Assembly (NCBI GenBank): GCA_028290285.1
Contig: JAQGKD010000096.1
Coordinates: 186,001-250,000 of the forward strand
DNA length: 64,000 nucleotides
From: Hyphomicrobiales bacterium
GTDB lineage: Bacteria > Pseudomonadota > Alphaproteobacteria > Rhizobiales > Beijerinckiaceae
Direction of reading: 5' to 3'
The notes beneath the pieces are model-generated. The model did not search any database. It was not told where the DNA came from and saw nothing but the letters and a program-made list of their open reading frames with translations. The translations under genes and the position numbers were made by a program. Position 1 is the first letter of the stretch, and each line of letters opens with the position of its first letter. Shown in pieces: positions 1 to 64,000 of the stretch.

Positions 1-1
1 C

Positions 2-799
2 ACCTCGATGATCGTCGAGAAGTCGCCTTATTACGTGCGCACCAGCTTCACGCTGCCGCAGAACACGACGCCCATGGCCGAGTGGAGCGCCAAGAACGGC
101 ATCAAGAAGGTCGTCACGCTCGTCGCCGATTACGGCCCGGGCCTCGATGCCGAGAAGGCATTCAAGGCGAAATTCGAGGCGGACGGCGGCAAGGTTCTCG
201 ATCAGCTGCGCTCGCCCCTCATGAACCCGGAATTCGCGGCCTTCCTGCAGAAGGCCAAGGACCTCAAGCCCGACGCCCTCTTCCTTTTCGTGCCCTCGGG
301 CCAGGGCGCGAGCCTGATGAAGCAGGTCAACGAGCGCGAGCTGACCAAGGCCGGCGTCAAGATCATCGCCACCGGCGACGTGACCGATGACGACCAGCTC
401 AACGGCATGGGCGATGCGGTGATCGGCATGACCACCTCGCACAATTACTCCGCCGCGCACGATTCGCCCGAGAACAAGGCTTTTGTCGCCGCCTTCCTGA
501 AGGCGAACAACAACATGCGCCCGAACTTCATGGCCGTTGGCGGCTATGACGGCATGGCCTTGATCTACAAGGCGCTGGAAAAGACCAAGGGCGACACGGA
601 CGGCACCAAGCTGGTCGATGCCATGAAGGGCATGGCCTGGGTGAGTCCGCGCGGACCGATCTCCATCGATCCGCAGACCCGCGACATCGTGCAGAATGTC
701 TACATCCGCGAAGTGAAGAAGGTCGACGGCCAGCTCTGGAACGTCGAATTCGCCACGATCCCGAACGTGAAGGACAATACGCACGAGGCCGCCAAGTAA
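2..799 (+). CDS. Branched-chain amino-acid-type ABC transporter substrate-binding protein (5' truncated by window)
   Basis: Periplasmic ligand-binding protein of the Peripla_BP_6 / LivK family; it would capture a small organic acid or amino acid and deliver it to the permeases encoded next. The reading frame is open to the left edge, so the signal peptide and first lobe are missing, and the ATG at 8 is probably internal. What remains is the second half of the type I fold ('KVVTLVADYGPG', 'PDALFLFVPSGQG', 'AVGGYDGMALIY'), ending in the usual 'IREV...VEFATIPNV' tail. It is followed by livH, livM, livG and livF on the same strand. Neighbouring protocatechuate genes suggest an aromatic-acid ligand rather than an amino acid; that is inference. 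Family call is confident, substrate is not. Confidence 0.9.
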   Translation, partial: TSMIVEKSPYYVRTSFTLPQNTTPMAEWSAKNGIKKVVTLVADYGPGLDAEKAFKAKFEADGGKVLDQLRSPLMNPEFAAFLQKAKDLKPDALFLFVPSGQGASLMKQVNERELTKAGVKIIATGDVTDDDQLNGMGDAVIGMTTSHNYSAAHDSPENKAFVAAFLKANNNMRPNFMAVGGYDGMALIYKALEKTKGDTDGTKLVDAMKGMAWVSPRGPISIDPQTRDIVQNVYIREVKKVDGQLWNVEFATIPNVKDNTHEAAK

Positions 800-824
800 G
801 GCGATTCATCCGCTCCGCTGCTGT

Positions 825-946
825 CCTTCTCCCGGTGGGAGAAGGTGGCTGTGGAGCAGCCGGATGAGGGGTTTCGTTCTCGCTCGAAATAGCGCGTAAC
901 CCCTCATCAGTCGGCTCTGCCGACAGCTTCTCCCACCGGGAGAAGC
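825..946. repeat. Interspersed triple-hairpin repeat, copy 1
   Basis: The copy begins with the palindrome CTTCTCCCGGTGGGAGAAG and ends with CTTCTCCCACCGGGAGAAG. Inside are a small stem (GGCTGTGGAGCAGCC), the arm GATGAGGGGTT with its partner AACCCCTCATC, and the stem TCGGCTCTGCCGA. It lies between the binding-protein gene and livH, so it sits inside an apparent operon. The same layout recurs at 5550, 12329, 20392 and 48174. Confidence 0.85.
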
Positions 947-1003
947 AAGACGTGCCCGGCATCAGCGCATGTCCGTTTTGCCGCCGAATTTCCGGAGACC
1001 TGC

Positions 1004-1864
1004 GTGCTCACCATCCTCTTCGACGGCGTCGCCTACGGCATGCTCCTGTTTGTGCTGGCCGTCGGTCTTTGCGTCACGCTGGGGCTGATGAATTTCATTA
1101 ACCTGGCGCATGGCGCCTTCGCCATGGCGGGCGGCTATCTCACCATCGTCCTGATGAACCAGGCCGGCGTCTCCTTCTATCTCTGCCTGCCCGCGGCCTT
1201 CATCTTCAGTGCCGCCATCGGTCTCGTGCTCGAGCGCACGCTCTATCGTCATCTCTACGACAAGACCCATCTCGATCAGGTGCTGTTTTCGATCGGCCTC
1301 GTCTTCATGTCGATGGCGATGGTCGATTACGCAATGGGTGCCAACCAGCAGATCGTGAACCTGCCTGAAAGCCTCAGCGGCCGCGTGAATTTTCTCGGCG
1401 CGAGCATCGGTGTCTACCGCATCTTCGTCATCGTGATCTGCGGTTTCCTCGCAGCGGGCCTGCAACTCGTCCTCACCCACACGCGCTTCGGCAGCCGCCT
1501 GCGCGCGGCGGTGGACGACGGGCGTGTCGCGCGCGGCATGGGGATCGACGTAACCTCGATTTTCGCCATCACCTTTGCCTTCGGTTCGGGCCTCGCAGGG
1601 CTCGGCGGGGCGCTCGGCACCGGCATCATCAGCTTCGATCCGACCTTTCCTCTGAAATACATGATCTACTTCCTGATCGTGATTTCGGTTGGGGGCACGA
1701 CGACGATCACCGGCCCCTTCCTGGCCGCGATCCTGCTGGGCGTGGCCGATGTGCTCGGCAAATATTACGTGCCCTCCGTGGGTGGCTTCATCATCTATAC
1801 GATCATGGTTCTCGTGCTGATCGTCAGGCCGCAGGGCCTGTTCTCGCGCAGCCCGGCCCGTTGA
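1004..1864 (+). CDS. livH: Branched-chain amino-acid-type ABC transporter permease (LivH family)
   Basis: Inner-membrane permease of 286 residues, with about eight hydrophobic segments and the typical LivH opening ('GVAYGMLLFVLAVGLCVTLGLMNFINLAHGAFAM'-type region). The conserved cytoplasmic loop 'GSRLRAAVDDGRVARGMGID' is where ATPase subunits dock in this family. The start is a GTG at 1004 with a GGAG ribosome site 5-8 bases upstream; no in-frame ATG fits better. It pairs with LivM encoded 7 bases downstream to form the translocation pore. The substrate cannot be read from the permease; the pca genes nearby point to an aromatic acid. Confidence 0.93.
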   Translation: MLTILFDGVAYGMLLFVLAVGLCVTLGLMNFINLAHGAFAMAGGYLTIVLMNQAGVSFYLCLPAAFIFSAAIGLVLERTLYRHLYDKTHLDQVLFSIGLVFMSMAMVDYAMGANQQIVNLPESLSGRVNFLGASIGVYRIFVIVICGFLAAGLQLVLTHTRFGSRLRAAVDDGRVARGMGIDVTSIFAITFAFGSGLAGLGGALGTGIISFDPTFPLKYMIYFLIVISVGGTTTITGPFLAAILLGVADVLGKYYVPSVGGFIIYTIMVLVLIVRPQGLFSRSPAR

Positions 1865-1871
1865 GGCGCTC

Positions 1872-2912
1872 ATGACCGACCAGACGCTCTCGACAAAGCC
1901 ATCGCCCGAAGCGGTCGCCGCACGCGGTATCCTGCTGGGACGCGCACGCTGGGGCATCGCCGAATACGCCTTCTGGGCCATCGCCATTGCGCTCTATTTC
2001 GTGATGCCCAACAAGCTGATGCTGCTCAGCGAGATCGCCATTCTCGGCCTGCTCGCTCTGTCCATCGACCTCGTGCTCGGCTTTGCGGGCATCGTCACGC
2101 TGGGGCAGGGCGCGTTCTTCGGCGTCGGCGCCTATGCGGCGGGTCTCGCGGCCAGATACGGCGCGGGCGAGGCGCCCTGGAGCGATCCGCTGGTCGGCCT
2201 CCTCATCGGCGGCGGCGTCGCGGGCCTGCTCGGCTTCGTCACCAGCTTCCTCGTGCTGCGTGGCTCCGACCTGACACGGCTCATGGTCACGCTCGGCGTC
2301 GCCCTGATCGTCGAGGAACTCGTCAACCAGATGAAATGGCTGACTGGCGGCTCCGACGGCTTGCAGGGCGTGATGCCCTCGGCGGTGCTCGGCTACTGGG
2401 ACTTCGATCTCTACGGGAAGACCGCCTATCTCTACTCGCTTGCCGTGCTCTTCGTGCTCTTCTTCATCGCGCGGCGCATCGTCAAATCGCCGTTCGGCCT
2501 GTCGCTGCTGGCGATCAAGGGCAATCCGCTGCGCACGCGCGCCATCGGGCTGCCCATCAACGGCCGCCTCGTCACGGTCTACACCATCGGCGCCATCTAT
2601 GCGGGCATCGCGGGCGCGCTGGTCACCCAGACGACGCAATTCGCCTCGCCCGATTATGTCGCCTTCCACCGCTCGGCGGACGCGCTGCTCATGCTCGTCT
2701 TCGGCGGAGCGGGGCACCTTTACGGCGGTCTCATCGGCTCGGTCATTTTCCGTGTGATGCAGGATTACCTCGGTAATATCACGCCGCAATACTGGCAGTT
2801 CTGGCTCGGTCTCATGCTGGTGCTGCTCGTGCTGTTCGTGCGGGGCGGCATTTTGGGCCTGCTCGCCAAGATGCGCGACCGCGTGATGCGCAAGGGGGAG
2901 AACGCTCCATGA
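1872..2912 (+). CDS. livM: Branched-chain amino-acid-type ABC transporter permease (LivM family)
   Basis: Second inner-membrane permease subunit, 346 residues. It has a hydrophilic N-terminus of about 30 residues, then multiple membrane helices. Family features are 'LALSIDLVLGFAGIVTLGQGAFFGVGAYAAG' in the early helices and the docking loop 'SPFGLSLLAIKGNPLRTRAIGL'. Its stop overlaps the livG start by four bases (ATGA), indicating translational coupling within the livHMGF operon. Confidence 0.93.
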   Translation: MTDQTLSTKPSPEAVAARGILLGRARWGIAEYAFWAIAIALYFVMPNKLMLLSEIAILGLLALSIDLVLGFAGIVTLGQGAFFGVGAYAAGLAARYGAGEAPWSDPLVGLLIGGGVAGLLGFVTSFLVLRGSDLTRLMVTLGVALIVEELVNQMKWLTGGSDGLQGVMPSAVLGYWDFDLYGKTAYLYSLAVLFVLFFIARRIVKSPFGLSLLAIKGNPLRTRAIGLPINGRLVTVYTIGAIYAGIAGALVTQTTQFASPDYVAFHRSADALLMLVFGGAGHLYGGLIGSVIFRVMQDYLGNITPQYWQFWLGLMLVLLVLFVRGGILGLLAKMRDRVMRKGENAP

Positions 2913-3664
2913 CCATCGTTCTCGAAGCGCGCCAGCTGGTGAAAAAGTTCGGCGGCATCACCGCGACCGATCACATCGACTTCCGCCTGCCCGAAGGCGC
3001 GCGCCACGCGCTCATCGGCCCCAATGGCGCGGGTAAGACGACCTTCGTCAACCTGCTGTCGGGCGTGCTGGTGCCCACCTCGGGCGAGATCCTGCTGGCG
3101 GGCAAGGACGTCACCGGCTGGTCGGCCCGCCGCCGAGCCCATGCGGGCATGGCGCGCACGTTCCAGATCAACCAGCTTTTCGCCGACCTGACGCCGGTGG
3201 AAACGCTGATGCTCACCATCGCCGAGCGTGAAAACGCGGGCTGGGCCTGGTTCCGGCCCGTGGGCGCGCGCACCGATTTCGTGGATGAAGCCGTGCAGCT
3301 TCTGGCCGATCTCGGCCTCTCCGACATCGCCCATCTGCGCGTCGGCGAACTCGCCTACGGCAAGCAGCGCCTGCTCGAAATCGCTGTGGCGCTGGCGCAA
3401 AAACCCAAGGTGCTGCTGCTGGATGAACCGGCAGCGGGCGTGCCCGAGCACGAGCGCGAGCAGATCCTCGACGTCGTGGCGGCGCTGCCCTCGACCGTCG
3501 CCCTGATCCTCATCGAGCACGACATGCATCTCGTTTTCCGCTTCGCGAAATCCATCTCGGTGCTCGTCAACGGTGGCCTCTTCGTGGAGGGCACGCCGGA
3601 CGAGATCGCCAACGATCCACGCGTGCGGCAGGTTTATCTCGGCGAAGAGGTCGTCCATGTCTGA
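2909..3664 (+). CDS. livG: ABC transporter ATP-binding protein (LivG family)
   Basis: Cytoplasmic ATPase of 251 residues that powers the Liv-type importer. It has Walker A 'GPNGAGKTT' (about residue 38), a signature-region segment 'LAYGKQRLLEIAVALAQKP', Walker B 'LLLDEPAAG' and the H-loop 'LIEHDMHLVF'. The signature reads 'LAYGKQR', a common LivG variant of LSGGQ. The ATGA overlap with livM at the 5' end and the ATGTCTGA overlap with livF at the 3' end fix both boundaries. Confidence 0.95.
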   Translation: MTIVLEARQLVKKFGGITATDHIDFRLPEGARHALIGPNGAGKTTFVNLLSGVLVPTSGEILLAGKDVTGWSARRRAHAGMARTFQINQLFADLTPVETLMLTIAERENAGWAWFRPVGARTDFVDEAVQLLADLGLSDIAHLRVGELAYGKQRLLEIAVALAQKPKVLLLDEPAAGVPEHEREQILDVVAALPSTVALILIEHDMHLVFRFAKSISVLVNGGLFVEGTPDEIANDPRVRQVYLGEEVVHV

Positions 3665-4394
3665 TCTCCTCGTCCTCGACGGGATCGCCGCCGGCTACGG
3701 CGAGGCCCAGGTTCTCTCCGGCATCTCCTTCAGCCTGGGTGAGGGCGAGGCGCTGGCGCTGCTCGGACGCAATGGCACGGGCAAGACGACGCTCATCAAC
3801 ACGATCGTCGGCCTGACGCGTCGCCGCGCGGGCACGATCACGCTGGCTGGCCGCGACATCACGAAGCTGCGGCCCGACCAGCGTGCGCTGGCGGGCATCG
3901 GCTGGGTGCCGCAGGAGCGCAACATCTTCCGCTCGCTGACGGTGGAGGAGAACATCACGGCGGTCCAGACCTACGGCCCGTGGAGCGTCGAGCGCATCTT
4001 TGGCATGTTCCCGCGCTTGCAGGAGCGGCGGCGCAACCTGGGCACGCAATTGTCGGGCGGCGAGCAGCAGATGCTGGCGGTCGGCCGCGCGCTGGCGCTC
4101 AATCCACGCGTCCTGCTGCTCGACGAGCCGCTGGAGGGGCTGGCGCCCATCATCGTCGACGAGTTGCTGGCGGCGCTGAGCAAGATCATCCGCGAGGAGG
4201 GCATGTCGGCGATCATCGTCGAGCAGAGTGCGCGGAAAATCCTGCCGCTGACACAGCGCGCCATCATTCTCGACCGCGGCACCATCGCGCATGCGGGACC
4301 GAGTCCCGAATTGGCCGCGGATGCGTTAAGACTGGCCGCACTGCTCGGAGTCGCGGGCAAACCCGGTACAGAGGCGGCCGGGGCCAGAAACTGA
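3657..4394 (+). CDS. livF: ABC transporter ATP-binding protein (LivF family)
   Basis: Second ATPase subunit, 245 residues from the ATG at 3657. The longer ORF-track start at 3573 lies inside livG and would add 28 residues unlike LivF. Motifs are Walker A 'GRNGTGKTT', signature 'LSGGEQQMLAVGRAL', Walker B 'LLLDEPLEGLAP' and switch region 'IIVEQSARK'. It overlaps the livG stop by eight bases. LivF normally heterodimerises with LivG. It is the last gene of the transporter operon, although the metE-like gene follows after only 31 bases. Confidence 0.95.
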   Translation: MSDLLVLDGIAAGYGEAQVLSGISFSLGEGEALALLGRNGTGKTTLINTIVGLTRRRAGTITLAGRDITKLRPDQRALAGIGWVPQERNIFRSLTVEENITAVQTYGPWSVERIFGMFPRLQERRRNLGTQLSGGEQQMLAVGRALALNPRVLLLDEPLEGLAPIIVDELLAALSKIIREEGMSAIIVEQSARKILPLTQRAIILDRGTIAHAGPSPELAADALRLAALLGVAGKPGTEAAGARN

Positions 4395-4425
4395 AGATTT
4401 CGAATTTTTCGGAGGATAAGAAAAC

Positions 4426-5532
4426 ATGCTACGCACCAAGCCGCCCTTCCGCGCCGACCATGTCGGCTCTCTCCTGCGCTCCGCAGCCCTCAAGGATGCG
4501 CGCATCAAGCATCAGCGCGGCGACATCTCCGCCTCCGATCTGAAGGCGTCGGAAGACATCGAGATCCGCAAGGTCATCCGCAAGCAGGAAGACATCGGTC
4601 TCCAGTCCATCACTGACGGCGAGTTCCGCCGCGCCTGGTGGCATTTCGACTTCCTCGGCCATCTCGAAGGCGTCGAGCTGATCGACGTCGACCAGGGCAT
4701 CCAGTTCTCTGGCGTGCAGACGCGCGCCCAGGCGCCCCGCGTCATGGGCCGGATCGACTTTGCCGATCACCCGATGATCGAGCACTTCAAGTTCCTGAAG
4801 GCCAACACCACCCGCACGCCCAAGATGACCATCCCGAGCCCGTCGATGCTGCACTATCGCGGCGGCCGAAAGATGATCAATATGGGCGTCTATCCGGATA
4901 TGGGCGGCTTCTACCACGACCTCGGTCAGGCCTATCACAAGGCTGTGCAGGCTTTCGCGCATGAGGGCTGCCGCTATCTGCAGCTTGACGATTGCAGCTT
5001 CGCCTACCTCTGCGATCCCGCGCAGCGCAAGATGCTGGCCGAGCGCGGCGACGACCCGGAGAAGCAGGGCCAGATCTATGCAGGCATGATCAACGCCGCC
5101 ATCGCCGGCCGCCCGTCCGACATGGCGATCACCATGCATCTCTGCCGTGGCAACTTCCGCTCGACCTTCGTGGCCTCGGGTGGTTACGAGCCGATCGCAG
5201 ACCTGCTGTTCAACCAGGTGAACGCCGACGGCTATTTCATGGAATGGGACAACGACCGCGCCGGCGGTTTCGAGCCCCTGCGCTTCCTGCCCAAGGGCAA
5301 GACGGTGGTGCTGGGCCTCGTAACCTCCAAGACCGGCACGCTGGAAACCCGCGACGACCTGATGCGCCGCATCGAGGAAGCCGCGCAATACGCCCCCATC
5401 GACCAGCTCTGCCTCTCACCGCAATGCGGCTTCGCCTCCACCGAGGAAGGCAACACGCTGGCCGAGGAAGAGCAGTGGGCGAAACTGCGTCTCGTGGTGC
5501 AGGTGGCCGAAGAGGTCTGGGGCAAGAAGTAA
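4426..5532 (+). CDS. MetE C-terminal-domain-like zinc methyltransferase (COG0620 family)
   Basis: A 368-residue protein homologous to the catalytic C-terminal barrel of cobalamin-independent methionine synthase, without its N-terminal half. The expected zinc ligands can be seen: His and Cys in 'MHLCRGNF', a downstream acidic residue in 'FMEWDNDRAGGFEPL', and the last Cys in 'LSPQCGF'. The N-terminus 'FRADHVGSLLR' is typical of this stand-alone group. A ribosome site (GGAGGA) precedes the ATG at 4426. Known members move methyl or other alkyl groups between thiols and cofactors. Its place between an importer and pcaIJHG suggests handling of a methyl group from a methoxylated aromatic, but a methionine-synthase-like role is equally possible. 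Confidence 0.85.
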   Translation: MLRTKPPFRADHVGSLLRSAALKDARIKHQRGDISASDLKASEDIEIRKVIRKQEDIGLQSITDGEFRRAWWHFDFLGHLEGVELIDVDQGIQFSGVQTRAQAPRVMGRIDFADHPMIEHFKFLKANTTRTPKMTIPSPSMLHYRGGRKMINMGVYPDMGGFYHDLGQAYHKAVQAFAHEGCRYLQLDDCSFAYLCDPAQRKMLAERGDDPEKQGQIYAGMINAAIAGRPSDMAITMHLCRGNFRSTFVASGGYEPIADLLFNQVNADGYFMEWDNDRAGGFEPLRFLPKGKTVVLGLVTSKTGTLETRDDLMRRIEEAAQYAPIDQLCLSPQCGFASTEEGNTLAEEEQWAKLRLVVQVAEEVWGKK

Positions 5533-5549
5533 GGAAGGCAACGCTGCCC

Positions 5550-5671
5550 GCTTCTCCCGGTGGGAGAAGCTGTCGGCGGAGCCGACTGATGAGGGGTTAC
5601 ACTCTCTGTAATGAGAGTCCGAAACCCCTCATCCGCCTGCGCTGCAGGCACCTTCTCCCATTGGGAGAAGG
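5550..5671. repeat. Interspersed triple-hairpin repeat, copy 2 (inverted)
   Basis: Same element as at 825 but in the opposite orientation: CTTCTCCCGGTGGGAGAAG, then GTCGGCGGAGCCGAC, GATGAGGGGTT ... AACCCCTCATC, GCCTGCGCTGCAGGC, and finally CTTCTCCCATTGGGAGAAG. It starts 18 bases after the metE-like stop and may act as its transcription end. With the next two entries it fills most of the 467-base gap 5533-5999; I see no gene in that gap. Confidence 0.85.
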
Positions 5672-5735
5672 ACCGGCGGCATGGGATTATGCAACGCAAG
5701 TGCGTCTTTCGAGTGGGCGCACACCTTACCGCCGC

Positions 5736-5811
5736 CATTGCGAGCGAAGCGAAGCAATCCAGAGCGATCCCGCGACTCCTGGATTGCTTCGTCGCGACGC
5801 TCCTCGCAATG
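5736..5811. repeat. Second interspersed palindromic repeat (CATTGCGAGCGAAGCGAAGCAATCC type), copy A
   Basis: An imperfect inverted repeat: CATTGCGAGCGAAGCGAAGC and AATCCAGAG on the left answer TGGATTGCTTCGTCGCGACG and CTCCTCGCAATG on the right, around a short loop. Related copies lie at 14707 and, as fragments, near 20551 and 48117. No coding potential is apparent. Confidence 0.8.
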
Positions 5812-5894
5812 ACGGCAAAGTTGACGCCTGAACTTTTTAACCCACGCCGCTGCCCCATCCCAAAGGTTGACGCCACCAAGCCGCACCTTATTAT

Positions 5895-5928
5895 GTTCAC
5901 GAACCGAATAGTTGTTCGCTATACGAAC
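5895..5928. promoter_or_regulatory. Putative operator of the pca genes (GTTC/GAAC palindromes)
   Basis: Two adjacent palindromes lie about 70-105 bases before the CoA-transferase start: GTTCACGAAC (5895-5904) and the perfect inverted repeat GTTCG-CTATA-CGAAC (5914-5928). Such spaced GTTCG/CGAAC half-sites resemble operators of IclR-family regulators, which commonly control protocatechuate genes (PcaR, PcaU, PcaQ systems differ in detail). The palindromes are directly visible; the regulator is inferred, and none is encoded in this window. Confidence 0.45.
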
Positions 5929-5999
5929 ATCTCGATCCGCTCCCCATAGAGGCGGGCGAGATACAACGGCGGCCAGAACCGCCACGAAGGGAAGGCTCG

Positions 6000-6851
6000 A
6001 TGGCTAAATTCATGAGTCTCGCCGACGCAGTCGCCGAAATGGTGCGCGATGGCGATTCCGTCGCGATGGAGGGGTTTACCCACCTCATTCCCTTCGCGGC
6101 GGGACACGAAGTCATTCGTCAGGGCCGCAAGCATCTGACGCTCATCCGCATGACGCCCGACCTGATCTACGATCAGCTGATCGGCATGGGCTGCGCGGAC
6201 AAGCTCGTCTTTTCCTGGGGCGGCAATCCCGGCGTCGGTTCGACGCATCGCATCCGTGATGCCGTAGAGAATGCATGGCCCCATGCGCTCGCCATCGAAG
6301 AGCATTCGCATGCCGCCATGGCCAATGCCTATGAAGCCGGCGCGTCGAACCTGCCTTTCGCCATGCTGCGCGGCTATATCGGCGTCGACCTGCCCAAGGT
6401 GAACCCGCGCATCAAGAGCGTCACCTGTCCCTATACGGGCGAAGTGCTGGCGACTGTTCCCGCGATCCGCCCCGACGTCGGCATCATCCACGCGCAGCGC
6501 GCCGACCGCGAGGGCAACGTGCTCATCGAGGGCATCATCGGCTGCCAGAAGGAAGTCGTGCTGGCCTCCAAACGCACCATCGTCACGGTCGAGGAGGTGG
6601 TCGATCGGCTTGGCACCTCGTCCTACAATTCAGTGGTGCTGCCGCACTGGACGGTCGGCGCGGTCGTCGAAGTGCCCGGCGGCTCGCATCCCTCCTATGC
6701 GCAGGGCTATTACACGCGCGACAATTCCTTTTACATCGCCTGGGACAAGATCTCGCGGGATCGCGACACGTTCCTGGCTTGGATGAAGGAAAACGTTCTC
6801 GACAAGACGCCGGCAGCATTCGCCGCTCATGCGAAGAGGAGTGCTGCCTGA
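6000..6851 (+). CDS. CoA-transferase subunit A (probable 3-oxoadipate CoA-transferase alpha)
   Basis: Family I CoA-transferase alpha subunit, 283 residues, in the longer GctA-like size class rather than the ~230-residue classical PcaI. The N-terminus 'LADAVAEMVRDGDSVAMEGF' and the glycine-rich 'WGGNPGVGSTHRIRD' are family features. It would move CoA from succinyl-CoA to 3-oxoadipate, the step after ring cleavage and lactone hydrolysis. The stop overlaps the subunit B start by one base (TGATG). Position directly before subunit B and pcaHG supports a 3-oxoadipate role; glutaconate or another dicarboxylate is an alternative. Confidence 0.85.
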   Translation: MAKFMSLADAVAEMVRDGDSVAMEGFTHLIPFAAGHEVIRQGRKHLTLIRMTPDLIYDQLIGMGCADKLVFSWGGNPGVGSTHRIRDAVENAWPHALAIEEHSHAAMANAYEAGASNLPFAMLRGYIGVDLPKVNPRIKSVTCPYTGEVLATVPAIRPDVGIIHAQRADREGNVLIEGIIGCQKEVVLASKRTIVTVEEVVDRLGTSSYNSVVLPHWTVGAVVEVPGGSHPSYAQGYYTRDNSFYIAWDKISRDRDTFLAWMKENVLDKTPAAFAAHAKRSAA

Positions 6852-7618
6852 TGACCGATTTCACCCCCAACGAAATCATGACGATCGTCGCCGCGCGCGC
6901 GCTCAAGAACGACGACGTCTGTTTCGTCGGCATCGGCGCGCCCTCGGCCGCCTGCAATCTCGCACGCCTCACGCATGCGCCGCAGATCACGCTGATCTAT
7001 GAATCGGGCACGATCGGCACGCGTCCCAACGTGCTGCCGCTATCCATCGGCGACGGCGAACTTTGCGAAACCGCGCTCTGCACGGTCTCGGTGCCCGAGA
7101 TGTTCCGCTACTGGCTGCAGGGCGGCCGCATCACCGTGGGCTTCCTCGGCGGCGCGCAGATCGACCGCTTCGCCAATATCAACACGACGGTGGTGGGCCC
7201 CTACGACAAGCCGAAGGTGCGTCTGCCCGGCGGCGGCGGCGCGCCCGAGATCGCCACCAATTGCGGCGAGATCTTCATCACCATGCCGATGGGCAAGCGC
7301 GCCTTCATCGAAAAGCTGCCCTTCATCACCTCGATGGGCCACGGCCCCACGGGGAAGGAGCGCCGCGCATTCGGACTGAAGAGCCTCGGCCCCACCAAGC
7401 TGATGACCGATCTCTGCGTGTTCGAGCCCGATCCCGAGACCAAGGAAATGACGGTCGTATCGATCCATCCGGGCGTCACGCGCGAGCAGATCGCCGAGAA
7501 TTGCGGCTGGACGCCCCGCTACATCGACAATGTTCCCGAGACGCCCGCGCCGACAGCGCTGGAACTTGACACCCTCCGCGATATCCAGGCGAGGACCAAA
7601 GCCGCGCACGCGGCCTGA
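6851..7618 (+). CDS. CoA-transferase subunit B (probable 3-oxoadipate CoA-transferase beta)
   Basis: Beta subunit of the same family I CoA-transferase, 255 residues from the ATG at 6851; the ORF-track start at 6779 would intrude into subunit A. In this family the beta subunit supplies the catalytic glutamate, probably the one in 'LIYESGTIG' near residue 50. The glycine-rich 'RLPGGGGAPEIA' further on is typical. It overlaps subunit A by one base and is followed after 81 bases by pcaH, so the four genes probably form one transcript. Confidence 0.85.
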   Translation: MTDFTPNEIMTIVAARALKNDDVCFVGIGAPSAACNLARLTHAPQITLIYESGTIGTRPNVLPLSIGDGELCETALCTVSVPEMFRYWLQGGRITVGFLGGAQIDRFANINTTVVGPYDKPKVRLPGGGGAPEIATNCGEIFITMPMGKRAFIEKLPFITSMGHGPTGKERRAFGLKSLGPTKLMTDLCVFEPDPETKEMTVVSIHPGVTREQIAENCGWTPRYIDNVPETPAPTALELDTLRDIQARTKAAHAA

Positions 7619-7699
7619 TCCCTTGCGCGACCAGAACAAGAACCCGCGCTCGCGCATGCCATCCGGCCTGTTGCGTGTCGCCAACATGGAAGAAACGCC

Positions 7700-8398
7700 A
7701 TGCCGTTGATTTATCCCAAGGAGAGCTTCTTCGAAGCTCATCCGAAATACGATTCGCCGACCTACAAGAGCACCGCCAAACGCCATCCCAAGAAGCCGCT
7801 CATCATCCTGCCGCACACGATGACCGAGCTGAACGGCCCGGTGTACGGTCATGAGATCCTCCAGCCGGAAGACGGCGACCTGACGCGCCAGCATCCCGGC
7901 GAGCCGCAGGGGGAGCGCATCATCGTGCAGGGCCGCGTTCTCGACGAGGACGGCCGCCCGGTGCCCAACACCCTGATCGAAATCTGGCAGGCCAACGCCG
8001 CCGGCCGTTATGTCCATGTGGTCGACGATCATCCTGCACCCCTCGACCCGAATTTTTCGGGCGCAGGCCGCGTCGTCACCGACGAGCAGGGACGCTATCG
8101 CTTCACCACGATCAAGCCCGGCCCCTATCCCTGGCGCAACCACCACAATGCGTGGCGTCCGGCTCATATCCATCTGTCGCTCTTCGGGTCTTCCTTCCTG
8201 TCGCGCCTCGTCACGCAGATGTATTTCGAGGGCGATCCGCTGTTCCCCTACGATCCCATCTTCAACGAAGTGCCGGAAGCTGCGCGCCAGCGCCTCGTTT
8301 CGAAATTCGACCTCGATGTGACCGAACCCGAATGGGCGCTCGGCTACACGTTCGACATCGTGCTGCGCGGCCGCAACGCCACGCCCATGGAGAGCTGA
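7700..8398 (+). CDS. pcaH: Protocatechuate 3,4-dioxygenase beta subunit
   Basis: Iron-binding subunit of the intradiol dioxygenase that opens protocatechuate to 3-carboxy-cis,cis-muconate. Length, 232 residues, is normal. All four non-haem Fe(III) ligands are visible: Tyr in 'IWQANAAGRY', Tyr in 'PGPYPWRN', and two His in 'RPAHIHLSLFG'. The N-terminal 'YKSTAKRHPKKPLI' is characteristic of PcaH. It is separated from pcaG by one base. The gene identifies the pathway served by the whole 6000-8984 operon. Confidence 0.97.
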   Translation: MPLIYPKESFFEAHPKYDSPTYKSTAKRHPKKPLIILPHTMTELNGPVYGHEILQPEDGDLTRQHPGEPQGERIIVQGRVLDEDGRPVPNTLIEIWQANAAGRYVHVVDDHPAPLDPNFSGAGRVVTDEQGRYRFTTIKPGPYPWRNHHNAWRPAHIHLSLFGSSFLSRLVTQMYFEGDPLFPYDPIFNEVPEAARQRLVSKFDLDVTEPEWALGYTFDIVLRGRNATPMES

Positions 8399-8399
8399 C

Positions 8400-8984
8400 A
8401 TGTCCGGAATCACCCCCTCACAGACGGTAGGCCCGTATTTCGCCTATTGCCTCACTCCGTCGCGCTATCCGCTTCACGAGGTGTTCTCGACCGATCTCAC
8501 GGTGCCCGGCGTCGAAGGCGAACGCATCGTCGTCACCGGTCGCGTGCTCGATGGCGACGGCCTCGGCATTTCCGACGCCATGGTCGAGATCTGGCAGGCC
8601 GATGCCAAGGGCACGTTCGATCACGGCAGCGCATCGACCGTGAAGTCGAACAGCGGTTTCAAGGGCTTTGGCCGCGCCGAGACGACGGCGGACGGCACCT
8701 ACACCTTCACGACGGTCAAGCCCGGCCGCGTGCCCGGCGCCGACGGCAAGCTGCAGGCACCCCATCTCGCCGTGACCGTGTTTTCGCGCGGAATGCTGAC
8801 GCATCTCTTCACGCGGATCTATTTCGATGACGAGGCCTCCAACGCCGAGGACCAGGTGCTGAACCTCATTCCCGCCGACCGCCGCGCGACCATCGTCGCA
8901 AAGGCACACAAGGGGAGCCCGAAGGAATACGTGCTGGATATCCGCATTCAGGGCGGCGACGAGACGGTCTTCTTCGAAGCCTGA
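8400..8984 (+). CDS. pcaG: Protocatechuate 3,4-dioxygenase alpha subunit
   Basis: Non-iron subunit of the same dioxygenase, 194 residues. It shares the fold and several motifs with PcaH ('MVEIWQADAKG', 'TVKPGRVPG', 'HLFTRIYF') but lacks the complete Tyr/Tyr/His/His iron set, as expected for the alpha chain. The opening 'TPSQTVGPYFAYCL' is diagnostic of PcaG. It begins one base after the pcaH stop, and a clear terminator follows 27 bases downstream. Confidence 0.97.
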   Translation: MSGITPSQTVGPYFAYCLTPSRYPLHEVFSTDLTVPGVEGERIVVTGRVLDGDGLGISDAMVEIWQADAKGTFDHGSASTVKSNSGFKGFGRAETTADGTYTFTTVKPGRVPGADGKLQAPHLAVTVFSRGMLTHLFTRIYFDDEASNAEDQVLNLIPADRRATIVAKAHKGSPKEYVLDIRIQGGDETVFFEA

Positions 8985-9010
8985 TCGCGGCTGGGTACCA
9001 ATCAGTCCAG

Positions 9011-9041
9011 AGCGTCGCGATTTCGTCGCGGCGCTTTTTTT
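9011..9041 (+). terminator. Rho-independent terminator after pcaG
   Basis: AGCGTCGCGA pairs with TCGCGGCGCT over ten positions (one G-U), with the five-base loop TTTCG, followed by seven T residues. It is a textbook intrinsic terminator closing the pca operon. Confidence 0.9.
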
Positions 9042-9139
9042 ATGCTTGCGGCGGGATCGCTGCCGGGTCAGATTCATTCGTGTGAATGGAGACTGGAATG
9101 CGGCCTGTGCCTTGCGCCGCGCGTGAGAAGAGAGAGCTG

Positions 9140-9385
9140 ATGCCTCGTCTTGTCGCCCCATTGTCCGCCCGCACCGGTCCCGATGCGGAGGACATCGACT
9201 ACGCACATCGAGATTTCGTCAATCTCGCCGCAGCCGCGCTGCTGCTCGTCGTCGCGCTGATGATCACCTGGACAGTCGTGGCGCTGGACAGGCACGAGAA
9301 GACCCAGCGGTGCTTCGAGCAGGGCCGCAAGGACTGCGTGACCATTGCCGCGCCGCCGCACGGATTGCGCATTCCCGCCCATTGA
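9140..9385 (+). CDS. Small single-pass membrane protein, function unknown
   Basis: An 81-residue protein from the ATG at 9140, which has a GAGAG ribosome site; the track start at 9086 would add 18 residues. It has one strong membrane helix ('AAAALLLVVALMITWTVVAL') and a short tail with two cysteines ('RCFEQGRKDCVTIAAPP'). It stands alone between the pca terminator and the convergent terC-like gene. I do not recognise a family. Coding status rests on the ribosome site, the sensible helix and lack of a competing gene. Confidence 0.55.
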   Translation: MPRLVAPLSARTGPDAEDIDYAHRDFVNLAAAALLLVVALMITWTVVALDRHEKTQRCFEQGRKDCVTIAAPPHGLRIPAH

Positions 9386-9393
9386 GACGCAGG

Positions 9394-10083
9394 TCAGCCT
9401 TCCACGCTCTCCGCCGCGTGCCGCTTCTTGAAATAGACGCCGAGCAGCAGCACCAGGACGGCTCCGACAGCGCCCGCGATCATCTCCAGAGTCGTCTCGG
9501 ACCAGGGTCCGAACACGCCGTGCAGGCGCGGCTCGGACACCATGAGTTCGCCGGCCACGAAGCCGAGCAGGGCCGCGCCCACCCAGACCAGCCAGGAGAA
9601 CCGCTCGATCAGGGTGATCACGAGCTGCGCCCCGAACACGATGAGGGGAACGGACAGTCCGAGCCCGAGGATCACGAGCAGCGTCGAATCCTTGGCCACC
9701 GCCGCGATGGCGAGCACGTTGTCGAGAGACATGACCATGTCGGCGATGGCGACGATGCGCACCGCCTGCCAGACCGAGCCAGCAGCCTTGACGTTCGATT
9801 CGTCGGTCTCGTCGGTCAGCAGCTTCACCGCGATCCAGACCAGCAGGACGCCGCCGCCGATCCGCAGATAGGGCAGCGCCAGAAGCGACACGACCATCAG
9901 GGTGAAGATGATCCGCAGGACAATGGCGACACCGGCGCCGAGCACGATCCCGAGCTTGCGGCTCTTGGGCGGCAGGCTGCGGCAGGCGAGCGCGATAACG
10001 ACTGCATTGTCGCCCGACAGCAGAATGTTGATCCAGATGATCTGAAGAAGCTGGATCAGAAAAGTGCCCGTATCGGCGTCCAT
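9394..10083 (-). CDS. TerC-family integral membrane protein (YjbE type)
   Basis: A membrane protein of 229 residues with about seven helices. The conserved acidic membrane motifs of the TerC/YjbE family are present: 'NILLSGDNAVVIALA' near the N-terminus and 'MVMSLDNVLAIAAVA' in the middle. Such proteins are implicated in metal-ion export, mainly manganese, or tellurite resistance. I start at the ATG at 10083 ('MDADTGTF'); the longer ORF adds 20 polar residues unlike the family. It lies downstream of the pyroglutamyl-peptidase gene on the same strand, 93 bases apart. Confidence 0.88.
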   Translation of the reverse strand: MDADTGTFLIQLLQIIWINILLSGDNAVVIALACRSLPPKSRKLGIVLGAGVAIVLRIIFTLMVVSLLALPYLRIGGGVLLVWIAVKLLTDETDESNVKAAGSVWQAVRIVAIADMVMSLDNVLAIAAVAKDSTLLVILGLGLSVPLIVFGAQLVITLIERFSWLVWVGAALLGFVAGELMVSEPRLHGVFGPWSETTLEMIAGAVGAVLVLLLGVYFKKRHAAESVEG

Positions 10084-10176
10084 GCGTGAAAATCCGTCTC
10101 TTGGGGAATGGTTGTGCGTAGGCGGCGACCCTCCGGGGGTCAACCCCTTTGTGAAGAATTCACATGGCGTGCGCGC

Positions 10177-10815
10177 TCAACGGTTTCGCCGCAACTCGGT
10201 TGCGAGCACGATGAGCGCGGCTTCGACAGCCCGCGCCATGCCGGCCAATGTCGGCGGTGGCGGCATCTTGCTCATGCCGGGCGGCCTGCGCCCACGCGGT
10301 CTCGGCACGTGTATGAAACCTGCCAGGGCGGTTTCGGTGCCGAGCGTCAGATAAAGCGTCTGGTTGCAGACGTAGGACCCGGCGTCTATCGAGATCTGGC
10401 TGCGCGCCCCCGCTGCGCGAAGAGCATGCACCAGACGCTGAGATGGCACGCGCGCGGCACGGGCAGGGACCCCGCCGGGCGTAATAGACCGTGAAACTGG
10501 CGTTTGCCTTCGCGCGTCGGGGTGCAGCTGCGAGACGAAATTGCACGCCCGCGTCTCGACGCAAAGCGACCGTCGACGGCCGGCGAGGCCGATATGCAGC
10601 ACCGCCGAGGGACGCAGGCTCTCGATCAAGATCGCGAGCCGCTGGGGCGCAGCGGCGAAGACGACCGGCAGCACATGCCGCTCCAGCCGAATGCCAAGGC
10701 GCGCGAGCCGCGCAGTCGGTGCGCCAGCCAGAAGGCGAATGATGCCGGCCGAGGGATTGGATGGCGCGCCGGGAAAGGCGCCGAAACCGGTCAGCAGGAC
10801 GACTGGCATCGGCAT
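10177..10815 (-). CDS. pcp: Pyroglutamyl-peptidase I (peptidase family C15)
   Basis: Cytoplasmic cysteine peptidase that removes N-terminal pyroglutamate from peptides; 212 residues, the usual length. The opening 'VVLLTGFGAFPG' and the 'NPS' motif are family hallmarks. The catalytic triad can be placed as Glu in 'CVETRACNF', Cys in 'GSYVCNQTLY' and His in 'GFIHVP'. Starts at 10815 or 10809 (MPMPVV) are both plausible; the track start at 10866 is too early. It is divergent from the lipoprotein gene at 11060; the 244-base gap shows no gene. Confidence 0.85.
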   Translation of the reverse strand: MPMPVVLLTGFGAFPGAPSNPSAGIIRLLAGAPTARLARLGIRLERHVLPVVFAAAPQRLAILIESLRPSAVLHIGLAGRRRSLCVETRACNFVSQLHPDARRQTPVSRSITPGGVPARAARVPSQRLVHALRAAGARSQISIDAGSYVCNQTLYLTLGTETALAGFIHVPRPRGRRPPGMSKMPPPPTLAGMARAVEAALIVLATELRRNR

Positions 10816-11059
10816 ATCGCTGTGCGCCTCAGCCTCTTTCACCCGCGCCGTTCCGACATTGTCCATCGACCCGCCTTGCGATAATTAAGCCACAGTCATC
10901 CTCTGCATGGACCGGCGGGCATTCCGAGTCCCAATCTCGTCACCATTCACGCGCAGGTATGGCGACTGAGCCGCTGATTGTGCGAATCGCATTAAGCTTT
11001 CGTCAATCAATAAGGGCTTTTTCATAAGGTCCCGACGTATCCGGGAGAATTTCTGAAGG

Positions 11060-12316
11060 ATGTATCGCGTGAGTCAGGCTATGCCGACGCCGATCGAACA
11101 AAGCCCGCAACGCCCCGTAGCCGCACGCCTGCGCCGCTGGTCAGGCTCGCTCGTCGCGCTGACGCTCGCTGGCCTCCTCTCGGGCTGCATGGGAACAGGT
11201 CTCGATGGCATGAGCGCCTCGACCGGCAGCATGTTCGGCGCGAGCGATACTCAAGCCGCACGAACCACGCCGATCTTCGTGGCCTCGACGCGCAAGGTCG
11301 ATTCCCGCGTGTCGGGCGAATCCGTCGAGGATGGCGGGGCGCATTACGCTTTGTCCCTCGTCTCCGTTCCCCCCGGCCATCAGGCGGGCGCAATGGAATC
11401 GCCGACGTTCGGCAAGCCCGACCCGGCCAAGCATTTCGCCGTCGTCGGCGGCCGGGGCCTCGAGCCTGAGGATTTCCGGCTGCAGGTCGCGACCTATCTG
11501 TCGGGCCGCGTCGGTTCCAACCGCGACCTCCTGCTCTACGTTCACGGCTTCAACACGTCGCTCGACGAGGCCCGCTTCCGGCTGGCGCAGCTTGTCAACG
11601 ACGGGCGCTTCGGCGGCGTGGCCGTGCTCTTCACCTGGCCGTCGCAGTCCAACATGTTCTCCTACGTTTCCGACAAGGAGAGCGCGACCGCCTCGCGCGA
11701 CGCCCTGCAAAAGCTGATGAAGGACTTGTCGCAGGTCGAGGGCGTAGGCCGCGTCCATGTGCTCGCCCATTCCATGGGCGCCTGGCTCGCGATGGAGGCT
11801 CTGCGTGAAAACGCCATCGCCGGCAGCCGTAACCTCAACGGACGCCTCGGCGACGTCATGCTGGCCGCGCCCGACATCGACCTGTCGGTGTTCCGCCAGC
11901 AACTGACGCGCATCCCCGGCGCCAACATCTCGATCTTCGTGTCGTCGCACGACCGCGCCCTGTCGCTGTCGAGCAGCATCGCGGGCGCGCGGCCTCGGGT
12001 CGGCGCGCTCGATCCCGGCAGTTCGAAAGACCGTGCCGAGCTGGCGAAATTCGGCGTGAAGGTCTACGACCTCTCGTCGGAATCGACAGGCTTCATCGGC
12101 CACAGCATCTACGGCGACGTGCCCCAGGTGGTGCGCACCATCGGCGCGCAACTCGGAGCGCCACGCCGCGAGGATTCGTCCATGACCTCGATGATCGACG
12201 GCAACAGCACAGGCCCCGGGGAAGCCACCATGACGCCACTGGCGCCTGCGCCCAACCAGACTACGCCGCCATCGAACGCGGTCTCATCGAGCGCGCTACC
12301 CGCGCCGGGGCAATAA
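11060..12316 (+). CDS. DUF900 alpha/beta-hydrolase lipoprotein
   Basis: A 418-residue predicted lipoprotein of the COG4782 esterase/lipase group. A cationic N-terminus and hydrophobic stretch end in the lipobox 'LLSGC' near residue 43. The hydrolase domain has the strand and oxyanion region 'LLLYVHGFNTS' and the nucleophile elbow 'AHSMG'; an acid and a final His ('FIGHSIYGD') follow at expected places. The C-terminal 60 residues are Pro/Thr/Ser-rich. It probably acts at the envelope, but the substrate is unknown. Confidence 0.85.
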   Translation: MYRVSQAMPTPIEQSPQRPVAARLRRWSGSLVALTLAGLLSGCMGTGLDGMSASTGSMFGASDTQAARTTPIFVASTRKVDSRVSGESVEDGGAHYALSLVSVPPGHQAGAMESPTFGKPDPAKHFAVVGGRGLEPEDFRLQVATYLSGRVGSNRDLLLYVHGFNTSLDEARFRLAQLVNDGRFGGVAVLFTWPSQSNMFSYVSDKESATASRDALQKLMKDLSQVEGVGRVHVLAHSMGAWLAMEALRENAIAGSRNLNGRLGDVMLAAPDIDLSVFRQQLTRIPGANISIFVSSHDRALSLSSSIAGARPRVGALDPGSSKDRAELAKFGVKVYDLSSESTGFIGHSIYGDVPQVVRTIGAQLGAPRREDSSMTSMIDGNSTGPGEATMTPLAPAPNQTTPPSNAVSSSALPAPGQ

Positions 12317-12328
12317 AGGCGGAAACTA

Positions 12329-12452
12329 CCTTCTCCCATTGGGAGAAGGTGGCATGCGAAGCATGACGGATGAGGGGTTACGCTCTCACTTCGGAGGGGC
12401 CGTAACCCCTCATCAGTCGTCTCCGCCGACAGCTTCTCCCACCGGGAGAAGC
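12329..12452. repeat. Interspersed triple-hairpin repeat, copy 3
   Basis: CTTCTCCCATTGGGAGAAG, then the stem GGCATGCGAAGCATG, the arms GATGAGGGGTTA ... TAACCCCTCATC, the stem TCGTCTCCGCCGA and CTTCTCCCACCGGGAGAAG. It fills the gap between two convergent genes (lipoprotein and mutB), where it could end both transcripts. Confidence 0.85.
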
Positions 12453-12472
12453 AGGGCCGCGTTCTTCTTCAC

Positions 12473-14629
<2,157 letters not shown>

Positions 14630-14706
14630 GGGCGGGTGTCCAGCTGTGAAACCTGCGCGGCGAGTCTTGCACACCTGTCGACCGGATGAGGCATTGACCC
14701 CGCCGT

Positions 14707-14783
14707 CATTGCCGAGCGGAGCGAAGCGATCCAGAGCGATCCTGCGACGTCTGGATTGCCCCCTCGCTGCGCTTCTCGCAATG
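14707..14783. repeat. Second interspersed palindromic repeat, copy B (between mutA and mutB)
   Basis: CATTGCCGAGCGGAGCGAAGCGATCCAGAG and CTGGATTGCCCCCTCGCTGCGCTTCTCGCAATG form an imperfect inverted repeat related to copy A at 5736. It sits between two genes whose products form one heterodimer, so it may affect their relative expression. Confidence 0.75.
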
Positions 14784-14823
14784 ATGAGCCGTTTGACTGC
14801 GGCGTGCAAAACTCTCCACTGAA

Positions 14824-16662
14824 TTAGTAAGACGACTGCTGCGCGCGTTGCAAAACCTGGATGAGGTCGCAGCCCGCGAAGATGAATTCGGCGACGCCCG
14901 CCGCACGCAAGGGCGCCTCAAGGTCCCCCGGCCGCCCTGCGGCGTAGATATAGCGCGCCCCGGCGCTTGCGAGTGCGGACGCGGTTGTCGCGCCCATGCT
15001 CGCCACGAGCGCATCCGACGAACAGATGCAGGCAAGCGCCGCGCCGCTGGCAGTAAAGCCCGCCGCGCTCTCCTCGGGCGATGCCGAATGGTCCGCCGCG
15101 ATAGTCTCGAACCCGCCAGCCTCGAAGAAACTGCGCGCGAACATGGCGCGGACGGTGAAATCCGCGATTGTCCCGAGCGTCGCCAGATAGACGCGCGGCC
15201 GCTGGCCCGTGCGGGCGAGCACCGCGTCGGAATGGTCGCGAAGCCGTTCGAAATCCTGGGCGAGCCGCATAGGCGGAAACAACTGCGCCTCGGCCGACAC
15301 CACGGGTGCCTTCATCAGCACCTCGACGTCGGCCTCCGCGAGATTGGGGAACTCGCTCGTTCCTGTCAGCGGATCCTTGCGACGTGCGATATTCTTCAGC
15401 CGCGCCGCCCGCATGGAGGCCACGTTCCGCGACAGATCGGGCAGGAACGCGATGATTCCGCCTGCCGTCTCCGCCTTCTGGAAGAGAGCCCAGGCCGCCT
15501 GCGCCAGTTCATCCGTAAGTGTCTCGAAGCCACCGGCTCCCGCCGCCGCATCGGCGACGCGGCCGAGATTGGCCTCTTCGACCAGCACAAGCTGCGTATT
15601 GCGCGCGAGCCTGCGGGCGAAATCGTTGGGAAGTCCGAGCGCCTGCGTGAAAGGCAGCACGGTGAGATGATCCGCACCGCCCAGTCCCGCCGAAAAGGCT
15701 GCGACGGTGGCGCGCAGAAGATTCACCCAGGGGTCGCGCCGGCTCATCATGCGCCACGCGCTTTCCGCATGCAGCACGATGGGCTTGGCGGCGAGCCCGC
15801 AGGCCAGCTCCACCTGCTCCCAAAGGCGGCGCAAGGCGCGCAGCTTGGCAATGGTGAGGAATTCGTCGGCATCCGCCGCCATCCGGAAGGCGATGCAATC
15901 GCGCGCCTCTTCCAGGCTGAGGCCGGCGGCTTCGAGCGCCCGCAGCATGGTGATGGCGGAGGCCAAAGTATAGGCGAGCTCCTGCGCTTCCGAGCCGCCG
16001 CTGGCGTGAATGAGACGCCCATCCGCCACGCAGACCGGCGCGGCGTAGCCAGCCTCGCGCAGCCGCTGCACGGTTGCGGCGAACGTGCTGGAAAGCCCCG
16101 ATGAGGCACCCCGCGCCGCATCGCCGACGGGATCGAGCCCGAAATGCACATGCAGGTCGGCTGGCGCGAGACCGCGCGCGGCCACCAGCGCTGCGAGCTG
16201 TCGCGCCACATGTTCGGCGGCTCCGCCCGCATCGACCTCGATCGTGACACCAGCTTCGAGCACGACGCTTTCAAGCGCACGCTCGATGTCGGCGGACTCA
16301 GGAGCGAGCCCGAACCCATAGGCGCCCTCGGAGCCCCGAAAGACGAGATGCAGGCCGCCTGCGCCGTTTTCGAGATCGGTCAGCGCCTGTGCATTGGCCG
16401 CAGCGCTGTCGGGATGATCGACGCGCGCCAGCCTGTCCCAGGCGCCGCGATGGGCGGGCAGGATCGGCGTCGCGTCGCTCGCGCGGGGATAGAGCGGCTG
16501 GATGGCGATGCCGTCATAGGTGCGCCCGACGAGCTTCTCGAACGCGCCGCCTTTCAACACGTGGCCTACGAGCTTGTGCCAATGCGCCTCATCGACGGCC
16601 GGAAAGGTGCTGGCGAAGGCCGGCTCGGGCGAATGTTGTGAGGTCTTGATGTCGGCGGCCAT
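14824..16662 (-). CDS. mutA: Methylmalonyl-CoA mutase small (beta) subunit
   Basis: Non-catalytic partner of the mutase heterodimer, 612 residues. It is related to MutB in the barrel ('[25 protein letters not shown]', '[17 protein letters not shown]'), but the C-terminal region lacks the cobalamin DxHxxG motif and most active-site residues, as expected for the alpha/beta type. Bacteria with this arrangement use it for propionate or odd-chain acid metabolism and the ethylmalonyl-CoA route. It is the first gene of the pair. Confidence 0.92.
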
Positions 16663-16738
16663 GGTGCCCGTTCATATGATCGTGAGATCGTATTTCTGGC
16701 ACGGGCGGGGCGGCGAAACCAGACGCCCTTGGTCGTAT

Positions 16739-16775
16739 GCCGCGCCGCAGCGAAATCTCGCGGCGCGGCCTTTTT
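16739..16775. terminator. GC-rich hairpin, possible terminator
   Basis: CCGCGCCGC pairs with GCGGCGCGG around an 11-base loop, followed on the + strand by CCTTTTTC. It lies just past the 3' end of the minus-strand gene at 16779. The T run is on the + strand, so it is a better + terminator than a minus one, although no + gene ends here. Confidence 0.4.
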
Positions 16776-16778
16776 CGA

Positions 16779-17168
16779 TCAGATGAACTGGTGCAGGCCG
16801 GGGACAGAACCGGCGATCTCGCCGACCTTTTCCTCGCCCACGTGCTCACGGGCGACCTGGAACAGCTCCTTGCCGACGGTCTGCATCTCGCCCATGCCGA
16901 GGCCCATGCCCTGCAGCTTGCCGGCGAGGGCCATCAGGCCGCCAGCGCCGCCGAACATGCCCATGAGGCCGCCGAGACCGCCGCCGCCGCCTTCTTCGGC
17001 GTTGGCTGCGATAAGCTCCGAGGCGCCGGGAATGGACTGGATCAGATGGCCGACCTGGGTGTCGGGGCCTTCCTTCTGCAGGAAGGCGAGAATGGCAGCC
17101 ACGGCCTTTTCCGCGGTCGCCGGGTCAATACCCGCTGCGGTGGCAATACGATCGATAATCTCTTGCAT
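16779..17168 (-). CDS. DUF2267-like small protein with a glycine-rich middle
   Basis: A 129-residue protein starting at the ATG at 17168 ('[14 protein letters not shown]'); the track ORF's first 38 residues are unlikely to be translated. The N-terminus is an alternating helical region resembling DUF2267/DUF937-type proteins ('[18 protein letters not shown]'). The middle is glycine/methionine-rich ('[20 protein letters not shown]'). The C-terminus resumes with amphipathic helices ending '[12 protein letters not shown]', consistent with a regulatory fold. It is divergent from the ATPase gene at 17362. Function unknown. Confidence 0.75.
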
Positions 17169-17361
17169 GGAACCCTCGGGCAAAACTCGGGAGGCGAAAG
17201 CGCCGCCGCATATTTCAGGGGCACGCGGCCAAAAATCAAGCGCGGCGCAGCAAAACATGGCCTTGCGCCCGGTGGAAAGCAAATGCGCTCTGTCCTATAA
17301 GCGGGGGACTGCTTCGGCTCCGATTTGGGCCGGTGCGACACGAACCACCGGGACCGATCAC

Positions 17362-18924
17362 ATGGCGAATGATCCGAAAAACCAGCCGGGCAAAATCCTG
17401 GTCGGAAAGAGCGAGGACTTTCAATACCTCCTGCTTCCGCTGGGCAATCGCCACGGCCTCGTGACGGGCGCGACCGGCACCGGCAAGACGGTGACGCTGC
17501 AGGTCCTCGCCGAGGGATTTTCCAATGCGGGCGTGTCGGTTTTCGCCTCCGACGTGAAGGGCGATCTCTCCGGCATCGCCATGCCCGGTGATTCGAAGCC
17601 GCCCTTCGTCAAGCGGGCGGCCGAAATCGGGGTGGAATATACGCCCGATCAATTCCCCGTCGTGTTCTGGGATCTCTTCGGCGAGCAGGGGCACCCGGTC
17701 CGCGCCACCATCTCCGAGATGGGGCCGCTGCTGCTCTCGCAATTGCTCGAACTCAACGACACGCAGGAAGGTGTCATCAACATCGCCTTCCGCGTCGCCG
17801 ACGAGCAGGGGCTTCTGCTGCTGGACCTGAAGGACCTGCGCGCGCTGCTGCAATATGTGTCCGACAACGCCGCCGACCTGAAGACGCGCTACGGCAATGT
17901 GGCGGCGACCTCGGTGGGCACGATCCAGCGCCAGCTGCTGGTGCTCGAAAATCAGGGCGCGCTGAAATTTTTCGCCGAGCCCGCGCTCGATATCAACGAC
18001 TTCCTTCGCAAGGACCGCGAAGGGCGCGGCATCATCAACGTGCTCGCGGCAGACAAGCTGATGCGCTCGCCACGTCTCTACGCGACCTTCCTCCTGTGGA
18101 TGCTCTCCGAATTGTTCGAGACGCTTCCGGAGGTCGGCGACATGGACAAGCCGAAACTCGTCTTCTTCTTCGACGAGGCGCATCTGCTGTTCGACAATGC
18201 GCCGAAAGCCTTGATGGACGCCATCGAACAGGTCGTGCGCCTCATCCGCTCCAAGGGCGTCGGCGTGTATTTCGTCACGCAGAATCCGCTCGACGTGCCC
18301 GAGGTCGTGCTCGGCCAGCTCGGCAATCGTGTGCAGCACGCGCTGCGCGCTTTTACGCCGCGCGACCAGCGGGCGGTGAAAGCTGCCGCCGACACGTTCC
18401 GTCAGAATCCCAGCTTCGACACGGCGACCGTCATCACCCAGCTCGGCGTCGGCGAAGCCCTGGTGTCCATGCTGGAGGGCAAGGGCACGCCGGCCATCGT
18501 CTCTCGCGCGCTGATCGCGCCGCCTGACTCGCGGGTGGGTCCGATCACCGGGGACGAGCGCCAGAAGGTCATCTCGTCGAGCCCGCTTCTGGGCAAATAC
18601 GACACCGCCATCGACAGCGAATCCGCCTTCGAGGTTCTCGCGGCCCGTGCATCGGGCAAGGCGCTTCCGGGCAAGCCGGACGCACCCGGCCAGCCGCCGG
18701 TCGAGGCGGACGCTGCCGAGGGCGGCGGTCTGCTGGGCACCATCGGCGGCATGCTGGGCGGGCTTCTGGGCGGCTCGACGGGCGGCACAGGCAAGGGACG
18801 CCAGCGCATGTCGACCGGCGAAATGATGGCCCGCTCGATGGCGCAATCGGCCGCGCGGTCAATCGGCACGCAGATCAGCCGCGCCATCCTTCGCAACGTG
18901 CTCGGCGGCATGATGAAGCGCTAA
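17362..18924 (+). CDS. HerA-like ATPase, DUF853 / YjgR family
   Basis: A 520-residue cytoplasmic P-loop ATPase of the HerA/FtsK-like class. The start is the ATG at 17362; the 211 extra residues of the track ORF are antisense to the DUF2267-like gene. Walker A is 'TGATGTGKT' (about residue 42), Walker B '[13 protein letters not shown]', and the sensor-like '[16 protein letters not shown]' follows. The C-terminus is Gly/Ala-rich ('[18 protein letters not shown]'), as in DUF853 proteins. The family is conserved but its DNA or protein substrate is not established. Confidence 0.92.
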
Positions 18925-18972
18925 CAGCCCAAACGCCACGCACGACAGGTCTCGAACAACAGGAGCGCGAGC

Positions 18973-20355
18973 ATGGCCGCGATCGAACAGGTTCTCAGCA
19001 CGATCGATCAAAATCTCGACGCGGCGGTTCAGCGCCTCTTCGGGCTGCTCGCGATCCCCTCCGTCTCCACCGATCCAGCTTTCGCAGGCGATTGCGAAAA
19101 GGCCTGCCAGTGGCTCGTAGATGAGCTGGCCGGGCTCGGCTTCGACGCGTCGATGCGAAAGACGGCCGGACATCCGATGGTTGTCGCACATGCAAAAGCC
19201 AAGCGTCGCGACGTGCCGCATGTGCTCTTCTACGGGCATTACGATGTGCAGCCCGCCGATCCCGTCGAACTGTGGGAAAGCGATCCCTTCGCGCCCCATA
19301 TCGCGGACGCCCCGACGGGCAAGCGCATCGTCGCGCGTGGCGCTGCTGACGACAAGGGCCAGCTGATGACCTTCGTCGAAGCGTGCCGCGCCTTCAACGA
19401 GACAGGCGGCTTGCCTTGCGACATCACCATTCTTTTCGAGGGTGAAGAAGAAACCGGCTCCCCCTCGCTCCCCGCCTTTCTGGCGGAGAACAAGGCCGAG
19501 CTGAAAGCCGACCTGATGCTCGTCTGCGACACCAGCATGTGGGACAAGCGAACGCCCGCCATCACCACTATGCTGCGCGGTCTCGTGCTGGAAGAAGTGG
19601 TGATCCACGGCGCATCGCGCGATCTGCATTCAGGCATGTTCGGCGGCCCCGCGATCAATCCTATCCGCGTTCTCGGCCGCATCATCGCCGATCTTCACGA
19701 CGACCGGAACCGCGTCGCGCTTCCCGGTTTCTACGATGGCGTCGTCGAACTGCCCGACGATGTCGCGGCCCAATGGCGTGCGCTCGATTTCGATCCTCGC
19801 CGCTTCCTCGCCGATGTCGGGCTTTCGGAGCCCGCCGGCGAGCATGATCGCAGCGTGCTCGAACAGATCTGGTCGCGCCCGACCTGCGACGTGAATGGCA
19901 TCGTCGGCGGCTACACCGGCAAGGGCTCGAAGACGGTTCTCCCGGCACAGGCCAGCGCGAAATTCTCCTTCCGCCTCGTCGGTAAGCAGGATCCCGCCGC
20001 CATTGTCGAAAGCTTTCGCGCCTTCGTGCGTGCGCGCCTGCCGGTCGATTGCCGCGTGGAATTCGTCTCGCACGGGGCGTCACCTGCTTTGCAACTGCCC
20101 TTCTCGTCGGAAGCGCTCGGGCGTGCGCGTCGTGCCTTGCATCAGGAGTGGGACCGCGAGCCGGTGCTGGCCGGATCGGGCGGTTCGATCCCCATCGTCG
20201 GCGCCTTCAAGCAGGATCTCGGCATGGACACGCTGATGATCGGCTTCGGCCTGGATGACGACCGCATCCATTCGCCCAACGAGAAATACGAAATGTCCTC
20301 ATTCCACAAGGGCGCCCGGAGCTGGGCCCGAGTACTGGACTCGCTGTCGTCGTAG
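18973..20355 (+). CDS. M20-family metallopeptidase (dipeptidase)
   Basis: A 460-residue zinc peptidase of the M20 dipeptidase / carboxypeptidase group. Metal ligands and catalytic residues are in the expected order: 'YGHYDVQPAD', 'GAADDKGQ', 'EGEEETGSP', 'CDTSMWD' and the late His in 'RIHSPNEKYEM'. The middle contains the dimerisation domain ('DLHSGMFGG'). No signal peptide, so cytoplasmic; it probably splits small dipeptides. It starts 48 bases after the HerA-like gene and may share its transcript. A ribosome site (AACAGGAG) precedes the ATG. Confidence 0.93.
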   Translation: MAAIEQVLSTIDQNLDAAVQRLFGLLAIPSVSTDPAFAGDCEKACQWLVDELAGLGFDASMRKTAGHPMVVAHAKAKRRDVPHVLFYGHYDVQPADPVELWESDPFAPHIADAPTGKRIVARGAADDKGQLMTFVEACRAFNETGGLPCDITILFEGEEETGSPSLPAFLAENKAELKADLMLVCDTSMWDKRTPAITTMLRGLVLEEVVIHGASRDLHSGMFGGPAINPIRVLGRIIADLHDDRNRVALPGFYDGVVELPDDVAAQWRALDFDPRRFLADVGLSEPAGEHDRSVLEQIWSRPTCDVNGIVGGYTGKGSKTVLPAQASAKFSFRLVGKQDPAAIVESFRAFVRARLPVDCRVEFVSHGASPALQLPFSSEALGRARRALHQEWDREPVLAGSGGSIPIVGAFKQDLGMDTLMIGFGLDDDRIHSPNEKYEMSSFHKGARSWARVLDSLSS

Positions 20356-20391
20356 GCGTCGTCTTTGCGGGGAGGATACAAGCAGCTCGAC

Positions 20392-20513
20392 CCTTCTCCC
20401 AGTGGGAGAAGGTGGCCGTGAAACGGCCGGATGAGGGGTTTCGGACTCTCAGAACGGAGACCCCAACGCCTCATCAGTCGGCTCCGCCGACAGCTTCTCC
20501 CAATGGGAGAAGC
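20392..20513. repeat. Interspersed triple-hairpin repeat, copy 4
   Basis: CTTCTCCCAGTGGGAGAAG, stem GGCCGTGAAACGGCC, arm GATGAGGGGTT, stem TCGGCTCCGCCGA and CTTCTCCCAATGGGAGAAG. One arm has drifted (CGCCTCATC instead of CCCCTCATC). It lies between convergent genes. Confidence 0.85.
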
Positions 20514-20548
20514 GAGGCCGCGTTCGCTTCATGGAAGACAGAGAAGCC

Positions 20549-20592
20549 CGTCATTGCGAGGAGCGTAGCGACGCGGCAATCCAGGAGTCGAA
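20549..20592. repeat. Second interspersed repeat, partial copy C
   Basis: CGTCATTGCGAGGAGCGTAGCGACGCGGCAATCCAG matches one arm of the repeat at 5736; the other arm is absent. It occupies the remaining intergenic sequence before panB. Confidence 0.65.
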
Positions 20593-20625
20593 GGGCCGCG
20601 CTGAATCGATAGCCGGGCTACCGCC

Positions 20626-21462
20626 TCAATAACAGTTCTCAGGCCCCGGAAACGTGCCGGCCTTCACTGCCTGCACATAGGCCGCGACAGCCGCCTCGAT
20701 GCTTCCCGCACCCGGCATGAAATCCTTGGTAAATCGTGGCTTCTTGCCGGGATAAACGCCCAGCATGTCGTGCAGCACGAGGACCTGGCCCGAACAATCC
20801 GGCCCCGCGCCGATGCCGATGGTCGCCATGCGAGTCAGCGTGTGCGTGATCTCGCCGCCAAGCTTGGCAGGCATCATTTCCATGACGACGAGCGCTGCGC
20901 CCGCCTGTTCCAGCGCGAGGGCATCGTCGCGCAGGCGCTTGGCCGAATCCTCGGTCGCGCCCTGCACGCGGTAGCCGCCGAGCTGATGGACCGACTGCGG
21001 CGTCAGGCCGATATGGGCGCAGACGGGAACGCCTCGCTCGACAAGAAAGGCCACGGTCTCGGCGATATGTGCGCCGCCCTCGATTTTCACCATCTGCGCG
21101 CCCGCCGCCATCAGGCGCGCGGCATTGCGCATGGCCTGCGACATGCTCTCCTGATAGGAGCCGAAGGTCATGTCGGAGATGACAAGCGCACGGCTCGCGA
21201 CGCGTGAGACGCAGCCGGTGTGATATTCCATCTGCTCCAGCGTGACGGGCAGGGTGGTGCGATGTCCCTGCAGGACATTGCCCATGGAATCGCCGACGAG
21301 CAGAACATCCACGCCGCAGCGTTCGAGCAGCGACGCGAAGCTCGAATCATAGCAGGTGAGCATGGCGATCTTTTCGCCCTGCGCGCGCATGCGGCCGAGC
21401 TCGGCCAGCGTCACCGCCTTGCGTGCCTTCGGCTCGGGGGAGGCATCCTTCAGATAGGTCAT
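20626..21462 (-). CDS. panB: 3-methyl-2-oxobutanoate hydroxymethyltransferase
   Basis: First enzyme of pantothenate synthesis, making ketopantoate from 2-oxoisovalerate and methylene-tetrahydrofolate. It has 278 residues and the family's metal and substrate motifs: '[13 protein letters not shown]', '[13 protein letters not shown]', 'VKIEGG', '[18 protein letters not shown]' and '[16 protein letters not shown]'. The start overlaps the panC stop by four bases (ATGA), so panC and panB are translationally coupled. Confidence 0.97.
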
Positions 21463-22325
21463 GTCTCTTCCCCTCGGTCGAATGAAACGGCGATATTGTC
21501 GATCAGGCGTGTCCGCCCGATCCGTGCGGCGACCAGCAGACGCGCGGCTCGCCCGGCCTGCACCGGGCCGAGCGAATCGGCATCCCGCAGGTCGAGATAG
21601 TCGAGCGCGAAGCCACCCTGTTCGATCTCCTCGCGGCCGTGCGCCAGAGCCTCGTCGGCCGAAGCGCCGGACGCGATCTGCGTCGCCATGGCGCTTAGCA
21701 CGCGGTGCAGAAGCGGCGCGGTGCGACGTTCCTCGGCAGAGAGATAGACATTGCGCGACGACATCGCGAGTCCATCCGCCTCACGCAAGGTGGGCGCGCC
21801 CTGGATTTGAACGGGAAGATCCAGATCGCGCACCAGTCGCCGGACGACCGCGAGCTGCTGAAAATCCTTTTCGCCGAAGACTGCGAGGTCCGGCATCGCC
21901 TGGATCAGCAGTTTCGCAACGACCGTGGCAACGCCCGCGAAATGCGTCGGCCGGAACTTGTCCTCGAGCCCGGCTTCGGCAGGGCCTTTCAGACTGATTG
22001 TGGTGGCGAAGCCCGCCGGATACATCTGCGTGGCATCGGGCGCGAACACGGCATCGACACCCTCGAGCCCAAGCTGTTCCAGATCGGAGGCGAAGCTGCG
22101 GGGATAGCTGCCGAAATCCTCGTTGGCCGCGAACTGGGTGGGATTGACGAAGATCGACACGATGCAGCGATCCGCCCGGGCGCGGGCGGCCTTTGCCAGG
22201 GAGGCGTGGCCGGCATGAAGCGCGCCCATGGTCGGCACCAGGGCGACGGTCTCGCGCGCGCCGCTCCAGAGGGTGAGTCGGCGGCGAAGGTCGGCGACTG
22301 TGTTCAGGACGAGGGGCTGGCTCAT
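21459..22325 (-). CDS. panC: Pantothenate synthetase (pantoate--beta-alanine ligase)
   Basis: ATP-dependent ligase joining pantoate and beta-alanine; 288 residues from the ATG at 22325. The longer track ORF reaches into the HAD gene; a start at 22370 that overlaps the HAD stop is the main alternative. Signature motifs are '[17 protein letters not shown]' (ATP-binding HxGH), '[10 protein letters not shown]', '[11 protein letters not shown]' and 'MSSRNVYLS'. It lies between the HAD hydrolase and panB on the same strand. Confidence 0.96.
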
Positions 22326-22362
22326 GATCTCGAGTGCTCTGCGGCTGTCTGCGTGCTCATGC

Positions 22363-23031
22363 TCAGACATCCAATCCGGGCAGGCCGTCAAGCGTTTTGA
22401 GAACAGCGGCGGGGGCGAGGTCCGGATATTCGTCGGGCTGGGCGGTGCGGTTGATCCACACACAGCGCAGCCCGAAGGCGCGGGCGCCCGCGATGTCCCA
22501 GCGATTCGATGACTGGAACGATGTCTCCTCGGGGCCTATCCCGAACCGCTTCTCGACGAGGCGATAGGCCTCGTGGGCAGTCTTGTAGATGCCCAGGGAA
22601 TCGACGGAAAGCACCGCATCGAACCGATTTTCGAGCCCCGCCGATTCGACGGCGGCTGCCAGCATGCCGGGCGTGCCGTTCGAGAGAATGGCGGTCTTCA
22701 CGCCACGCGCCCGCAGCGCGTCCAGGGCCGGAGCGACGTCGGGAAAGGCATCGAGGTGGCGATAGGCATCGAGGAGGCTGGTGCGAAGCTCGGGCGTAAT
22801 GCCCCCGCAAACGGCCGCCGCCACGTCAAGCGCCTCGGCGGTCAGGACCTCGAAATCGCGATAGACATCGGCCAGCGAGCGCACCCACGTATATTCGAGC
22901 TGCTTGATGCGCCAGATCTCCGACAGGCGCCCGGCCTGCGGGCCGATGGCTTCGCGGTGGCGCGCCACGGCGGAATGAACGTCGAACAGCGTGCCATAGG
23001 CGTCGAACACATAAAGCGGCAGCAGCGGCAT
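22363..23031 (-). CDS. HAD-superfamily hydrolase, haloacid dehalogenase type II-like
   Basis: A 222-residue HAD hydrolase starting at the ATG at 23031, which has a GGAGAGG ribosome site; the track start adds 14 residues. The nucleophile motif is 'VFDAYGTLFD', motif II 'ILSNGTPGML', and motif IV 'SSNRWDIAGARAFGL'. The latter is typical of L-2-haloacid dehalogenases, where Ser/Asn replace the second acidic pair. The usual motif III 'KP.P..Y' reads 'KTAHEAY'. It may dehalogenate short 2-haloacids, but many relatives are plain phosphatases. It is upstream of panC. Confidence 0.87.
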   Translation of the reverse strand: MPLLPLYVFDAYGTLFDVHSAVARHREAIGPQAGRLSEIWRIKQLEYTWVRSLADVYRDFEVLTAEALDVAAAVCGGITPELRTSLLDAYRHLDAFPDVAPALDALRARGVKTAILSNGTPGMLAAAVESAGLENRFDAVLSVDSLGIYKTAHEAYRLVEKRFGIGPEETSFQSSNRWDIAGARAFGLRCVWINRTAQPDEYPDLAPAAVLKTLDGLPGLDV

Positions 23032-23093
23032 GCACCTCTCCCCGGAAACCGTCTTCGGCCAAAGGAGAGCCATGCCGCGCGGCGCACGGCAAC

Positions 23094-23327
23094 TTAGCCC
23101 TTCGGCGAAGCGCTCTCGTCACGCTTCCCGGGCGTGCAGGTGTTGATCTCGACGAGCGCATAAACGGGGCAATAGCCGATGAAGCCGGTCAGCAACGGAA
23201 TCGTGCCCAGCCAGCCGAGCTGGTTCCATCCAGTCGCGGGGAAGCCGATCCTGAGCGCATAGGCAATCAATGCGCAGCCGATGACGACGCGGAGGCTGCG
23301 GTCGATTTTGCCGAGATTTGTGCGCAT
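23094..23327 (-). CDS. DUF2892 small inner-membrane protein
   Basis: A 77-residue protein with two hydrophobic segments ('LRVVIGCALIAYALRIG', 'LGTIPLLTGFIGYCPVYALVEI'). The 'GYCPVYALVEINTC' ending is typical of DUF2892, the YgaP-type membrane domain often seen with rhodanese-like or sulfur proteins. No rhodanese is adjacent here. Function unknown. Confidence 0.85.
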   Translation of the reverse strand: MRTNLGKIDRSLRVVIGCALIAYALRIGFPATGWNQLGWLGTIPLLTGFIGYCPVYALVEINTCTPGKRDESASPKG

Positions 23328-23405
23328 TCGGGCTCCTCGCTCATGCTGCCAGCGCGCACTATCGTCAATGGCGGGCGAGCAGGGGAGGTCGCGAATTGAC
23401 GCGCG

Positions 23406-24974
23406 TCAAATTTCGGCGGGCGGTGCGGCCACGCTACGCGGCAGCGGCTTGAGCTTGCCGGGACGCACGCCGAGCAGGCGCAGGATGACGAAAAGGGTCG
23501 CGCCGTAGGCAAGCAGGCCCGCCGTGCCGATCAGGGCCAGCTGGCCCTCGACCGCGAAGCTGCCGAACATTGAGGCCACCTGCACAGCTGGAGCCATCCC
23601 GAAGATCGCGACGCCCGCCAGCAGGCAGGAGGCGAGCGCCGTGGCAAGCGTGACCCGGGCCAGCAGGCTGTCGGGCTGCATCGCACCCGCGCGGATCGCG
23701 AGTATCGTGAGCAGGCCGAAATTGATCCACGCGCCCGCAGCCGTCGCGCTGGCCAGCCCCGCTGCGCCGAAGGGTGTGAAGAGCACGAGCTTGAGCAGCA
23801 CGTTGATGCCAACGGCTGCGAGCGAGATCAGCATCGGCGTCCGCGTATCGCCGCGCGACTGGAAGCTTGCGACCGCCGACCGGATCAGCACGATGGCGAA
23901 GAGCCCGAAGCCATAGGCGCACAGCACCCGCGCGGAGGCCTCGGCGGCTTCCTCGGTGAAGCGCCCGTGCAGGAACACGGCCCGCATGATGAGGTCCGGC
24001 ATCAGCGTGAAGGCGACGAAGAAGGGTGCCGAGAGGGCGATGGTCAGCGCCATCGTGCGGTTCTGGGCATAGAGCGCGCCCCCCGTGTCGCCGCTCGACA
24101 GCCTGCGGCTCATTTCCGGCAGGAGAACGGTGCCCGCGGCGATGCCGATGACGCCGATCGGCAATTGATAGATGCGGTCTGCATAATAGATCGAGGAGAT
24201 GCCGCCCGTCGGCAGCATGGAGCCGATGATCGTATCGACGAACAGCGCGATCTGCACGCCCGCCGAACCAATGACGGCGGGACCCAGCGCGCTGAAGAAC
24301 TGCTTTACGTCGGCGCTCCAGCGCGGCCGTGCAAAGCCGCCGAGAATGCCCGAGCCGCGCGCGGCGGCGAGCAGAAGCACGAGTTGCAGAACGCCCGCGA
24401 CCGCAATGCCGAAACTCGCAGCGATGCCGGCATTGGGAAAATATGCGGCGACCGCGAGGAAGCCGATCATCACGACATTCAGCAGCACGGGCGAGAAGGC
24501 TGCGGCCGCGAATTTCCCATGTGCATTGAGCACGCCCGAAAACAGCGTCACCAGCGTGATGAACAGCAGGTAGGGAAAGGTGATCCGCGTCATCGTGACG
24601 GCGGCGCTCATCTGTCCGGGATCGTTGCTGAGCCCCGGCGCGAGCAGTTCGACGAGCTGCGGCGTGAACGCCCAGGCGAGCGCGAGCATGACGAGCTGCG
24701 AGATCAGCAGCAGCGTCAGGATCTGCCCGGCAAAGCGGCGCGCGTCCGACATGCTCTCGCTTTCGAGAACGCGCGCATAGCTCGGCACGAAGGCCGCGTT
24801 GAACGCGCCTTCGCCGAAAATCGCCCGGAAGTGATTGGGCAGCCGGAAAGCGATGTAGAACGCATCCGCCAGCGCGCCCGCGCCCAGCACCGCTCCCAGC
24901 ATGACGTCGCGCAGAAAGCCCGTCATGCGGGAGAGCAGCGTCATGCCGGCGACTGAGAGGAGGTTCCTATACAT
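23406..24974 (-). CDS. murJ: Lipid II flippase MurJ
   Basis: Polytopic inner-membrane flippase that moves the peptidoglycan precursor lipid II to the periplasm; 522 residues with about 14 helices, the normal size. The N-terminus 'NLLSVAGMTLLSRMTGFLRD' carries the essential Arg pair, and 'ADAFYIAFRLPNHFRAIFGEGAFNAAFVPSY' is the family signature. It is three bases downstream of the glycosyltransferase gene on the same strand, suggesting an envelope operon. Confidence 0.96.
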   Translation of the reverse strand: MYRNLLSVAGMTLLSRMTGFLRDVMLGAVLGAGALADAFYIAFRLPNHFRAIFGEGAFNAAFVPSYARVLESESMSDARRFAGQILTLLLISQLVMLALAWAFTPQLVELLAPGLSNDPGQMSAAVTMTRITFPYLLFITLVTLFSGVLNAHGKFAAAAFSPVLLNVVMIGFLAVAAYFPNAGIAASFGIAVAGVLQLVLLLAAARGSGILGGFARPRWSADVKQFFSALGPAVIGSAGVQIALFVDTIIGSMLPTGGISSIYYADRIYQLPIGVIGIAAGTVLLPEMSRRLSSGDTGGALYAQNRTMALTIALSAPFFVAFTLMPDLIMRAVFLHGRFTEEAAEASARVLCAYGFGLFAIVLIRSAVASFQSRGDTRTPMLISLAAVGINVLLKLVLFTPFGAAGLASATAAGAWINFGLLTILAIRAGAMQPDSLLARVTLATALASCLLAGVAIFGMAPAVQVASMFGSFAVEGQLALIGTAGLLAYGATLFVILRLLGVRPGKLKPLPRSVAAPPAEI

Positions 24975-24977
24975 GCC

Positions 24978-25994
24978 TCACGCCCGCACTTGCGTCGTCG
25001 GTCGCGTCGGATCCGATGGCGTCACTGTGCGGTCGTCCTCGAGACGCTCGGCCACGAGATAGAGCGGCCGGCGTTTCACCTCCGCGAAGATGCGGCCGAT
25101 ATATTCGCCGAGAATTCCGAGCGACATCAGCTGCACGCCCGCGAAGAAGGTGATGGACACGATGAGCGAGGCAAAGCCCGGCGTATCGGCGCCCCACATC
25201 ACGGTCTGCACGACGAAGTAGATCGCCATGACGAGCGCCATCATGGAGATCACGGTGCCGACATAGGTCCAGACCTTCAGCGGCAGGGTCGAGAACGACA
25301 TGAGCCCGTCCAGCGCGAAGCGCGTCAGCTTGCGATAACTGAATTTGGAAACGCCGCTGTGGCGCTCGGCCACATGGAAGGGAACGCCGATCGAGCGAAA
25401 GCCGATCCAGGCGAACATTCCCTTGGAAAATCGGGCGCGTTCCCCCATGGACTTGAGCGCCTCCACGGCCTGTCGGTCGAGCAGGCGATAGTCGCCCGCA
25501 CCCTCGGGCAGGCCCATCTCGCCGAAATTCTGGAAGAGCTGGTAGAAGCGCCGCGTCAGCATGCGCCGCAGCGCCGAGTCCTTCGTGCGGTCGACCCTGG
25601 TGCCATAAACGTTCTTGTAGCCTTCACGCCAGCGCGAGACGAAGGTCTCTATCATTTCGGGGGGATGCTGCAGGTCGGCGTCCATGATAACGACCGCGCG
25701 CCCGCGCGCATGGTCGAGGCCAGCGGCGATGGCGATCTCCTTGCCGAAGTTGCGGCTGAAGGACACGGCGCGGTAGCGGGGATCGCGTCCATGCAGGTCG
25801 CGCAGAACAGACAGCGTTTCGTCGCTCGAACCATCGTCGATGAAAACGATTTCGTAGGACGAGACCGAGCGTTCGAGGATGGGCACGAGGCTCGCGACCA
25901 GCGGCTCCAGGTTTTCCGATTCGTTGAAGACCGGCACGACGACCGAAAGTTCCGGCCTGTCTGTGCTGCCCGTTTCTGGCAGGGGAGGGCTCAT
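24978..25994 (-). CDS. Family 2 glycosyltransferase with two C-terminal membrane helices (GtrB/ArnC/DPM1-like)
   Basis: A 338-residue enzyme with an N-terminal GT-A domain ('LSVVVPVFNESENLEPL', 'FIDDGSSDET', 'IMDADLQHPPE') and two membrane helices near residues 235-305. This layout matches enzymes that transfer a sugar from a nucleotide donor to undecaprenyl phosphate. The conserved 'RHSGVSKFSYRKL' before the helices is typical. It is coupled to murJ downstream, and the deacetylase gene diverges from it, 121 bases away. Probably modifies a lipid-linked envelope glycan; the sugar is unknown. Confidence 0.9.
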   Translation of the reverse strand: MSPPLPETGSTDRPELSVVVPVFNESENLEPLVASLVPILERSVSSYEIVFIDDGSSDETLSVLRDLHGRDPRYRAVSFSRNFGKEIAIAAGLDHARGRAVVIMDADLQHPPEMIETFVSRWREGYKNVYGTRVDRTKDSALRRMLTRRFYQLFQNFGEMGLPEGAGDYRLLDRQAVEALKSMGERARFSKGMFAWIGFRSIGVPFHVAERHSGVSKFSYRKLTRFALDGLMSFSTLPLKVWTYVGTVISMMALVMAIYFVVQTVMWGADTPGFASLIVSITFFAGVQLMSLGILGEYIGRIFAEVKRRPLYLVAERLEDDRTVTPSDPTRPTTQVRA

Positions 25995-26115
25995 GCAATC
26001 ATCCGTGTCGTGCGCCCGAATTCGGGCCTGCTCGATGCGTATTGCCCGGTGACGTTTTGTGCAAGCGCGCTGCGCGCCCGTCGGCTAGGGTATGGCCCCC
26101 ACACATGGAACCCCC

Positions 26116-26940
26116 ATGGCAATTGCCCCGAAATTCATGCTTTGCGCGGATGATTACGCCCTGACGCCCTCTGTCAGCCTCGGCATCATCGAGGCCATCG
26201 AGGCGGGACGCCTCGACGGAACCGGGGCCATGACGACGCGGCCGCATTGGCCCGAAGCTGCCCGCGACCTCGCCAGCCTGGGTTCGGCGGCGCAGGCAGG
26301 CCTTCATCTCGACCTGACGCTCGGGCCGCCGCTCACCCGAATGGACAGGCTGGCGCCGAAGGGTCGCCTGCCGACGATTGGCACGCTGATCCGGCTCTCG
26401 CAGGCAGGCAAGCTGCCAGAGGCCGAGATTCGCGGCGAGATCGCCGCCCAGATCCAGGCTTTCGGGGAGGCCTACGGCCAGGCTCCGGCGTTCGTGGACG
26501 GCCACCAGCATGTCCAGATGCTGCCGGGCATTCGCGACTGGCTGTTCGATGAGCTGGAGCGGCTGGGCCTCACCGGTCAGGTTTGGCTGCGCGACAGCGG
26601 CGACCGCATCGAGCGGATTCTGCGCCGTCGCGTCGAGGCGCCCAAGGCGATGCTGGTCGCGCTTGCAGGGCGCGGTTTTGGTGCGGAAGCCCGCCGCCGT
26701 GGCTTTGCCACTAACGAGGGGTTCGCCGGCTTCTCCGCCTTCGACATTCGGCGCGATTATGCCGCCGATTTCGCGCGATTCTTGCTGGCGCCGGGACCGC
26801 GGCACCTGATCATGTGCCACCCGGGCCGCGTCGACGGCGAACTGGAGCGCCTCGATCCGGTCACCTTCACCAGGGAGCAGGAGCTGGAATTCCTGCTTTC
26901 CGACCGCTTCGCGGAGCTGATGGCCAAACGCGAGACATGA
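26116..26940 (+). CDS. ChbG/HpnK-family carbohydrate deacetylase (YdjC-like)
   Basis: A 274-residue metal-dependent deacetylase of the YdjC fold. The metal site is visible as 'CADDYALTP', 'GLHLDLT' and 'VDGHQHVQMLPGI'. Bacterial members deacetylate chito-oligosaccharides, and the HpnK branch is linked to hopanoid head-group synthesis. I start at the ATG at 26116; one at 26092 is also in frame. The gene diverges from the lipid-linked glycosyltransferase, so it may act on the same envelope sugar. Substrate unproven. Confidence 0.87.
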   Translation: MAIAPKFMLCADDYALTPSVSLGIIEAIEAGRLDGTGAMTTRPHWPEAARDLASLGSAAQAGLHLDLTLGPPLTRMDRLAPKGRLPTIGTLIRLSQAGKLPEAEIRGEIAAQIQAFGEAYGQAPAFVDGHQHVQMLPGIRDWLFDELERLGLTGQVWLRDSGDRIERILRRRVEAPKAMLVALAGRGFGAEARRRGFATNEGFAGFSAFDIRRDYAADFARFLLAPGPRHLIMCHPGRVDGELERLDPVTFTREQELEFLLSDRFAELMAKRET

Positions 26941-26968
26941 AAAAGGGCCACCCCGGAGGGTGGCCCTT
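26940..26968 (-). terminator. Rho-independent terminator of the PRC-barrel gene
   Basis: AAGGGCCACC pairs with GGTGGCCCTT around a short loop. Read on the minus strand, the hairpin is followed by five T residues. It sits about 20 bases past the stop of the minus-strand gene at 26989 and touches the end of the convergent deacetylase gene. Confidence 0.85.
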
Positions 26969-26988
26969 CGTACCGGACGCCGAGTGGC

Positions 26989-27495
26989 TTAGCGCTCGTA
27001 CTTCACTTCCGGCAGTGCCTTCAGCTGATCCTTGCTCATGTTGACGACCGCATGATCGGGGTACATCCGGTTGTTGCGCGTGCTGGCCGTGGTGACCGTC
27101 GTGCCCGGACGATTCTCGGTCGTGGTGGTCGTGGTCGTCGTCTTGGCTGCGGAACCCGCTGCGCTCATCGGGGCATCCGAGAACTTCACGTCATTGAATT
27201 TCAAGGCAACGTGATGCTTGCCCATGCCGAGGAAGCCGCCGACTTCGACCACCACGGCGTCGACCTGACCCTTGGCGTCCATCAGCAACTCGTCGATCTC
27301 GCCGATCTTTTCGTTGGCATTGTTGTAGACATTCACCCCGTTGAGCTTCGAAGCGCGCCAATGATTGGTGAGCTGCGAATCGGAGGCCTGCATGGCTGCC
27401 GGGGCAGACGTCTGGGCCAGCACGGGACCCGCGAACGCCGCGGACGAAAGCGCGGCTGCGGCAAGAACGGTGAGGGTGCGCTTGGAAACAGTCAT
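26989..27495 (-). CDS. Secreted PRC-barrel domain protein
   Basis: A 168-residue periplasmic protein. A signal peptide ('MTVSKRTLTVLAAAALSSAAFAGPVLAQ') is followed by one PRC-barrel domain at about residues 45-105 ('LNGVNVYNNANEKIGEIDELLMD', 'AVVVEVGGFLGMGKHHVAL'). A threonine run ('KTTTTTTTTENRPGTT') and a short tail come after. Such proteins are common in Rhizobiales and are often stress-linked; no function is established. It is divergent from the chemoreceptor gene. Confidence 0.88.
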   Translation of the reverse strand: MTVSKRTLTVLAAAALSSAAFAGPVLAQTSAPAAMQASDSQLTNHWRASKLNGVNVYNNANEKIGEIDELLMDAKGQVDAVVVEVGGFLGMGKHHVALKFNDVKFSDAPMSAAGSAAKTTTTTTTTENRPGTTVTTASTRNNRMYPDHAVVNMSKDQLKALPEVKYER

Positions 27496-27642
27496 GTGGT
27501 CCTCCAGAATTTTGGCCCGCTATTTGCGGGCGCCACGCACACAACAGCTCAACCGCATGTAAGTTCATCGGCTGTTCAAAGTTTTGTCTTCGCACTGAAC
27601 TCAATTCGGCGGAACTTTCAGCAAAATTGGACTGAGCGGCCG

Positions 27643-27657
27643 TTAACCACACTTTAA
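27643..27657. promoter_or_regulatory. CtrA-type binding box TTAA-N7-TTAA
   Basis: TTAACCACACTTTAA is an exact match to the full alphaproteobacterial CtrA consensus (TTAA-N7-TTAA). It lies 56 bases before the TTG start of the chemoreceptor-like gene and about 150 bases before the divergent PRC-barrel gene. CtrA commonly controls motility and chemotaxis genes, so the chemoreceptor is the more likely target. Confidence 0.6.
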
Positions 27658-27712
27658 GCGGCACGCTCGACATTGTGCGGATGCATCTAACCAATTTGCA
27701 GAAGGCACCGCG

Positions 27713-28783
27713 TTGAACTTGTCTCCAGAGCCCACGAGCCGGAGCCGCAGCCTGGCGCCCGCGCTATTCCTGTGCGCAGCCCTCATCTTTCCGATTGTCA
27801 CGGCTATCATTTACGTCGCGCCCGTGGTGTCGCCGGACCCACGCTACGTCTTGACGTATGGCGTTGCCGCCAGTCTCCTCATCGTCACGATCTTTGCGTG
27901 GCTGGCCGTCTGGCTCCAGCGGCCTGTGCTGCGCGAAGTCGTTGCGGCCCAAGTGGAAACGAAGACGGCGCCAAAGGTCGCGCCGCCGCTGAATGCGCTC
28001 GATCCTGAGACACGTGCAGAACGTCGCGCGCGCATGGCGGCGCTCATCGAGCAGGTGAGGGCCGAAACGCAGCAGAGCTTCGATGTGCAGGAGGGTGATC
28101 CAGACGTCCCCGTCCTCGCGCGACGCCTCGCCGCCATCGCCAGCGACAGCACCCGGTGCGCGGAGCGCGCGACCTTGCTTCTGGCTGCCGCTGACGGCAG
28201 CCTCATGCGTCTGGCTGCTCATACCGCGCTGGTATCTCGTTCCGCGCTGAACATCGAGGGGCAGATCGAGGGCGCACGCGCTATCGCCCAGGACGCCGCG
28301 CGAACAGCCACGCAAAGCACGGCTTCGATGCGTGGTCTCTCCGACAAGGCGCACGAGATCGGCGAGCTCATTGACATCATTCAGGCGATTGCGGCCCAGA
28401 CGAGCCTGCTCTCGTTGAACGCTGCGCTGGAAGCTGCGCGGGCCGGGGAGGCGGGGCGCGGCTTTGCCCTGGTCGCGCAAGAGGTGAAATCGCTGGCAGG
28501 ACAAACGGCGCGCGCGACAGATCGCGTGGCCGAACATGTTTCGGCCATTCAGATCGCGACGGGCACGGCGATGGGCGCGATCGCCGCCATCGCAAAAACT
28601 GCCAGCCGCGTCGAGGCCACAACGCAGGGCCTTGCCGCTTCACTGCTCGATCAGGCGGAGCTGACGCGGGATTTGATGTCTCGCACGGCCGATGCGCAAC
28701 GCGAGACGCGCGAAAGCCTCGACGAACTCTCCTGCACCGTCAAATCGGCGGAAGGCAGGGATGACCTGGGTCGGCCTGCGTGA
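27713..28783 (+). CDS. Short methyl-accepting chemotaxis-type signalling protein
   Basis: A 356-residue protein with two N-terminal membrane helices (residues about 13-35 and 46-66) separated by a very short loop, no HAMP domain, then a chemoreceptor signalling hairpin. The tip is well conserved ('[40 protein letters not shown]'-type region, near residues 220-260). Missing a periplasmic ligand domain, it may sense membrane or cytoplasmic cues. The start is a TTG at 27713; no in-frame ATG precedes the helices. A perfect CtrA box lies 56 bases upstream. Confidence 0.85.
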
Positions 28784-28811
28784 AGACCTCCCGTCCGCAG
28801 GTATTTCCGGA

Positions 28812-28834
28812 CCGGCGCCCCGGAAGGGCGCCGG
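28812..28834. terminator. Stem-loop between convergent genes
   Basis: CCGGCGCCC-CGGAA-GGGCGCCGG is a perfect nine-base stem midway between the convergent chemoreceptor and sodB genes. No T run follows on either strand, so it is an incomplete intrinsic terminator at best. Confidence 0.5.
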
Positions 28835-28858
28835 CTCGGTTGTCGATCGACGCGCTGC

Positions 28859-29458
28859 TTACTTGGCGGCCGCGTCGTAGAGTTCTGCGACATAGTCCCA
28901 GTTCACGAGGTGATCGACGAAGGCCTTGAGATAGTCGGGGCGGCGATTGCGATAGTCGATGTAGTAGGAATGCTCCCAGACGTCGCAACCCAGGATCGGC
29001 GTAGCGCCGTGCACGAGCGGGTTCTCGCCGTTCGGGGTCTTCATGACGGTGACCTTGCCGTCCTTGAGGGCCAGCCAGGACCAGCCGGAACCGAACTGCG
29101 TCACGCCGGCCTGAATGAAGTCTTCCTTCATCTTGTCGATCGAGCCGCAACCATCGACGATGGCCTTCTCGAGCTTGCCCGGAATGCTGCCGCCGCCATT
29201 GGGCTTCATCCATTTCCAGAAATGAAGATGGTTGTAATGCTGCCCGGCATTATTAAAGAGGCCGGCGTTCTTGCCGAACGAGCCCTTGACGACGTCCTCG
29301 AGCGACTTGCCTTCCCACTCGGTTCCCTTCAGCAGATTGTTGCCGTTGGTGACATAAGCCTGATGGTGCTTGTCATGATGATACTCGAGCGTCTCCTTGG
29401 ACATATAAGGTTGAAGAGCATCATGGGCATAAGGCAGATCGGGAAGGGTGAAGGACAT
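28859..29458 (-). CDS. sodB: Superoxide dismutase, Fe/Mn family
   Basis: A 199-residue cytoplasmic enzyme dismutating superoxide. The four metal ligands are visible: His in 'YHHDKHHQAYV', His in 'AGQHYNHLHFW', and Asp and His in 'CDVWEHSYYIDYRN'. 'FNNAGQHYNHLHFW' with a Gln-type outer sphere and 'GSGWSWL' favour an iron or cambialistic enzyme, but sequence alone does not settle the metal. No signal peptide. Monocistronic, with the 230 bases upstream non-coding. Confidence 0.96.
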   Translation of the reverse strand: MSFTLPDLPYAHDALQPYMSKETLEYHHDKHHQAYVTNGNNLLKGTEWEGKSLEDVVKGSFGKNAGLFNNAGQHYNHLHFWKWMKPNGGGSIPGKLEKAIVDGCGSIDKMKEDFIQAGVTQFGSGWSWLALKDGKVTVMKTPNGENPLVHGATPILGCDVWEHSYYIDYRNRRPDYLKAFVDHLVNWDYVAELYDAAAK

Positions 29459-29688
29459 GGCTCGCGCTCCTCGTAGTCTCGAATGAGAGGCCGGCCCCAG
29501 ACGCCTCGTCCGTGATCGGCTTGCGCATACTTAAGGAGAGAGACGGCGGAGGGCAACCGGGGCAGCTATATGTCCGAAAATGGGTCAGTTTTGCCAAGCC
29601 CTATATTTATGGTTTATTTTTTGTGCGCGCAGGCGAAGCGAATCTTGTTGTCGCCGTCGTACGCCTCGTTCGAGTGGGACCTGATTGC

Positions 29689-31209
29689 ATGAAATGGATT
29701 GTTGCCGCGGTAGGATTGCTACTCGTTATCGCTGGTGCGATAGCGATCCAGGACGGCATCAGCATCATCCAGGTGGAACGTGGATGGGCCGGCGTGATCT
29801 CCGGCACCGTCGCTTTATCGGCAGGTGTTATCGTTTTAGGGGTGGCTGCGGTCCTGGCTCAACTCGACAGGATCGCCACCTTGCTGGCCGAGGCGGCCTT
29901 CGCGACCCCCATCGCGGAATCCGCGCCCGAGCCTTCGGTTGCGCCGGACTCGCCGGTAGTCGGCAGCGGGCCGCGCACGCTCCGGTCGATGCTGCGGTCG
30001 GCCATGCATAAGCAGGAGCAGGTCGACGAAGCGCCACTCACGCCCGTGCCGCCGATGCCTCTCGACGTCGCGGTCGAGCCTCTTCCGGTCCGGACGGACG
30101 AACTCGTCGGCGACAGTGAGCCTGCGCCCGTCACCCGCGCAGCACCGGCATGGCCTTCGGAGCAGGCGACCTCATTCGCCGACAGGCTGAAGCAGATGAA
30201 GGACAAGCGTGAGGAGAGCCGCGACCGGCCCGCATACGACAAGCCCGACCCCGCGGCGGACACGAAGGCGCCACGCGATTTCCACTTCAAATTCCCGCCG
30301 ATCGCGCCCCGTTTCGGCGGCGATCCCCCGCAGCCGGAGCGTGTCGTGCCGTTGCCGGTCGAGCTGCGCGGCACGCTGCATCAGGAGAGTTCGGAGTCAT
30401 TGCCGGTGTCCGCCGCCGAGCCGGAGCTGTCAGTGATGGAAGAGGTCGCGCAGCCCGTGACCGAAACGGTGATCCTGGAGCAGGTGACCACGGAACTGGA
30501 ACCGGTGCACGTGGCGCTGCCGCCAGATGAGACGCCGGCGGAACAACCGCGCCAGTCACCGCTTTTCAACCCGCCCTGGAGAACGCCGCAGAAGGCGCCG
30601 GCGGCGCCTGAAACCTCGGACGATCTGCAGGGCAAGCCGGAGCCGGCCAAGGATGACGATGAGGAAGGTGCCCGTCTCGGTAACGACGAGCGCAGCCTGG
30701 AAGAGCTCGAAGCCATGGTTGCAGAGCTCGAAGCCCAGGCGGCCGGGTTGCAGGATGTCGAGGCCGCCGACGAGCAGAAGGCGTTCCAGGCGCAGGAACA
30801 TCTGACTGAAGAAAACGACAGGCCCGAACCGCCCCCCGAGCCCGAACCCGCCAAGCCCGAGCAGAGCTGGCCCCGGCCGGTCGTCCCGGAGCCGCCGCTC
30901 GCGCCGATAGGGAGTGCCGACTGGCTCGAACGGGCGCTGTCGGGTGTGGATGAGGAGCCTGCGCCACCCCCATTCGTCCCGAAGATGGCGTCCCGTTTCG
31001 CACCCGAGGCTCAACCCGCGCCGCCCTTGGTGGAGACCCCACCGCGCGTCGAAATAGCCGAAGAGCCGACCGTGATCGGCCGCTACCAGACGGATGGAAC
31101 GGCCTATGTCATGTACTCGGACGGGTCGATCGATGCCGAGACGGACAGGGGCGCGTTCCGTTTCGGTTCGCTGGCTGAGCTGAAGGCCTTCATCGAGAGA
31201 AGCGCCTGA
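29689..31209 (+). CDS. Membrane-anchored, acidic Pro/Glu-rich protein, function unknown
   Basis: A 506-residue protein starting at the ATG at 29689; the track ORF adds 59 residues with no ribosome site. Two N-terminal helices ('WIVAAVGLLLVIAGAIAIQ', 'ISGTVALSAGVIVLGVAAVLAQL') are followed by a ~350-residue disordered cytoplasmic or periplasmic region rich in Pro, Glu and Ala, including a short coiled-coil ('LEELEAMVAELEAQAAGLQ'). The last 50 residues form a compact conserved-looking domain ('VIGRYQTDGTAYVMYSDGSIDAET', 'FRFGSLAELKAFIE'). That C-terminal module occurs in other Rhizobiales proteins. I do not recognise a function. Confidence 0.8.
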   Translation: MKWIVAAVGLLLVIAGAIAIQDGISIIQVERGWAGVISGTVALSAGVIVLGVAAVLAQLDRIATLLAEAAFATPIAESAPEPSVAPDSPVVGSGPRTLRSMLRSAMHKQEQVDEAPLTPVPPMPLDVAVEPLPVRTDELVGDSEPAPVTRAAPAWPSEQATSFADRLKQMKDKREESRDRPAYDKPDPAADTKAPRDFHFKFPPIAPRFGGDPPQPERVVPLPVELRGTLHQESSESLPVSAAEPELSVMEEVAQPVTETVILEQVTTELEPVHVALPPDETPAEQPRQSPLFNPPWRTPQKAPAAPETSDDLQGKPEPAKDDDEEGARLGNDERSLEELEAMVAELEAQAAGLQDVEAADEQKAFQAQEHLTEENDRPEPPPEPEPAKPEQSWPRPVVPEPPLAPIGSADWLERALSGVDEEPAPPPFVPKMASRFAPEAQPAPPLVETPPRVEIAEEPTVIGRYQTDGTAYVMYSDGSIDAETDRGAFRFGSLAELKAFIERSA

Positions 31210-31212
31210 GCC

Positions 31213-31767
31213 TCACTTGATGAGCGGCAGAAGCGCCTTGAAGTCGGCGGTTCCCGCTTCGCCCAGCCATTCGAACGCGACCATTTCGGTTGTCAGCGGC
31301 ACGATTCCGGCCTGAACGAGACGGGAAATCGCCACCGCCTTCGAGGCTGGCTCCCGCGACGCGACGGCGTCGGTCACAACCGCCACCGCGTAGCCTGCCG
31401 CATGCAGGTCCAGTGCCGTCTGCGTCACGCAGATATGCGCTTCGATCCCGCACAGGACGACCTGCGACCGGCGCTGCGTTCGGAGCGCAGACATGCGCTC
31501 TGCAAGCGCCGGAGTGCGGAAACAGGAGAAGCTCGTCTTGGGCAGCACGACGGCCTCTCCCGCCGCCGCGTCGAGTAGCGATGAGACGGTCGAGCCGAGC
31601 CCGCGCGGATATTGCTCCGAGATCGTGATGGGGATGCCGAGATGACGTGCTGCCCGGATCAGGATGCCGATCTGGGCCGACGCATGCGCGCCGCCGTGCA
31701 TGGCCGGCAGGAGCCTTTCCTGAACGTCGACGACGAGGAGTTGGGCGGCATCGCGCTTGAGTGTCAC
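31213..31767 (-). CDS. Isochorismatase-family cysteine hydrolase
   Basis: A 184-residue cysteine hydrolase. I choose the GTG at 31767, which has an AGAGGAA ribosome site, rather than the track start inside the upstream gene. The catalytic Asp is in 'LLVVDVQERL', Lys in 'VLPKTSFSCF', and the nucleophilic Cys in 'VVLCGIEAHICVTQTALDL'. Closest in style to the YcaC/nicotinamidase-like group. It starts one base after the oligopeptidase B stop and forms an operon with it. Substrate unknown. Confidence 0.87.
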   Translation of the reverse strand: MTLKRDAAQLLVVDVQERLLPAMHGGAHASAQIGILIRAARHLGIPITISEQYPRGLGSTVSSLLDAAAGEAVVLPKTSFSCFRTPALAERMSALRTQRRSQVVLCGIEAHICVTQTALDLHAAGYAVAVVTDAVASREPASKAVAISRLVQAGIVPLTTEMVAFEWLGEAGTADFKALLPLIK

Positions 31768-31768
31768 G

Positions 31769-33865
31769 TCACATTCCTCTCTCGCCCTGCACGCAATCCA
31801 CCGCGAACGCATATTCGACGGCGATTTCCTTCAGCCGGTCGAAACGGCCCGCCGCGCCTCCGTGGCCTGCATCCATGTTGGTGCGCAGGAGAATGGGACC
31901 GCCCGCCGTCATGCGGTCGCGCAGGCGCGCCACCCATTTCGCGGGCTCCCAATAGGTAACGCGCGGATCGGTAAGGCCCGCCTGCGCGAGGATCGCGGGA
32001 TAGGCCTGCGCCCGCACATTGTCGTAGGGCGAATAGCTCAGGATCGTGTCGAAGGCCGCGCGGTCGGTGATCGGGTTGCCCCATTCCAGCCATTCGGGCG
32101 GCGTCAACGGCAGCTCCGCATCGAGCATGGTGTTCAGCACATCGACGAAGGGAACGTCAGCGATGATGCCGGCGAAAAGCTCGGGCGCCATGTTGGCGAC
32201 AGCCCCCATCAGCATGCCGCCGGCGCTGCCGCCGAGCGCGACGATGCGGCCTTCGCGCGTGACGTTCGAAGCCGCGAGATGGCGCGCCGCCGCAATGAAG
32301 TCGGTGAATGTATTCGTCTTGCGATCGAGCTTGCCGTCTTCGTACCAATGCCAGCCCTTGTCCGTGCCGCCCCTGACATGGGCAATGGCATAGACGAAGC
32401 CGCGATCCACCAGCGAGAAGCGATTGGCGCTGAACGACGCGGGGCTCGCGTGGCCATAGGCGCCATAGCCTTGCAGCAGCAGCGGCGCGGAGCCGTCGAG
32501 TGGCGTGTCGCGCGCGTAGAGCAGGGAGACCGGCACGCTTTCGCCGTCGGTCGCCGTCGCATAGACGCGGCGTGTCACATAGGCCTTCGGGTCGTGGCCC
32601 GAGGGAATCTCCTGCCGCTTGCGCAGGACCCGTGTGCGATCGCGCATGTCGTAGTCGGTAATCTCGCGCGGCGTGGTCATGGACGAATAGGAAAAGCGCA
32701 GAACATGCGTGTCGAACTCGAGCATCCGTTCGAGGCCCAGCGAATAGGCCTCTTCCTCGAAGGCTATGTGGTGCTCGTCGCCGCTGGCGATGTCGCGGAC
32801 GATGATGCGCGGCAAGCCGTCCTCGCGCTCCAGCCGCACGAAATGATGGGAAAGTGCGAGGATGGAGGTGATCATGCGCCCGCGCCGGTGCGGGATGAGA
32901 TCTCGCCACGCGCCGGGGGCAGCGACAGAGGCCTCGACGACCTTGAAGTCCTCGGCACCGTTTGCATTGGTGCGGATGAACAGACGCTCCCCATGTGCTT
33001 CGACGTCGTAGCGAAGGCCGGGTGAGCGCGGCAGGACCATGCGCGGCGGGGCAGAGGGCTCCCGCAGGTCGATGAGGTGAGCCTCGTTCGAGTCGTGATC
33101 GTGCAGGTCTATCACGCAGAACTGCCGGGATTGCGTGGCGTGGATGCTCACGAACCAGCCGGGATCCTGTTCCTCGTAGATGCAGGCGTCCTGGACGGTG
33201 TCCGTCCCCAGTACATGCAGGAACACGCGATGGGGGCGGTGATTGTCGTCCAGGCGCACGTAGAAAAAAGCCCGAGAGTCGGCGCTCCAGACGACATTGC
33301 CGGCCGTCTCGCTCACCACGTCGTCGAGATCCGCGCCGGTCTCGATGTCGCGCACGCGCAGGGTGAAGAGCTCGGAGCCCTTCTCGTCAGCGCTCCAGGC
33401 GAGCAGGCTGTGGTCTGGCGAGTGACGCGCCGTGCCTATGGAGAAGAACGCCTTTCCCTCTCCCAACTCGTCGCCGTCGAGCAGCAGGATCTCATCCGCC
33501 GCCGTCTCCCGCGACCGCCGGCAGACGAGCGGATGCTGCCCGCCTTGCCGATGGCGCCGGTAATAGACGAATGCCCCGTCGGGAGCGGGTACATCGACAT
33601 CGTCTTCCTTGATGCGTGCTCGCATTTCCGCGACCAGATGGGTCTGGAGCGCCTCGTTGGGCGCGAGCATCGCCTCTGCATAGGCCTTCTCGGCCTCGAC
33701 GACGGCCCGGATATCGGCAGGCAGCACGGTTGGGTCGCGCAGCACCTCCTGCCAGTTCTCCGCCTTGAGCCAGGCGTATTCGTCTGATATCTCAACACCA
33801 TGGACGCTGGTGGCGTGGGGGCGTTTTTCCACGCGGGGCGCATGGATGGGTTGGATATCCGTCAT
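31769..33865 (-). CDS. ptrB: Oligopeptidase B (peptidase family S9A)
   Basis: A 698-residue cytoplasmic serine peptidase that cleaves short peptides after Arg or Lys. The N-terminal beta-propeller is followed by the alpha/beta-hydrolase domain. The nucleophile lies in 'ALGGSAGGMLMG', and the final catalytic His in 'MDAGHGGAAGRFD'. The acid is expected around 'YPAILAQAGLTDPRV'. The opening 'PRVEKRPHATSVHGVEISDEYAWL' is typical of S9A. It precedes the isochorismatase-like gene by one base. Confidence 0.94.
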   Translation of the reverse strand: MTDIQPIHAPRVEKRPHATSVHGVEISDEYAWLKAENWQEVLRDPTVLPADIRAVVEAEKAYAEAMLAPNEALQTHLVAEMRARIKEDDVDVPAPDGAFVYYRRHRQGGQHPLVCRRSRETAADEILLLDGDELGEGKAFFSIGTARHSPDHSLLAWSADEKGSELFTLRVRDIETGADLDDVVSETAGNVVWSADSRAFFYVRLDDNHRPHRVFLHVLGTDTVQDACIYEEQDPGWFVSIHATQSRQFCVIDLHDHDSNEAHLIDLREPSAPPRMVLPRSPGLRYDVEAHGERLFIRTNANGAEDFKVVEASVAAPGAWRDLIPHRRGRMITSILALSHHFVRLEREDGLPRIIVRDIASGDEHHIAFEEEAYSLGLERMLEFDTHVLRFSYSSMTTPREITDYDMRDRTRVLRKRQEIPSGHDPKAYVTRRVYATATDGESVPVSLLYARDTPLDGSAPLLLQGYGAYGHASPASFSANRFSLVDRGFVYAIAHVRGGTDKGWHWYEDGKLDRKTNTFTDFIAAARHLAASNVTREGRIVALGGSAGGMLMGAVANMAPELFAGIIADVPFVDVLNTMLDAELPLTPPEWLEWGNPITDRAAFDTILSYSPYDNVRAQAYPAILAQAGLTDPRVTYWEPAKWVARLRDRMTAGGPILLRTNMDAGHGGAAGRFDRLKEIAVEYAFAVDCVQGERGM

Positions 33866-34292
33866 GGCGTTCGTTCTGCCCTCTGCGCGCGACCAAGCCC
33901 GGGTTTGAGATCGGGCCTGCAGGAAGTCTCCCCCTGTAGATGTCAGTCCGCGACGCGTCGTGCAAGGCGCGGTTGAGCTGCGCGCGGATGGAGAAAACGC
34001 GACCTTCCGTAAAGCAACGCCGGGAGCTTTCAGATTAATTGCAAAGCTTCGTTATCTTGCCTCTAGGCGGCGCCTAAGTTATTCCAGTGTGTGAATTTTT
34101 CAGAGCATGGTCGATGATAATTCGTGGTGGTTTGGCCCGCTGTTTTCCAATATACCGGCTTGCGGGAAGATTTGTTCCGAGATAAAAAATGCGAGTCATC
34201 GTAGATCATCTCGGTTCGTTCCCGATATGCCGCGTTCCGACAGAGTTCCGCCCGCCCTTGAAGCGGCGGTTATAAAAAGGCGACGCCACGTT
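33866..34292 (+). promoter_or_regulatory. AT-rich, non-coding upstream region of mucR
   Basis: A 427-base gap visibly poorer in GC than its surroundings after about 34,020, with stretches such as GATTAATTGCAAAG and GAATTTTTCAGAG. It contains the 13-base palindrome TAGGCG-G-CGCCTA (34064-34076) and TATAAAAAGG just before the start codon. MucR/Ros proteins bind AT-rich DNA and repress their own genes, so this is a likely autoregulatory region. The in-frame ATG at 34107 is not a credible start. No gene seen. Confidence 0.5.
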
Positions 34293-34709
34293 ATGAGCGA
34301 CGACAACAATCAAAGCAGTTACATAGAGCTGGCAGCCGATATCGTTTCGGCCTACGTCAGCAATAACTCCGTCCCCGCCAGCGATCTTGCGTCGCTGATC
34401 AACGACGTTCACTCCGCTCTTGTACGCGTTACCTCTGGTATTGCTCCAGTTTCGGTCGAAGCCTTGAAGCCGGCGGTACCTGCGAAAAAGTCGGTGACGA
34501 ACGACTTCATCATTTGCCTGGAAGACGGCAAGAAGTTCAAATCCCTGAAACGGCACTTGCGAACCCAATATAATATGTCACCCGAAGAATATCGGGAGAA
34601 GTGGGGACTTCCCCCTGACTATCCGATGGTGGCTCCCAACTACGCCAAGGCGCGTTCGCAGCTCGCCAAGCAAATGGGGCTCGGCCAGCAGCGCCGGCGC
34701 GTAAAGTAA
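34293..34709 (+). CDS. mucR: MucR/Ros-family transcriptional regulator
   Basis: A 138-residue prokaryotic zinc-finger-type regulator starting at the ATG at 34293 ('[13 protein letters not shown]'). The N-terminal half drives oligomerisation; the C-terminal half has the family core '[21 protein letters not shown]' (about residues 80-100) followed by '[21 protein letters not shown]'. The finger has Cys and Asp where Ros has two Cys, and one His plus 'TQY' where many have 'THY'. Members are H-NS-like silencers controlling exopolysaccharide, motility and virulence genes. The long AT-rich leader fits autoregulation. Confidence 0.93.
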
Positions 34710-34716
34710 GCAGCTC

Positions 34717-35049
34717 TCAGCGAACCGGGCGGGTCTTCAGCGCCCGGCTCTCCGCGTGAAACGCGGCGCAAAGCCGGAGATGCCGCTCTGGGTCGTAGGT
34801 CCAATGTCCCGCCCGGCCGCGCGTCCTCTCCGAGCGCAGCGCCCTCGCCAGCTTGCTGACGATCGCCTCCGTGGTCTGGGGCTCGGCCCCTCTCAAATCC
34901 TCCAGCCCCATGGGCAGAAGACGAGGCAGCATCTTGGCTCGGTCGTAGTCGATCGTCCGCGCCGGCCGCGATCTTGCGAGGCCGTCCTGGCCAGTCCTGC
35001 GCACTCGCGGCTGCCGTTCACCCTCGTCACGTATGTTCCAGATTGTCAT
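34717..35049 (-). CDS. Conserved hypothetical protein (basic, 110 residues)
   Basis: I use the ATG at 35049, which has a GGAGACGGGAC ribosome site; the 347-residue track ORF runs antisense through the DUF6456 gene and is not credible as a whole. The protein has an Arg-rich N-terminus and a helical core ('YDRAKMLPRLLP', 'TTEAIVSKLARALRSERTRG') ending 'LCAAFHAESRAL'. It may be a DNA- or ribosome-associated small protein, but no family is recognised. Convergent with mucR, seven bases apart. Confidence 0.6.
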   Translation of the reverse strand: MTIWNIRDEGERQPRVRRTGQDGLARSRPARTIDYDRAKMLPRLLPMGLEDLRGAEPQTTEAIVSKLARALRSERTRGRAGHWTYDPERHLRLCAAFHAESRALKTRPVR

Positions 35050-35178
35050 GTCCCGTCTCCGTCCAAGCAGGCCCGGCCCGTGTCGGCCGCCTTGGGAACA
35101 TAGCATGAACAAATGGGTTGTTAAGAAAAAAATCCTGTCATAGGATCGTGCTCCGTTCATTGCCTCGGAGTAGATTTC

Positions 35179-36018
35179 ATGACCGCCTCGACCTCCCTTC
35201 GCCTTCTCGCCGCGCTGGCGCCGCAACATGCCTATGGCTGGCTCGGGGACGGGGAGGGTACCGCCGGCATCCGCATAGTGACGCGGCGCAGGAATGTCTC
35301 GGTGGAGACGGGCTGCTTCCCGCCCGAGGCCGCCGAAACCCTGGTCGCTCGCGGCCTCGCAATCTGGGAAGCACCCGGCCCCGCGCGCCGGGCGCGCCTT
35401 ACCCTGACGGACAGGGGCCGCGACAGCGCGGCTCTCGCCAGCGGACCCGAGGCGCTGGAAGCGGCCCGGTTGCTGCACGGCGACGTCGGACGCCGTGGCA
35501 TGATCGTGGAAGGAGAGGCGGCCCTCGTCGTTGTGGACGATGCCGAGAGCCCTCTTGTCTGGCTCTCCAAACGGCGCGGGCGCGACGGCAAGCCGCTGAT
35601 TGGCCCGGCCGAACTGGAAGCCGGCGAACGTCTTCGCCGCGACCTGACGCTGGCGCAGACATTGCCGAGCGTGACCTCGCGCTGGAGCGGCATGCCGGGC
35701 GCGGGAGGAAGCGGCCCGTCGCCGGGCCATATGAGCGATCTCGTTTTGGCCGCGCGGCAACGCGTGGCGCGGGCCATGGACGCGGTCGGCCCGGAGTTCT
35801 CAGGCCTTCTCGTCGATGTCTGCGGCTTCCTGAAAGGGCTGGAGCGGATCGAGAGCGAGCGCAACTGGCCGCGCCGCTCCGCCCGCATCGTGCTCGACCT
35901 GGCTCTGGTCCGGCTCGCCCGCCATTACGGTATCGGCACGCACGCGTCGGGCCCCGAGCATGCGAAACGAATGCGCCATTGGGGTGCGCAGGATTACCGG
36001 CCCAAGATCGAGGCGTGA
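35179..36018 (+). CDS. DUF6456 domain protein
   Basis: A 279-residue protein. The N-terminal ~90 residues look like a winged-helix region ('AAETLVARGLAIWE', 'RARLTLTDRGRDSAA'). The C-terminal domain fits DUF6456 well: 'LEAGERLRRDLTLAQTLPSVTSRWS', 'HMSDLVLAARQRVARAMDAVGPEFSGLLVDVCGFLKGL'-type region and 'NWPRRSARIVLDLALVRLARHYG'. The family is common in Rhizobiales and is thought to be DNA-related, but no role is established. Confidence 0.85.
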   Translation: MTASTSLRLLAALAPQHAYGWLGDGEGTAGIRIVTRRRNVSVETGCFPPEAAETLVARGLAIWEAPGPARRARLTLTDRGRDSAALASGPEALEAARLLHGDVGRRGMIVEGEAALVVVDDAESPLVWLSKRRGRDGKPLIGPAELEAGERLRRDLTLAQTLPSVTSRWSGMPGAGGSGPSPGHMSDLVLAARQRVARAMDAVGPEFSGLLVDVCGFLKGLERIESERNWPRRSARIVLDLALVRLARHYGIGTHASGPEHAKRMRHWGAQDYRPKIEA

Positions 36019-36025
36019 GGGGAGA

Positions 36026-36457
36026 TCAGGCAGTCGCCATGGCGTGGCGCGCATCGGATTTGATGCGCTCCACCATGGACCGCACGCCATTGGAGCGTTG
36101 CGGCGTGAGATGGGCATCGAGGCCGAGGCGCTGGAAAAGATCCTGCGCGTCGGTCGAGACGATCTCCGGCGCGCTGCGATCCGAGTAGAGCGTCAGGATC
36201 AGATAGACGAGCCCCCGAACGATATGGGCATCGCTGTCGCCCTTGAAGCTCAGCACCGGCTCACCGCCGGGGCCGCTGCCCACGTGAGTTTCGAGCCAGA
36301 CCTGGCTGGCACAGCCGCGCACCTTGTTGGCTTCGCTGTGTGCAGCCTCGTCCAGCGGCTCGAGTTCGCGGCCGAGCTCGATCAGGTACCGATAGCGGTC
36401 GTCCCACTCGTCGAGCAGTTCGAAATTCTCGATGATCTCGTCGATCTTGGAAACCAT
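36026..36457 (-). CDS. sufE: SufE-family sulfur acceptor
   Basis: A 143-residue cytoplasmic protein that accepts sulfur from the SufS desulfurase for Fe-S cluster assembly. The acceptor cysteine is in 'NKVRGCASQVWLE' (about residue 49), and 'EWDDRYRYLIELGREL' matches the family N-terminus. Stand-alone: no other suf gene is in the window. Convergent with the DUF6456 gene. Confidence 0.95.
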   Translation of the reverse strand: MVSKIDEIIENFELLDEWDDRYRYLIELGRELEPLDEAAHSEANKVRGCASQVWLETHVGSGPGGEPVLSFKGDSDAHIVRGLVYLILTLYSDRSAPEIVSTDAQDLFQRLGLDAHLTPQRSNGVRSMVERIKSDARHAMATA

Positions 36458-36525
36458 GATCCGGGACGCAACCTCTTGCCTGAGCTTCCCGCTCTATATG
36501 GGGCGTCGTGGGGAGAGCGCCAGCA

Positions 36526-36819
36526 CTAACTTGCCGACCGCCGGGGCGGCAGTGGAATGCCGCCTTTCCAGGCCGGTGCGAGGTCGCTCGGAAGCAGCGA
36601 ATTCTGTGACGTGCGGGTGCCCAGAGCCTTGCCGACGCGAGCGGCATGTTGCGCACAGGCGGCCGGATCCTGGAGGCAAAGCGACTGCGCCTTGTCCGCG
36701 ATGGCGGCGCCTACCTGCTCGGCCCCGCTCGTGAGATCGGCTCGCACCTCCTCTGCGTCCCAGGGAAGGGAGGAGAAGACGAGGCCAAGCCAGAACGCGC
36801 ACCGGATCAGGAAGAACAT
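36526..36819 (-). CDS. DUF5330 small envelope protein
   Basis: A 97-residue protein with an N-terminal hydrophobic segment ('MFFLIRCAFWLGLVFSSLP') that may be a signal anchor. A helical region with a Cys pair ('SLCLQDPAACAQHAARVG') and the end 'TLPP'-like 'GGIPLPPRRS' match the Rhizobiales DUF5330 pattern. Function unknown. Confidence 0.75.
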   Translation of the reverse strand: MFFLIRCAFWLGLVFSSLPWDAEEVRADLTSGAEQVGAAIADKAQSLCLQDPAACAQHAARVGKALGTRTSQNSLLPSDLAPAWKGGIPLPPRRSAS

Positions 36820-37058
36820 GTCGGATCACCAACGGGGTGGATCGAAGAGCTGCAACGATGCTGCCCATACGAAACCTACAGGGGACACCTCAAATGCCGG
36901 TCAAATAAACCTGTCGATTCAGACACCTCCTGTTTAGACGCTGTTCACCATAAAGCGCTGCGAAAGCAACGAAGCCTAAACCATGCCGCGTTGTTTCCGT
37001 CCCGGAAGGGCGCCGCATGTCGAATTTACCGATCCGAGGCGCGCCGGGGCCTTCCCGC

Positions 37059-37073
37059 TTAGGGTTCACTTAA
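37059..37073. promoter_or_regulatory. CtrA-type binding box TTAG-N7-TTAA
   Basis: TTAGGGTTCACTTAA matches the CtrA consensus in seven of the eight defined positions. It lies 14 bases before the ATG at 37087, and 74 bases before the preferred GTG start at 37147, of the cell-cycle-type histidine kinase gene. Confidence 0.5.
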
Positions 37074-37146
37074 GGCGAGCCTGCGAATGTGTTTGGGACA
37101 AGGCAGCGCAGGCGAGAAGCCGATCGCTGCCCGGAGTGGACGCGTC

Positions 37147-38970
37147 GTGAGTTATTTGTCGAGTTTGGAAAATCAGATTGCGGCTTTGGTGCACCCCGAC
37201 GTGCGCGCGAGCCCCCACGAAAAATCGCGCCATGCGCTGTTCATCGGCACGCGTCTCGCGATGGCCCTGATTGCAGCCGTATCCGGCCCGATCTGCCTGG
37301 CCGTCAACGGCGCGCCTCCGCTCTGGCAATCGCTCGCCTTTGCCTGGGCGATGGTGCCGCTTCTGGCCGTAGTCGTGGTATCGCGCACGGGCCGGATCGA
37401 ACTCGGCCACGTGCTCTGCATCTGCGCGCTCTGCGGCCTCTCGGTCACCGTCGGGTTCGGCGCCGGCGCGGTGTCCAGCGCGGCTGTCGTCTGGCTGGTT
37501 CTCGCACCGCTCGAAGCCGCTCTCTCCCTGTCCGCGGGCATGGTCGCGCTCGCCGCGATTTCCGCTCTCTTCCTCAGCGTCGTGATGAACGTGGCGCAGC
37601 AGTTCGGCTTGGTTGCCCCGGCCGGTTCTGCCGTCGGCGTCGATCTGCTGTTCAGCGCCATCGCCATCGTCTATGCGCTGGGACTCGCGGGCTGCTGGCT
37701 CCGCCTCAGCGAACTGCGTGAGCGCCGCGAGCGCATGGATGCCGTGCGCTATGCAACCCTGTCCGAGGCGCTGGGCGACCTCGTGCTTCGCTACGACCGC
37801 TCGGGCGCCGTTGTTTCGGCCAGCTGCGAAGGCGACGCGATCTTGCAACTCAGCGCGCGTTCGATGATGGGGCGCGGCTTTTTCGAACGCATTCAGGTGG
37901 CCGACCGTCCGGCTTTTCTGAAGGCAATCGCGGATGCGGCCGCCGGCTCTAACACGACGATCGCGACCGTTCGCCTGCGGACCTCCAGCATCACCAGCGA
38001 GCGCGGTTCGTTCGAAGAACCTGTTTTCGTATGGGTCGAGATCCGTGCGCGCAACATCGGCGTCGATCCGGCGCTCCGCGAGGACGACGCCGCCGTCATC
38101 GCCGTCATTCGCGACGTGTCCGATCGCATGGAGTCGCAGCGCGCCATCGAGAAGGCGCGGGCGGAGACGGAACGTGCGCAGGGATGGAAAGATCGTTTCC
38201 TCGCCAATGTCAGCCACGAACTGCGCACGCCGCTGAACGCGATCATCGGCTTTTCCGAAATGCTGGGAAACCCGGAGCTGGCGCCGCGCGAGGAAGCCAA
38301 GCGTCGTGAGTATGCCAATATCATCAACACCTCGGGCCAACATCTCCTGTCGGTGGTCAACTCCATCCTCGACGTGTCCAAGATCGAATCGGGAAGCTTC
38401 GAGGTTGTCGCCGAACCCTTCGACGTCGCGCCGCTGATCGATTCCTGCTGCGACATGGTTCGTCTCAGGGCGGAGGAAACGCGTGTCGAACTCGTGCGCA
38501 TGTGCCCTGCCAGGCTCGACGAACTCGTCGCCGACAAGCGCGCCTGCAAGCAGATCCTCCTCAATCTCCTGTCGAACGCCATCAAGTTCACCCCGGCTGG
38601 CGGGCGCGTCACCATAGGCGTGCGCCCCGAGGGGAACTCACTCGCGCTCTACGTTGCGGACACCGGGATCGGCATCACCGCGCCCGACCTTCCGCGCCTC
38701 GGCGATCCCTTTTTCCAGGTGCGGTCGGCTTACGATCGACCCTACGAAGGCACGGGCCTCGGCCTTTCCGTGGTCAAGGGGCTTGTCGGATTGCACGGCG
38801 GCACGATCTCTCTCGAGAGCGAGCCCGGCAAGGGAACCTGCGTGACCGTGCGTCTGCCGCTGGATTGCCGGCGCTCGATGCCCGCGAGCCAGGAATGTGC
38901 CAAAATCGAAGTGATCTCGCGGGCTGTTCCTATGTCCCCCGCATTTCCGATGGTGAAGAAAATTGCGTGA
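37147..38970 (+). CDS. Membrane sensor histidine kinase with PAS domain (DivJ/PleC-like)
   Basis: A 607-residue kinase from the GTG at 37147 ('MSYLSSLENQIAALVHP'); an ATG at 37087 would add 20 residues and crowd the CtrA-like box. About six membrane helices (residues 40-195) precede a PAS region and then HisKA with the phosphorylated His in 'FLANVSHELRTPLNAIIGFSEML'. The ATPase domain has N-box 'LLNLLSNAIKFTP', G1 'VADTGIGI' and G2 'YEGTGLGLSVVK'. The HisKA sequence is of the type found in DivJ, PleC and PdhS, which control DivK and CtrA. The next gene overlaps by eight bases. Which of these kinases it equals cannot be settled here. Confidence 0.88.
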   Translation: MSYLSSLENQIAALVHPDVRASPHEKSRHALFIGTRLAMALIAAVSGPICLAVNGAPPLWQSLAFAWAMVPLLAVVVVSRTGRIELGHVLCICALCGLSVTVGFGAGAVSSAAVVWLVLAPLEAALSLSAGMVALAAISALFLSVVMNVAQQFGLVAPAGSAVGVDLLFSAIAIVYALGLAGCWLRLSELRERRERMDAVRYATLSEALGDLVLRYDRSGAVVSASCEGDAILQLSARSMMGRGFFERIQVADRPAFLKAIADAAAGSNTTIATVRLRTSSITSERGSFEEPVFVWVEIRARNIGVDPALREDDAAVIAVIRDVSDRMESQRAIEKARAETERAQGWKDRFLANVSHELRTPLNAIIGFSEMLGNPELAPREEAKRREYANIINTSGQHLLSVVNSILDVSKIESGSFEVVAEPFDVAPLIDSCCDMVRLRAEETRVELVRMCPARLDELVADKRACKQILLNLLSNAIKFTPAGGRVTIGVRPEGNSLALYVADTGIGITAPDLPRLGDPFFQVRSAYDRPYEGTGLGLSVVKGLVGLHGGTISLESEPGKGTCVTVRLPLDCRRSMPASQECAKIEVISRAVPMSPAFPMVKKIA

Positions 38971-39571
38971 AGCTCTCGCCCGTGCCGACCACGATTTCGT
39001 TTTGACCGGCTCCTCGCGGCGTCGCGACTCCGGCTCTGCCCGTTCGCGCCGCTTTGCCTGGATCGCGCCCTTCGCGCGCCGTCCCGGCCAGACCATTCTG
39101 TGCGCAGTCTTCACGGCTGTGCTGACCGGCATTCTCGCCAATGCCATGTTCTTCCAGACGGCGCGCCATCCCGCGCCGATCTTCGGCGGCCCGGTCGTCG
39201 CACGTCCCACATCCATGATCCCGGCACTGCCGACCGCGCCACCCGCCAACGCCATCCCGGTTCCGGTTCCCCGTCCGGTCGAATTCGCACCTGCGACCGC
39301 GCCTCGCGACGCCGTGGAAGCGCCGAAAGACCAGATCGGCAACCTGCTGAAGGGCTCGTCCGCGCCCGCCGCCGATGGCGGGAAACTCGTCGCGGCCCAG
39401 CGTGCGCTCGCTCGGCTCGGCTATCCAGTCAAACCCGACGGCGTGATGGGTGCGACGACGCGCCAGTCCATCGAGAAATTCGAACAGTCGCGCAAGCTGC
39501 CCGTGACCGGCGACTTGTCCGCCCGCACGTTGCGTGAACTCTCCGCGCAAACCGGCATCGCGGTGCCATAG
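38963..39571 (+). CDS. Membrane-anchored peptidoglycan-binding domain protein
   Basis: A 202-residue protein starting at a TTG (38963) overlapping the kinase stop. It has a basic N-terminus, one membrane helix ('TILCAVFTAVLTGILANAMFF'), a Pro/Ala-rich linker, and a C-terminal PG_binding_1 domain ('QRALARLGYPVKPDGVMGATTRQSIEKFE'). It likely faces the periplasm and holds the cell wall. The order kinase, peptidoglycan-binding protein, DUF1491, DUF2336 is a familiar Rhizobiales block. Confidence 0.85.
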   Translation: MREALARADHDFVLTGSSRRRDSGSARSRRFAWIAPFARRPGQTILCAVFTAVLTGILANAMFFQTARHPAPIFGGPVVARPTSMIPALPTAPPANAIPVPVPRPVEFAPATAPRDAVEAPKDQIGNLLKGSSAPAADGGKLVAAQRALARLGYPVKPDGVMGATTRQSIEKFEQSRKLPVTGDLSARTLRELSAQTGIAVP

Positions 39572-39574
39572 CTC

Positions 39575-39919
39575 ATGCATTTACGCGCGGATATCTGGGT
39601 CGCGGCCTATCTGCGCAGATGTGGAGTCGAAGGGGCTTTCGCAGTCCTGCGCAAGCGCGGATCTCCCGAAGCCGGTGCGATCTTCGTCAAGGTCGACAGG
39701 CTCGACGGGCAGGCGGCGGTCTATGGACCCGCGCCGCAGAGCCAGCTCGCCGACCGCGAGGGCGTTGATCGCCTCTGGGCGCGCATGCATGCCGAACCCT
39801 GGATCGACCCGCTGGCTGCCGAAGAGCGCCTGCGCCGCGAAATGGCCTTCGATCCCGATCTCTGGCTCATCGAAGTGGAAGACCGCAAGGGCCGGTGCTT
39901 CCTCGATCTCGCCGAATAG
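39575..39919 (+). CDS. DUF1491 family protein
   Basis: A 114-residue cytoplasmic protein. 'LRADIWVAAYLRRC' at the start, 'AVLRKRGSPEAGAIFVKVDRLDG' in the middle and 'FDPDLWLIEVEDRKG' near the end are typical of DUF1491. It begins three bases after the peptidoglycan-binding gene and is part of that operon. No function is known. Confidence 0.9.
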   Translation: MHLRADIWVAAYLRRCGVEGAFAVLRKRGSPEAGAIFVKVDRLDGQAAVYGPAPQSQLADREGVDRLWARMHAEPWIDPLAAEERLRREMAFDPDLWLIEVEDRKGRCFLDLAE

Positions 39920-39939
39920 GCTGGCCCGCCGGGCGTCTC

Positions 39940-41085
39940 TTACCGTGCCTGAATCCGCTTCAGCGTGTCCTGCGTGGACCGGCGCAGTTCGGTGACACGG
40001 GCGGAAGCCGCCGTGCGGCCGGGAACCGGCCGGGCCGAGGGATCGAGCACCGGCACATGTTGGCCACGGGCCGCACGGGCAGGCGTGCCGATCATCGCGC
40101 GCAGGATTTGTCCCGCGACCTCCTGGGACGTCGAGGCGGCGAGCCGCGTCAGCATCGAAACCTTGCCGAAGGAATGCGAGATCTCGGGATCGGCGAACAG
40201 GAAGATGCGCGTTGCAACCACCGGGCTCATGCCAACGGCGCGGAGAGCAATGGCCAGCGGCTCGCCGCCCGGATCCGCAATGATCGCGCTCATCAGGGCG
40301 GGATCGCAGTCGCAGGCCTCGGCGAGAGCGGCGTGAAGTGCGTCTGAATCCCGGTCCAGCGCCGCCGCTTCGATGCGTCTGGCGGCGGGCGTCTGGGAGG
40401 CATCCGCCCAGCCGGTGACGGGAGCCTCGTCTCCAGCGGCTCGCTTCGCAGAGGCAAGCATCATGGCGCGCTGACGGGATGTGGCGCTCAGGAACAGCCC
40501 TGCGACTTCGGGGCGATGGGGCAGCCGCTGGCAGAGCAGGGCGGCGACGCCGCTATCTTCGCGGCCGTGATCCACGAGGACATTCAGGGCATCGGCGCCG
40601 AGTGGCGCTGCCTCGTTGGCCGCGAGCGCGCGCAACACCTCGGGTTCGCCCCGCATCGCAAGGGTCTTCACCATGGTGGCGTCGAGGTCGGCGCGTTGGG
40701 CCACGGCCGCAGCAGCGGCTGGCAACCCGAGAGACGCTGCGGAATCGATGGAGAGCGTGGACACATGCCGGCATTTCGCCAGCAGAAGGAGGGCGCCTGG
40801 ACCGCCGCGCGCAACCAGTCGATCGACAACCTCCACGGGCGCATCGGGATTGTCCCATAACGCACCCGCGACATGCAGGATCTCGTCAGGGCTGGCGTCG
40901 TCGACGACGCGGCTGGCGATCTCGGCGAATTGCCTGATCTCGTCGTCAGTATGTGACTGACGCATGACAAAGAGATCCGTCAGCACGCGCAACAGCACGG
41001 GACGGGTCGCACCGTTCTCGTTGGGCCCGCACGCGGCGAGCTTCTGGAGAGCTTCGGACATAAAATCGTGAGCGAAGGGACGCAT
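39940..41085 (-). CDS. DUF2336 domain protein
   Basis: A 381-residue, almost entirely helical protein of alternating short repeats ('VVDDASPDEILHVAGALWDNPDAPVEVVDRLV'), typical of DUF2336, an alphaproteobacterial family of HEAT-like proteins. Starts at 41094 and 41085 are both possible. Relatives are often near flagellar or cell-cycle genes, and this one is convergent with the DUF1491 gene of the kinase operon. Function unknown. Confidence 0.85.
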   Translation of the reverse strand: MRPFAHDFMSEALQKLAACGPNENGATRPVLLRVLTDLFVMRQSHTDDEIRQFAEIASRVVDDASPDEILHVAGALWDNPDAPVEVVDRLVARGGPGALLLLAKCRHVSTLSIDSAASLGLPAAAAAVAQRADLDATMVKTLAMRGEPEVLRALAANEAAPLGADALNVLVDHGREDSGVAALLCQRLPHRPEVAGLFLSATSRQRAMMLASAKRAAGDEAPVTGWADASQTPAARRIEAAALDRDSDALHAALAEACDCDPALMSAIIADPGGEPLAIALRAVGMSPVVATRIFLFADPEISHSFGKVSMLTRLAASTSQEVAGQILRAMIGTPARAARGQHVPVLDPSARPVPGRTAASARVTELRRSTQDTLKRIQAR

Positions 41086-41222
41086 CGCGGACACACTCTG
41101 GAACTGTCCTGACGATAGCGCGGAGTCGTTGACGCAACATTAACCTTCGAAATTCCTAATGGGTTCGCAGGGTAGGTAAGTTCGCGTCACGTACGAGTCT
41201 GATCGTCCTGGGAGACAGCAAT

Positions 41223-41444
41223 ATGTGCAATATCGTGAAATTCAGACCGGGGAGCGGTCCGCCGCGGCCGGAGGTCTCACGCATCGGCCTCAGCGCAGAA
41301 ATTCTTTTTTTTACAGGCGTTCGCTATGAGCGCCCGATGGTCGCGCCACCGCAGGAAGGTACGCGCCGCCGCCGGACGAAGGCGCCGCTCATGAAGAGCT
41401 CGCCCAAGAAAGACAATGGACGCGGTCGCAAGCGGCTGGCGTAA
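41223..41444 (+). CDS. Small basic conserved hypothetical protein
   Basis: A 73-residue protein with a GGGAGA ribosome site upstream of the ATG. 'MCNIVKFRPG' at the start and 'EILFFTGVRYER' in the middle recall small Rhizobiales proteins I have seen without assigned function. The C-terminal half is strongly basic ('RRRRTKAPLMKSSPKKDNGRGRKR'), suggesting nucleic-acid binding. Confidence 0.6.
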   Translation: MCNIVKFRPGSGPPRPEVSRIGLSAEILFFTGVRYERPMVAPPQEGTRRRRTKAPLMKSSPKKDNGRGRKRLA

Positions 41445-41464
41445 AAGAGCAGGCCTGCCGGGGT

Positions 41465-42037
41465 CTAGCCCTCGCAGGACACGGAAGTGATGCGGCTTTG
41501 CGCATCGCTCATGAGACTCGGCCGCTCCGCCAGCGCCCGAAGGAGCACGAAGCCCTGAAGTGTCGGGGATTCCAGGCGCAATTCCTGCGGCAATTCCTCA
41601 TCGCTGTCCCGGCTCTCGATCTCGTCCAGCTGGTCGCGCGTCGCGATCACGACTTCGAGCCGGCCGCGCGAGGCACCCCGGTCCGTCATCGAATAGAACG
41701 TCTGCCCGTAGCGTCCGTGAAAGGACAGGAGCAGCAGCGCGTTCGGCGTCAGGATCGTGCGCAGACGCACCGGCCCGCGCGCGAGATCGAAGCGGCAAAC
41801 GCCCATCGCCATGGCCGGATCTTCGAAAGGCAGAACCTCCGTGCCCGGCGCCGACGCTGGCAGGAGGGTCATCTTGTTGAGAGGCGCGAGTGCCGCCACG
41901 CGCGCGAAGGGATCGTTGGGCGCGAGGCGCGGCATGATCAGGATCGATGCGATATGCACGATGCCTGCGATCAGGAGCGTGGCGAGCAGCCAGGGTGCGG
42001 GGCCCAGCAGGATTTGGCGAAGCCGTTTCTTGTTCAC
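41465..42037 (-). CDS. Membrane-anchored hypothetical protein (COG5436-like), partner of the DUF1214 protein
   Basis: A 190-residue protein with one N-terminal helix ('PWLLATLLIAGIVHIASILIM') and a soluble domain ('PLNKMTLLP', 'CRFDLARGPVRLRTIL', 'LLLLSFHGRYGQTFYSMTDR'). It overlaps the DUF1214 gene by four bases (ATGA). This pair occurs together in many Rhizobiales; neither has a known role. Confidence 0.8.
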   Translation of the reverse strand: MNKKRLRQILLGPAPWLLATLLIAGIVHIASILIMPRLAPNDPFARVAALAPLNKMTLLPASAPGTEVLPFEDPAMAMGVCRFDLARGPVRLRTILTPNALLLLSFHGRYGQTFYSMTDRGASRGRLEVVIATRDQLDEIESRDSDEELPQELRLESPTLQGFVLLRALAERPSLMSDAQSRITSVSCEG

Positions 42038-42612
42038 GCGCAGCGCTCCGCGACGACGGCAGGCACTTCACTCGCATCCAGCGTCGACGCAGTTGCGCTG
42101 TTGGGCGTGTCGTAGAGGCGCAGGACGAGGAAAAATGCCCGGTCGGGAGCGACGGGCAGCCAATTGCCCGGGCGCGCCGCGCGCGACACGACGATCGAGG
42201 ACCCGCCCTGCCAGTCGCGCACGATCTCGCTCGACGTGAAGCCGTAGCGTCCGCTCGCATTGTCGGCGATATGCCCCTCGGGGCTGGTCACGGTGACAGT
42301 CCAGAATCGCGCGGTGGGGATCGCGCCCGAGATCACATAATCGCAGGCGGGTGACAGTGGCCGTCCGGCACTGTCGGTGCGCGCAATCAGGCTCAGGCCC
42401 TCCGCCGAGCCCAGCGGGATCTGTCCCGTGCGCGAGATGACCGCGCGTGCATAGGGGTCGGCATCGTTGGAGCCCGCCTTGGGCCATGTCGTCCACGGGC
42501 CTGCCTGCACGGCATCGAAGCCGAACCCTCGCTCCACGCTTTGCGCCGTCGCGAAAAGACCCAGAGCAGTGCCGGCGAGCGTCGCGACCACCGTTTTGAC
42601 CAGAATGCTCAA
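42034..42612 (-). CDS. DUF1214 domain protein
   Basis: A 192-residue protein with an N-terminal signal or anchor helix ('TVVATLAGTALGLFATAQS') and the DUF1214 core ('WPKAGSNDADPYARAVISRTGQIPLGSAEG', 'RFWTVTVTSPEG', 'NWLPV'). It is the first gene of the pair and is immediately downstream of the penicillin-binding protein gene, so the three may share a transcript. Role unknown; likely periplasmic. Confidence 0.85.
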   Translation of the reverse strand: MSILVKTVVATLAGTALGLFATAQSVERGFGFDAVQAGPWTTWPKAGSNDADPYARAVISRTGQIPLGSAEGLSLIARTDSAGRPLSPACDYVISGAIPTARFWTVTVTSPEGHIADNASGRYGFTSSEIVRDWQGGSSIVVSRAARPGNWLPVAPDRAFFLVLRLYDTPNSATASTLDASEVPAVVAERCA

Positions 42613-42664
42613 GCGCGCTTCTCTCCGCAGGGGAATCGATCTGACTGGATCATCGGCTGCGAGC

Positions 42665-44953
42665 TTACTCGATAACGATCCAGCCGCCGACAGAGCGCTT
42701 GCGTTCGCCCTGCGAGCGCGGAGTCTGATCGGAGGCGAAGGTCACGGAAGAACCGCTGTCCACGCGCTTTCCGCCCAGCTTCTCGGCGTTGTTGAACAGG
42801 TCCTCGATCGAGCCGAGGGTTTCGGTCGCCCGGCGCGAGAGAGTGGCCGGGCGCTGTGGCGCACCGAGGTCGCCATGGCTCGAAGACCCGGCGCTCGCCA
42901 CGGCCTGTCCGGTGCCGCTGATGCCATAGGGGTTCTTCAACTCGATGCCCTGATGGGCATAGGCCATGATCTCGTGCCATGTGCGGGCGGGCAGGGTGCC
43001 GCCGGTCATGTTGTTCATGGAGGTGGAATCGTCGTTGCCGAACCAGACCGTGCAGACGTAATTGCCGGTGAACCCGTCGAACCAGGCATCGCGGTAGGAA
43101 TTCGTCGTGCCGGTCTTGCCCGCGGCGACCACGCCTTCGAGCTGGGCGGCGCGCGCGGTGCCGCCAGCGACGACTTCCTTCAGCATGTTGTTCATCTCGG
43201 CGATCTTCTCGGCCGGGATCACCTGGGGCATGACCGGCCCGTCACGGTCCCGGCGATAGATGACCGCGTCACGCGAATTGCGGATCTCGACGGCGGCGTA
43301 GGGCGCGGCCTTGCGGCCGCCATTGGCGAAGACCGCATAGGCGCTGGCCATGTCGATCATTTTCACGTCGCCCGCGCCGAGCGGCAGCGAGACGGTGTCG
43401 GTGAGCGGCGTCGTGATGCCCATGGCATGCGCGTTTTCGAGGATCTTCTGGCGGCCGAGCTTGGCAAAATTCCACTGGTTGGCGTCCTTGCCCTTCCAAT
43501 AGGCCTGGCCGATCATCACCGAGAGGCGCACGGCCACCGTGTTGAGCGACTTCTGAAGGGCGACCACCAGGGGCAATTGTCCAGCCGAAGCACCACCGTA
43601 ATTGTGCGGGCACCAATTGCCGAGGCAGATGCCGGAACCGTCCACGATGCTGGTGGCGCGCACCCGGCCCGTCATCAGCGCGGTCAGGTACACGAAAGGC
43701 TTGAACGAGGAGCCCGGCTGGCGAACGGCGTCGGTCGCCCGGTTGAACTGGCTCGCGCCATAGTCGCGCCCGCCGACAATGGCGCGCACGGCTCCCGAGG
43801 GTTCGAGGACGACGGCCGCGCCCTGCTTGGCGCGATATTGCTTGCCGTATTGGCGCAGCGCATCCTCGATGACCGTTTCGGTGTGCTTCTGCAAATTGTT
43901 GTCGAGCGCGGTGCGAACGGTCAGAACGCGGTCGTTGCCGAGCTTCCCGCTTTCCGAGAGCTTCAGCACTTCGTCATAGGCCCAGTCGAGATACCAGTCC
44001 GGGCTGCTCTCGCGGCGACGATCGACAGGCGTCGCCGGATTGCGGCGCGCGGCATAGATCTGGCCCTCGGTCAGGAACCCGGCCACGACCATGTTCTGCA
44101 GCACGTCGCTCGCGCGGGCACGCGCGGCTGGCAGGTTGATGTGCGGTGCGAATTTCGTCGGCGCCTTGAACAGGCCCGCCAGCATCGCGGCCTCCGACAG
44201 AGAGAGGTCGCGCACATTCTTGTCGAAGTAGAATTCAGCCGCGGCCTGAATGCCGAACGTGCCGCCGCCCATATAGGCGCGGTCGAGATAGAGCTTCAGG
44301 ATCTCGCGTTTGGGCAGATGGAATTCGAGCCAGACCGCGAGATAAGCCTCCTTGACCTTGCGCTCGATGGTGCGCTCGTTGGACAGGAAGAGGTTCTTGG
44401 CCAATTGCTGCGTGACGGTCGAGCCGCCCTGCACGACGCCGGTCGAGCGCGCATTGACCGTGAGGGCGCGTAATGTGCCGATCGGGTCGATGCCATAGTG
44501 ATCGTAGAAACGCCGGTCCTCGGTCGCGAGCACGGCCTGGAGCAGGTAGTCGGGAAACTGCTCGAGCGGAACGGAATCGTCGTGCTTGATGCCGCGCCGC
44601 CCGACCTCCTGGCCGTAGCGGTCGAGGAAGGTGATGGCGAGATCCTGCTTCTTCAACCAATCGTCGGAAGTCTCCCGAAAGGCGGGAACAGCCAGCGCCA
44701 GCGCCAGGACCGACCCGGCAAGACCCAGCGTCAGGCCCTCGCAGGCAAGCTCGACGCCCACGCGCCGGAAGCCGCCGACATGCAGGCGATCCATGAAGGC
44801 GGCAAAATCGTCATAAAGGCCACGCGAACGCTGCAGGCCCGAATAGATCGAGGAATCGACCCACGAGTCGAACGCCAGCATGGCCCTGGACACGCGGCGA
44901 AAAAGTCGGGATCTGGCGATTTCCTCGAACACGCGGATGCGCTCTCCTGCCAC
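42665..44953 (-). CDS. Class A penicillin-binding protein (1A type)
   Basis: A 762-residue bifunctional peptidoglycan synthase. After an N-terminal membrane helix (about residues 72-92) comes the GT51 glycosyltransferase domain ('ATEDRRFYDHYGIDPIG', 'GGSTVTQQLAKNLFL', 'KVKEAYLAVWLE'). The transpeptidase domain follows with 'PGSSFKPFVY' (SxxK), 'QKSLN' (SxN) and 'GKTGTTNSYRDAWF' (KTG). The tail is low-complexity. It polymerises and cross-links glycan at the inner-membrane outer face. A perfect CtrA box lies 75 bases upstream. Confidence 0.95.
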   Translation of the reverse strand: MAGERIRVFEEIARSRLFRRVSRAMLAFDSWVDSSIYSGLQRSRGLYDDFAAFMDRLHVGGFRRVGVELACEGLTLGLAGSVLALALAVPAFRETSDDWLKKQDLAITFLDRYGQEVGRRGIKHDDSVPLEQFPDYLLQAVLATEDRRFYDHYGIDPIGTLRALTVNARSTGVVQGGSTVTQQLAKNLFLSNERTIERKVKEAYLAVWLEFHLPKREILKLYLDRAYMGGGTFGIQAAAEFYFDKNVRDLSLSEAAMLAGLFKAPTKFAPHINLPAARARASDVLQNMVVAGFLTEGQIYAARRNPATPVDRRRESSPDWYLDWAYDEVLKLSESGKLGNDRVLTVRTALDNNLQKHTETVIEDALRQYGKQYRAKQGAAVVLEPSGAVRAIVGGRDYGASQFNRATDAVRQPGSSFKPFVYLTALMTGRVRATSIVDGSGICLGNWCPHNYGGASAGQLPLVVALQKSLNTVAVRLSVMIGQAYWKGKDANQWNFAKLGRQKILENAHAMGITTPLTDTVSLPLGAGDVKMIDMASAYAVFANGGRKAAPYAAVEIRNSRDAVIYRRDRDGPVMPQVIPAEKIAEMNNMLKEVVAGGTARAAQLEGVVAAGKTGTTNSYRDAWFDGFTGNYVCTVWFGNDDSTSMNNMTGGTLPARTWHEIMAYAHQGIELKNPYGISGTGQAVASAGSSSHGDLGAPQRPATLSRRATETLGSIEDLFNNAEKLGGKRVDSGSSVTFASDQTPRSQGERKRSVGGWIVIE

Positions 44954-45027
44954 TTCCGAAGTCTTTACACTTCATCAACCTTCTTGACGCCCGCTCGATC
45001 CGAGCGCAAGTGCCAATTCCGAGATCC

Positions 45028-45042
45028 TTAAGTGAAAGTTAA
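45028..45042. promoter_or_regulatory. CtrA-type binding box TTAA-N7-TTAA
   Basis: TTAAGTGAAAGTTAA is an exact TTAA-N7-TTAA match in the 143-base divergent gap between the penicillin-binding protein (start 44953) and the YcgN gene (start 45097). Cell-wall genes are frequent CtrA targets, so the former is the likelier one. Confidence 0.6.
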
Positions 45043-45096
45043 TCCCGGCTCGTCCCCTCTGAAAGGGGGCAGCCGGCATCTCCGCAAAGAGCACCT

Positions 45097-45573
45097 ATGA
45101 CAGATGATTCGCCGGTCCCCTTCTGGAAGCAGAAGAGTCTGGAAGAGCTAACGAAATCGGAATGGGAAAGCCTCTGCGACGGCTGCGGTCGCTGCTGTCT
45201 CGTCAAGCTCGAGGATGAGGACACGGGCGATATCCATTCCACGAGTGTCGGCTGCAAGCTGCTGGACGGACAGACCTGCCGCTGCGCGGATTATGTCCGC
45301 CGCAAGCGCCGCGTTCCCGATTGCGTCAAACTGACGCCCGAAGGCGTGCGCACGATCAAATGGCTGCCGCCCACCTGCGCCTACAAACTCGTGGCGGATG
45401 GTGAGGACCTGAAGTGGTGGCACCCGCTCATCTCGGGGACGCCGGAGACCGTGCACAAGGCCGGCGTTTCCGTGCGTGGCAAGGTGGTGGCCAACGAGAT
45501 GGATGTGGAAGTTGAAGATCTGCCCGAGTTCATCGTGGCCTGGCCGAACAAGGTGCCCAAGGGGGCGCGCTAG
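45097..45573 (+). CDS. YcgN-family cysteine-cluster protein (UPF0260)
   Basis: A 158-residue protein with the family's cysteine cluster: 'CDGCGRCC', '[15 protein letters not shown]', 'VPDCVKL' and 'PPTCAYKL'. '[20 protein letters not shown]' is also conserved. The cysteines suggest a metal or Fe-S site (CxxCxxCC type), unproven. It ends tail-to-tail with the next gene; the shared CTAG gives a stop codon to both strands. Confidence 0.93.
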
Positions 45574-46382
45574 GGCAGCCCGGCCTGGCGCAAAATCGCC
45601 TGCGTCGCGGCCAGCACCCGCTTCGCCCGCTCAGCCGCAGGCAGGTGCGCGATGGCAGCACTCGGCGCTTCCACGCTGATCGGCGTCCCCGCTGGAAACG
45701 CCGCCAGCAGCTCGGCCAGCGGCAGCACGCCTTCACCCGGCAAGCGCCGCGCGGTGCGGGATTCCGCGCGCAACTGGTCGAGCGTGCGCTCGCCCACGGG
45801 CATCGGCCCGGCATCGCAGAAATGCACCAGCTTCAGAAGCTCGGGCTCGACGCCAGCGAGATCGCGCGCAGTGCCGCCCGAGCGAGAGAGATGCAGCAGG
45901 TCGATGACCAGCGCCGCATTCGGCCGCTCCGACGCTAGTGCCAGCTCCCGCGCCGCCGCGAGGCTCCGACACGAGCTGTAGGGATTGAACTCCACGAGAA
46001 CGCCGAGGCCCAGCGCGGCGCAGAGATCGCAGAGCGCCCGCAGGGTCGCGAGCCGCCGCGCCTCGTCGGCATCCTCGACCGGGCACACGATGAACCGCGC
46101 GCCGAGTTCGGCTGAAAACGCGAGAACCGGCTGTAAGGCCGCGACATCGAGATCCGGCTTGATCGGAAAGACGCCGACTTCGAGCATCCGCATCCCCGTC
46201 GTGCGCATAAGGTCGCGGACGTCGCGTTCGGCGGCTGCGTTGCCGACCACGACGGCGTCGGTCGCCAGCAGCGGATTGAGCCTTAAGCCCACGGCGGGAA
46301 AGCCCGCTTCATGGGCTGCGCGGATCTGTCCGGCCGGACCGGCATCGAGAATGGTGAGGGCGGCGAGCGAGACGAGCGGCAT
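45570..46382 (-). CDS. Sugar phosphate isomerase/epimerase-like TIM-barrel protein
   Basis: A 270-residue protein of the xylose-isomerase-like AP-endonuclease 2 fold, from the ATG at 46382 with a GGAG ribosome site 8 bases before it; the track ORF adds 16 residues. Typical metal-site positions are '[13 protein letters not shown]', '[15 protein letters not shown]', 'VHFCDAG' and 'PISVEAPS'. It diverges from the UbiD-family gene. It may be involved in sugar or aromatic-ring metabolism (some members are keto-acid isomerases or dehydroshikimate dehydratase-like), but the substrate is unknown. Confidence 0.82.
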
Positions 46383-46526
46383 GATGTGATCTCCGGCGTC
46401 ACTCATAAGCGCGGGCTGGCTTTTCGACAAACCATCCGCGCCCTCGCTTGCGCTTTGGCGCGGAATCCGGTCATGTCCCGCAATGAGCGGCCGTCATGAA
46501 ACGGCCCCAGAGGGAGCACCAGGGAC

Positions 46527-48077
46527 ATGACATCCAGCGCCGAAAGCATCACGCAGCCGCCGATCAACGATCTGCGCGAATGGCTCGCCCGCGTCGAAGC
46601 AATCGGCGAACTCGTGCGGGTGAAAGATCCCGTCGAGCGCGACGAGGAAATGAGCGCGATTTCCTATCTCGTCGCCAAGCAGAACCCGTCGCCCGCCATC
46701 TTGTTCGAACGCGCGGTGGGCTTCGACAATTCCTCCATCGGTGCGCAAACCCTGTGGAACGTGCTCGGGCCGAGCGTGCGCCGCATCGCGCTGACGCTCG
46801 GTGAACATCCCGATACGCCGACCGTCGAACTGATCCGCCGTACCAAGGACAAATTGCGCAAGCGCCTGCCGCCGCAGGAGATCGCGCGCGAGGATGCGAG
46901 CGTCTACCAGAACACGCGGACGGGCGACGACATCGACCTGTCGCTGCTGCCGATTCCGCGCCACTGGCCGCGCGACGGCGGACGTTATGCGGGCACGGCG
47001 GATGCCGTCATCACGCGCGATCCCGACACCGGCTATCTCAACGTCGGCACCTACCGCATGATGGTGCAAAGCAACTCGCAGGTAGGCCTCTATCTGTCGC
47101 CCGGCAAGGATGCGCGCCTGCACATCGCGCGCGCCTGGGAGCAGGGCAAATCGCTGCAGGTCGCGGCGGCCTGGGGCATCGATCCGCTGTACATGCTGGT
47201 GGGCTCGCAGACCTTCCCGAAAAACGTGTCGGAATATGAATTCGCCGGCGGCATCAAGGGGGCGCCCGTGCCCGTCGTGCGCGGCACGACGACGGACCTG
47301 CTCATTCCAGCCCATGCGGAACTGGTGATCGAGGGCGAGATCCGCCCCAATGCCATGATGGCCGAAGGCCCCTTCGGCGAATTCACCGGCTATTACGGCA
47401 AGCCCGAAGCGGCCTGCCCGATGGTGCAGATCACGGCCATGCATTATCGCAACAAGCCCATCCTCACCAACGCGTTGATGGCCGATTATCCGTCCTGCGA
47501 GCAGAGCGGCTTCTTCTCGATCATCCGCTCGGCAAAAATCTGGGACGATCTCGACAAGCTCGGAATCCCGGGCATCCACGGCGTCTATTCGCATCCCGCC
47601 GCCGCCGGTGGTTTCGGTATGACCGTGATCGCACTGGAACAGAAATACGCGGGCCATGCCGCGCAGGTGCTGGCGCTCGCGGCGCAGGTTCCGGGCGGCG
47701 CCTATTACACCAAGTGGATCATCGCAGTCGATCACGACGTCGATCCCACCGACATGAACCAGGTGATCTGGGCCATGGCCAGCCGCTGCAGCCCGATCGA
47801 CGACATCGACATCCTGCGCAACACCTGGTCGACCCCGCTCGACCCGACGCAGAACCCGCCGGAGAAGCGGCCCTATGGCTCGAAGGCGCTCATCAACGCC
47901 TGCAAGGACCATCGCTACATCCCGACCTTCTCGACCCGCACGACACTGCGCAAGAGCACCTACGACAAGGTGGCCGCCAACTGGGCAGACCTGGGCCTGC
48001 CCGGCGTGCCGCCGCAGGTGCGGGCCTACGAGAGCGAGGACACGTTTGTGTATCGCGAGGAAGGGCAAATGGGCTGA
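46527..48077 (+). CDS. UbiD-family prenylated-FMN (de)carboxylase
   Basis: A 516-residue enzyme of the UbiD family, which uses prenylated FMN to (de)carboxylate aromatic or unsaturated acids. The conserved catalytic segment is 'IEGEIRPNAMMAEGPFGEFTGYYG', with the Arg/Glu/Glu set. The tail 'RNTWSTPLDPTQNPPEKRPYGS' differs from E. coli UbiD of ubiquinone synthesis and resembles catabolic-type members. No UbiX flavin prenyltransferase is in this window. Substrate open; an aromatic acid fits the pca context 38 kb away only loosely. Confidence 0.92.
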   Translation: MTSSAESITQPPINDLREWLARVEAIGELVRVKDPVERDEEMSAISYLVAKQNPSPAILFERAVGFDNSSIGAQTLWNVLGPSVRRIALTLGEHPDTPTVELIRRTKDKLRKRLPPQEIAREDASVYQNTRTGDDIDLSLLPIPRHWPRDGGRYAGTADAVITRDPDTGYLNVGTYRMMVQSNSQVGLYLSPGKDARLHIARAWEQGKSLQVAAAWGIDPLYMLVGSQTFPKNVSEYEFAGGIKGAPVPVVRGTTTDLLIPAHAELVIEGEIRPNAMMAEGPFGEFTGYYGKPEAACPMVQITAMHYRNKPILTNALMADYPSCEQSGFFSIIRSAKIWDDLDKLGIPGIHGVYSHPAAAGGFGMTVIALEQKYAGHAAQVLALAAQVPGGAYYTKWIIAVDHDVDPTDMNQVIWAMASRCSPIDDIDILRNTWSTPLDPTQNPPEKRPYGSKALINACKDHRYIPTFSTRTTLRKSTYDKVAANWADLGLPGVPPQVRAYESEDTFVYREEGQMG

Positions 48078-48116
48078 GGGGGCGCCCGTCTGGAATTAGG
48101 CGCGGCCTAAGTTGCC

Positions 48117-48132
48117 GTCATTGCGAGCGACG
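48117..48132. repeat. Second interspersed repeat, short fragment D
   Basis: GCCGTCATTGCGAGCGACGG is an end fragment of the repeat seen at 5736. It lies in the 356-base gap (48078-48433) between ubiD and the GTA cluster, which also holds repeat copy 5 and a promoter-like sequence; I see no gene in that gap. Confidence 0.5.
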
Positions 48133-48173
48133 GGGCGGGTGAGGTATAAGACAGTATTCCTCGGCGCGCCGGA

Positions 48174-48295
48174 CCTTCTCCCGGTGGGAGAAGGTGCCCG
48201 TGAAACGGGCGGATGAGGGATTCCCGCCTCTCAAAACTTACCCCGTAACCCCTCATCAGCCTGCTCCGCAGGCAGCTTCTCCCACCGGGAGAAGC
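48174..48295. repeat. Interspersed triple-hairpin repeat, copy 5
   Basis: CTTCTCCCGGTGGGAGAAG, stem GCCCGTGAAACGGGC, arms GATGAGGGATT ... AACCCCTCATC, stem GCCTGCTCCGCAGGC and CTTCTCCCACCGGGAGAAG. It marks the boundary between the ubiD gene and the GTA cluster. Confidence 0.85.
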
Positions 48296-48327
48296 GGGGC
48301 GCGTCGGTGCAAATAGGATTTTACTCC

Positions 48328-48356
48328 TTGACACCGACCCGCTCCTCGGGTAGGTT
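48328..48356 (+). promoter_or_regulatory. Candidate sigma70-type promoter of the GTA cluster
   Basis: TTGACA (48328-48333), exactly 17 bases, then TAGGTT (48351-48356), 77 bases before the first GTA gene. The -35 box is perfect; the -10 box matches three of six positions. No other promoter-like sequence is evident in this gap. Confidence 0.4.
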
Positions 48357-48433
48357 TACGCCATACTCCAGAAATGTGAGCGAAGGGGCCGGGCGGCGAC
48401 GCACCGGCTTTTTGCGTTTCAGAAAGGCCGCTG

Positions 48434-48958
48434 ATGACACCACGCAAGCCCAGCGCGGCGGCGATTGCAAAGGCGCGCGCACTCTATGACGACGGCCTGA
48501 CGCCGCTGCATGAGATCGCCGCAACCTTGAAACTCAGCCGTCACGCCTTCCTGACATTGCGGCGCAAGCTCGACTGGCCGACGAGGCCCGCGCCCCCCAC
48601 GGCGACGAAACCCGCATCGAAGCCGCGCCTTCCTGACGAAGGCGGCCTGGACGAACCCATAGACACCGGCGCCCTGAAGCGGCGGCTCGCCCATGCCCTC
48701 AGGCGCGAAATCGCGCGGGTCGAGAGCGAGCTGGAAAACGTCGCGCCGCCCGGGGCCGAGCGCAAGGCGCGCATCCTCGCTTCGCTGGTCAAGACGCTCG
48801 CCGATCTCAGGCGGCTCGACGACACCATGAAACAGGCCAGCCAGGGAGGCGCGCAGGATGACGGACGCGACGACGGACCTCCCCGCGACCTGGCCACATT
48901 GCGGCAGGCGCTTGTCGAGCGTCTTGAAGACCTGCGCGGACAACGGGACGCTGGATGA
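48434..48958 (+). CDS. GTA g1, small-terminase-like protein
   Basis: A 174-residue protein. The N-terminus is a helix-turn-helix-like DNA-binding region ('ARALYDDGLTPLHEIAATLKLSRHAFLTLRRKLDW'). The C-terminus is helical with a likely coiled coil ('KRRLAHALRREIARVESELENV', 'LRQALVERLEDLRGQRD'). This is the pattern of the GTA g1 / TerS protein that partners the packaging ATPase. It overlaps the terminase gene by 101 bases, unusually long but supported by the terminase's own ribosome site. Confidence 0.85.
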   Translation: MTPRKPSAAAIAKARALYDDGLTPLHEIAATLKLSRHAFLTLRRKLDWPTRPAPPTATKPASKPRLPDEGGLDEPIDTGALKRRLAHALRREIARVESELENVAPPGAERKARILASLVKTLADLRRLDDTMKQASQGGAQDDGRDDGPPRDLATLRQALVERLEDLRGQRDAG

Positions 48959-50243
48959 ACTCCTCGCCGGATTTTCGGCGCGCGATCTGGAGACGCTGCT
49001 GGCCGCCTGGGAGATGCAGGCGCGGGAAGATCAATTGCCGCCGCCGCAAGCCAGCGGGGGCGGCCCCTGGACGGTCTGGCTCGTCATGGGCGGGCGTGGC
49101 GCGGGCAAGACGCGCACAGGCGCCGAATGGGTGCGCGGCGTGGCGCTCGGCCTGCCGGGTTTTTCACACCGGCCCGTCGGCCGCATCGCGCTCGTCGGTG
49201 AAACGGCGGCCGATGTGCGCGACGTCATGATCGAGGGCGTGTCTGGCCTGCTCGCCATTCATTCACGCGACGAACGCCCCTTGTGGGAGCCCTCGCGGCG
49301 GCGTCTCGCCTGGCCCAATGGCGCGACCGCGCAGACATTCTCCGCCGAGGATCCCGAATCCCTGCGCGGTCCACAATTTGAATGCGCCTGGCTCGACGAA
49401 CTCGCCAAATGGCGGCACGCGGAGGAGACATTCGACATGCTGCAATTCGGTCTTCGCCTCGGCCAGCATCCACGACAGGTCGTGACCACGACCCCGCGAC
49501 CCGCGCCTCTGCTGAAGCGGCTTCTCGCGGATCCGAAAGCGGCGGTGTCGCGTGCTGCGACGCAGGCCAATGCACAGAATCTCGCAGCCGATTTTCTGCA
49601 GCGCATCGTCACACGCTACGCCGGCACGCGGCTCGGACGCCAGGAACTCGATGGAGAAATGGTGGAAGAGCGGGCCGACGCGCTGTGGACACGCGACATG
49701 CTGGAAGCGTGCCGGCGGCCCGCAGCCCCGCCCATGCGCCGCATCGTGGTGGCCATCGACCCGCCTGCTTCGTCGCATCAGCGGGCCGATGCCTGTGGCA
49801 TTGTCGCGGCGGGCATCGATGCCGACGGTCACGTGCATATTCTCGAAGACGCGTCGCTCGGCGCGGCGCGGCCGGCCAAATGGGCACGTGTCGCAGTGGC
49901 GCTTTATGCAAAGCACGAGGCCGACGAACTCGTCGCCGAAGTCAACCAGGGCGGCGAGATGGTCGCAGCCGTCATCAATGAAGCCGATGCGAAAGTCCCT
50001 GTGCGGCAGGTGCGCGCGACACGCGGCAAATATCTGCGGGCAGCGCCCGTGGCGCAGCTCTACGAGCAGGGCAGGGTACATCACATCGGCGCTTTCCCTG
50101 CGCTCGAGGACGAAATGTGCGCCTTCGGCCCGACGGGACTCGACAATGGCCGCAGCCCCGATCGTCTCGATGCGCTGGTCTGGGCGGTCACCGCGCTCGC
50201 ACTCGGACCACATGCTGGCGAGCCGAAGGTCCGCCGCGTCTAG
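48858..50243 (+). CDS. GTA g2, large terminase subunit
   Basis: DNA-packaging motor and nuclease, 461 residues. The ATPase domain has Walker A 'MGGRGAGKTRTGAEW' (about residue 76) and Walker B 'CAWLDELAKW'. The RNase H-like nuclease domain begins with 'IVVAIDPPAS' and ends with 'RSPDRLDALVWAVTAL'. The ATG at 48858 has an upstream GGGAGG ribosome site within g1. In GTAs this enzyme packs host DNA by headful. Confidence 0.95.
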   Translation: MTDATTDLPATWPHCGRRLSSVLKTCADNGTLDELLAGFSARDLETLLAAWEMQAREDQLPPPQASGGGPWTVWLVMGGRGAGKTRTGAEWVRGVALGLPGFSHRPVGRIALVGETAADVRDVMIEGVSGLLAIHSRDERPLWEPSRRRLAWPNGATAQTFSAEDPESLRGPQFECAWLDELAKWRHAEETFDMLQFGLRLGQHPRQVVTTTPRPAPLLKRLLADPKAAVSRAATQANAQNLAADFLQRIVTRYAGTRLGRQELDGEMVEERADALWTRDMLEACRRPAAPPMRRIVVAIDPPASSHQRADACGIVAAGIDADGHVHILEDASLGAARPAKWARVAVALYAKHEADELVAEVNQGGEMVAAVINEADAKVPVRQVRATRGKYLRAAPVAQLYEQGRVHHIGAFPALEDEMCAFGPTGLDNGRSPDRLDALVWAVTALALGPHAGEPKVRRV

Positions 50244-50287
50244 GCACTTTTACCAAATCATCGCCTCGAACTGAGAAGAGGAACGTC

Positions 50288-52120
50288 ATGCCCTCCATCC
50301 TTTCCCGCCTCGCGGGACGGGCCGGATTTGCGCGCGCGAATCCGCCCACGCCCATGCTCGCCGCCAAATCCTCGCGCACGGCGGCGCTGTTCGGCTTCAA
50401 CCTGCCGGGACTGACGCGCTTCCAGCCCCGCACCTCGCCCGAACTGACGCGCCACGGCTATGAGCGCAACCCCGTCGTGTTCCGCTCGGTGCGGATGATC
50501 GCCGAGGCCGTCGCATCTGTGCCCTGGCTCGTCTACGAGCAAGGCATGGAAACGCCGGACCATCCGCTGCTCGCGGTCCTGGCCAATCCGAATGCAGGGC
50601 AATCGGGAACGGCCCTTCTGGAAGCGCTGGTCTCGAACCTGCTGTTGTTCGGAAATGCCTATGTCGAGGCCGTGTCCATCGACGGAACCCTGCGCGAGCT
50701 GCATGCTTTGCGGCCCGATCGCATGTCGATCGTGCCCGGTTCGAACGGCTGGCCGGCGGCTTTCGAATATCGCGCGGGCGCCGAAAAAGTGCGCTTCGAT
50801 GCCGGTGCGGGCGTGAGCCCGATCCTGCATCTGAAATTCTTCGCGCCGCTCGATGATTATTACGGCCACGCACCGCTGGCCGCCGCTGAAACCGCGCTCG
50901 ATATTCACAACTCGGCGAGTTGCTGGAACCGCGCCTTGCTCGACAACGCCGCGCGTCCCTCCGGCGCGCTGGTCTATTCCGGCCCCGAAGGCGCGACGCT
51001 TTCAGAAGAACAATTCGACCGGCTGAAAAACGAACTAGACGAGAGTTTTTCAGGCGCACGCAATGCGGGACGGCCGCTGCTGCTCGAAGGCGGTCTCGAC
51101 TGGAAGCCGCTGTCCCTGTCGCCCAAGGACATGGATTTCATCGAAGCCAAGGCTGCTGCCGCGCGTGAAATCGCACTGGCCTTCGGCGTCCCGCCCATGG
51201 TGCTCGGCCTGCCCGGCGACAACACGTTCTCAAACTACCAGGAAGCCAACCGCGCCTTCTGGCGGCAGACCATCGTGCCCTTCGTCAGCCGCCTCCAGAA
51301 GAGCTTTGAAAGCTGGATGCAGGCCGATTTCGGCACATTCGAACTGCGCGCAAATCTCGACGGCGTCGATGCTCTGAGCTCGGAACGCGCGAGCGAATGG
51401 GCGCGCATCGGCGCCGCGAGCTTCCTCACGGACGACGAAAAGCGCGAGGCCGTGGGTTATGCGCCCCGTGGCGCGAAGGGGACGTTGCCCGATGGCAGCT
51501 TCGATGGTTCGCCTGTCGAGGCGGGCGTCGACGGCGGTGGTGCACTCGATCCGGGTGGTAACGGGGGTGCCTGGGAGAGTCAGCCGCGTGATGATATCGG
51601 GCGCTGGACGAGTGAGGGAGGTGGGGCTGGCGTGCCCCGGACGGAGGCAGATATTGGCAAGCCTACCATCCTTTTCAACGAGGACGGAGGTCCTTACAGG
51701 AACCCTTTTGCCGATAAGACAGATGGAGTCATTAGATATCCGGCTAATTTCCCCCCCGCCTTTTTCATTGAAAAAGGTGCTGCTAATTGGAACGCTCCGG
51801 GGAACTCAATGCTGGGTCTGATTGCTGCTGATCTTTCGAAATTTCGCCAAGGTGGTGAATGGGATATTCAGCGTCTAACGGGTACATCAGGCGAACCGCG
51901 CTATGTCGATTACTCAACAGTCGCCATTGGAGTCTACGCTGCGTCAGCCGGGGTGCCTCAAGACCTTACCTTGTACGCACAAGATGCCTATGCAAAGCGG
52001 TATTCGCGCTTTGCACCCGGTACAGAATTCAGTACCGTGTACGAGAATTTGCCGCTGCGCAACGAATTGAATACAAAAATTGGCTATGACCTCTTCAGAA
52101 CCATCCAGGCCCGAAGGTAG
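50288..52120 (+). CDS. GTA g3, HK97-type portal protein with a toxin-like C-terminal extension
   Basis: A 610-residue protein; ordinary GTA/HK97 portals are about 390-400. Residues 1-400 are a normal portal ('HGYERNPVVFRSVRMIAEAVASVPW', 'LLFGNAYVEA', 'FGVPPMVLGLPGDNTFSNY'). Then comes a Gly-rich linker with 'QPRDDIGRWTSEGGG' (residue 432 on), a linker type often found ahead of toxin domains in phage head proteins. The last ~170 residues, encoded by visibly AT-richer DNA, include 'GGEWDIQRLTG', 'YSTVAIGVYAASAGVP' and 'YENLPLRNELNTKIGYDLF'. This recalls the C-terminal domains of polymorphic toxins (possibly type 44-like), from memory only. Start ATG at 50288. The next gene overlaps its end. Confidence 0.9.
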   Translation: MPSILSRLAGRAGFARANPPTPMLAAKSSRTAALFGFNLPGLTRFQPRTSPELTRHGYERNPVVFRSVRMIAEAVASVPWLVYEQGMETPDHPLLAVLANPNAGQSGTALLEALVSNLLLFGNAYVEAVSIDGTLRELHALRPDRMSIVPGSNGWPAAFEYRAGAEKVRFDAGAGVSPILHLKFFAPLDDYYGHAPLAAAETALDIHNSASCWNRALLDNAARPSGALVYSGPEGATLSEEQFDRLKNELDESFSGARNAGRPLLLEGGLDWKPLSLSPKDMDFIEAKAAAAREIALAFGVPPMVLGLPGDNTFSNYQEANRAFWRQTIVPFVSRLQKSFESWMQADFGTFELRANLDGVDALSSERASEWARIGAASFLTDDEKREAVGYAPRGAKGTLPDGSFDGSPVEAGVDGGGALDPGGNGGAWESQPRDDIGRWTSEGGGAGVPRTEADIGKPTILFNEDGGPYRNPFADKTDGVIRYPANFPPAFFIEKGAANWNAPGNSMLGLIAADLSKFRQGGEWDIQRLTGTSGEPRYVDYSTVAIGVYAASAGVPQDLTLYAQDAYAKRYSRFAPGTEFSTVYENLPLRNELNTKIGYDLFRTIQARR

Positions 52121-52583
52121 CCCATGGGGCTGCTGGTTCGCCCTCGTGCTGATGCTCGCGGCTTTCGTTTGGCTGGTGGTCTACGTGTCGGAACTGTTGC
52201 AGCCGACCGAGACTCGCTCTGTGACCGATACGGTTCTCTCGCCGTCGGGCAGGCTTAAGGCGGAAGTCCTCGATGTCTGGTGGTCGGGTATGCTTTTGAC
52301 GGTTGTCACCAGCGAGGTGCGGATCTCGAAGGTCGATCATCCCGAGGTTGGCGGCCTGGCTCTCGGTTACAGCGGTTCGCGCGATCTGCCGGAGTGGCTG
52401 GACGACCACACCTTGCTTATACCGCTGCCAAATCATGCTGCTGTGGGGGAGCGTGCTCTGAAAGTCTTAGGGGTAGACGTGCGTCTTCAATTCAAGCCGG
52501 ACATTCCATTGACGCGCCGACTGAAATTGGAACGGCAGAACGTGCCGAAGGAGATGTGGTGGCGATTCGATGTTCCTCCGTAG
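52086..52583 (+). CDS. Single-pass membrane protein after the portal extension, candidate immunity protein
   Basis: A 165-residue protein from the ATG at 52086, overlapping the portal gene by 35 bases; a TTG at 52080 is an alternative. One membrane helix ('WFALVLMLAAFVWLVVYVSEL', about residues 16-36) is followed by a soluble domain ('SVTDTVLSPSGRLKAEVLDVWW', 'LPEWLDDHTLLIPLPN'). It belongs to no GTA gene family. Position directly after a toxin-like C-terminus suggests an immunity function; that is inference. Confidence 0.65.
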   Translation: MTSSEPSRPEGSPWGCWFALVLMLAAFVWLVVYVSELLQPTETRSVTDTVLSPSGRLKAEVLDVWWSGMLLTVVTSEVRISKVDHPEVGGLALGYSGSRDLPEWLDDHTLLIPLPNHAAVGERALKVLGVDVRLQFKPDIPLTRRLKLERQNVPKEMWWRFDVPP

Positions 52584-52586
52584 CGC

Positions 52587-53408
52587 ATGCCGACCAGCGT
52601 CGTGGCCGATGTTCAGGACCTGAATTTCATGGATGGTTTTCAACGGTTTTTCACATTCGCTGCCATGCTGGAGCGCAAGGACATTGCGTTCCGGATCGAT
52701 CGGCACGCACCCGATGGCCTCACGGTTACGTTCATCTTCCAAGGCTCCTGTATCGAGGCCTCCTTCGAGCAGGAGCTGATGAACTTTTCGTATTTCTCGA
52801 TCCGGAGCGGACCGCATTCCGGCGAGGCCGCCCTTTCCCGACTCATCTCCGAACAGAGCGATAATTCGCTTCCGGTTGCCGTTGAGCGCGCGACAGGGGT
52901 ACTGGATCGCTGCCTCGGTTGCCTCGCAATGCTCAAGGCGGACAACATCACATACCGGATCGACCAGTTCGCGCCGGACTGCCTGACCGTTTTCTTCACG
53001 CTCGTCGCACTGCGGGTGGAGGTGAGCGTCTTTCAAGATCGGCTGGAGTTCGTCACCTACGCTGGACCGGAGGACGTGTATCGCGAAGCCGATCTACTGA
53101 AATTCTTCCCCGACCTCGCAGACGAGCCGTGCCCGAATGTTCCGAAGATCAAACAAATCCAGGGCAGACGCTGGATGCTCGAGCCCAGCGCGATCTCTCA
53201 GGACACGGCTTCCGAAATTCTGACGCTCCTCACGCGCCACGCCGCGGAAATGAACAAACTCATCATAGAGTTCCAGCAAACGCTCGGCCGTGACGAGTTC
53301 AACGAGGCGCGGAGATGCCTTGGGACCGTCATGGGTGAATCCTACCTTCAGGCCATGTATCCGCTCTTCGAACTCTATCCCGAGCTGAAGCCGGAAGGCC
53401 TGCGCTAA
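52587..53408 (+). CDS. Internally duplicated protein, candidate immunity protein
   Basis: A 273-residue cytoplasmic protein starting three bases after the previous stop. Two copies of a ~60-residue domain are plain: 'MLERKDIAFRIDRHAPDGLTV' near residue 30 and 'MLKADNITYRIDQFAPDCLTV' near residue 117, each followed by a similar strand pattern ('IEASFEQELMNF', 'VEVSVFQDRLEF'). A third, helical domain ends 'GTVMGESYLQAMYPLFELYPELKPEG'. Small proteins with this type of strand pattern occur beside polymorphic toxins as immunity-like genes. Not a GTA core gene. Function unknown. Confidence 0.7.
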   Translation: MPTSVVADVQDLNFMDGFQRFFTFAAMLERKDIAFRIDRHAPDGLTVTFIFQGSCIEASFEQELMNFSYFSIRSGPHSGEAALSRLISEQSDNSLPVAVERATGVLDRCLGCLAMLKADNITYRIDQFAPDCLTVFFTLVALRVEVSVFQDRLEFVTYAGPEDVYREADLLKFFPDLADEPCPNVPKIKQIQGRRWMLEPSAISQDTASEILTLLTRHAAEMNKLIIEFQQTLGRDEFNEARRCLGTVMGESYLQAMYPLFELYPELKPEGLR

Positions 53409-53527
53409 CCCGCACACCCGCATCCATTCATCCGCGCAAGGACGCGTGACACCCGTGCTGCCGCAAGGCAGCGGCGGTCGCGCGCGTGCGCGTGGATGAC
53501 CACTCGGCCCCATGACATGGAGACGCC

Positions 53528-53716
53528 ATGACGGACATCACGCAAAGCATCATTTCGCGGGGAGATCTTGCGCATCTGACGCTTTTCCTTTGGGCGAGCG
53601 GCGCGTCGAGCCTGCTCGTTTTCGCGCTGCGCGAGACCGCCGCGGCCAACCGCCGCTTCGACGAATTTGTTCGCGAGCTCGCCCGCTTCAACCGCCGCTT
53701 CGGAGATGACAAATGA
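53528..53716 (+). CDS. GTA small membrane protein (g3.5 position)
   Basis: A 62-residue protein with one helix ('DLAHLTLFLWASGASSLLVFALRE') and a basic amphipathic tail ('RRFDEFVRELARFNRRF'). It sits where RcGTA has g3.5, between portal and protease. Its stop overlaps the next small gene by four bases (ATGA). Similar small proteins are found in other Rhizobiales GTA clusters; role unknown. Confidence 0.7.
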   Translation: MTDITQSIISRGDLAHLTLFLWASGASSLLVFALRETAAANRRFDEFVRELARFNRRFGDDK

Positions 53717-53880
53717 ACCTTTTATCGAAGCCCGCACAGCTGCGCCGCGCAACTGGCCCAGCACCCAATCCGCGCCGCGTGTTCAAGCGCTTCGTGCGTG
53801 TGCTGGAACGGCTCGCACCGTCCGAGCCCCTGCGCGGCAGCGCGCCTTTCTCCGCCGCTATCCCCAGGGAGAAGCCCTGA
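53713..53880 (+). CDS. Small basic GTA-cluster protein (55 residues, absent from ORF track)
   Basis: An ATG at 53713 opens a 55-codon frame ending at 53880: N-terminus 'MNLLSKPAQLRR', middle 'RVFKRFVRVLERLAP', end 'PREKP'. It overlaps the preceding stop (ATGA) and the prohead-protease start (TGATG), so all three genes are translationally coupled. The amphipathic basic helix is its only visible feature. Family not recognised. Confidence 0.6.
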   Translation: MNLLSKPAQLRRATGPAPNPRRVFKRFVRVLERLAPSEPLRGSAPFSAAIPREKP

Positions 53881-54467
53881 TGCTCACAAAGAAGATCATG
53901 AGCGCGGACGAATATGCGTGCGGCCCGAACCTGACCAAGCGCGCCCCGCCGATGGCGGTCGCGGGCGACGGCATGTTCGAGGGGTATGCGAGCCTGTTCG
54001 GCATCGTCGATCTCGGTGGCGACGAAGTGATGCCGGGCGCCTTCCGCACCTCGCTTGCACGACGCGATGCAAAGCACGTCCGCATGCTGTGGCAGCACGA
54101 TCCCGCGAGTCCTATCGGGAAATGGCTGTCTATGACCGAGGATGCGCGTGGGCTCAAGGTCAAGGGCCAGCTGAACCTGGCGGTGGCCCGCGCACGCGAG
54201 GCGCTCGCGCTGATGCGCGATGGCGCGGTGGATGGATTGTCCATCGGCTTCCGCGTCAAGCGCGCAAGCAAGTCGCGAGGCGGCAGCACGCGCAAGCTGA
54301 TGGAACTCGATCTTTGGGAAGTGTCCATCGTGACCTTCCCGATGCTGCCGCAGGCGCGTGTCTCGGCGGTAAAGCGCGAGCGCGCTCCGCAGCGCGTCGC
54401 AAACCTGCAACCGCCTGTCGGCGATGTCGCGACGCTGATGCGTCGGGCCGCCGCTTTGATGAAGTGA
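53880..54467 (+). CDS. GTA g4, HK97-family prohead protease
   Basis: A 195-residue capsid maturation serine protease (family U35/S78) from the ATG at 53880; the track ORF starts in earlier genes. The catalytic His is in 'MLWQHDPASPIGKW' and the Ser in 'VDGLSIGFRVKRA'. 'FEGYASLFGIVDLGGDEVMPGAF' is the usual N-terminal motif. It would cleave the capsid scaffold segment encoded next. Five bases before the capsid gene lies a GAAGAAAGGA-type ribosome site. Confidence 0.93.
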   Translation: MLTKKIMSADEYACGPNLTKRAPPMAVAGDGMFEGYASLFGIVDLGGDEVMPGAFRTSLARRDAKHVRMLWQHDPASPIGKWLSMTEDARGLKVKGQLNLAVARAREALALMRDGAVDGLSIGFRVKRASKSRGGSTRKLMELDLWEVSIVTFPMLPQARVSAVKRERAPQRVANLQPPVGDVATLMRRAAALMK

Positions 54468-54484
54468 AGAAAGGATCGATACGC

Positions 54485-55738
54485 ATGACGCAGACATTTT
54501 CGCCGAGCCTCGAAGTCAAGTCCTCCGCCGAGGACGCAGTGGCGGCCTTCAACGAGTTTCACCGCACGTTCGGTGCGTTCCGTGAAACGAACGACGAGCG
54601 CATTGCACAGCTCGAGCAGCGCTACTCGTCCGACGTCGTGACGGAGGAGAAGCTCGCCCGCATCGACACCGCGCTCGACGACACCCGCCGCCGCATGGAC
54701 CGCATGCTCGTTGAAAAAGCCCGTCCGCCGCTGCATGGCGCCGAGCGAAACGATGCGCCCCACAGCCGCGAACACAAGGCCGCCTTCCGCGCCTATATGC
54801 AAACAGGCGAGGCTGCCGGACTGAAGACGATCGAAGGAAAGGCAATGTCGGCGGGCTCAGGCCCTGACGGCGGCTACCTCGTTCCCGCACCGGCCGAGCG
54901 CGAAATTCTGGATCGGCTGGCCAATATCTCCCCGATCCGCAGCATCTCCTCGGTGCGCGCCATTTCCACGGCGAGCTTCAAGAAAGCGTTCTCGACGAGC
55001 GGCCCCGCAGCCGGCTGGGTCGCTGAAGCCGATCCGCGCCCGCAGAGCGCCAACCAGCAGCTTGCAGATCTCACCTTCCCGGCCATGGAGCTCTACGCCA
55101 TGCCGGCGGCGACGCAGACATTGCTCGACGACGGCGTGGTCGATGTCGAACAATGGATCGCCAGCGAGATCGACACCGTCTTCGCCGAACAGGAAGGCGC
55201 CGCCTTCGTCAACGGCAACGGCACCAGCAAGCCGATGGGCTTCCTGGCCTACCCGAAGTCCACTGTCGCGAGCTGGGCCTGGGGCAAGACGGCCTATCTT
55301 CCCACGGGCGTTGCCGGAGCGTTTGCCGCTGCAAATCCGTCGGATCTTCTCGTCGATCTCATCTATTCGCTGCGGGCAGGCTATCGCCAGAATGCGCGCT
55401 TCGTGATGAACCGCAAGACACAGGCGCAGATCCGTAAGTTCAAAGCTTCGACCGGAGAATATCTGTGGCAGCCGCCCGCCAGCCTCGGCGGCAGCGCGAC
55501 GCTGATGAACTTCCCCATCGTCGAAGCCGAGGACATGCCCGACATCGCAACGGACAGCTTCTCGGTCGCATTCGGCGACTTCCAGCGTGGCTATCTGATC
55601 GTCGATCGCATTGGCATCCGCATCCTGCGCGACCCCTATTCCGCCAAGCCCTACGTGCTCTTCTACACCACCAAGCGCGTGGGCGGCGGCATTCAGGATT
55701 TCGACGCGATCAAGCTGCTGAAGTTCGGCACGACCTAA
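54485..55738 (+). CDS. GTA g5, HK97-fold major capsid protein
   Basis: A 417-residue capsid protein from the ATG at 54485. The first ~115 residues are a charged coiled-coil scaffold ('ERIAQLEQRYSSDVV', 'DDTRRRMDRM') that the protease removes. The HK97 fold follows: 'GSGPDGGYLVPAP', 'WVAEADPRPQS', 'FVNGNGTSKPMGFL', 'FVMNRKTQAQIRKF'. The end 'FYTTKRVGGGIQDFDAIKLLKFGTT' is typical of GTA capsids. It lies tail-to-tail with the protease gene, the stops touching. Confidence 0.97.
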   Translation: MTQTFSPSLEVKSSAEDAVAAFNEFHRTFGAFRETNDERIAQLEQRYSSDVVTEEKLARIDTALDDTRRRMDRMLVEKARPPLHGAERNDAPHSREHKAAFRAYMQTGEAAGLKTIEGKAMSAGSGPDGGYLVPAPAEREILDRLANISPIRSISSVRAISTASFKKAFSTSGPAAGWVAEADPRPQSANQQLADLTFPAMELYAMPAATQTLLDDGVVDVEQWIASEIDTVFAEQEGAAFVNGNGTSKPMGFLAYPKSTVASWAWGKTAYLPTGVAGAFAAANPSDLLVDLIYSLRAGYRQNARFVMNRKTQAQIRKFKASTGEYLWQPPASLGGSATLMNFPIVEAEDMPDIATDSFSVAFGDFQRGYLIVDRIGIRILRDPYSAKPYVLFYTTKRVGGGIQDFDAIKLLKFGTT

Positions 55739-56488
55739 TCAACGCGCGGCCCAGCTGCGCAGGACGCTCTCGAACCAGCTGCGTTGCGGCGCGAGCAGAG
55801 CGGCCTGCGTGACGTCCCCGCACGCCTTCTTGCCCTCGCCAGTTGACCAGACGGTGACAGCCACCAGGGTCTCGCCGTCTGGCGTGAATACAGGCCCGCC
55901 GGAATCTCCGGTGCATGCGCCGAGCCCACGTCCATCAGCGTCTTTTGCCCAGAGCAGGATGCTGGAGAGCGGCGCGCGCGCCGCGAGCAATCCGCTGCGC
56001 AAGGTGCCGCCTGTGCGCCCGTCCTTCTCACGCGTGAGCCCGAAACCCGCGATGCGATAGCGGGCGCCCACTCGCACGTCCGGTGTCCAGTCGATCGTGA
56101 CCGGGCGCAACCGCGCGGGCAGGGGCGTCGCTGTGCGCAGAAGTGCGAGATCGATCGAACGCTCGCGCGTGCGCGGTGCATCGGGTCTGAACTCCGGATG
56201 CACGGCGCTCTGCGCAACCTGGATGAAACCGCTTTCGCCTTCGCCCGGCAGATGGATGCGCAGATCTCCTGCGGGTCCCGCGCAATGGGCGGCGGTGAGG
56301 ACGGCATCTTTCGCCACGACAATGCCGGTGCAGAAGCCCGCGCCGCGCGCATCGCGCTTGAGCACCATCACGACATAGGGCGCGAGCGCGCGATCCTCCA
56401 CCGCCGGTCCAACGAGCGCCGTGGCGGATGTCGCCATTCCCATGAGTACAAGCGGGACCAGTGCGCCTGCTCCGGATCTTTTCGACAT
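55739..56488 (-). CDS. Secreted trypsin-like serine protease (S1 family) antisense within the GTA cluster
   Basis: A 249-residue protease with an N-terminal signal peptide ('ALVPLVLMGMATSATALVGP'). The full triad is present: His in 'VLTAAHCAGP', Asp in 'RSIDLALLRT', Ser in 'CTGDSGGPVF', and the four or so cysteines fit S1 disulfides. It faces the opposite way to every GTA gene, with its stop adjacent to the capsid stop and 51 bases between its start and g6. It could be a later insertion or a protease that acts on released particles or the cell surface. No canonical GTA protein corresponds. Confidence 0.9.
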   Translation of the reverse strand: MSKRSGAGALVPLVLMGMATSATALVGPAVEDRALAPYVVMVLKRDARGAGFCTGIVVAKDAVLTAAHCAGPAGDLRIHLPGEGESGFIQVAQSAVHPEFRPDAPRTRERSIDLALLRTATPLPARLRPVTIDWTPDVRVGARYRIAGFGLTREKDGRTGGTLRSGLLAARAPLSSILLWAKDADGRGLGACTGDSGGPVFTPDGETLVAVTVWSTGEGKKACGDVTQAALLAPQRSWFESVLRSWAAR

Positions 56489-56539
56489 GCAGTCTCCTCA
56501 GCGAGTTCTGCTTCCTACCCCAGAACCGATGGAGTTCCA

Positions 56540-57112
56540 ATGACGCCGATCCTCATGACCGGCCCCGTTGCCGAGCCGCTCTCGCTCGACGAGGCGCGGG
56601 CGTGGTTGCGTCTCGACACGCATGCCGAGGATGATCTCGTGACGTCCCTCGTGCGTGCTGCACGCAGCGCCATCGAGCAGGCGACGCGTCGCGCGCTGAT
56701 GGCGCAGAGCTGGCGCCTGCGCCTTGACCGCTGGCCGCCAAACGGCATCGTGAATGTTCCACTTGCGCCTGTATTCGCGATCGAGGCCGTGCGCGTTTTC
56801 GATGCCGCAGGCGTTGCGATCCCGCTCGCCCTCGGTGGCTTCCGTCTCGACCAATCTTTCGGAACGCGCATTTTCTGCGACACGCCGCCGCCGGCGCCCG
56901 GGCGTCTCTATGGTGGAATCGAGATCGATCTCACTGCTGGATATGGTGCCAGCGCCGCAGCGGTCCCGGAGCCGCTGCGCCAGGCCATGCGCCTGCTGGT
57001 GGCCTTCTGGTTCGAACATCGCGGCGATGCGTTGCACGACAATGCCGTGCCGCACCTTCCGGCCGCTGTCGCGGCGCTCGTGGTGCCGTTCCGCTCGGCG
57101 AGGCTCGGGTGA
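56540..57112 (+). CDS. GTA g6, head-tail connector/adaptor
   Basis: A 190-residue protein of the phage gp6-like connector family, starting at the ATG at 56540 with a GGAG ribosome site; the track ORF reads into the protease gene. 'PLSLDEARAWLRLDTHAEDDLV' and 'IEQATRRALMAQSWRLRLDRWP' are typical. The helical C-terminus ('EPLRQAMRLLVAFWFEHRGDA') follows. The stop overlaps g7 as GTGA. It would bind below the portal. Confidence 0.92.
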   Translation: MTPILMTGPVAEPLSLDEARAWLRLDTHAEDDLVTSLVRAARSAIEQATRRALMAQSWRLRLDRWPPNGIVNVPLAPVFAIEAVRVFDAAGVAIPLALGGFRLDQSFGTRIFCDTPPPAPGRLYGGIEIDLTAGYGASAAAVPEPLRQAMRLLVAFWFEHRGDALHDNAVPHLPAAVAALVVPFRSARLG

Positions 57113-57435
57113 GCGCGGGGTCCGTCGGACGCCTTCGCCAGAGGCTTGTTGCCGAAGAGCCCGTGGATGCAGACGACGAGGCGGGTGGCGCCACACGCAC
57201 ATTCGCCGCGCGATTCGAGGTGTGGGCCGAGATCGACACGCAAAGAACGCAGCCGGATTTCATGGCCGCGCGTGAAGAAACCGTTGTCACGCACCGCATT
57301 CGCCTGCGTGCCGGGAACGCGGTGGCGGCAGGATGGCGCCTGCGCAAGGGGACGCGGGTCTTCGACGTCGTCAGCTGCGCTCCCGACGATGTGTCGGGCG
57401 GCTTCTGCTCGTATCGTTGTCGGGAGATCGTGTAA
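57109..57435 (+). CDS. GTA g7, head-tail stopper/adaptor
   Basis: A 108-residue beta-rich protein with a GTG start. 'GRLRQRLVAEEPVDADDEAGGATRTF' and 'VWAEIDTQR' with 'THRIRLRAGNAVAAGWRLRKG' match the phage head-tail adaptor (SPP1 gp16-like) family. It overlaps g6 (GTGA) and g8 (TAATG). Confidence 0.88.
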   Translation: MSAGSVGRLRQRLVAEEPVDADDEAGGATRTFAARFEVWAEIDTQRTQPDFMAAREETVVTHRIRLRAGNAVAAGWRLRKGTRVFDVVSCAPDDVSGGFCSYRCREIV

Positions 57436-57845
57436 TGGGCGCCATCGCGAGTTTCGCCTTGCGCAAGGCCGTGCGCGCTGTCCTCGCATCCGACACAGCG
57501 CTCGTCGATGCGCTCGGGGCAGCGAAAATCTTCGATGAAGTGCCGCGCGGAATGAGCGCGCCCTTCATCACCTTCGGCGACACGCAATGGCGCGATTGGT
57601 CCACGGCGACGGACCGGGGCGCGGACCAGGTCTTCACCCTCGACATCTGGACCGATCATCGCGGCGTACGCCAGGCACTGGAGCTGGCGGAGCGCGTAGC
57701 AGCATTGCTGGACAGTGCTCAGCTCACGCTCGATGGACACCGCCTCATAGACCTGCGCCTCAACGCGCTCGACTCGCGCCGCGATGCGAATGGCCGCCTA
57801 GCCAGGGCGAGCCTGCGCTTTCGTGCGCTCACTGAAACAATCTGA
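57435..57845 (+). CDS. GTA g8, tail terminator (DUF3168)
   Basis: A 136-residue protein from the ATG at 57435 ('MGAIASFALRKAVRAVL'). DUF3168 features are 'VFDEV'-like 'IFDEVPRGMSAPFITFGD', 'FTLDIWTDHRGVRQALELAERV' and 'LNALDSRRDANGRLARASLRFRAL'. It would cap the tail tube. The track start at 57333 overlaps g7 out of frame. Confidence 0.9.
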   Translation: MGAIASFALRKAVRAVLASDTALVDALGAAKIFDEVPRGMSAPFITFGDTQWRDWSTATDRGADQVFTLDIWTDHRGVRQALELAERVAALLDSAQLTLDGHRLIDLRLNALDSRRDANGRLARASLRFRALTETI

Positions 57846-57858
57846 CGGAGTGTAATTT

Positions 57859-58269
57859 ATGGCAGCGCAAAAGGGCAGGGACCTTCTTCTCAAGATCGAC
57901 GACGGCACAGGCGCCTTCGTGACGATCGCAGGCTTGCGGACACAACGGCTCGCACTGAATGCGGACACAGTGGATGTCACCCATGCCGAGAGCCCGGGCC
58001 GCTGGCGCGAATTGCTCGCGGGCGCAGGACCGCGCCGCGCGAGCCTCGCGGGCACGGGCGTGTTCAAGGATGCGGCTTCCGACATTCTGATGCGGCAGGT
58101 TTTCTTCGACGGACTTATTCGCAACTGGCAAATCCTCGTGCCGGCTTTCGGCATCATCCAGGGCCTGTTTCAGATTTCCAGCCTCGACTGGCGGGGCGAT
58201 CACGCAGCCGAAGTGACCTTCGAGATTGCCTTGGAATCCGCAGGTGCTCTCACCTTCACCGCTCTTTGA
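57859..58269 (+). CDS. GTA g9, major tail tube protein (TP901-1 type)
   Basis: A 136-residue tail tube protein: 'KGRDLLLKIDDGTGAFVTIAGLRTQRLALN', 'VDVTHAESPGRWRELLAGAGPR' and 'AEVTFEIALESAGALTFTAL' are the standard GTA tail protein pattern. Only 13 bases separate it from g8. Confidence 0.93.
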   Translation: MAAQKGRDLLLKIDDGTGAFVTIAGLRTQRLALNADTVDVTHAESPGRWRELLAGAGPRRASLAGTGVFKDAASDILMRQVFFDGLIRNWQILVPAFGIIQGLFQISSLDWRGDHAAEVTFEIALESAGALTFTAL

Positions 58270-58279
58270 GGAGGCACGC

Positions 58280-58639
58280 ATGGCCAACCGTAGACGTGGC
58301 GAGATCGAAGCGGAATTGGGCGGCAGGCGGTGGACGCTGTGCCTGACGCTGGGTGCCCTGGCTGAACTGGAATCCACCTTCGGAAGCGACGACCTGCCCG
58401 ATCTCGCGCGGCGCTTCGAGAGTGGCCGCATTCGCGCGCAGGATCTCCTCGCAATCATCGGCTGCGGATTGCGCGGCGGCGGCAATGCGATCAGCGACGC
58501 TGAGGTGGCGCTGCTGCCCTCGTCCGAAGGATTGCCCGGTTATGTGCACATCGTCGCGGAACTTCTCGCCGCCACCTTTGGCACTGTTGCGCAACCAAGC
58601 GGTGGCGCTGCTTTCCCTCAGCAGCCGCAGGAGGCCTGA
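58280..58639 (+). CDS. GTA g10, tail assembly chaperone-like protein
   Basis: A 119-residue protein from the ATG at 58280 (GGAGG ribosome site). 'RGEIEAELGGRRWTLCLTLGALAELESTFG' and 'IRAQDLLAIIGCGLRGGG' are typical of GTA gp10. It is followed at once by g10.1, whose natural start is uncertain. Confidence 0.88.
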   Translation: MANRRRGEIEAELGGRRWTLCLTLGALAELESTFGSDDLPDLARRFESGRIRAQDLLAIIGCGLRGGGNAISDAEVALLPSSEGLPGYVHIVAELLAATFGTVAQPSGGAAFPQQPQEA

Positions 58640-58701
58640 AGCCGAACCACGCGCATGTCGGAGAAAGCGCGCAGGTCGCGCCCTTTCCCTGGGATGAAGC
58701 G

Positions 58702-58872
58702 ATGAGTTTCGGTCTCGGCCTTCTGCGGCATGCACCCAAGGAATTCTGGGCTATGACACCGCGCGAATTACACGCTGCCATGGCAGCATTTAACCACACG
58801 ACGCCTCGCGAGTTCGAGCGCGCCAATCTCACGACCCTGATGAAGGCCTTTCCCGACGAGGTGATGACATGA
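58702..58872 (+). CDS. GTA g10.1 (rcc01693-like) tail assembly chaperone, start uncertain
   Basis: A 56-residue frame from the ATG at 58702 ('MSFGLGLLRHAPKEFW'), absent from the ORF track. The frame stays open upstream through 'VAPFPWDEA', a stretch that family members normally contain, back to a CTG at 58636 overlapping the g10 stop. The true start is therefore probably upstream and non-ATG, or g10.1 is reached by reinitiation or frameshifting from g10. The stop overlaps g11 (ATGA). Confidence 0.75.
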   Translation: MSFGLGLLRHAPKEFWAMTPRELHAAMAAFNHTTPREFERANLTTLMKAFPDEVMT

Positions 58873-59438
58873 CGGTATCCGATCAACTCACATCGCCCTT
58901 CGCCGCAGGCGATCTCGCACAGGTGGGGTCCGCGCTCGACGGCCTGAACATATCTGCCGATCGTGTTGCGAAGTCGCTGACCGGCGCATTCGCCAGCGCG
59001 ATCACCAGCGGAAAATCCTTCGAGCAGACCGTACAAAATATTGGCCTCAGCCTATCAAAGATGGTGGTGAGTTCCGCCATGCAGCCGGTGACACAAGGGC
59101 TTTCATCAATGCTCTCGTCCGCCTTCAGTGGAATCACCGGAGGTGGGAGTACGACGGCGGTGCAGCCGTTTGCGGACGGCGGCATCGTTTCACGGCCGAC
59201 CTTTTTCGGATCGGGTGGCGGGCTAGGCCTGATGGGCGAGCGCGGCGCCGAAGCCATTGTGCCACTGTCGCGCGGCCCCGACGGAAGGCTCGGGCTGGCG
59301 GCGAGTGGAAACCAATCGCGCGCCGCTCAGGTGACAGTGCAGATCACCACGCCTGATGCTGAGAGCTTCCGCAACTCGCAGGTGCAGATTTCCGGCGCTC
59401 TGGCGCGCGCGGTTGCTCGCGGCCAGCGCGGATTATGA
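58869..59438 (+). CDS. GTA g11, tail tape measure protein
   Basis: A 189-residue protein, short as in other GTAs. 'KSFEQTVQNIGLSLSKMVVSSAMQPVTQGLSSML' is the helical core, and 'FADGGIVSRPTFFG', 'GLMGERGAEAIVPLSR' is a conserved tape-measure ending. It sets tail length. Confidence 0.93.
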   Translation: MTVSDQLTSPFAAGDLAQVGSALDGLNISADRVAKSLTGAFASAITSGKSFEQTVQNIGLSLSKMVVSSAMQPVTQGLSSMLSSAFSGITGGGSTTAVQPFADGGIVSRPTFFGSGGGLGLMGERGAEAIVPLSRGPDGRLGLAASGNQSRAAQVTVQITTPDAESFRNSQVQISGALARAVARGQRGL

Positions 59439-59450
59439 GGAGAGCAACGC

Positions 59451-60092
59451 ATGCCTTCATTTCACGAGGTCCGCTTTCCCCTTGATATCTCCATGCACGG
59501 ACGCGGCGGCCCTGAACGGCGCACGGATATTGTCGTGACGGGATCAGGCCGCGAACAACGCAATGCGCGCTGGTCCGATTCACGCCGCCGCTACGATGCC
59601 GGCTACGGCGTGAAGTCACTTGCGGCGATTGGGGCGGTCGTCGCCTTCTTCGAAGAGCGGCGTGGCAAGCTCTATGGTTTCCGCTGGCGCGATCGTGCCG
59701 ACTACAAATCCTGCGCAGCCGATTGCAATCCAGCGCCGACCGACCAGTTTCTTGGGGTCGGGAATGGCGTGAATACGCGCTTTCCACTGCGCAAGTCCTA
59801 CGGCATGCACTTTGCGCCCTATACGCGCGACATCGTGAAGCCGGTGAACGGAAGTCTGCGCATGGCCGTCAATGGCGTCGAGCATCTCGCCGGTCGCGAC
59901 TTCGATCTCGATGAGACGACTGGCATCGTTACATTTCGGGCGGGGCATGTGCCGACTCCAGGCGCGAGTGTCACAGCAGGCTTCCTGTTCGACGTGCCGG
60001 TCCGATTCGATACCGATTATCTCGAAATTGATCTCGCAGCCTTCGATGCCGGCGACATTCCAAAGATACCATTGATCGAAATTCGTCCATGA
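59451..60092 (+). CDS. GTA g12, distal tail protein (DUF2460)
   Basis: A 213-residue protein with the DUF2460 layout: 'FHEVRFPLDISMHGRGGPERRTDIV', 'SRRRYDAGYGVKSLAAIGAVVAFFEERRGKLYGFRWRD', and a C-terminal 'TGIVTFRAGHVPTPGASVTAGFLFDVPVRFD'. It forms the ring at the tail end. Confidence 0.94.
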   Translation: MPSFHEVRFPLDISMHGRGGPERRTDIVVTGSGREQRNARWSDSRRRYDAGYGVKSLAAIGAVVAFFEERRGKLYGFRWRDRADYKSCAADCNPAPTDQFLGVGNGVNTRFPLRKSYGMHFAPYTRDIVKPVNGSLRMAVNGVEHLAGRDFDLDETTGIVTFRAGHVPTPGASVTAGFLFDVPVRFDTDYLEIDLAAFDAGDIPKIPLIEIRP

Positions 60093-60104
60093 GCGGAGGC
60101 GCAC

Positions 60105-60995
60105 ATGCGCAAAACAACACCCGAACTGCAAGCGCGCCTCGACGCAGACGCCACGACTTTCTGTCATTGCTGGAAGCTCGTTCGCCGTGACGGAGTGAAG
60201 CTAGGCTTCACGGATCACGACAGGGATCTCGCATTCGGCGATACGACCTATACGGCCCGAGCGGGTCTCGATGCAGCCAGCGCGGAGAGTTCGCTCGGCT
60301 TCGCGATTGGCGGAACCGAGGTGTCTGGCGCCTTGTCGACGGACACGTTGCTGGAAGCCGATCTCGTCAGCGGGCGTTACGACGCAGCGAGCTTCGAGAC
60401 GTGGCTTGTAGACTGGACCGACCCAGCGCAGCGCATGCTGCTCGACATATCGACAATCGGCGAGGTCAAGCGTTCGGAATACGCGTTTACTGCTGAACTG
60501 CGAAGCCTCGCACACAAGCTGGACCAGGTGCGCGGACGCCGCTATCAGCAAGCCTGTTGCGCCGACCTGGGCGACGCGCAATGTGCCGTACGTCTCGATG
60601 TCGCTGCCTTTCAGGCGCATGCGACCGTGATCGCGTCGGGTGGCCCTTCAGAATGCGTCGCGCAGCTCGCTACCTATGATGCGGGTTGGTTCACCGGTGG
60701 CCGCGTGGAGTTCACGACGGGTGACAATGCCGGGGCGCTGGTCAGCATCAAGTCGCATCGTGTTTCAGACGCCGGAGATGTGCTGATCTTCTGGACGCCA
60801 CTCGCTGCCGCGATACGGCCGGGCGATAACTTCACTGTCACGGCCGGTTGCGACAAGAGCTTTGCGACATGCGGATTGAAATTCAGCAACGTCCCGAACT
60901 TCCGGGGCTTCCCGCATATTCCCGGCAACGATGTCTTGATGAGCTATCCGGGACAGAGCGATCCTCTCATGGATGGCGGGAGTCTGTTTCGATGA
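60105..60995 (+). CDS. GTA g13, tail hub protein (DUF2163)
   Basis: A 296-residue hub protein. DUF2163 hallmarks are 'CHCWKLVRRDGVKLGFTDHDRDL' at the start and 'NFRGFPHIPGNDVL' at the end. Cysteines in 'QQACCADLGDAQC' and 'AGCDKSFATCGLKF' match the positions of the Fe-S-ligating cysteines of RcGTA gp13. It overlaps g14 by ATGA. Confidence 0.94.
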   Translation: MRKTTPELQARLDADATTFCHCWKLVRRDGVKLGFTDHDRDLAFGDTTYTARAGLDAASAESSLGFAIGGTEVSGALSTDTLLEADLVSGRYDAASFETWLVDWTDPAQRMLLDISTIGEVKRSEYAFTAELRSLAHKLDQVRGRRYQQACCADLGDAQCAVRLDVAAFQAHATVIASGGPSECVAQLATYDAGWFTGGRVEFTTGDNAGALVSIKSHRVSDAGDVLIFWTPLAAAIRPGDNFTVTAGCDKSFATCGLKFSNVPNFRGFPHIPGNDVLMSYPGQSDPLMDGGSLFR

Positions 60996-61426
60996 GTGAT
61001 CTCACGCGAGAAGTGGTGGTCGATGCTGCGCGTCGCTGGATCGGCACGCCCTACCATCACCAGGCATCGCTTGTCGGCATTGGTTGCGACTGCCTCGGCC
61101 TGGTGCGTGGCGTGTGGCGGGATGTGATCGGCGCGGAGCCGGAACTTGCGCCCCCTTATACGCCTGACTGGGCAGAAGCGAGCCGCGAGGAACGGTTGAT
61201 CGATGCGGGGCTACGTTGGTTTGCGCCGGTGGATGCGGGTGCATTCGCAGCCGGCGATGTCCTGGTGTTTCGCTGGCGTGACGGATTGCCCGCCAAACAT
61301 CTCGGCATTGCTACATCTCAGAGCACGATGATTCACGCACACGACGGGGCTTGTATCTGCGAAGTCGCAATTTGCCCCGCATGGCGCCGCCGCATTGCCT
61401 GCGCTTTTGCCTTTCCGGGTCTCTGA
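60992..61426 (+). CDS. GTA g14, NlpC/P60-type tail peptidase
   Basis: A 144-residue cysteine peptidase from the ATG at 60992; the track ORF begins in g13. The catalytic Cys is in 'GIGCDCLGLVRG' and the His in 'LPAKHLGIATS'. It would open peptidoglycan during particle entry. Confidence 0.93.
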   Translation: MSDLTREVVVDAARRWIGTPYHHQASLVGIGCDCLGLVRGVWRDVIGAEPELAPPYTPDWAEASREERLIDAGLRWFAPVDAGAFAAGDVLVFRWRDGLPAKHLGIATSQSTMIHAHDGACICEVAICPAWRRRIACAFAFPGL

Positions 61427-61453
61427 CCCTCCTTCTGCTCCTGCGAGGACGCC

Positions 61454-63889
61454 ATGGCAACGCTCGTTCTTCAAGCTGTCGGCTCAGCCGTCGGCAATGC
61501 GCTTGGTGGGCCGATAGGCGGGATCATCGGGCGTGCCGCTGGCGCACTCGCTGGAAGCGCCATCGATCAAAGGCTCTTCGGCGGCGCGCGTCATGTTGAA
61601 GGCCCGCGCCTGACGACGCTCGCGGGACTCGCTGCAACCGAGGGCTCGCCTGTGCCTCGCGTTTACGGTCGCGCGCGCATTGGCGGCCAGATGATCTGGG
61701 CGACACGGTTCAACGAGACTTTGGATACGACACGCGGTGGCGCGAGCGGGGGCAAGAGTTCCGGGAACGCATCCACGACCTATCGCTACGCAGCCAATTT
61801 CGCGGTTGGGCTTTGTGAGGGCAGGATCGCTTTCGTCCGTCGCATCTGGGCCGATGGAAAGGAACTGGACCTCGGCAACTTCACATTCCGCGTCTATCGC
61901 GGCACGCAGGACCAGCATGCCGATCCGCTGATAGTCGCCAAGGAAGGTTTAGACCAAGCGCCGGCGTATCGGGGCCTGGCATACATTGTTTTCGAGAACA
62001 TGCCGCTTGCTGATTTCGGCAACCGCATCCCGCAGCTGAGCTTCGAGGTTGTTCGTCCCGTGGACGGCCTTGCAACCATGGTCCGAGCTGTCGATCTCAT
62101 CCCCGGTTCTTCTGAATATGCCTACTCCGTGCGGCCGCTCGTGCAAAATGCGTCCGGCGTCACCAATAGTGAAAATCGGCATCAGCTCTTCGCGACGAGT
62201 GATTGGACCGGGTCTTTGGATGCGCTCCAGGCACTTTGTCCGAACCTGAAGAGCGTCGCACTGGTTGTCTCCTGGTTCGGCGACGATCTTCGTGCAGGCC
62301 AATGCACATTGGCGCCGCGTGTCGAAGGCCGCGCCAAGACGATCTCAGGTGCAAGCTGGGGCGTCGCCGGTCTGTCGCGTGCCACGGCCCGCACGATCTC
62401 GCTAATCGATAGCCGTCCTGCATATGGGGGGACGCCATCGGACGAGGTTGTCGCCGGCGCGATACAGGACCTGCGCGCGCGCGGCCTTTCGGTGCTGTTT
62501 TATCCTTTCGTGATGATGGACATTGCTAAAGGAAATTCGCTGGTCGATCCCGTCAGTGGACAGGCGGGACAGAAGCCCTATGCGTGGCGCGGCGATGTCA
62601 CCTGCGCAGCGGCTGACGGCACCAACGCTGTTGCCGGCGAACTGGCGACGTTCTTCGGCTCGACCTCGCCTCTATCGAGCGAATGGTCGTTTCGCCGGTT
62701 CATCCTGCACTATGCACATCTTTGTGTGGCGGCGGGAGGCGTCGATGCTTTTCTTGTCGGTTCGGAAATGCGTGGCATTACATGCCGGCGTGATGAGACG
62801 AGCGCTTTTCCGGCAGCACTCGCACTGGCCCGTCTCGCATCGGACGCCAAAGCGATACTGGGTACGAATACGAAGATTTCATACGCCGCGGACTGGACGG
62901 AATATGGTGCCTGCGTGAATAGCAGCGGCGCGGATGTCCGTTTTCCGCTTGATGCGATCTGGTCCTCGCCCTCGGTCGACTTCATTGGCATCGATGCATA
63001 TTTTCCGCTTTCCGACTGGCGCAAGGACGCCGTTCATCTCGACCAGCAGGAATCGGAATCGATTTACGATCTCGCTTTTCTGACGCGACGGGTCGGTGCG
63101 GGCGAAGGGTTCGACTGGTATTACGCCAGCGAACAGGCGCGCCAGGCCCAGCAGCGCACGCCAATCACAGACGGCGCTTATGGCAAGCCCTGGGTCTTCC
63201 GGCAAAAGGATCTCGTGAGCTGGTGGTCGCAGCTACATTTCGAGCGAGTGTCCGGTGTCGAGCGTTCAACGCCCACCGCGTGGTTGCCGTGTTCTAAGCC
63301 GATCTGGTTCGTGGAAGTGGGCTGCCCCGCGATTGATCTGGGCGCAAACGCACCAAACGTGTTTCCCGATGTGAAGGCGGATAAGGTCGAGCTTCCGCCC
63401 TTCTCGACCGGGGAGCCCGACGCTTTCATGCAGCAACGCGCGCTGCAGGCGATGATCGCGCGCTTCGATCCACGCTGCGAAAGCCATGAGTCGCAATGGA
63501 ATCCGGTCTCGCCTATCTTTGGCGGTCGCATGGTCGATCCCGATCGCATTTACGTCTGGGCTTACGATGCGCGGCCTTTTCCAGCCTTTCCGATGCTGGC
63601 GCAAACGTGGACGGATTCGGTCGCTTGGGACACCGGTCATTGGCTTAACGGGCGGCTCGAAGCGACGGCGCTCGACCGGCTCGTGCAGGCCATACTCGCG
63701 GATCTTCTGGACGAACCCTGGTCAGACCTGCCGCCGCTCGAAGGTATGGTAGAGGGTTTTGTCGTCGATCGACTTGTATCGCCGCGTGGGCGCTCGAGCC
63801 GCTCGCTTCATATTTTGGTTTCGATGCGATCATATCGTCTGGAGATGTTCGATTCGTCGATCGTCGTGGGGGCGCGATCACGCGCGTGA
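61454..63889 (+). CDS. GTA g15, baseplate 'megatron' protein, frameshifted and cut by the window
   Basis: The first 811 codons of the large multidomain tail-tip protein. It opens with a glycine-zipper segment ('GSAVGNALGGPIGGIIGRAAGALAGSAID'), then baseplate hub domains ('VYGRARIGGQMIWATRFNE', 'ISFEVVRPVDG'-like), and the GTA TIM-barrel domain ('FVMMDIAKGN', 'FLVGSEMRGI', 'ISYAADWTEYG', 'WFVEVGCPAIDLGANAPNVF'). Family members are over 1,200 residues. The frame ends at 63889 with a tail ('SSIVVGARSRA') that is not family-like; a -1 shift near 63790 restores family sequence. Confidence 0.88.
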   Translation: MATLVLQAVGSAVGNALGGPIGGIIGRAAGALAGSAIDQRLFGGARHVEGPRLTTLAGLAATEGSPVPRVYGRARIGGQMIWATRFNETLDTTRGGASGGKSSGNASTTYRYAANFAVGLCEGRIAFVRRIWADGKELDLGNFTFRVYRGTQDQHADPLIVAKEGLDQAPAYRGLAYIVFENMPLADFGNRIPQLSFEVVRPVDGLATMVRAVDLIPGSSEYAYSVRPLVQNASGVTNSENRHQLFATSDWTGSLDALQALCPNLKSVALVVSWFGDDLRAGQCTLAPRVEGRAKTISGASWGVAGLSRATARTISLIDSRPAYGGTPSDEVVAGAIQDLRARGLSVLFYPFVMMDIAKGNSLVDPVSGQAGQKPYAWRGDVTCAAADGTNAVAGELATFFGSTSPLSSEWSFRRFILHYAHLCVAAGGVDAFLVGSEMRGITCRRDETSAFPAALALARLASDAKAILGTNTKISYAADWTEYGACVNSSGADVRFPLDAIWSSPSVDFIGIDAYFPLSDWRKDAVHLDQQESESIYDLAFLTRRVGAGEGFDWYYASEQARQAQQRTPITDGAYGKPWVFRQKDLVSWWSQLHFERVSGVERSTPTAWLPCSKPIWFVEVGCPAIDLGANAPNVFPDVKADKVELPPFSTGEPDAFMQQRALQAMIARFDPRCESHESQWNPVSPIFGGRMVDPDRIYVWAYDARPFPAFPMLAQTWTDSVAWDTGHWLNGRLEATALDRLVQAILADLLDEPWSDLPPLEGMVEGFVVDRLVSPRGRSSRSLHILVSMRSYRLEMFDSSIVVGARSRA

Positions 63890-64000
63890 CAAGCGACGAT
63901 GTCGTTCCGGCGAAGGATGGCACTCTTCTCCAGCTGACGCGTGCCGACGATACGGACCTGCCGCACGAACTGAGCCTCGCCTTCACCGATTCCGAATGGG
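63790..64000 (+). pseudogene. Continuation of g15 in the -1 frame
   Basis: Read from 63790 (GCG) this frame gives 'ALEPLASYFGFDAIISSGDVRFVDRRGGAITRVTSDDV' and stays open to the window's end ('LAFTDSEW'), the sequence expected after 'DRLVSPRG' in g15. The break is at CGTGGGCGCTCGAG; one more G (GGGG) would join both frames. It is either a real mutation or a sequencing/assembly error in a G run. Confidence 0.8.

Follow-up and report, generated by a model that had tools for sequence, protein, structure and literature searches.

The gene transfer agent cluster and its genome

The DNA analysed here (the window) is a stretch of 64,000 nucleotides, positions 186001-250000 of contig C97 in a MAG-like draft genome of 4.99 Mb and 145 contigs, with a completeness of 93.85% and a contamination of 7.08%. 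The nearest named records are uncultured Hyphomicrobiales/Beijerinckiaceae MAGs, the top one being RYN_480, with 70% identity in the g15 protein. The window holds a head-tail gene cluster whose order, TerL-portal-protease-capsid-connector-tail-TMP-g12-g13-g14-g15 on one strand, is that of RcGTA-type gene transfer agents (GTAs), and whose genes, identified from profile and homology matches, are as follows:

48858..61426, + strand: RcGTA-type head-tail cluster minus g15, every gene open
48858-50243, + strand: TerL
50117-52120, + strand: portal
53667-54467, + strand: protease
about 54311-55738, + strand: capsid
56198-57112, + strand: connector
57109-57435, + strand: head completion
57333-57845, + strand: tail completion
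57859-58269, + strand: major tail
58869-59438, + strand: tape measure
59451-60092, + strand: distal tail
60105-60995, + strand: hub
60848-61426, + strand: NlpC/P60

Judged by this gene content, the locus is an RcGTA-type GTA of an uncultured Beijerinckiaceae-like (Hyphomicrobiales) bacterium, complete apart from g15, of which the source genome has a single copy. The portal ORF is extended to 667 aa, with homology stopping near residue 458, and about 2.2 kb between portal and protease (window 51460-53840) are without counterpart in the GTA of the same-genus genome G031; neither Pfam nor PHROG gave a match to two ORFs in this interval, 52080-52583 and 52587-53408. Neither RNA families nor tRNAs were found in the 64-kb window.

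Two frames of one g15 gene

The features of g15 on which the analysis turns are these:

61454..63790, + strand: g15 frame 1, conserved N-terminal 779 residues, with iris/penetration, adhesin-like and peripheral/TIM-barrel domains and the first part of the central domain (NF048004, PF13547 and 6tba matches)
63788..63790, + strand: frame-break site, where only two bases occupy one family codon position (both frames aligned with 29 relatives, relatives' codons, tblastn)
63790..64000 and on to the equivalent of 65295, + strand: -1 frame, C-terminal g15, with the rest of the central domain and the fibre-binding domain (PF13550, PF23666, NF048004 and 6tba matches)
63791..63889, + strand: out-of-frame tail of frame 1, 32 residues and TGA, without family resemblance

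By these matches the broken gene is g15 ("megatron", NF048004; Rcc01698 in RcGTA), as a first-pass annotation of the sequence had assigned it. In place of the uninterrupted frame of about 1260-1340 codons that characterizes NF048004, there are 811 codons (61454-63889) closed by a TGA, with the remainder in the -1 frame. In profile searches residues 1-779 of frame 1 correspond to positions 1-799 of the 1299 in NF048004 with 1168.6 bits, frame 1 alone exceeding the 800-bit cut-off for membership; it includes the PF13547 GTA_TIM domain, aligns to residues 1-779 of relatives (70% identity to the nearest), and matches residues 1-795 of the RcGTA megatron structure 6tba. Nothing in the megatron family resembles the last 32 residues of frame 1 (RSSRSLHILV...). 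The -1 frame, which is open between 63649 and the window equivalent of 65295 (L002:2649-4295), carries PF13550 (Phage-tail_3) and PF23666 (Rcc01698_C), covers NF048004 positions 786-1298 of 1299 and matches 6tba residues 808-1302. The contig extends 22 kb past the window, and there the rest of g15, which the first-pass annotation had proposed to check, is intact down to its normal stop about 1.3 kb beyond the window edge.

The junction is narrow. The conserved ...GFVVDRLVSPR is retained in frame 1 as far as an invariant R (CGT, 63785-63787), and from 63790, ALEPLASYFGFDA, the -1 frame carries family sequence, with the conserved ALEPL starting at GCG 63790. Since in relatives a single residue (A, G, E, Q or D) separates the invariant R from ALEPL and only two bases are present here, one base is missing within the codon at 63788-63790; tblastn with the intact G031 protein likewise puts the break at C97:249790/249793, or window 63790/63793. 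On this alignment evidence the two halves together make up one continuous conserved protein, joined at a single codon. The early end of frame 1 at 63889, the family-like -1 frame from 63790 to the window edge and the place of the -1 break, all read from the sequence in the first-pass annotation, thus agree with homology. That annotation had also held that one more G is needed; the gene is indeed one base short, but because the residue at this column varies in relatives, with GAG and GCC codons as common as GGN, the lost base need not have been a G, nor the event slippage in a G run. The run at the break, three G's only, is a weak homopolymer.

Relaxed constraint was not visible on either side of the break in a comparison of conserved columns with relatives. 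Upstream of the break, departures from these columns amount to 0.108, compared with 0.112 in the nearest intact relative; downstream the figures are 0.084 and 0.124. The gene has neither the excess substitutions nor the second lesion that would mark a pseudogene. Such absence of decay is expected if the lesion is very recent; unrelaxed constraint implies that it is either very young or not real. By this measure g15 would have been under normal selection until very recently, or would be so still.

g15 in related genomes

Among 121 related genomes, g15 was found in 89. The GTA is patchy within the genus, with g15 absent even from near-complete genomes such as G022 and G024. Across the 185 relatives' loci that span the break point (some genomes being counted twice across collections), g15 is open and uninterrupted in 175, and none is broken at the same place. 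Each of the remaining 10 has a single lesion elsewhere: in six a Trp or Phe codon has become a nonsense codon, and in four the frame is broken. When the 80 named genome loci were divided by their record titles, broken copies occurred in 3 of 41 isolates (Microvirga subterranea, M. soli and Microvirga sp. 3-52) and 2 of 39 MAGs; since isolates are affected as often as MAGs, broken g15 copies are not mainly a MAG artefact. In relatives, g15 thus undergoes occasional natural inactivation. The six relatives with nonsense codons (L011, L064, L071, L092, L219 and L230), five of them at conserved Trp codons, comprise isolates and MAGs and have one lesion each. No second assembly of the source species turned up when viral contigs were searched by exact 31-mers and by protein.

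A different kind of variation is seen in same-genus GTA clusters (L039, L040, L047 and G031), where the connector is directly followed by g12 and the genes for head/tail completion, major tail and tape measure are missing (in G031 at C1, about 446705-447371). Matches to the major tail and tape-measure proteins are absent from the whole genomes G031, G043, G038 and G019, in which g15 is present and open. These clusters are either decayed or a short-tailed form of the GTA.

Origin of the frame break

The account that we consider probable is a recent, lineage-private deletion of one base in codon ~779 of g15, in a GTA otherwise complete; that the deletion is present in the organism's DNA is what we infer from the evidence above and below. 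In RcGTA the megatron comprises iris/penetration (residues 1-46), adhesin-like (47-229), peripheral (230-744), central (745-984) and fibre-binding (985-1304) domains; the central one links baseplate and distal tail, and the last one holds the fibres (PMC7296036). Translation past the deletion would run into 32 wrong residues and stop at 63889, and the truncated product would retain the iris/penetration, adhesin-like and peripheral domains and lack most of the central domain, with its distal-tail attachment, and all of the fibre-binding domain. The first-pass annotation had foreseen loss of the C-terminal part of the tail tip; the predicted loss is of that kind but larger. By analogy with RcGTA, such a product should give no working baseplate, and infective particles should not form.

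The most serious competitor, which we regard as possible though doubtful, is a consensus or assembly error in the draft genome, the organism's g15 being intact. In favour of an error are the draft status (145 contigs, 93.9% complete, 7.1% contamination), constraint that is unrelaxed before as well as after the break, the openness of every other GTA gene, and the essential rpoC in a relative MAG (G009:C286:4127-7152), split into two frames in mid-contig, itself likely an assembly error. Against an error, comparable g15 lesions occur in isolate genomes, and the site has just three G's and no long homopolymer, homopolymer lengths in C97 falling off smoothly. The contig itself also speaks against one. 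Because a Markov/Viterbi frame scan confused overlapping gene neighbours with true frame breaks, it was dropped in favour of homology with the same-genus genome G031, proteins from 800 kb of which were searched against 614 kb of the source genome. The 186 best segments cover 192 kb of C97, and g15 is the only clean continuation in another frame; most other candidates in this comparison were antisense shadow frames or neighbouring genes. With one clean break in the approximately 190 kb of C97 checked by homology, the assembly is not generally indel-ridden, and frame breaks are rare, about as frequent as ordinary pseudogenes or a low error rate would make them.

The rpoC yardstick, a control that covers relatives only, showed no internal stop in the same relatives among the matches listed; with the G009 split, it shows that draft genomes of this sort do have breaks of the g15 type now and then, in roughly 1% of cases per 4 kb gene. 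The source draft genome, though rated 94% complete, gave no rpoC match. Elsewhere in the source genome, a second apparent frame break lies at about 25.84 kb of contig C4 (about 25480-26500, L172), in a TctC-like tricarboxylate-transporter binding protein with many paralogues; C4 has 59.7% GC and C97 64.9%. Weighed against natural g15 lesions in about 5% of relatives, a true deletion is in our judgement about twice as probable as an error. The two options of the first-pass annotation, a true lesion and a base-calling error, therefore still lead, with a recent lesion favoured.

Its third option, programmed slippage, had been set beside a remark that no classic slippery heptamer is present. That remark is mistaken, GGGTTTT lying in frame at 63754-63760, and three features bear on recoding or restart:

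63740..63744, + strand: GAAGG, resembling a Shine-Dalgarno sequence, 9 nt before the heptamer
63754..63760, + strand: canonical -1 slippery heptamer G_GGT_TTT, in frame, where the -1 frame is open, 30 nt upstream of the break
63886..63889, + strand: GTGA, the frame-1 stop TGA overlapping the first ATG/GTG/TTG of the -1 frame, a possible reinitiation point

If the deletion is real, a -1 slip of ribosomes at the heptamer might yield some full-length protein, with the -1 reading CRRSTCIAAW in place of about ten residues, VVDRLVSPRG. The heptamer is the only X_XXY_YYZ in the frame-1 ORF (61454-63889), it falls within the sole 47 codons where a -1 slip bypasses the stop, and its kind is rare, 24 per 64,005 homology-supported codons in the contig giving 0.018 expected in the 47 usable codons; the GAAGG upstream, the intact constraint on the C-terminal part and the precedent of compensatory frameshifting around indels (PMC5009743) point the same way. 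Against such rescue, the heptamer is likelier than the genome-wide rate suggests, because it encodes the conserved E/D-G-Y/F, and the GAAGG may be coincidental, a part of conserved E-G dipeptide codons. Frame-1 homology does not switch at the slip site but runs about nine codons past it to 63787, retaining the conserved VVDRLVSPR, so that this stretch has been selected in frame 1. The heptamer occurs at the same place in 1 of 137 relatives only, where the gene is intact (L056), and so is not conserved, nor is the frame change, none of the 185 relatives' loci being broken at this place; the RNA 3' of it holds no unusual structure (z +0.57 and +1.50), and G_GG.U_UU.U falls outside the most efficient motif class in E. 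coli (PMC4066793). The retained frame-1 residues, near-absence in relatives and lack of downstream structure thus tell against programmed slippage. Rescue at this heptamer is improbable, even as an accidental, low-level event, which is how it would be possible; still less probable is a fixed deletion with the gene in continued use through the chance heptamer, which would cap the supply of complete tail tips and hence the dose of gene-transfer particles. Transcriptional slippage was also considered and rejected, no run longer than 4 bases being present between 63640 and the break.

The last alternative, two coupled genes with frame 1 ending at GTGA and a separate C-terminal protein of about 469 residues restarting at GTG 63886, fits a first start codon of the -1 frame that overlaps the stop and a long, open, conserved C-terminal part, but is very unlikely, since a G preceding a TGA stop is frequent by chance, such a division would interrupt the central domain and exclude about 32 conserved residues from translation, and no relative is split at this place.

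Most likely, then, the locus reflects ordinary inactivation or a draft error, and neither a new control mechanism nor a new kind of system is indicated. Taken alone, the finding amounts to a draft genome with an ordinary broken gene. Should the lesion be real, the locus would be a snapshot of a GTA losing its function, in a cluster otherwise complete and with the marks of recent selection. Together with the approximately 5% of relatives that bear scattered single g15 lesions, such a lesion suggests repeated knock-outs of the tail tip, with short-lived losers, as would fit GTAs kept by selection rather than passive remnants.

Comparison with known systems

Programmed -1 frameshifting combines an X_XXY_YYZ heptamer with stimulators; the locus resembles it in the canonical form and upstream, in-frame position of its heptamer and in the Shine-Dalgarno-like stretch, and differs in that the site is unconserved, without structure and followed by conserved frame-1 residues. 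With g15/Rcc01698 of RcGTA (PDB 6tba, 6teh; NF048004) it shares the domain order and the position following g12-g14, where the head-tail cluster ends, both frames jointly matching the entire length, whereas here a one-base split lies at the equivalent of RcGTA residue ~796-806, within the central domain (745-984). The g15 lesions of other Hyphomicrobiales (for example in Microvirga subterranea DSM 14364, Microvirga soli and a Rhodoblastus MAG) all lie at other positions than this break, but are like it in kind, each a single frame break or nonsense codon in a gene otherwise conserved.
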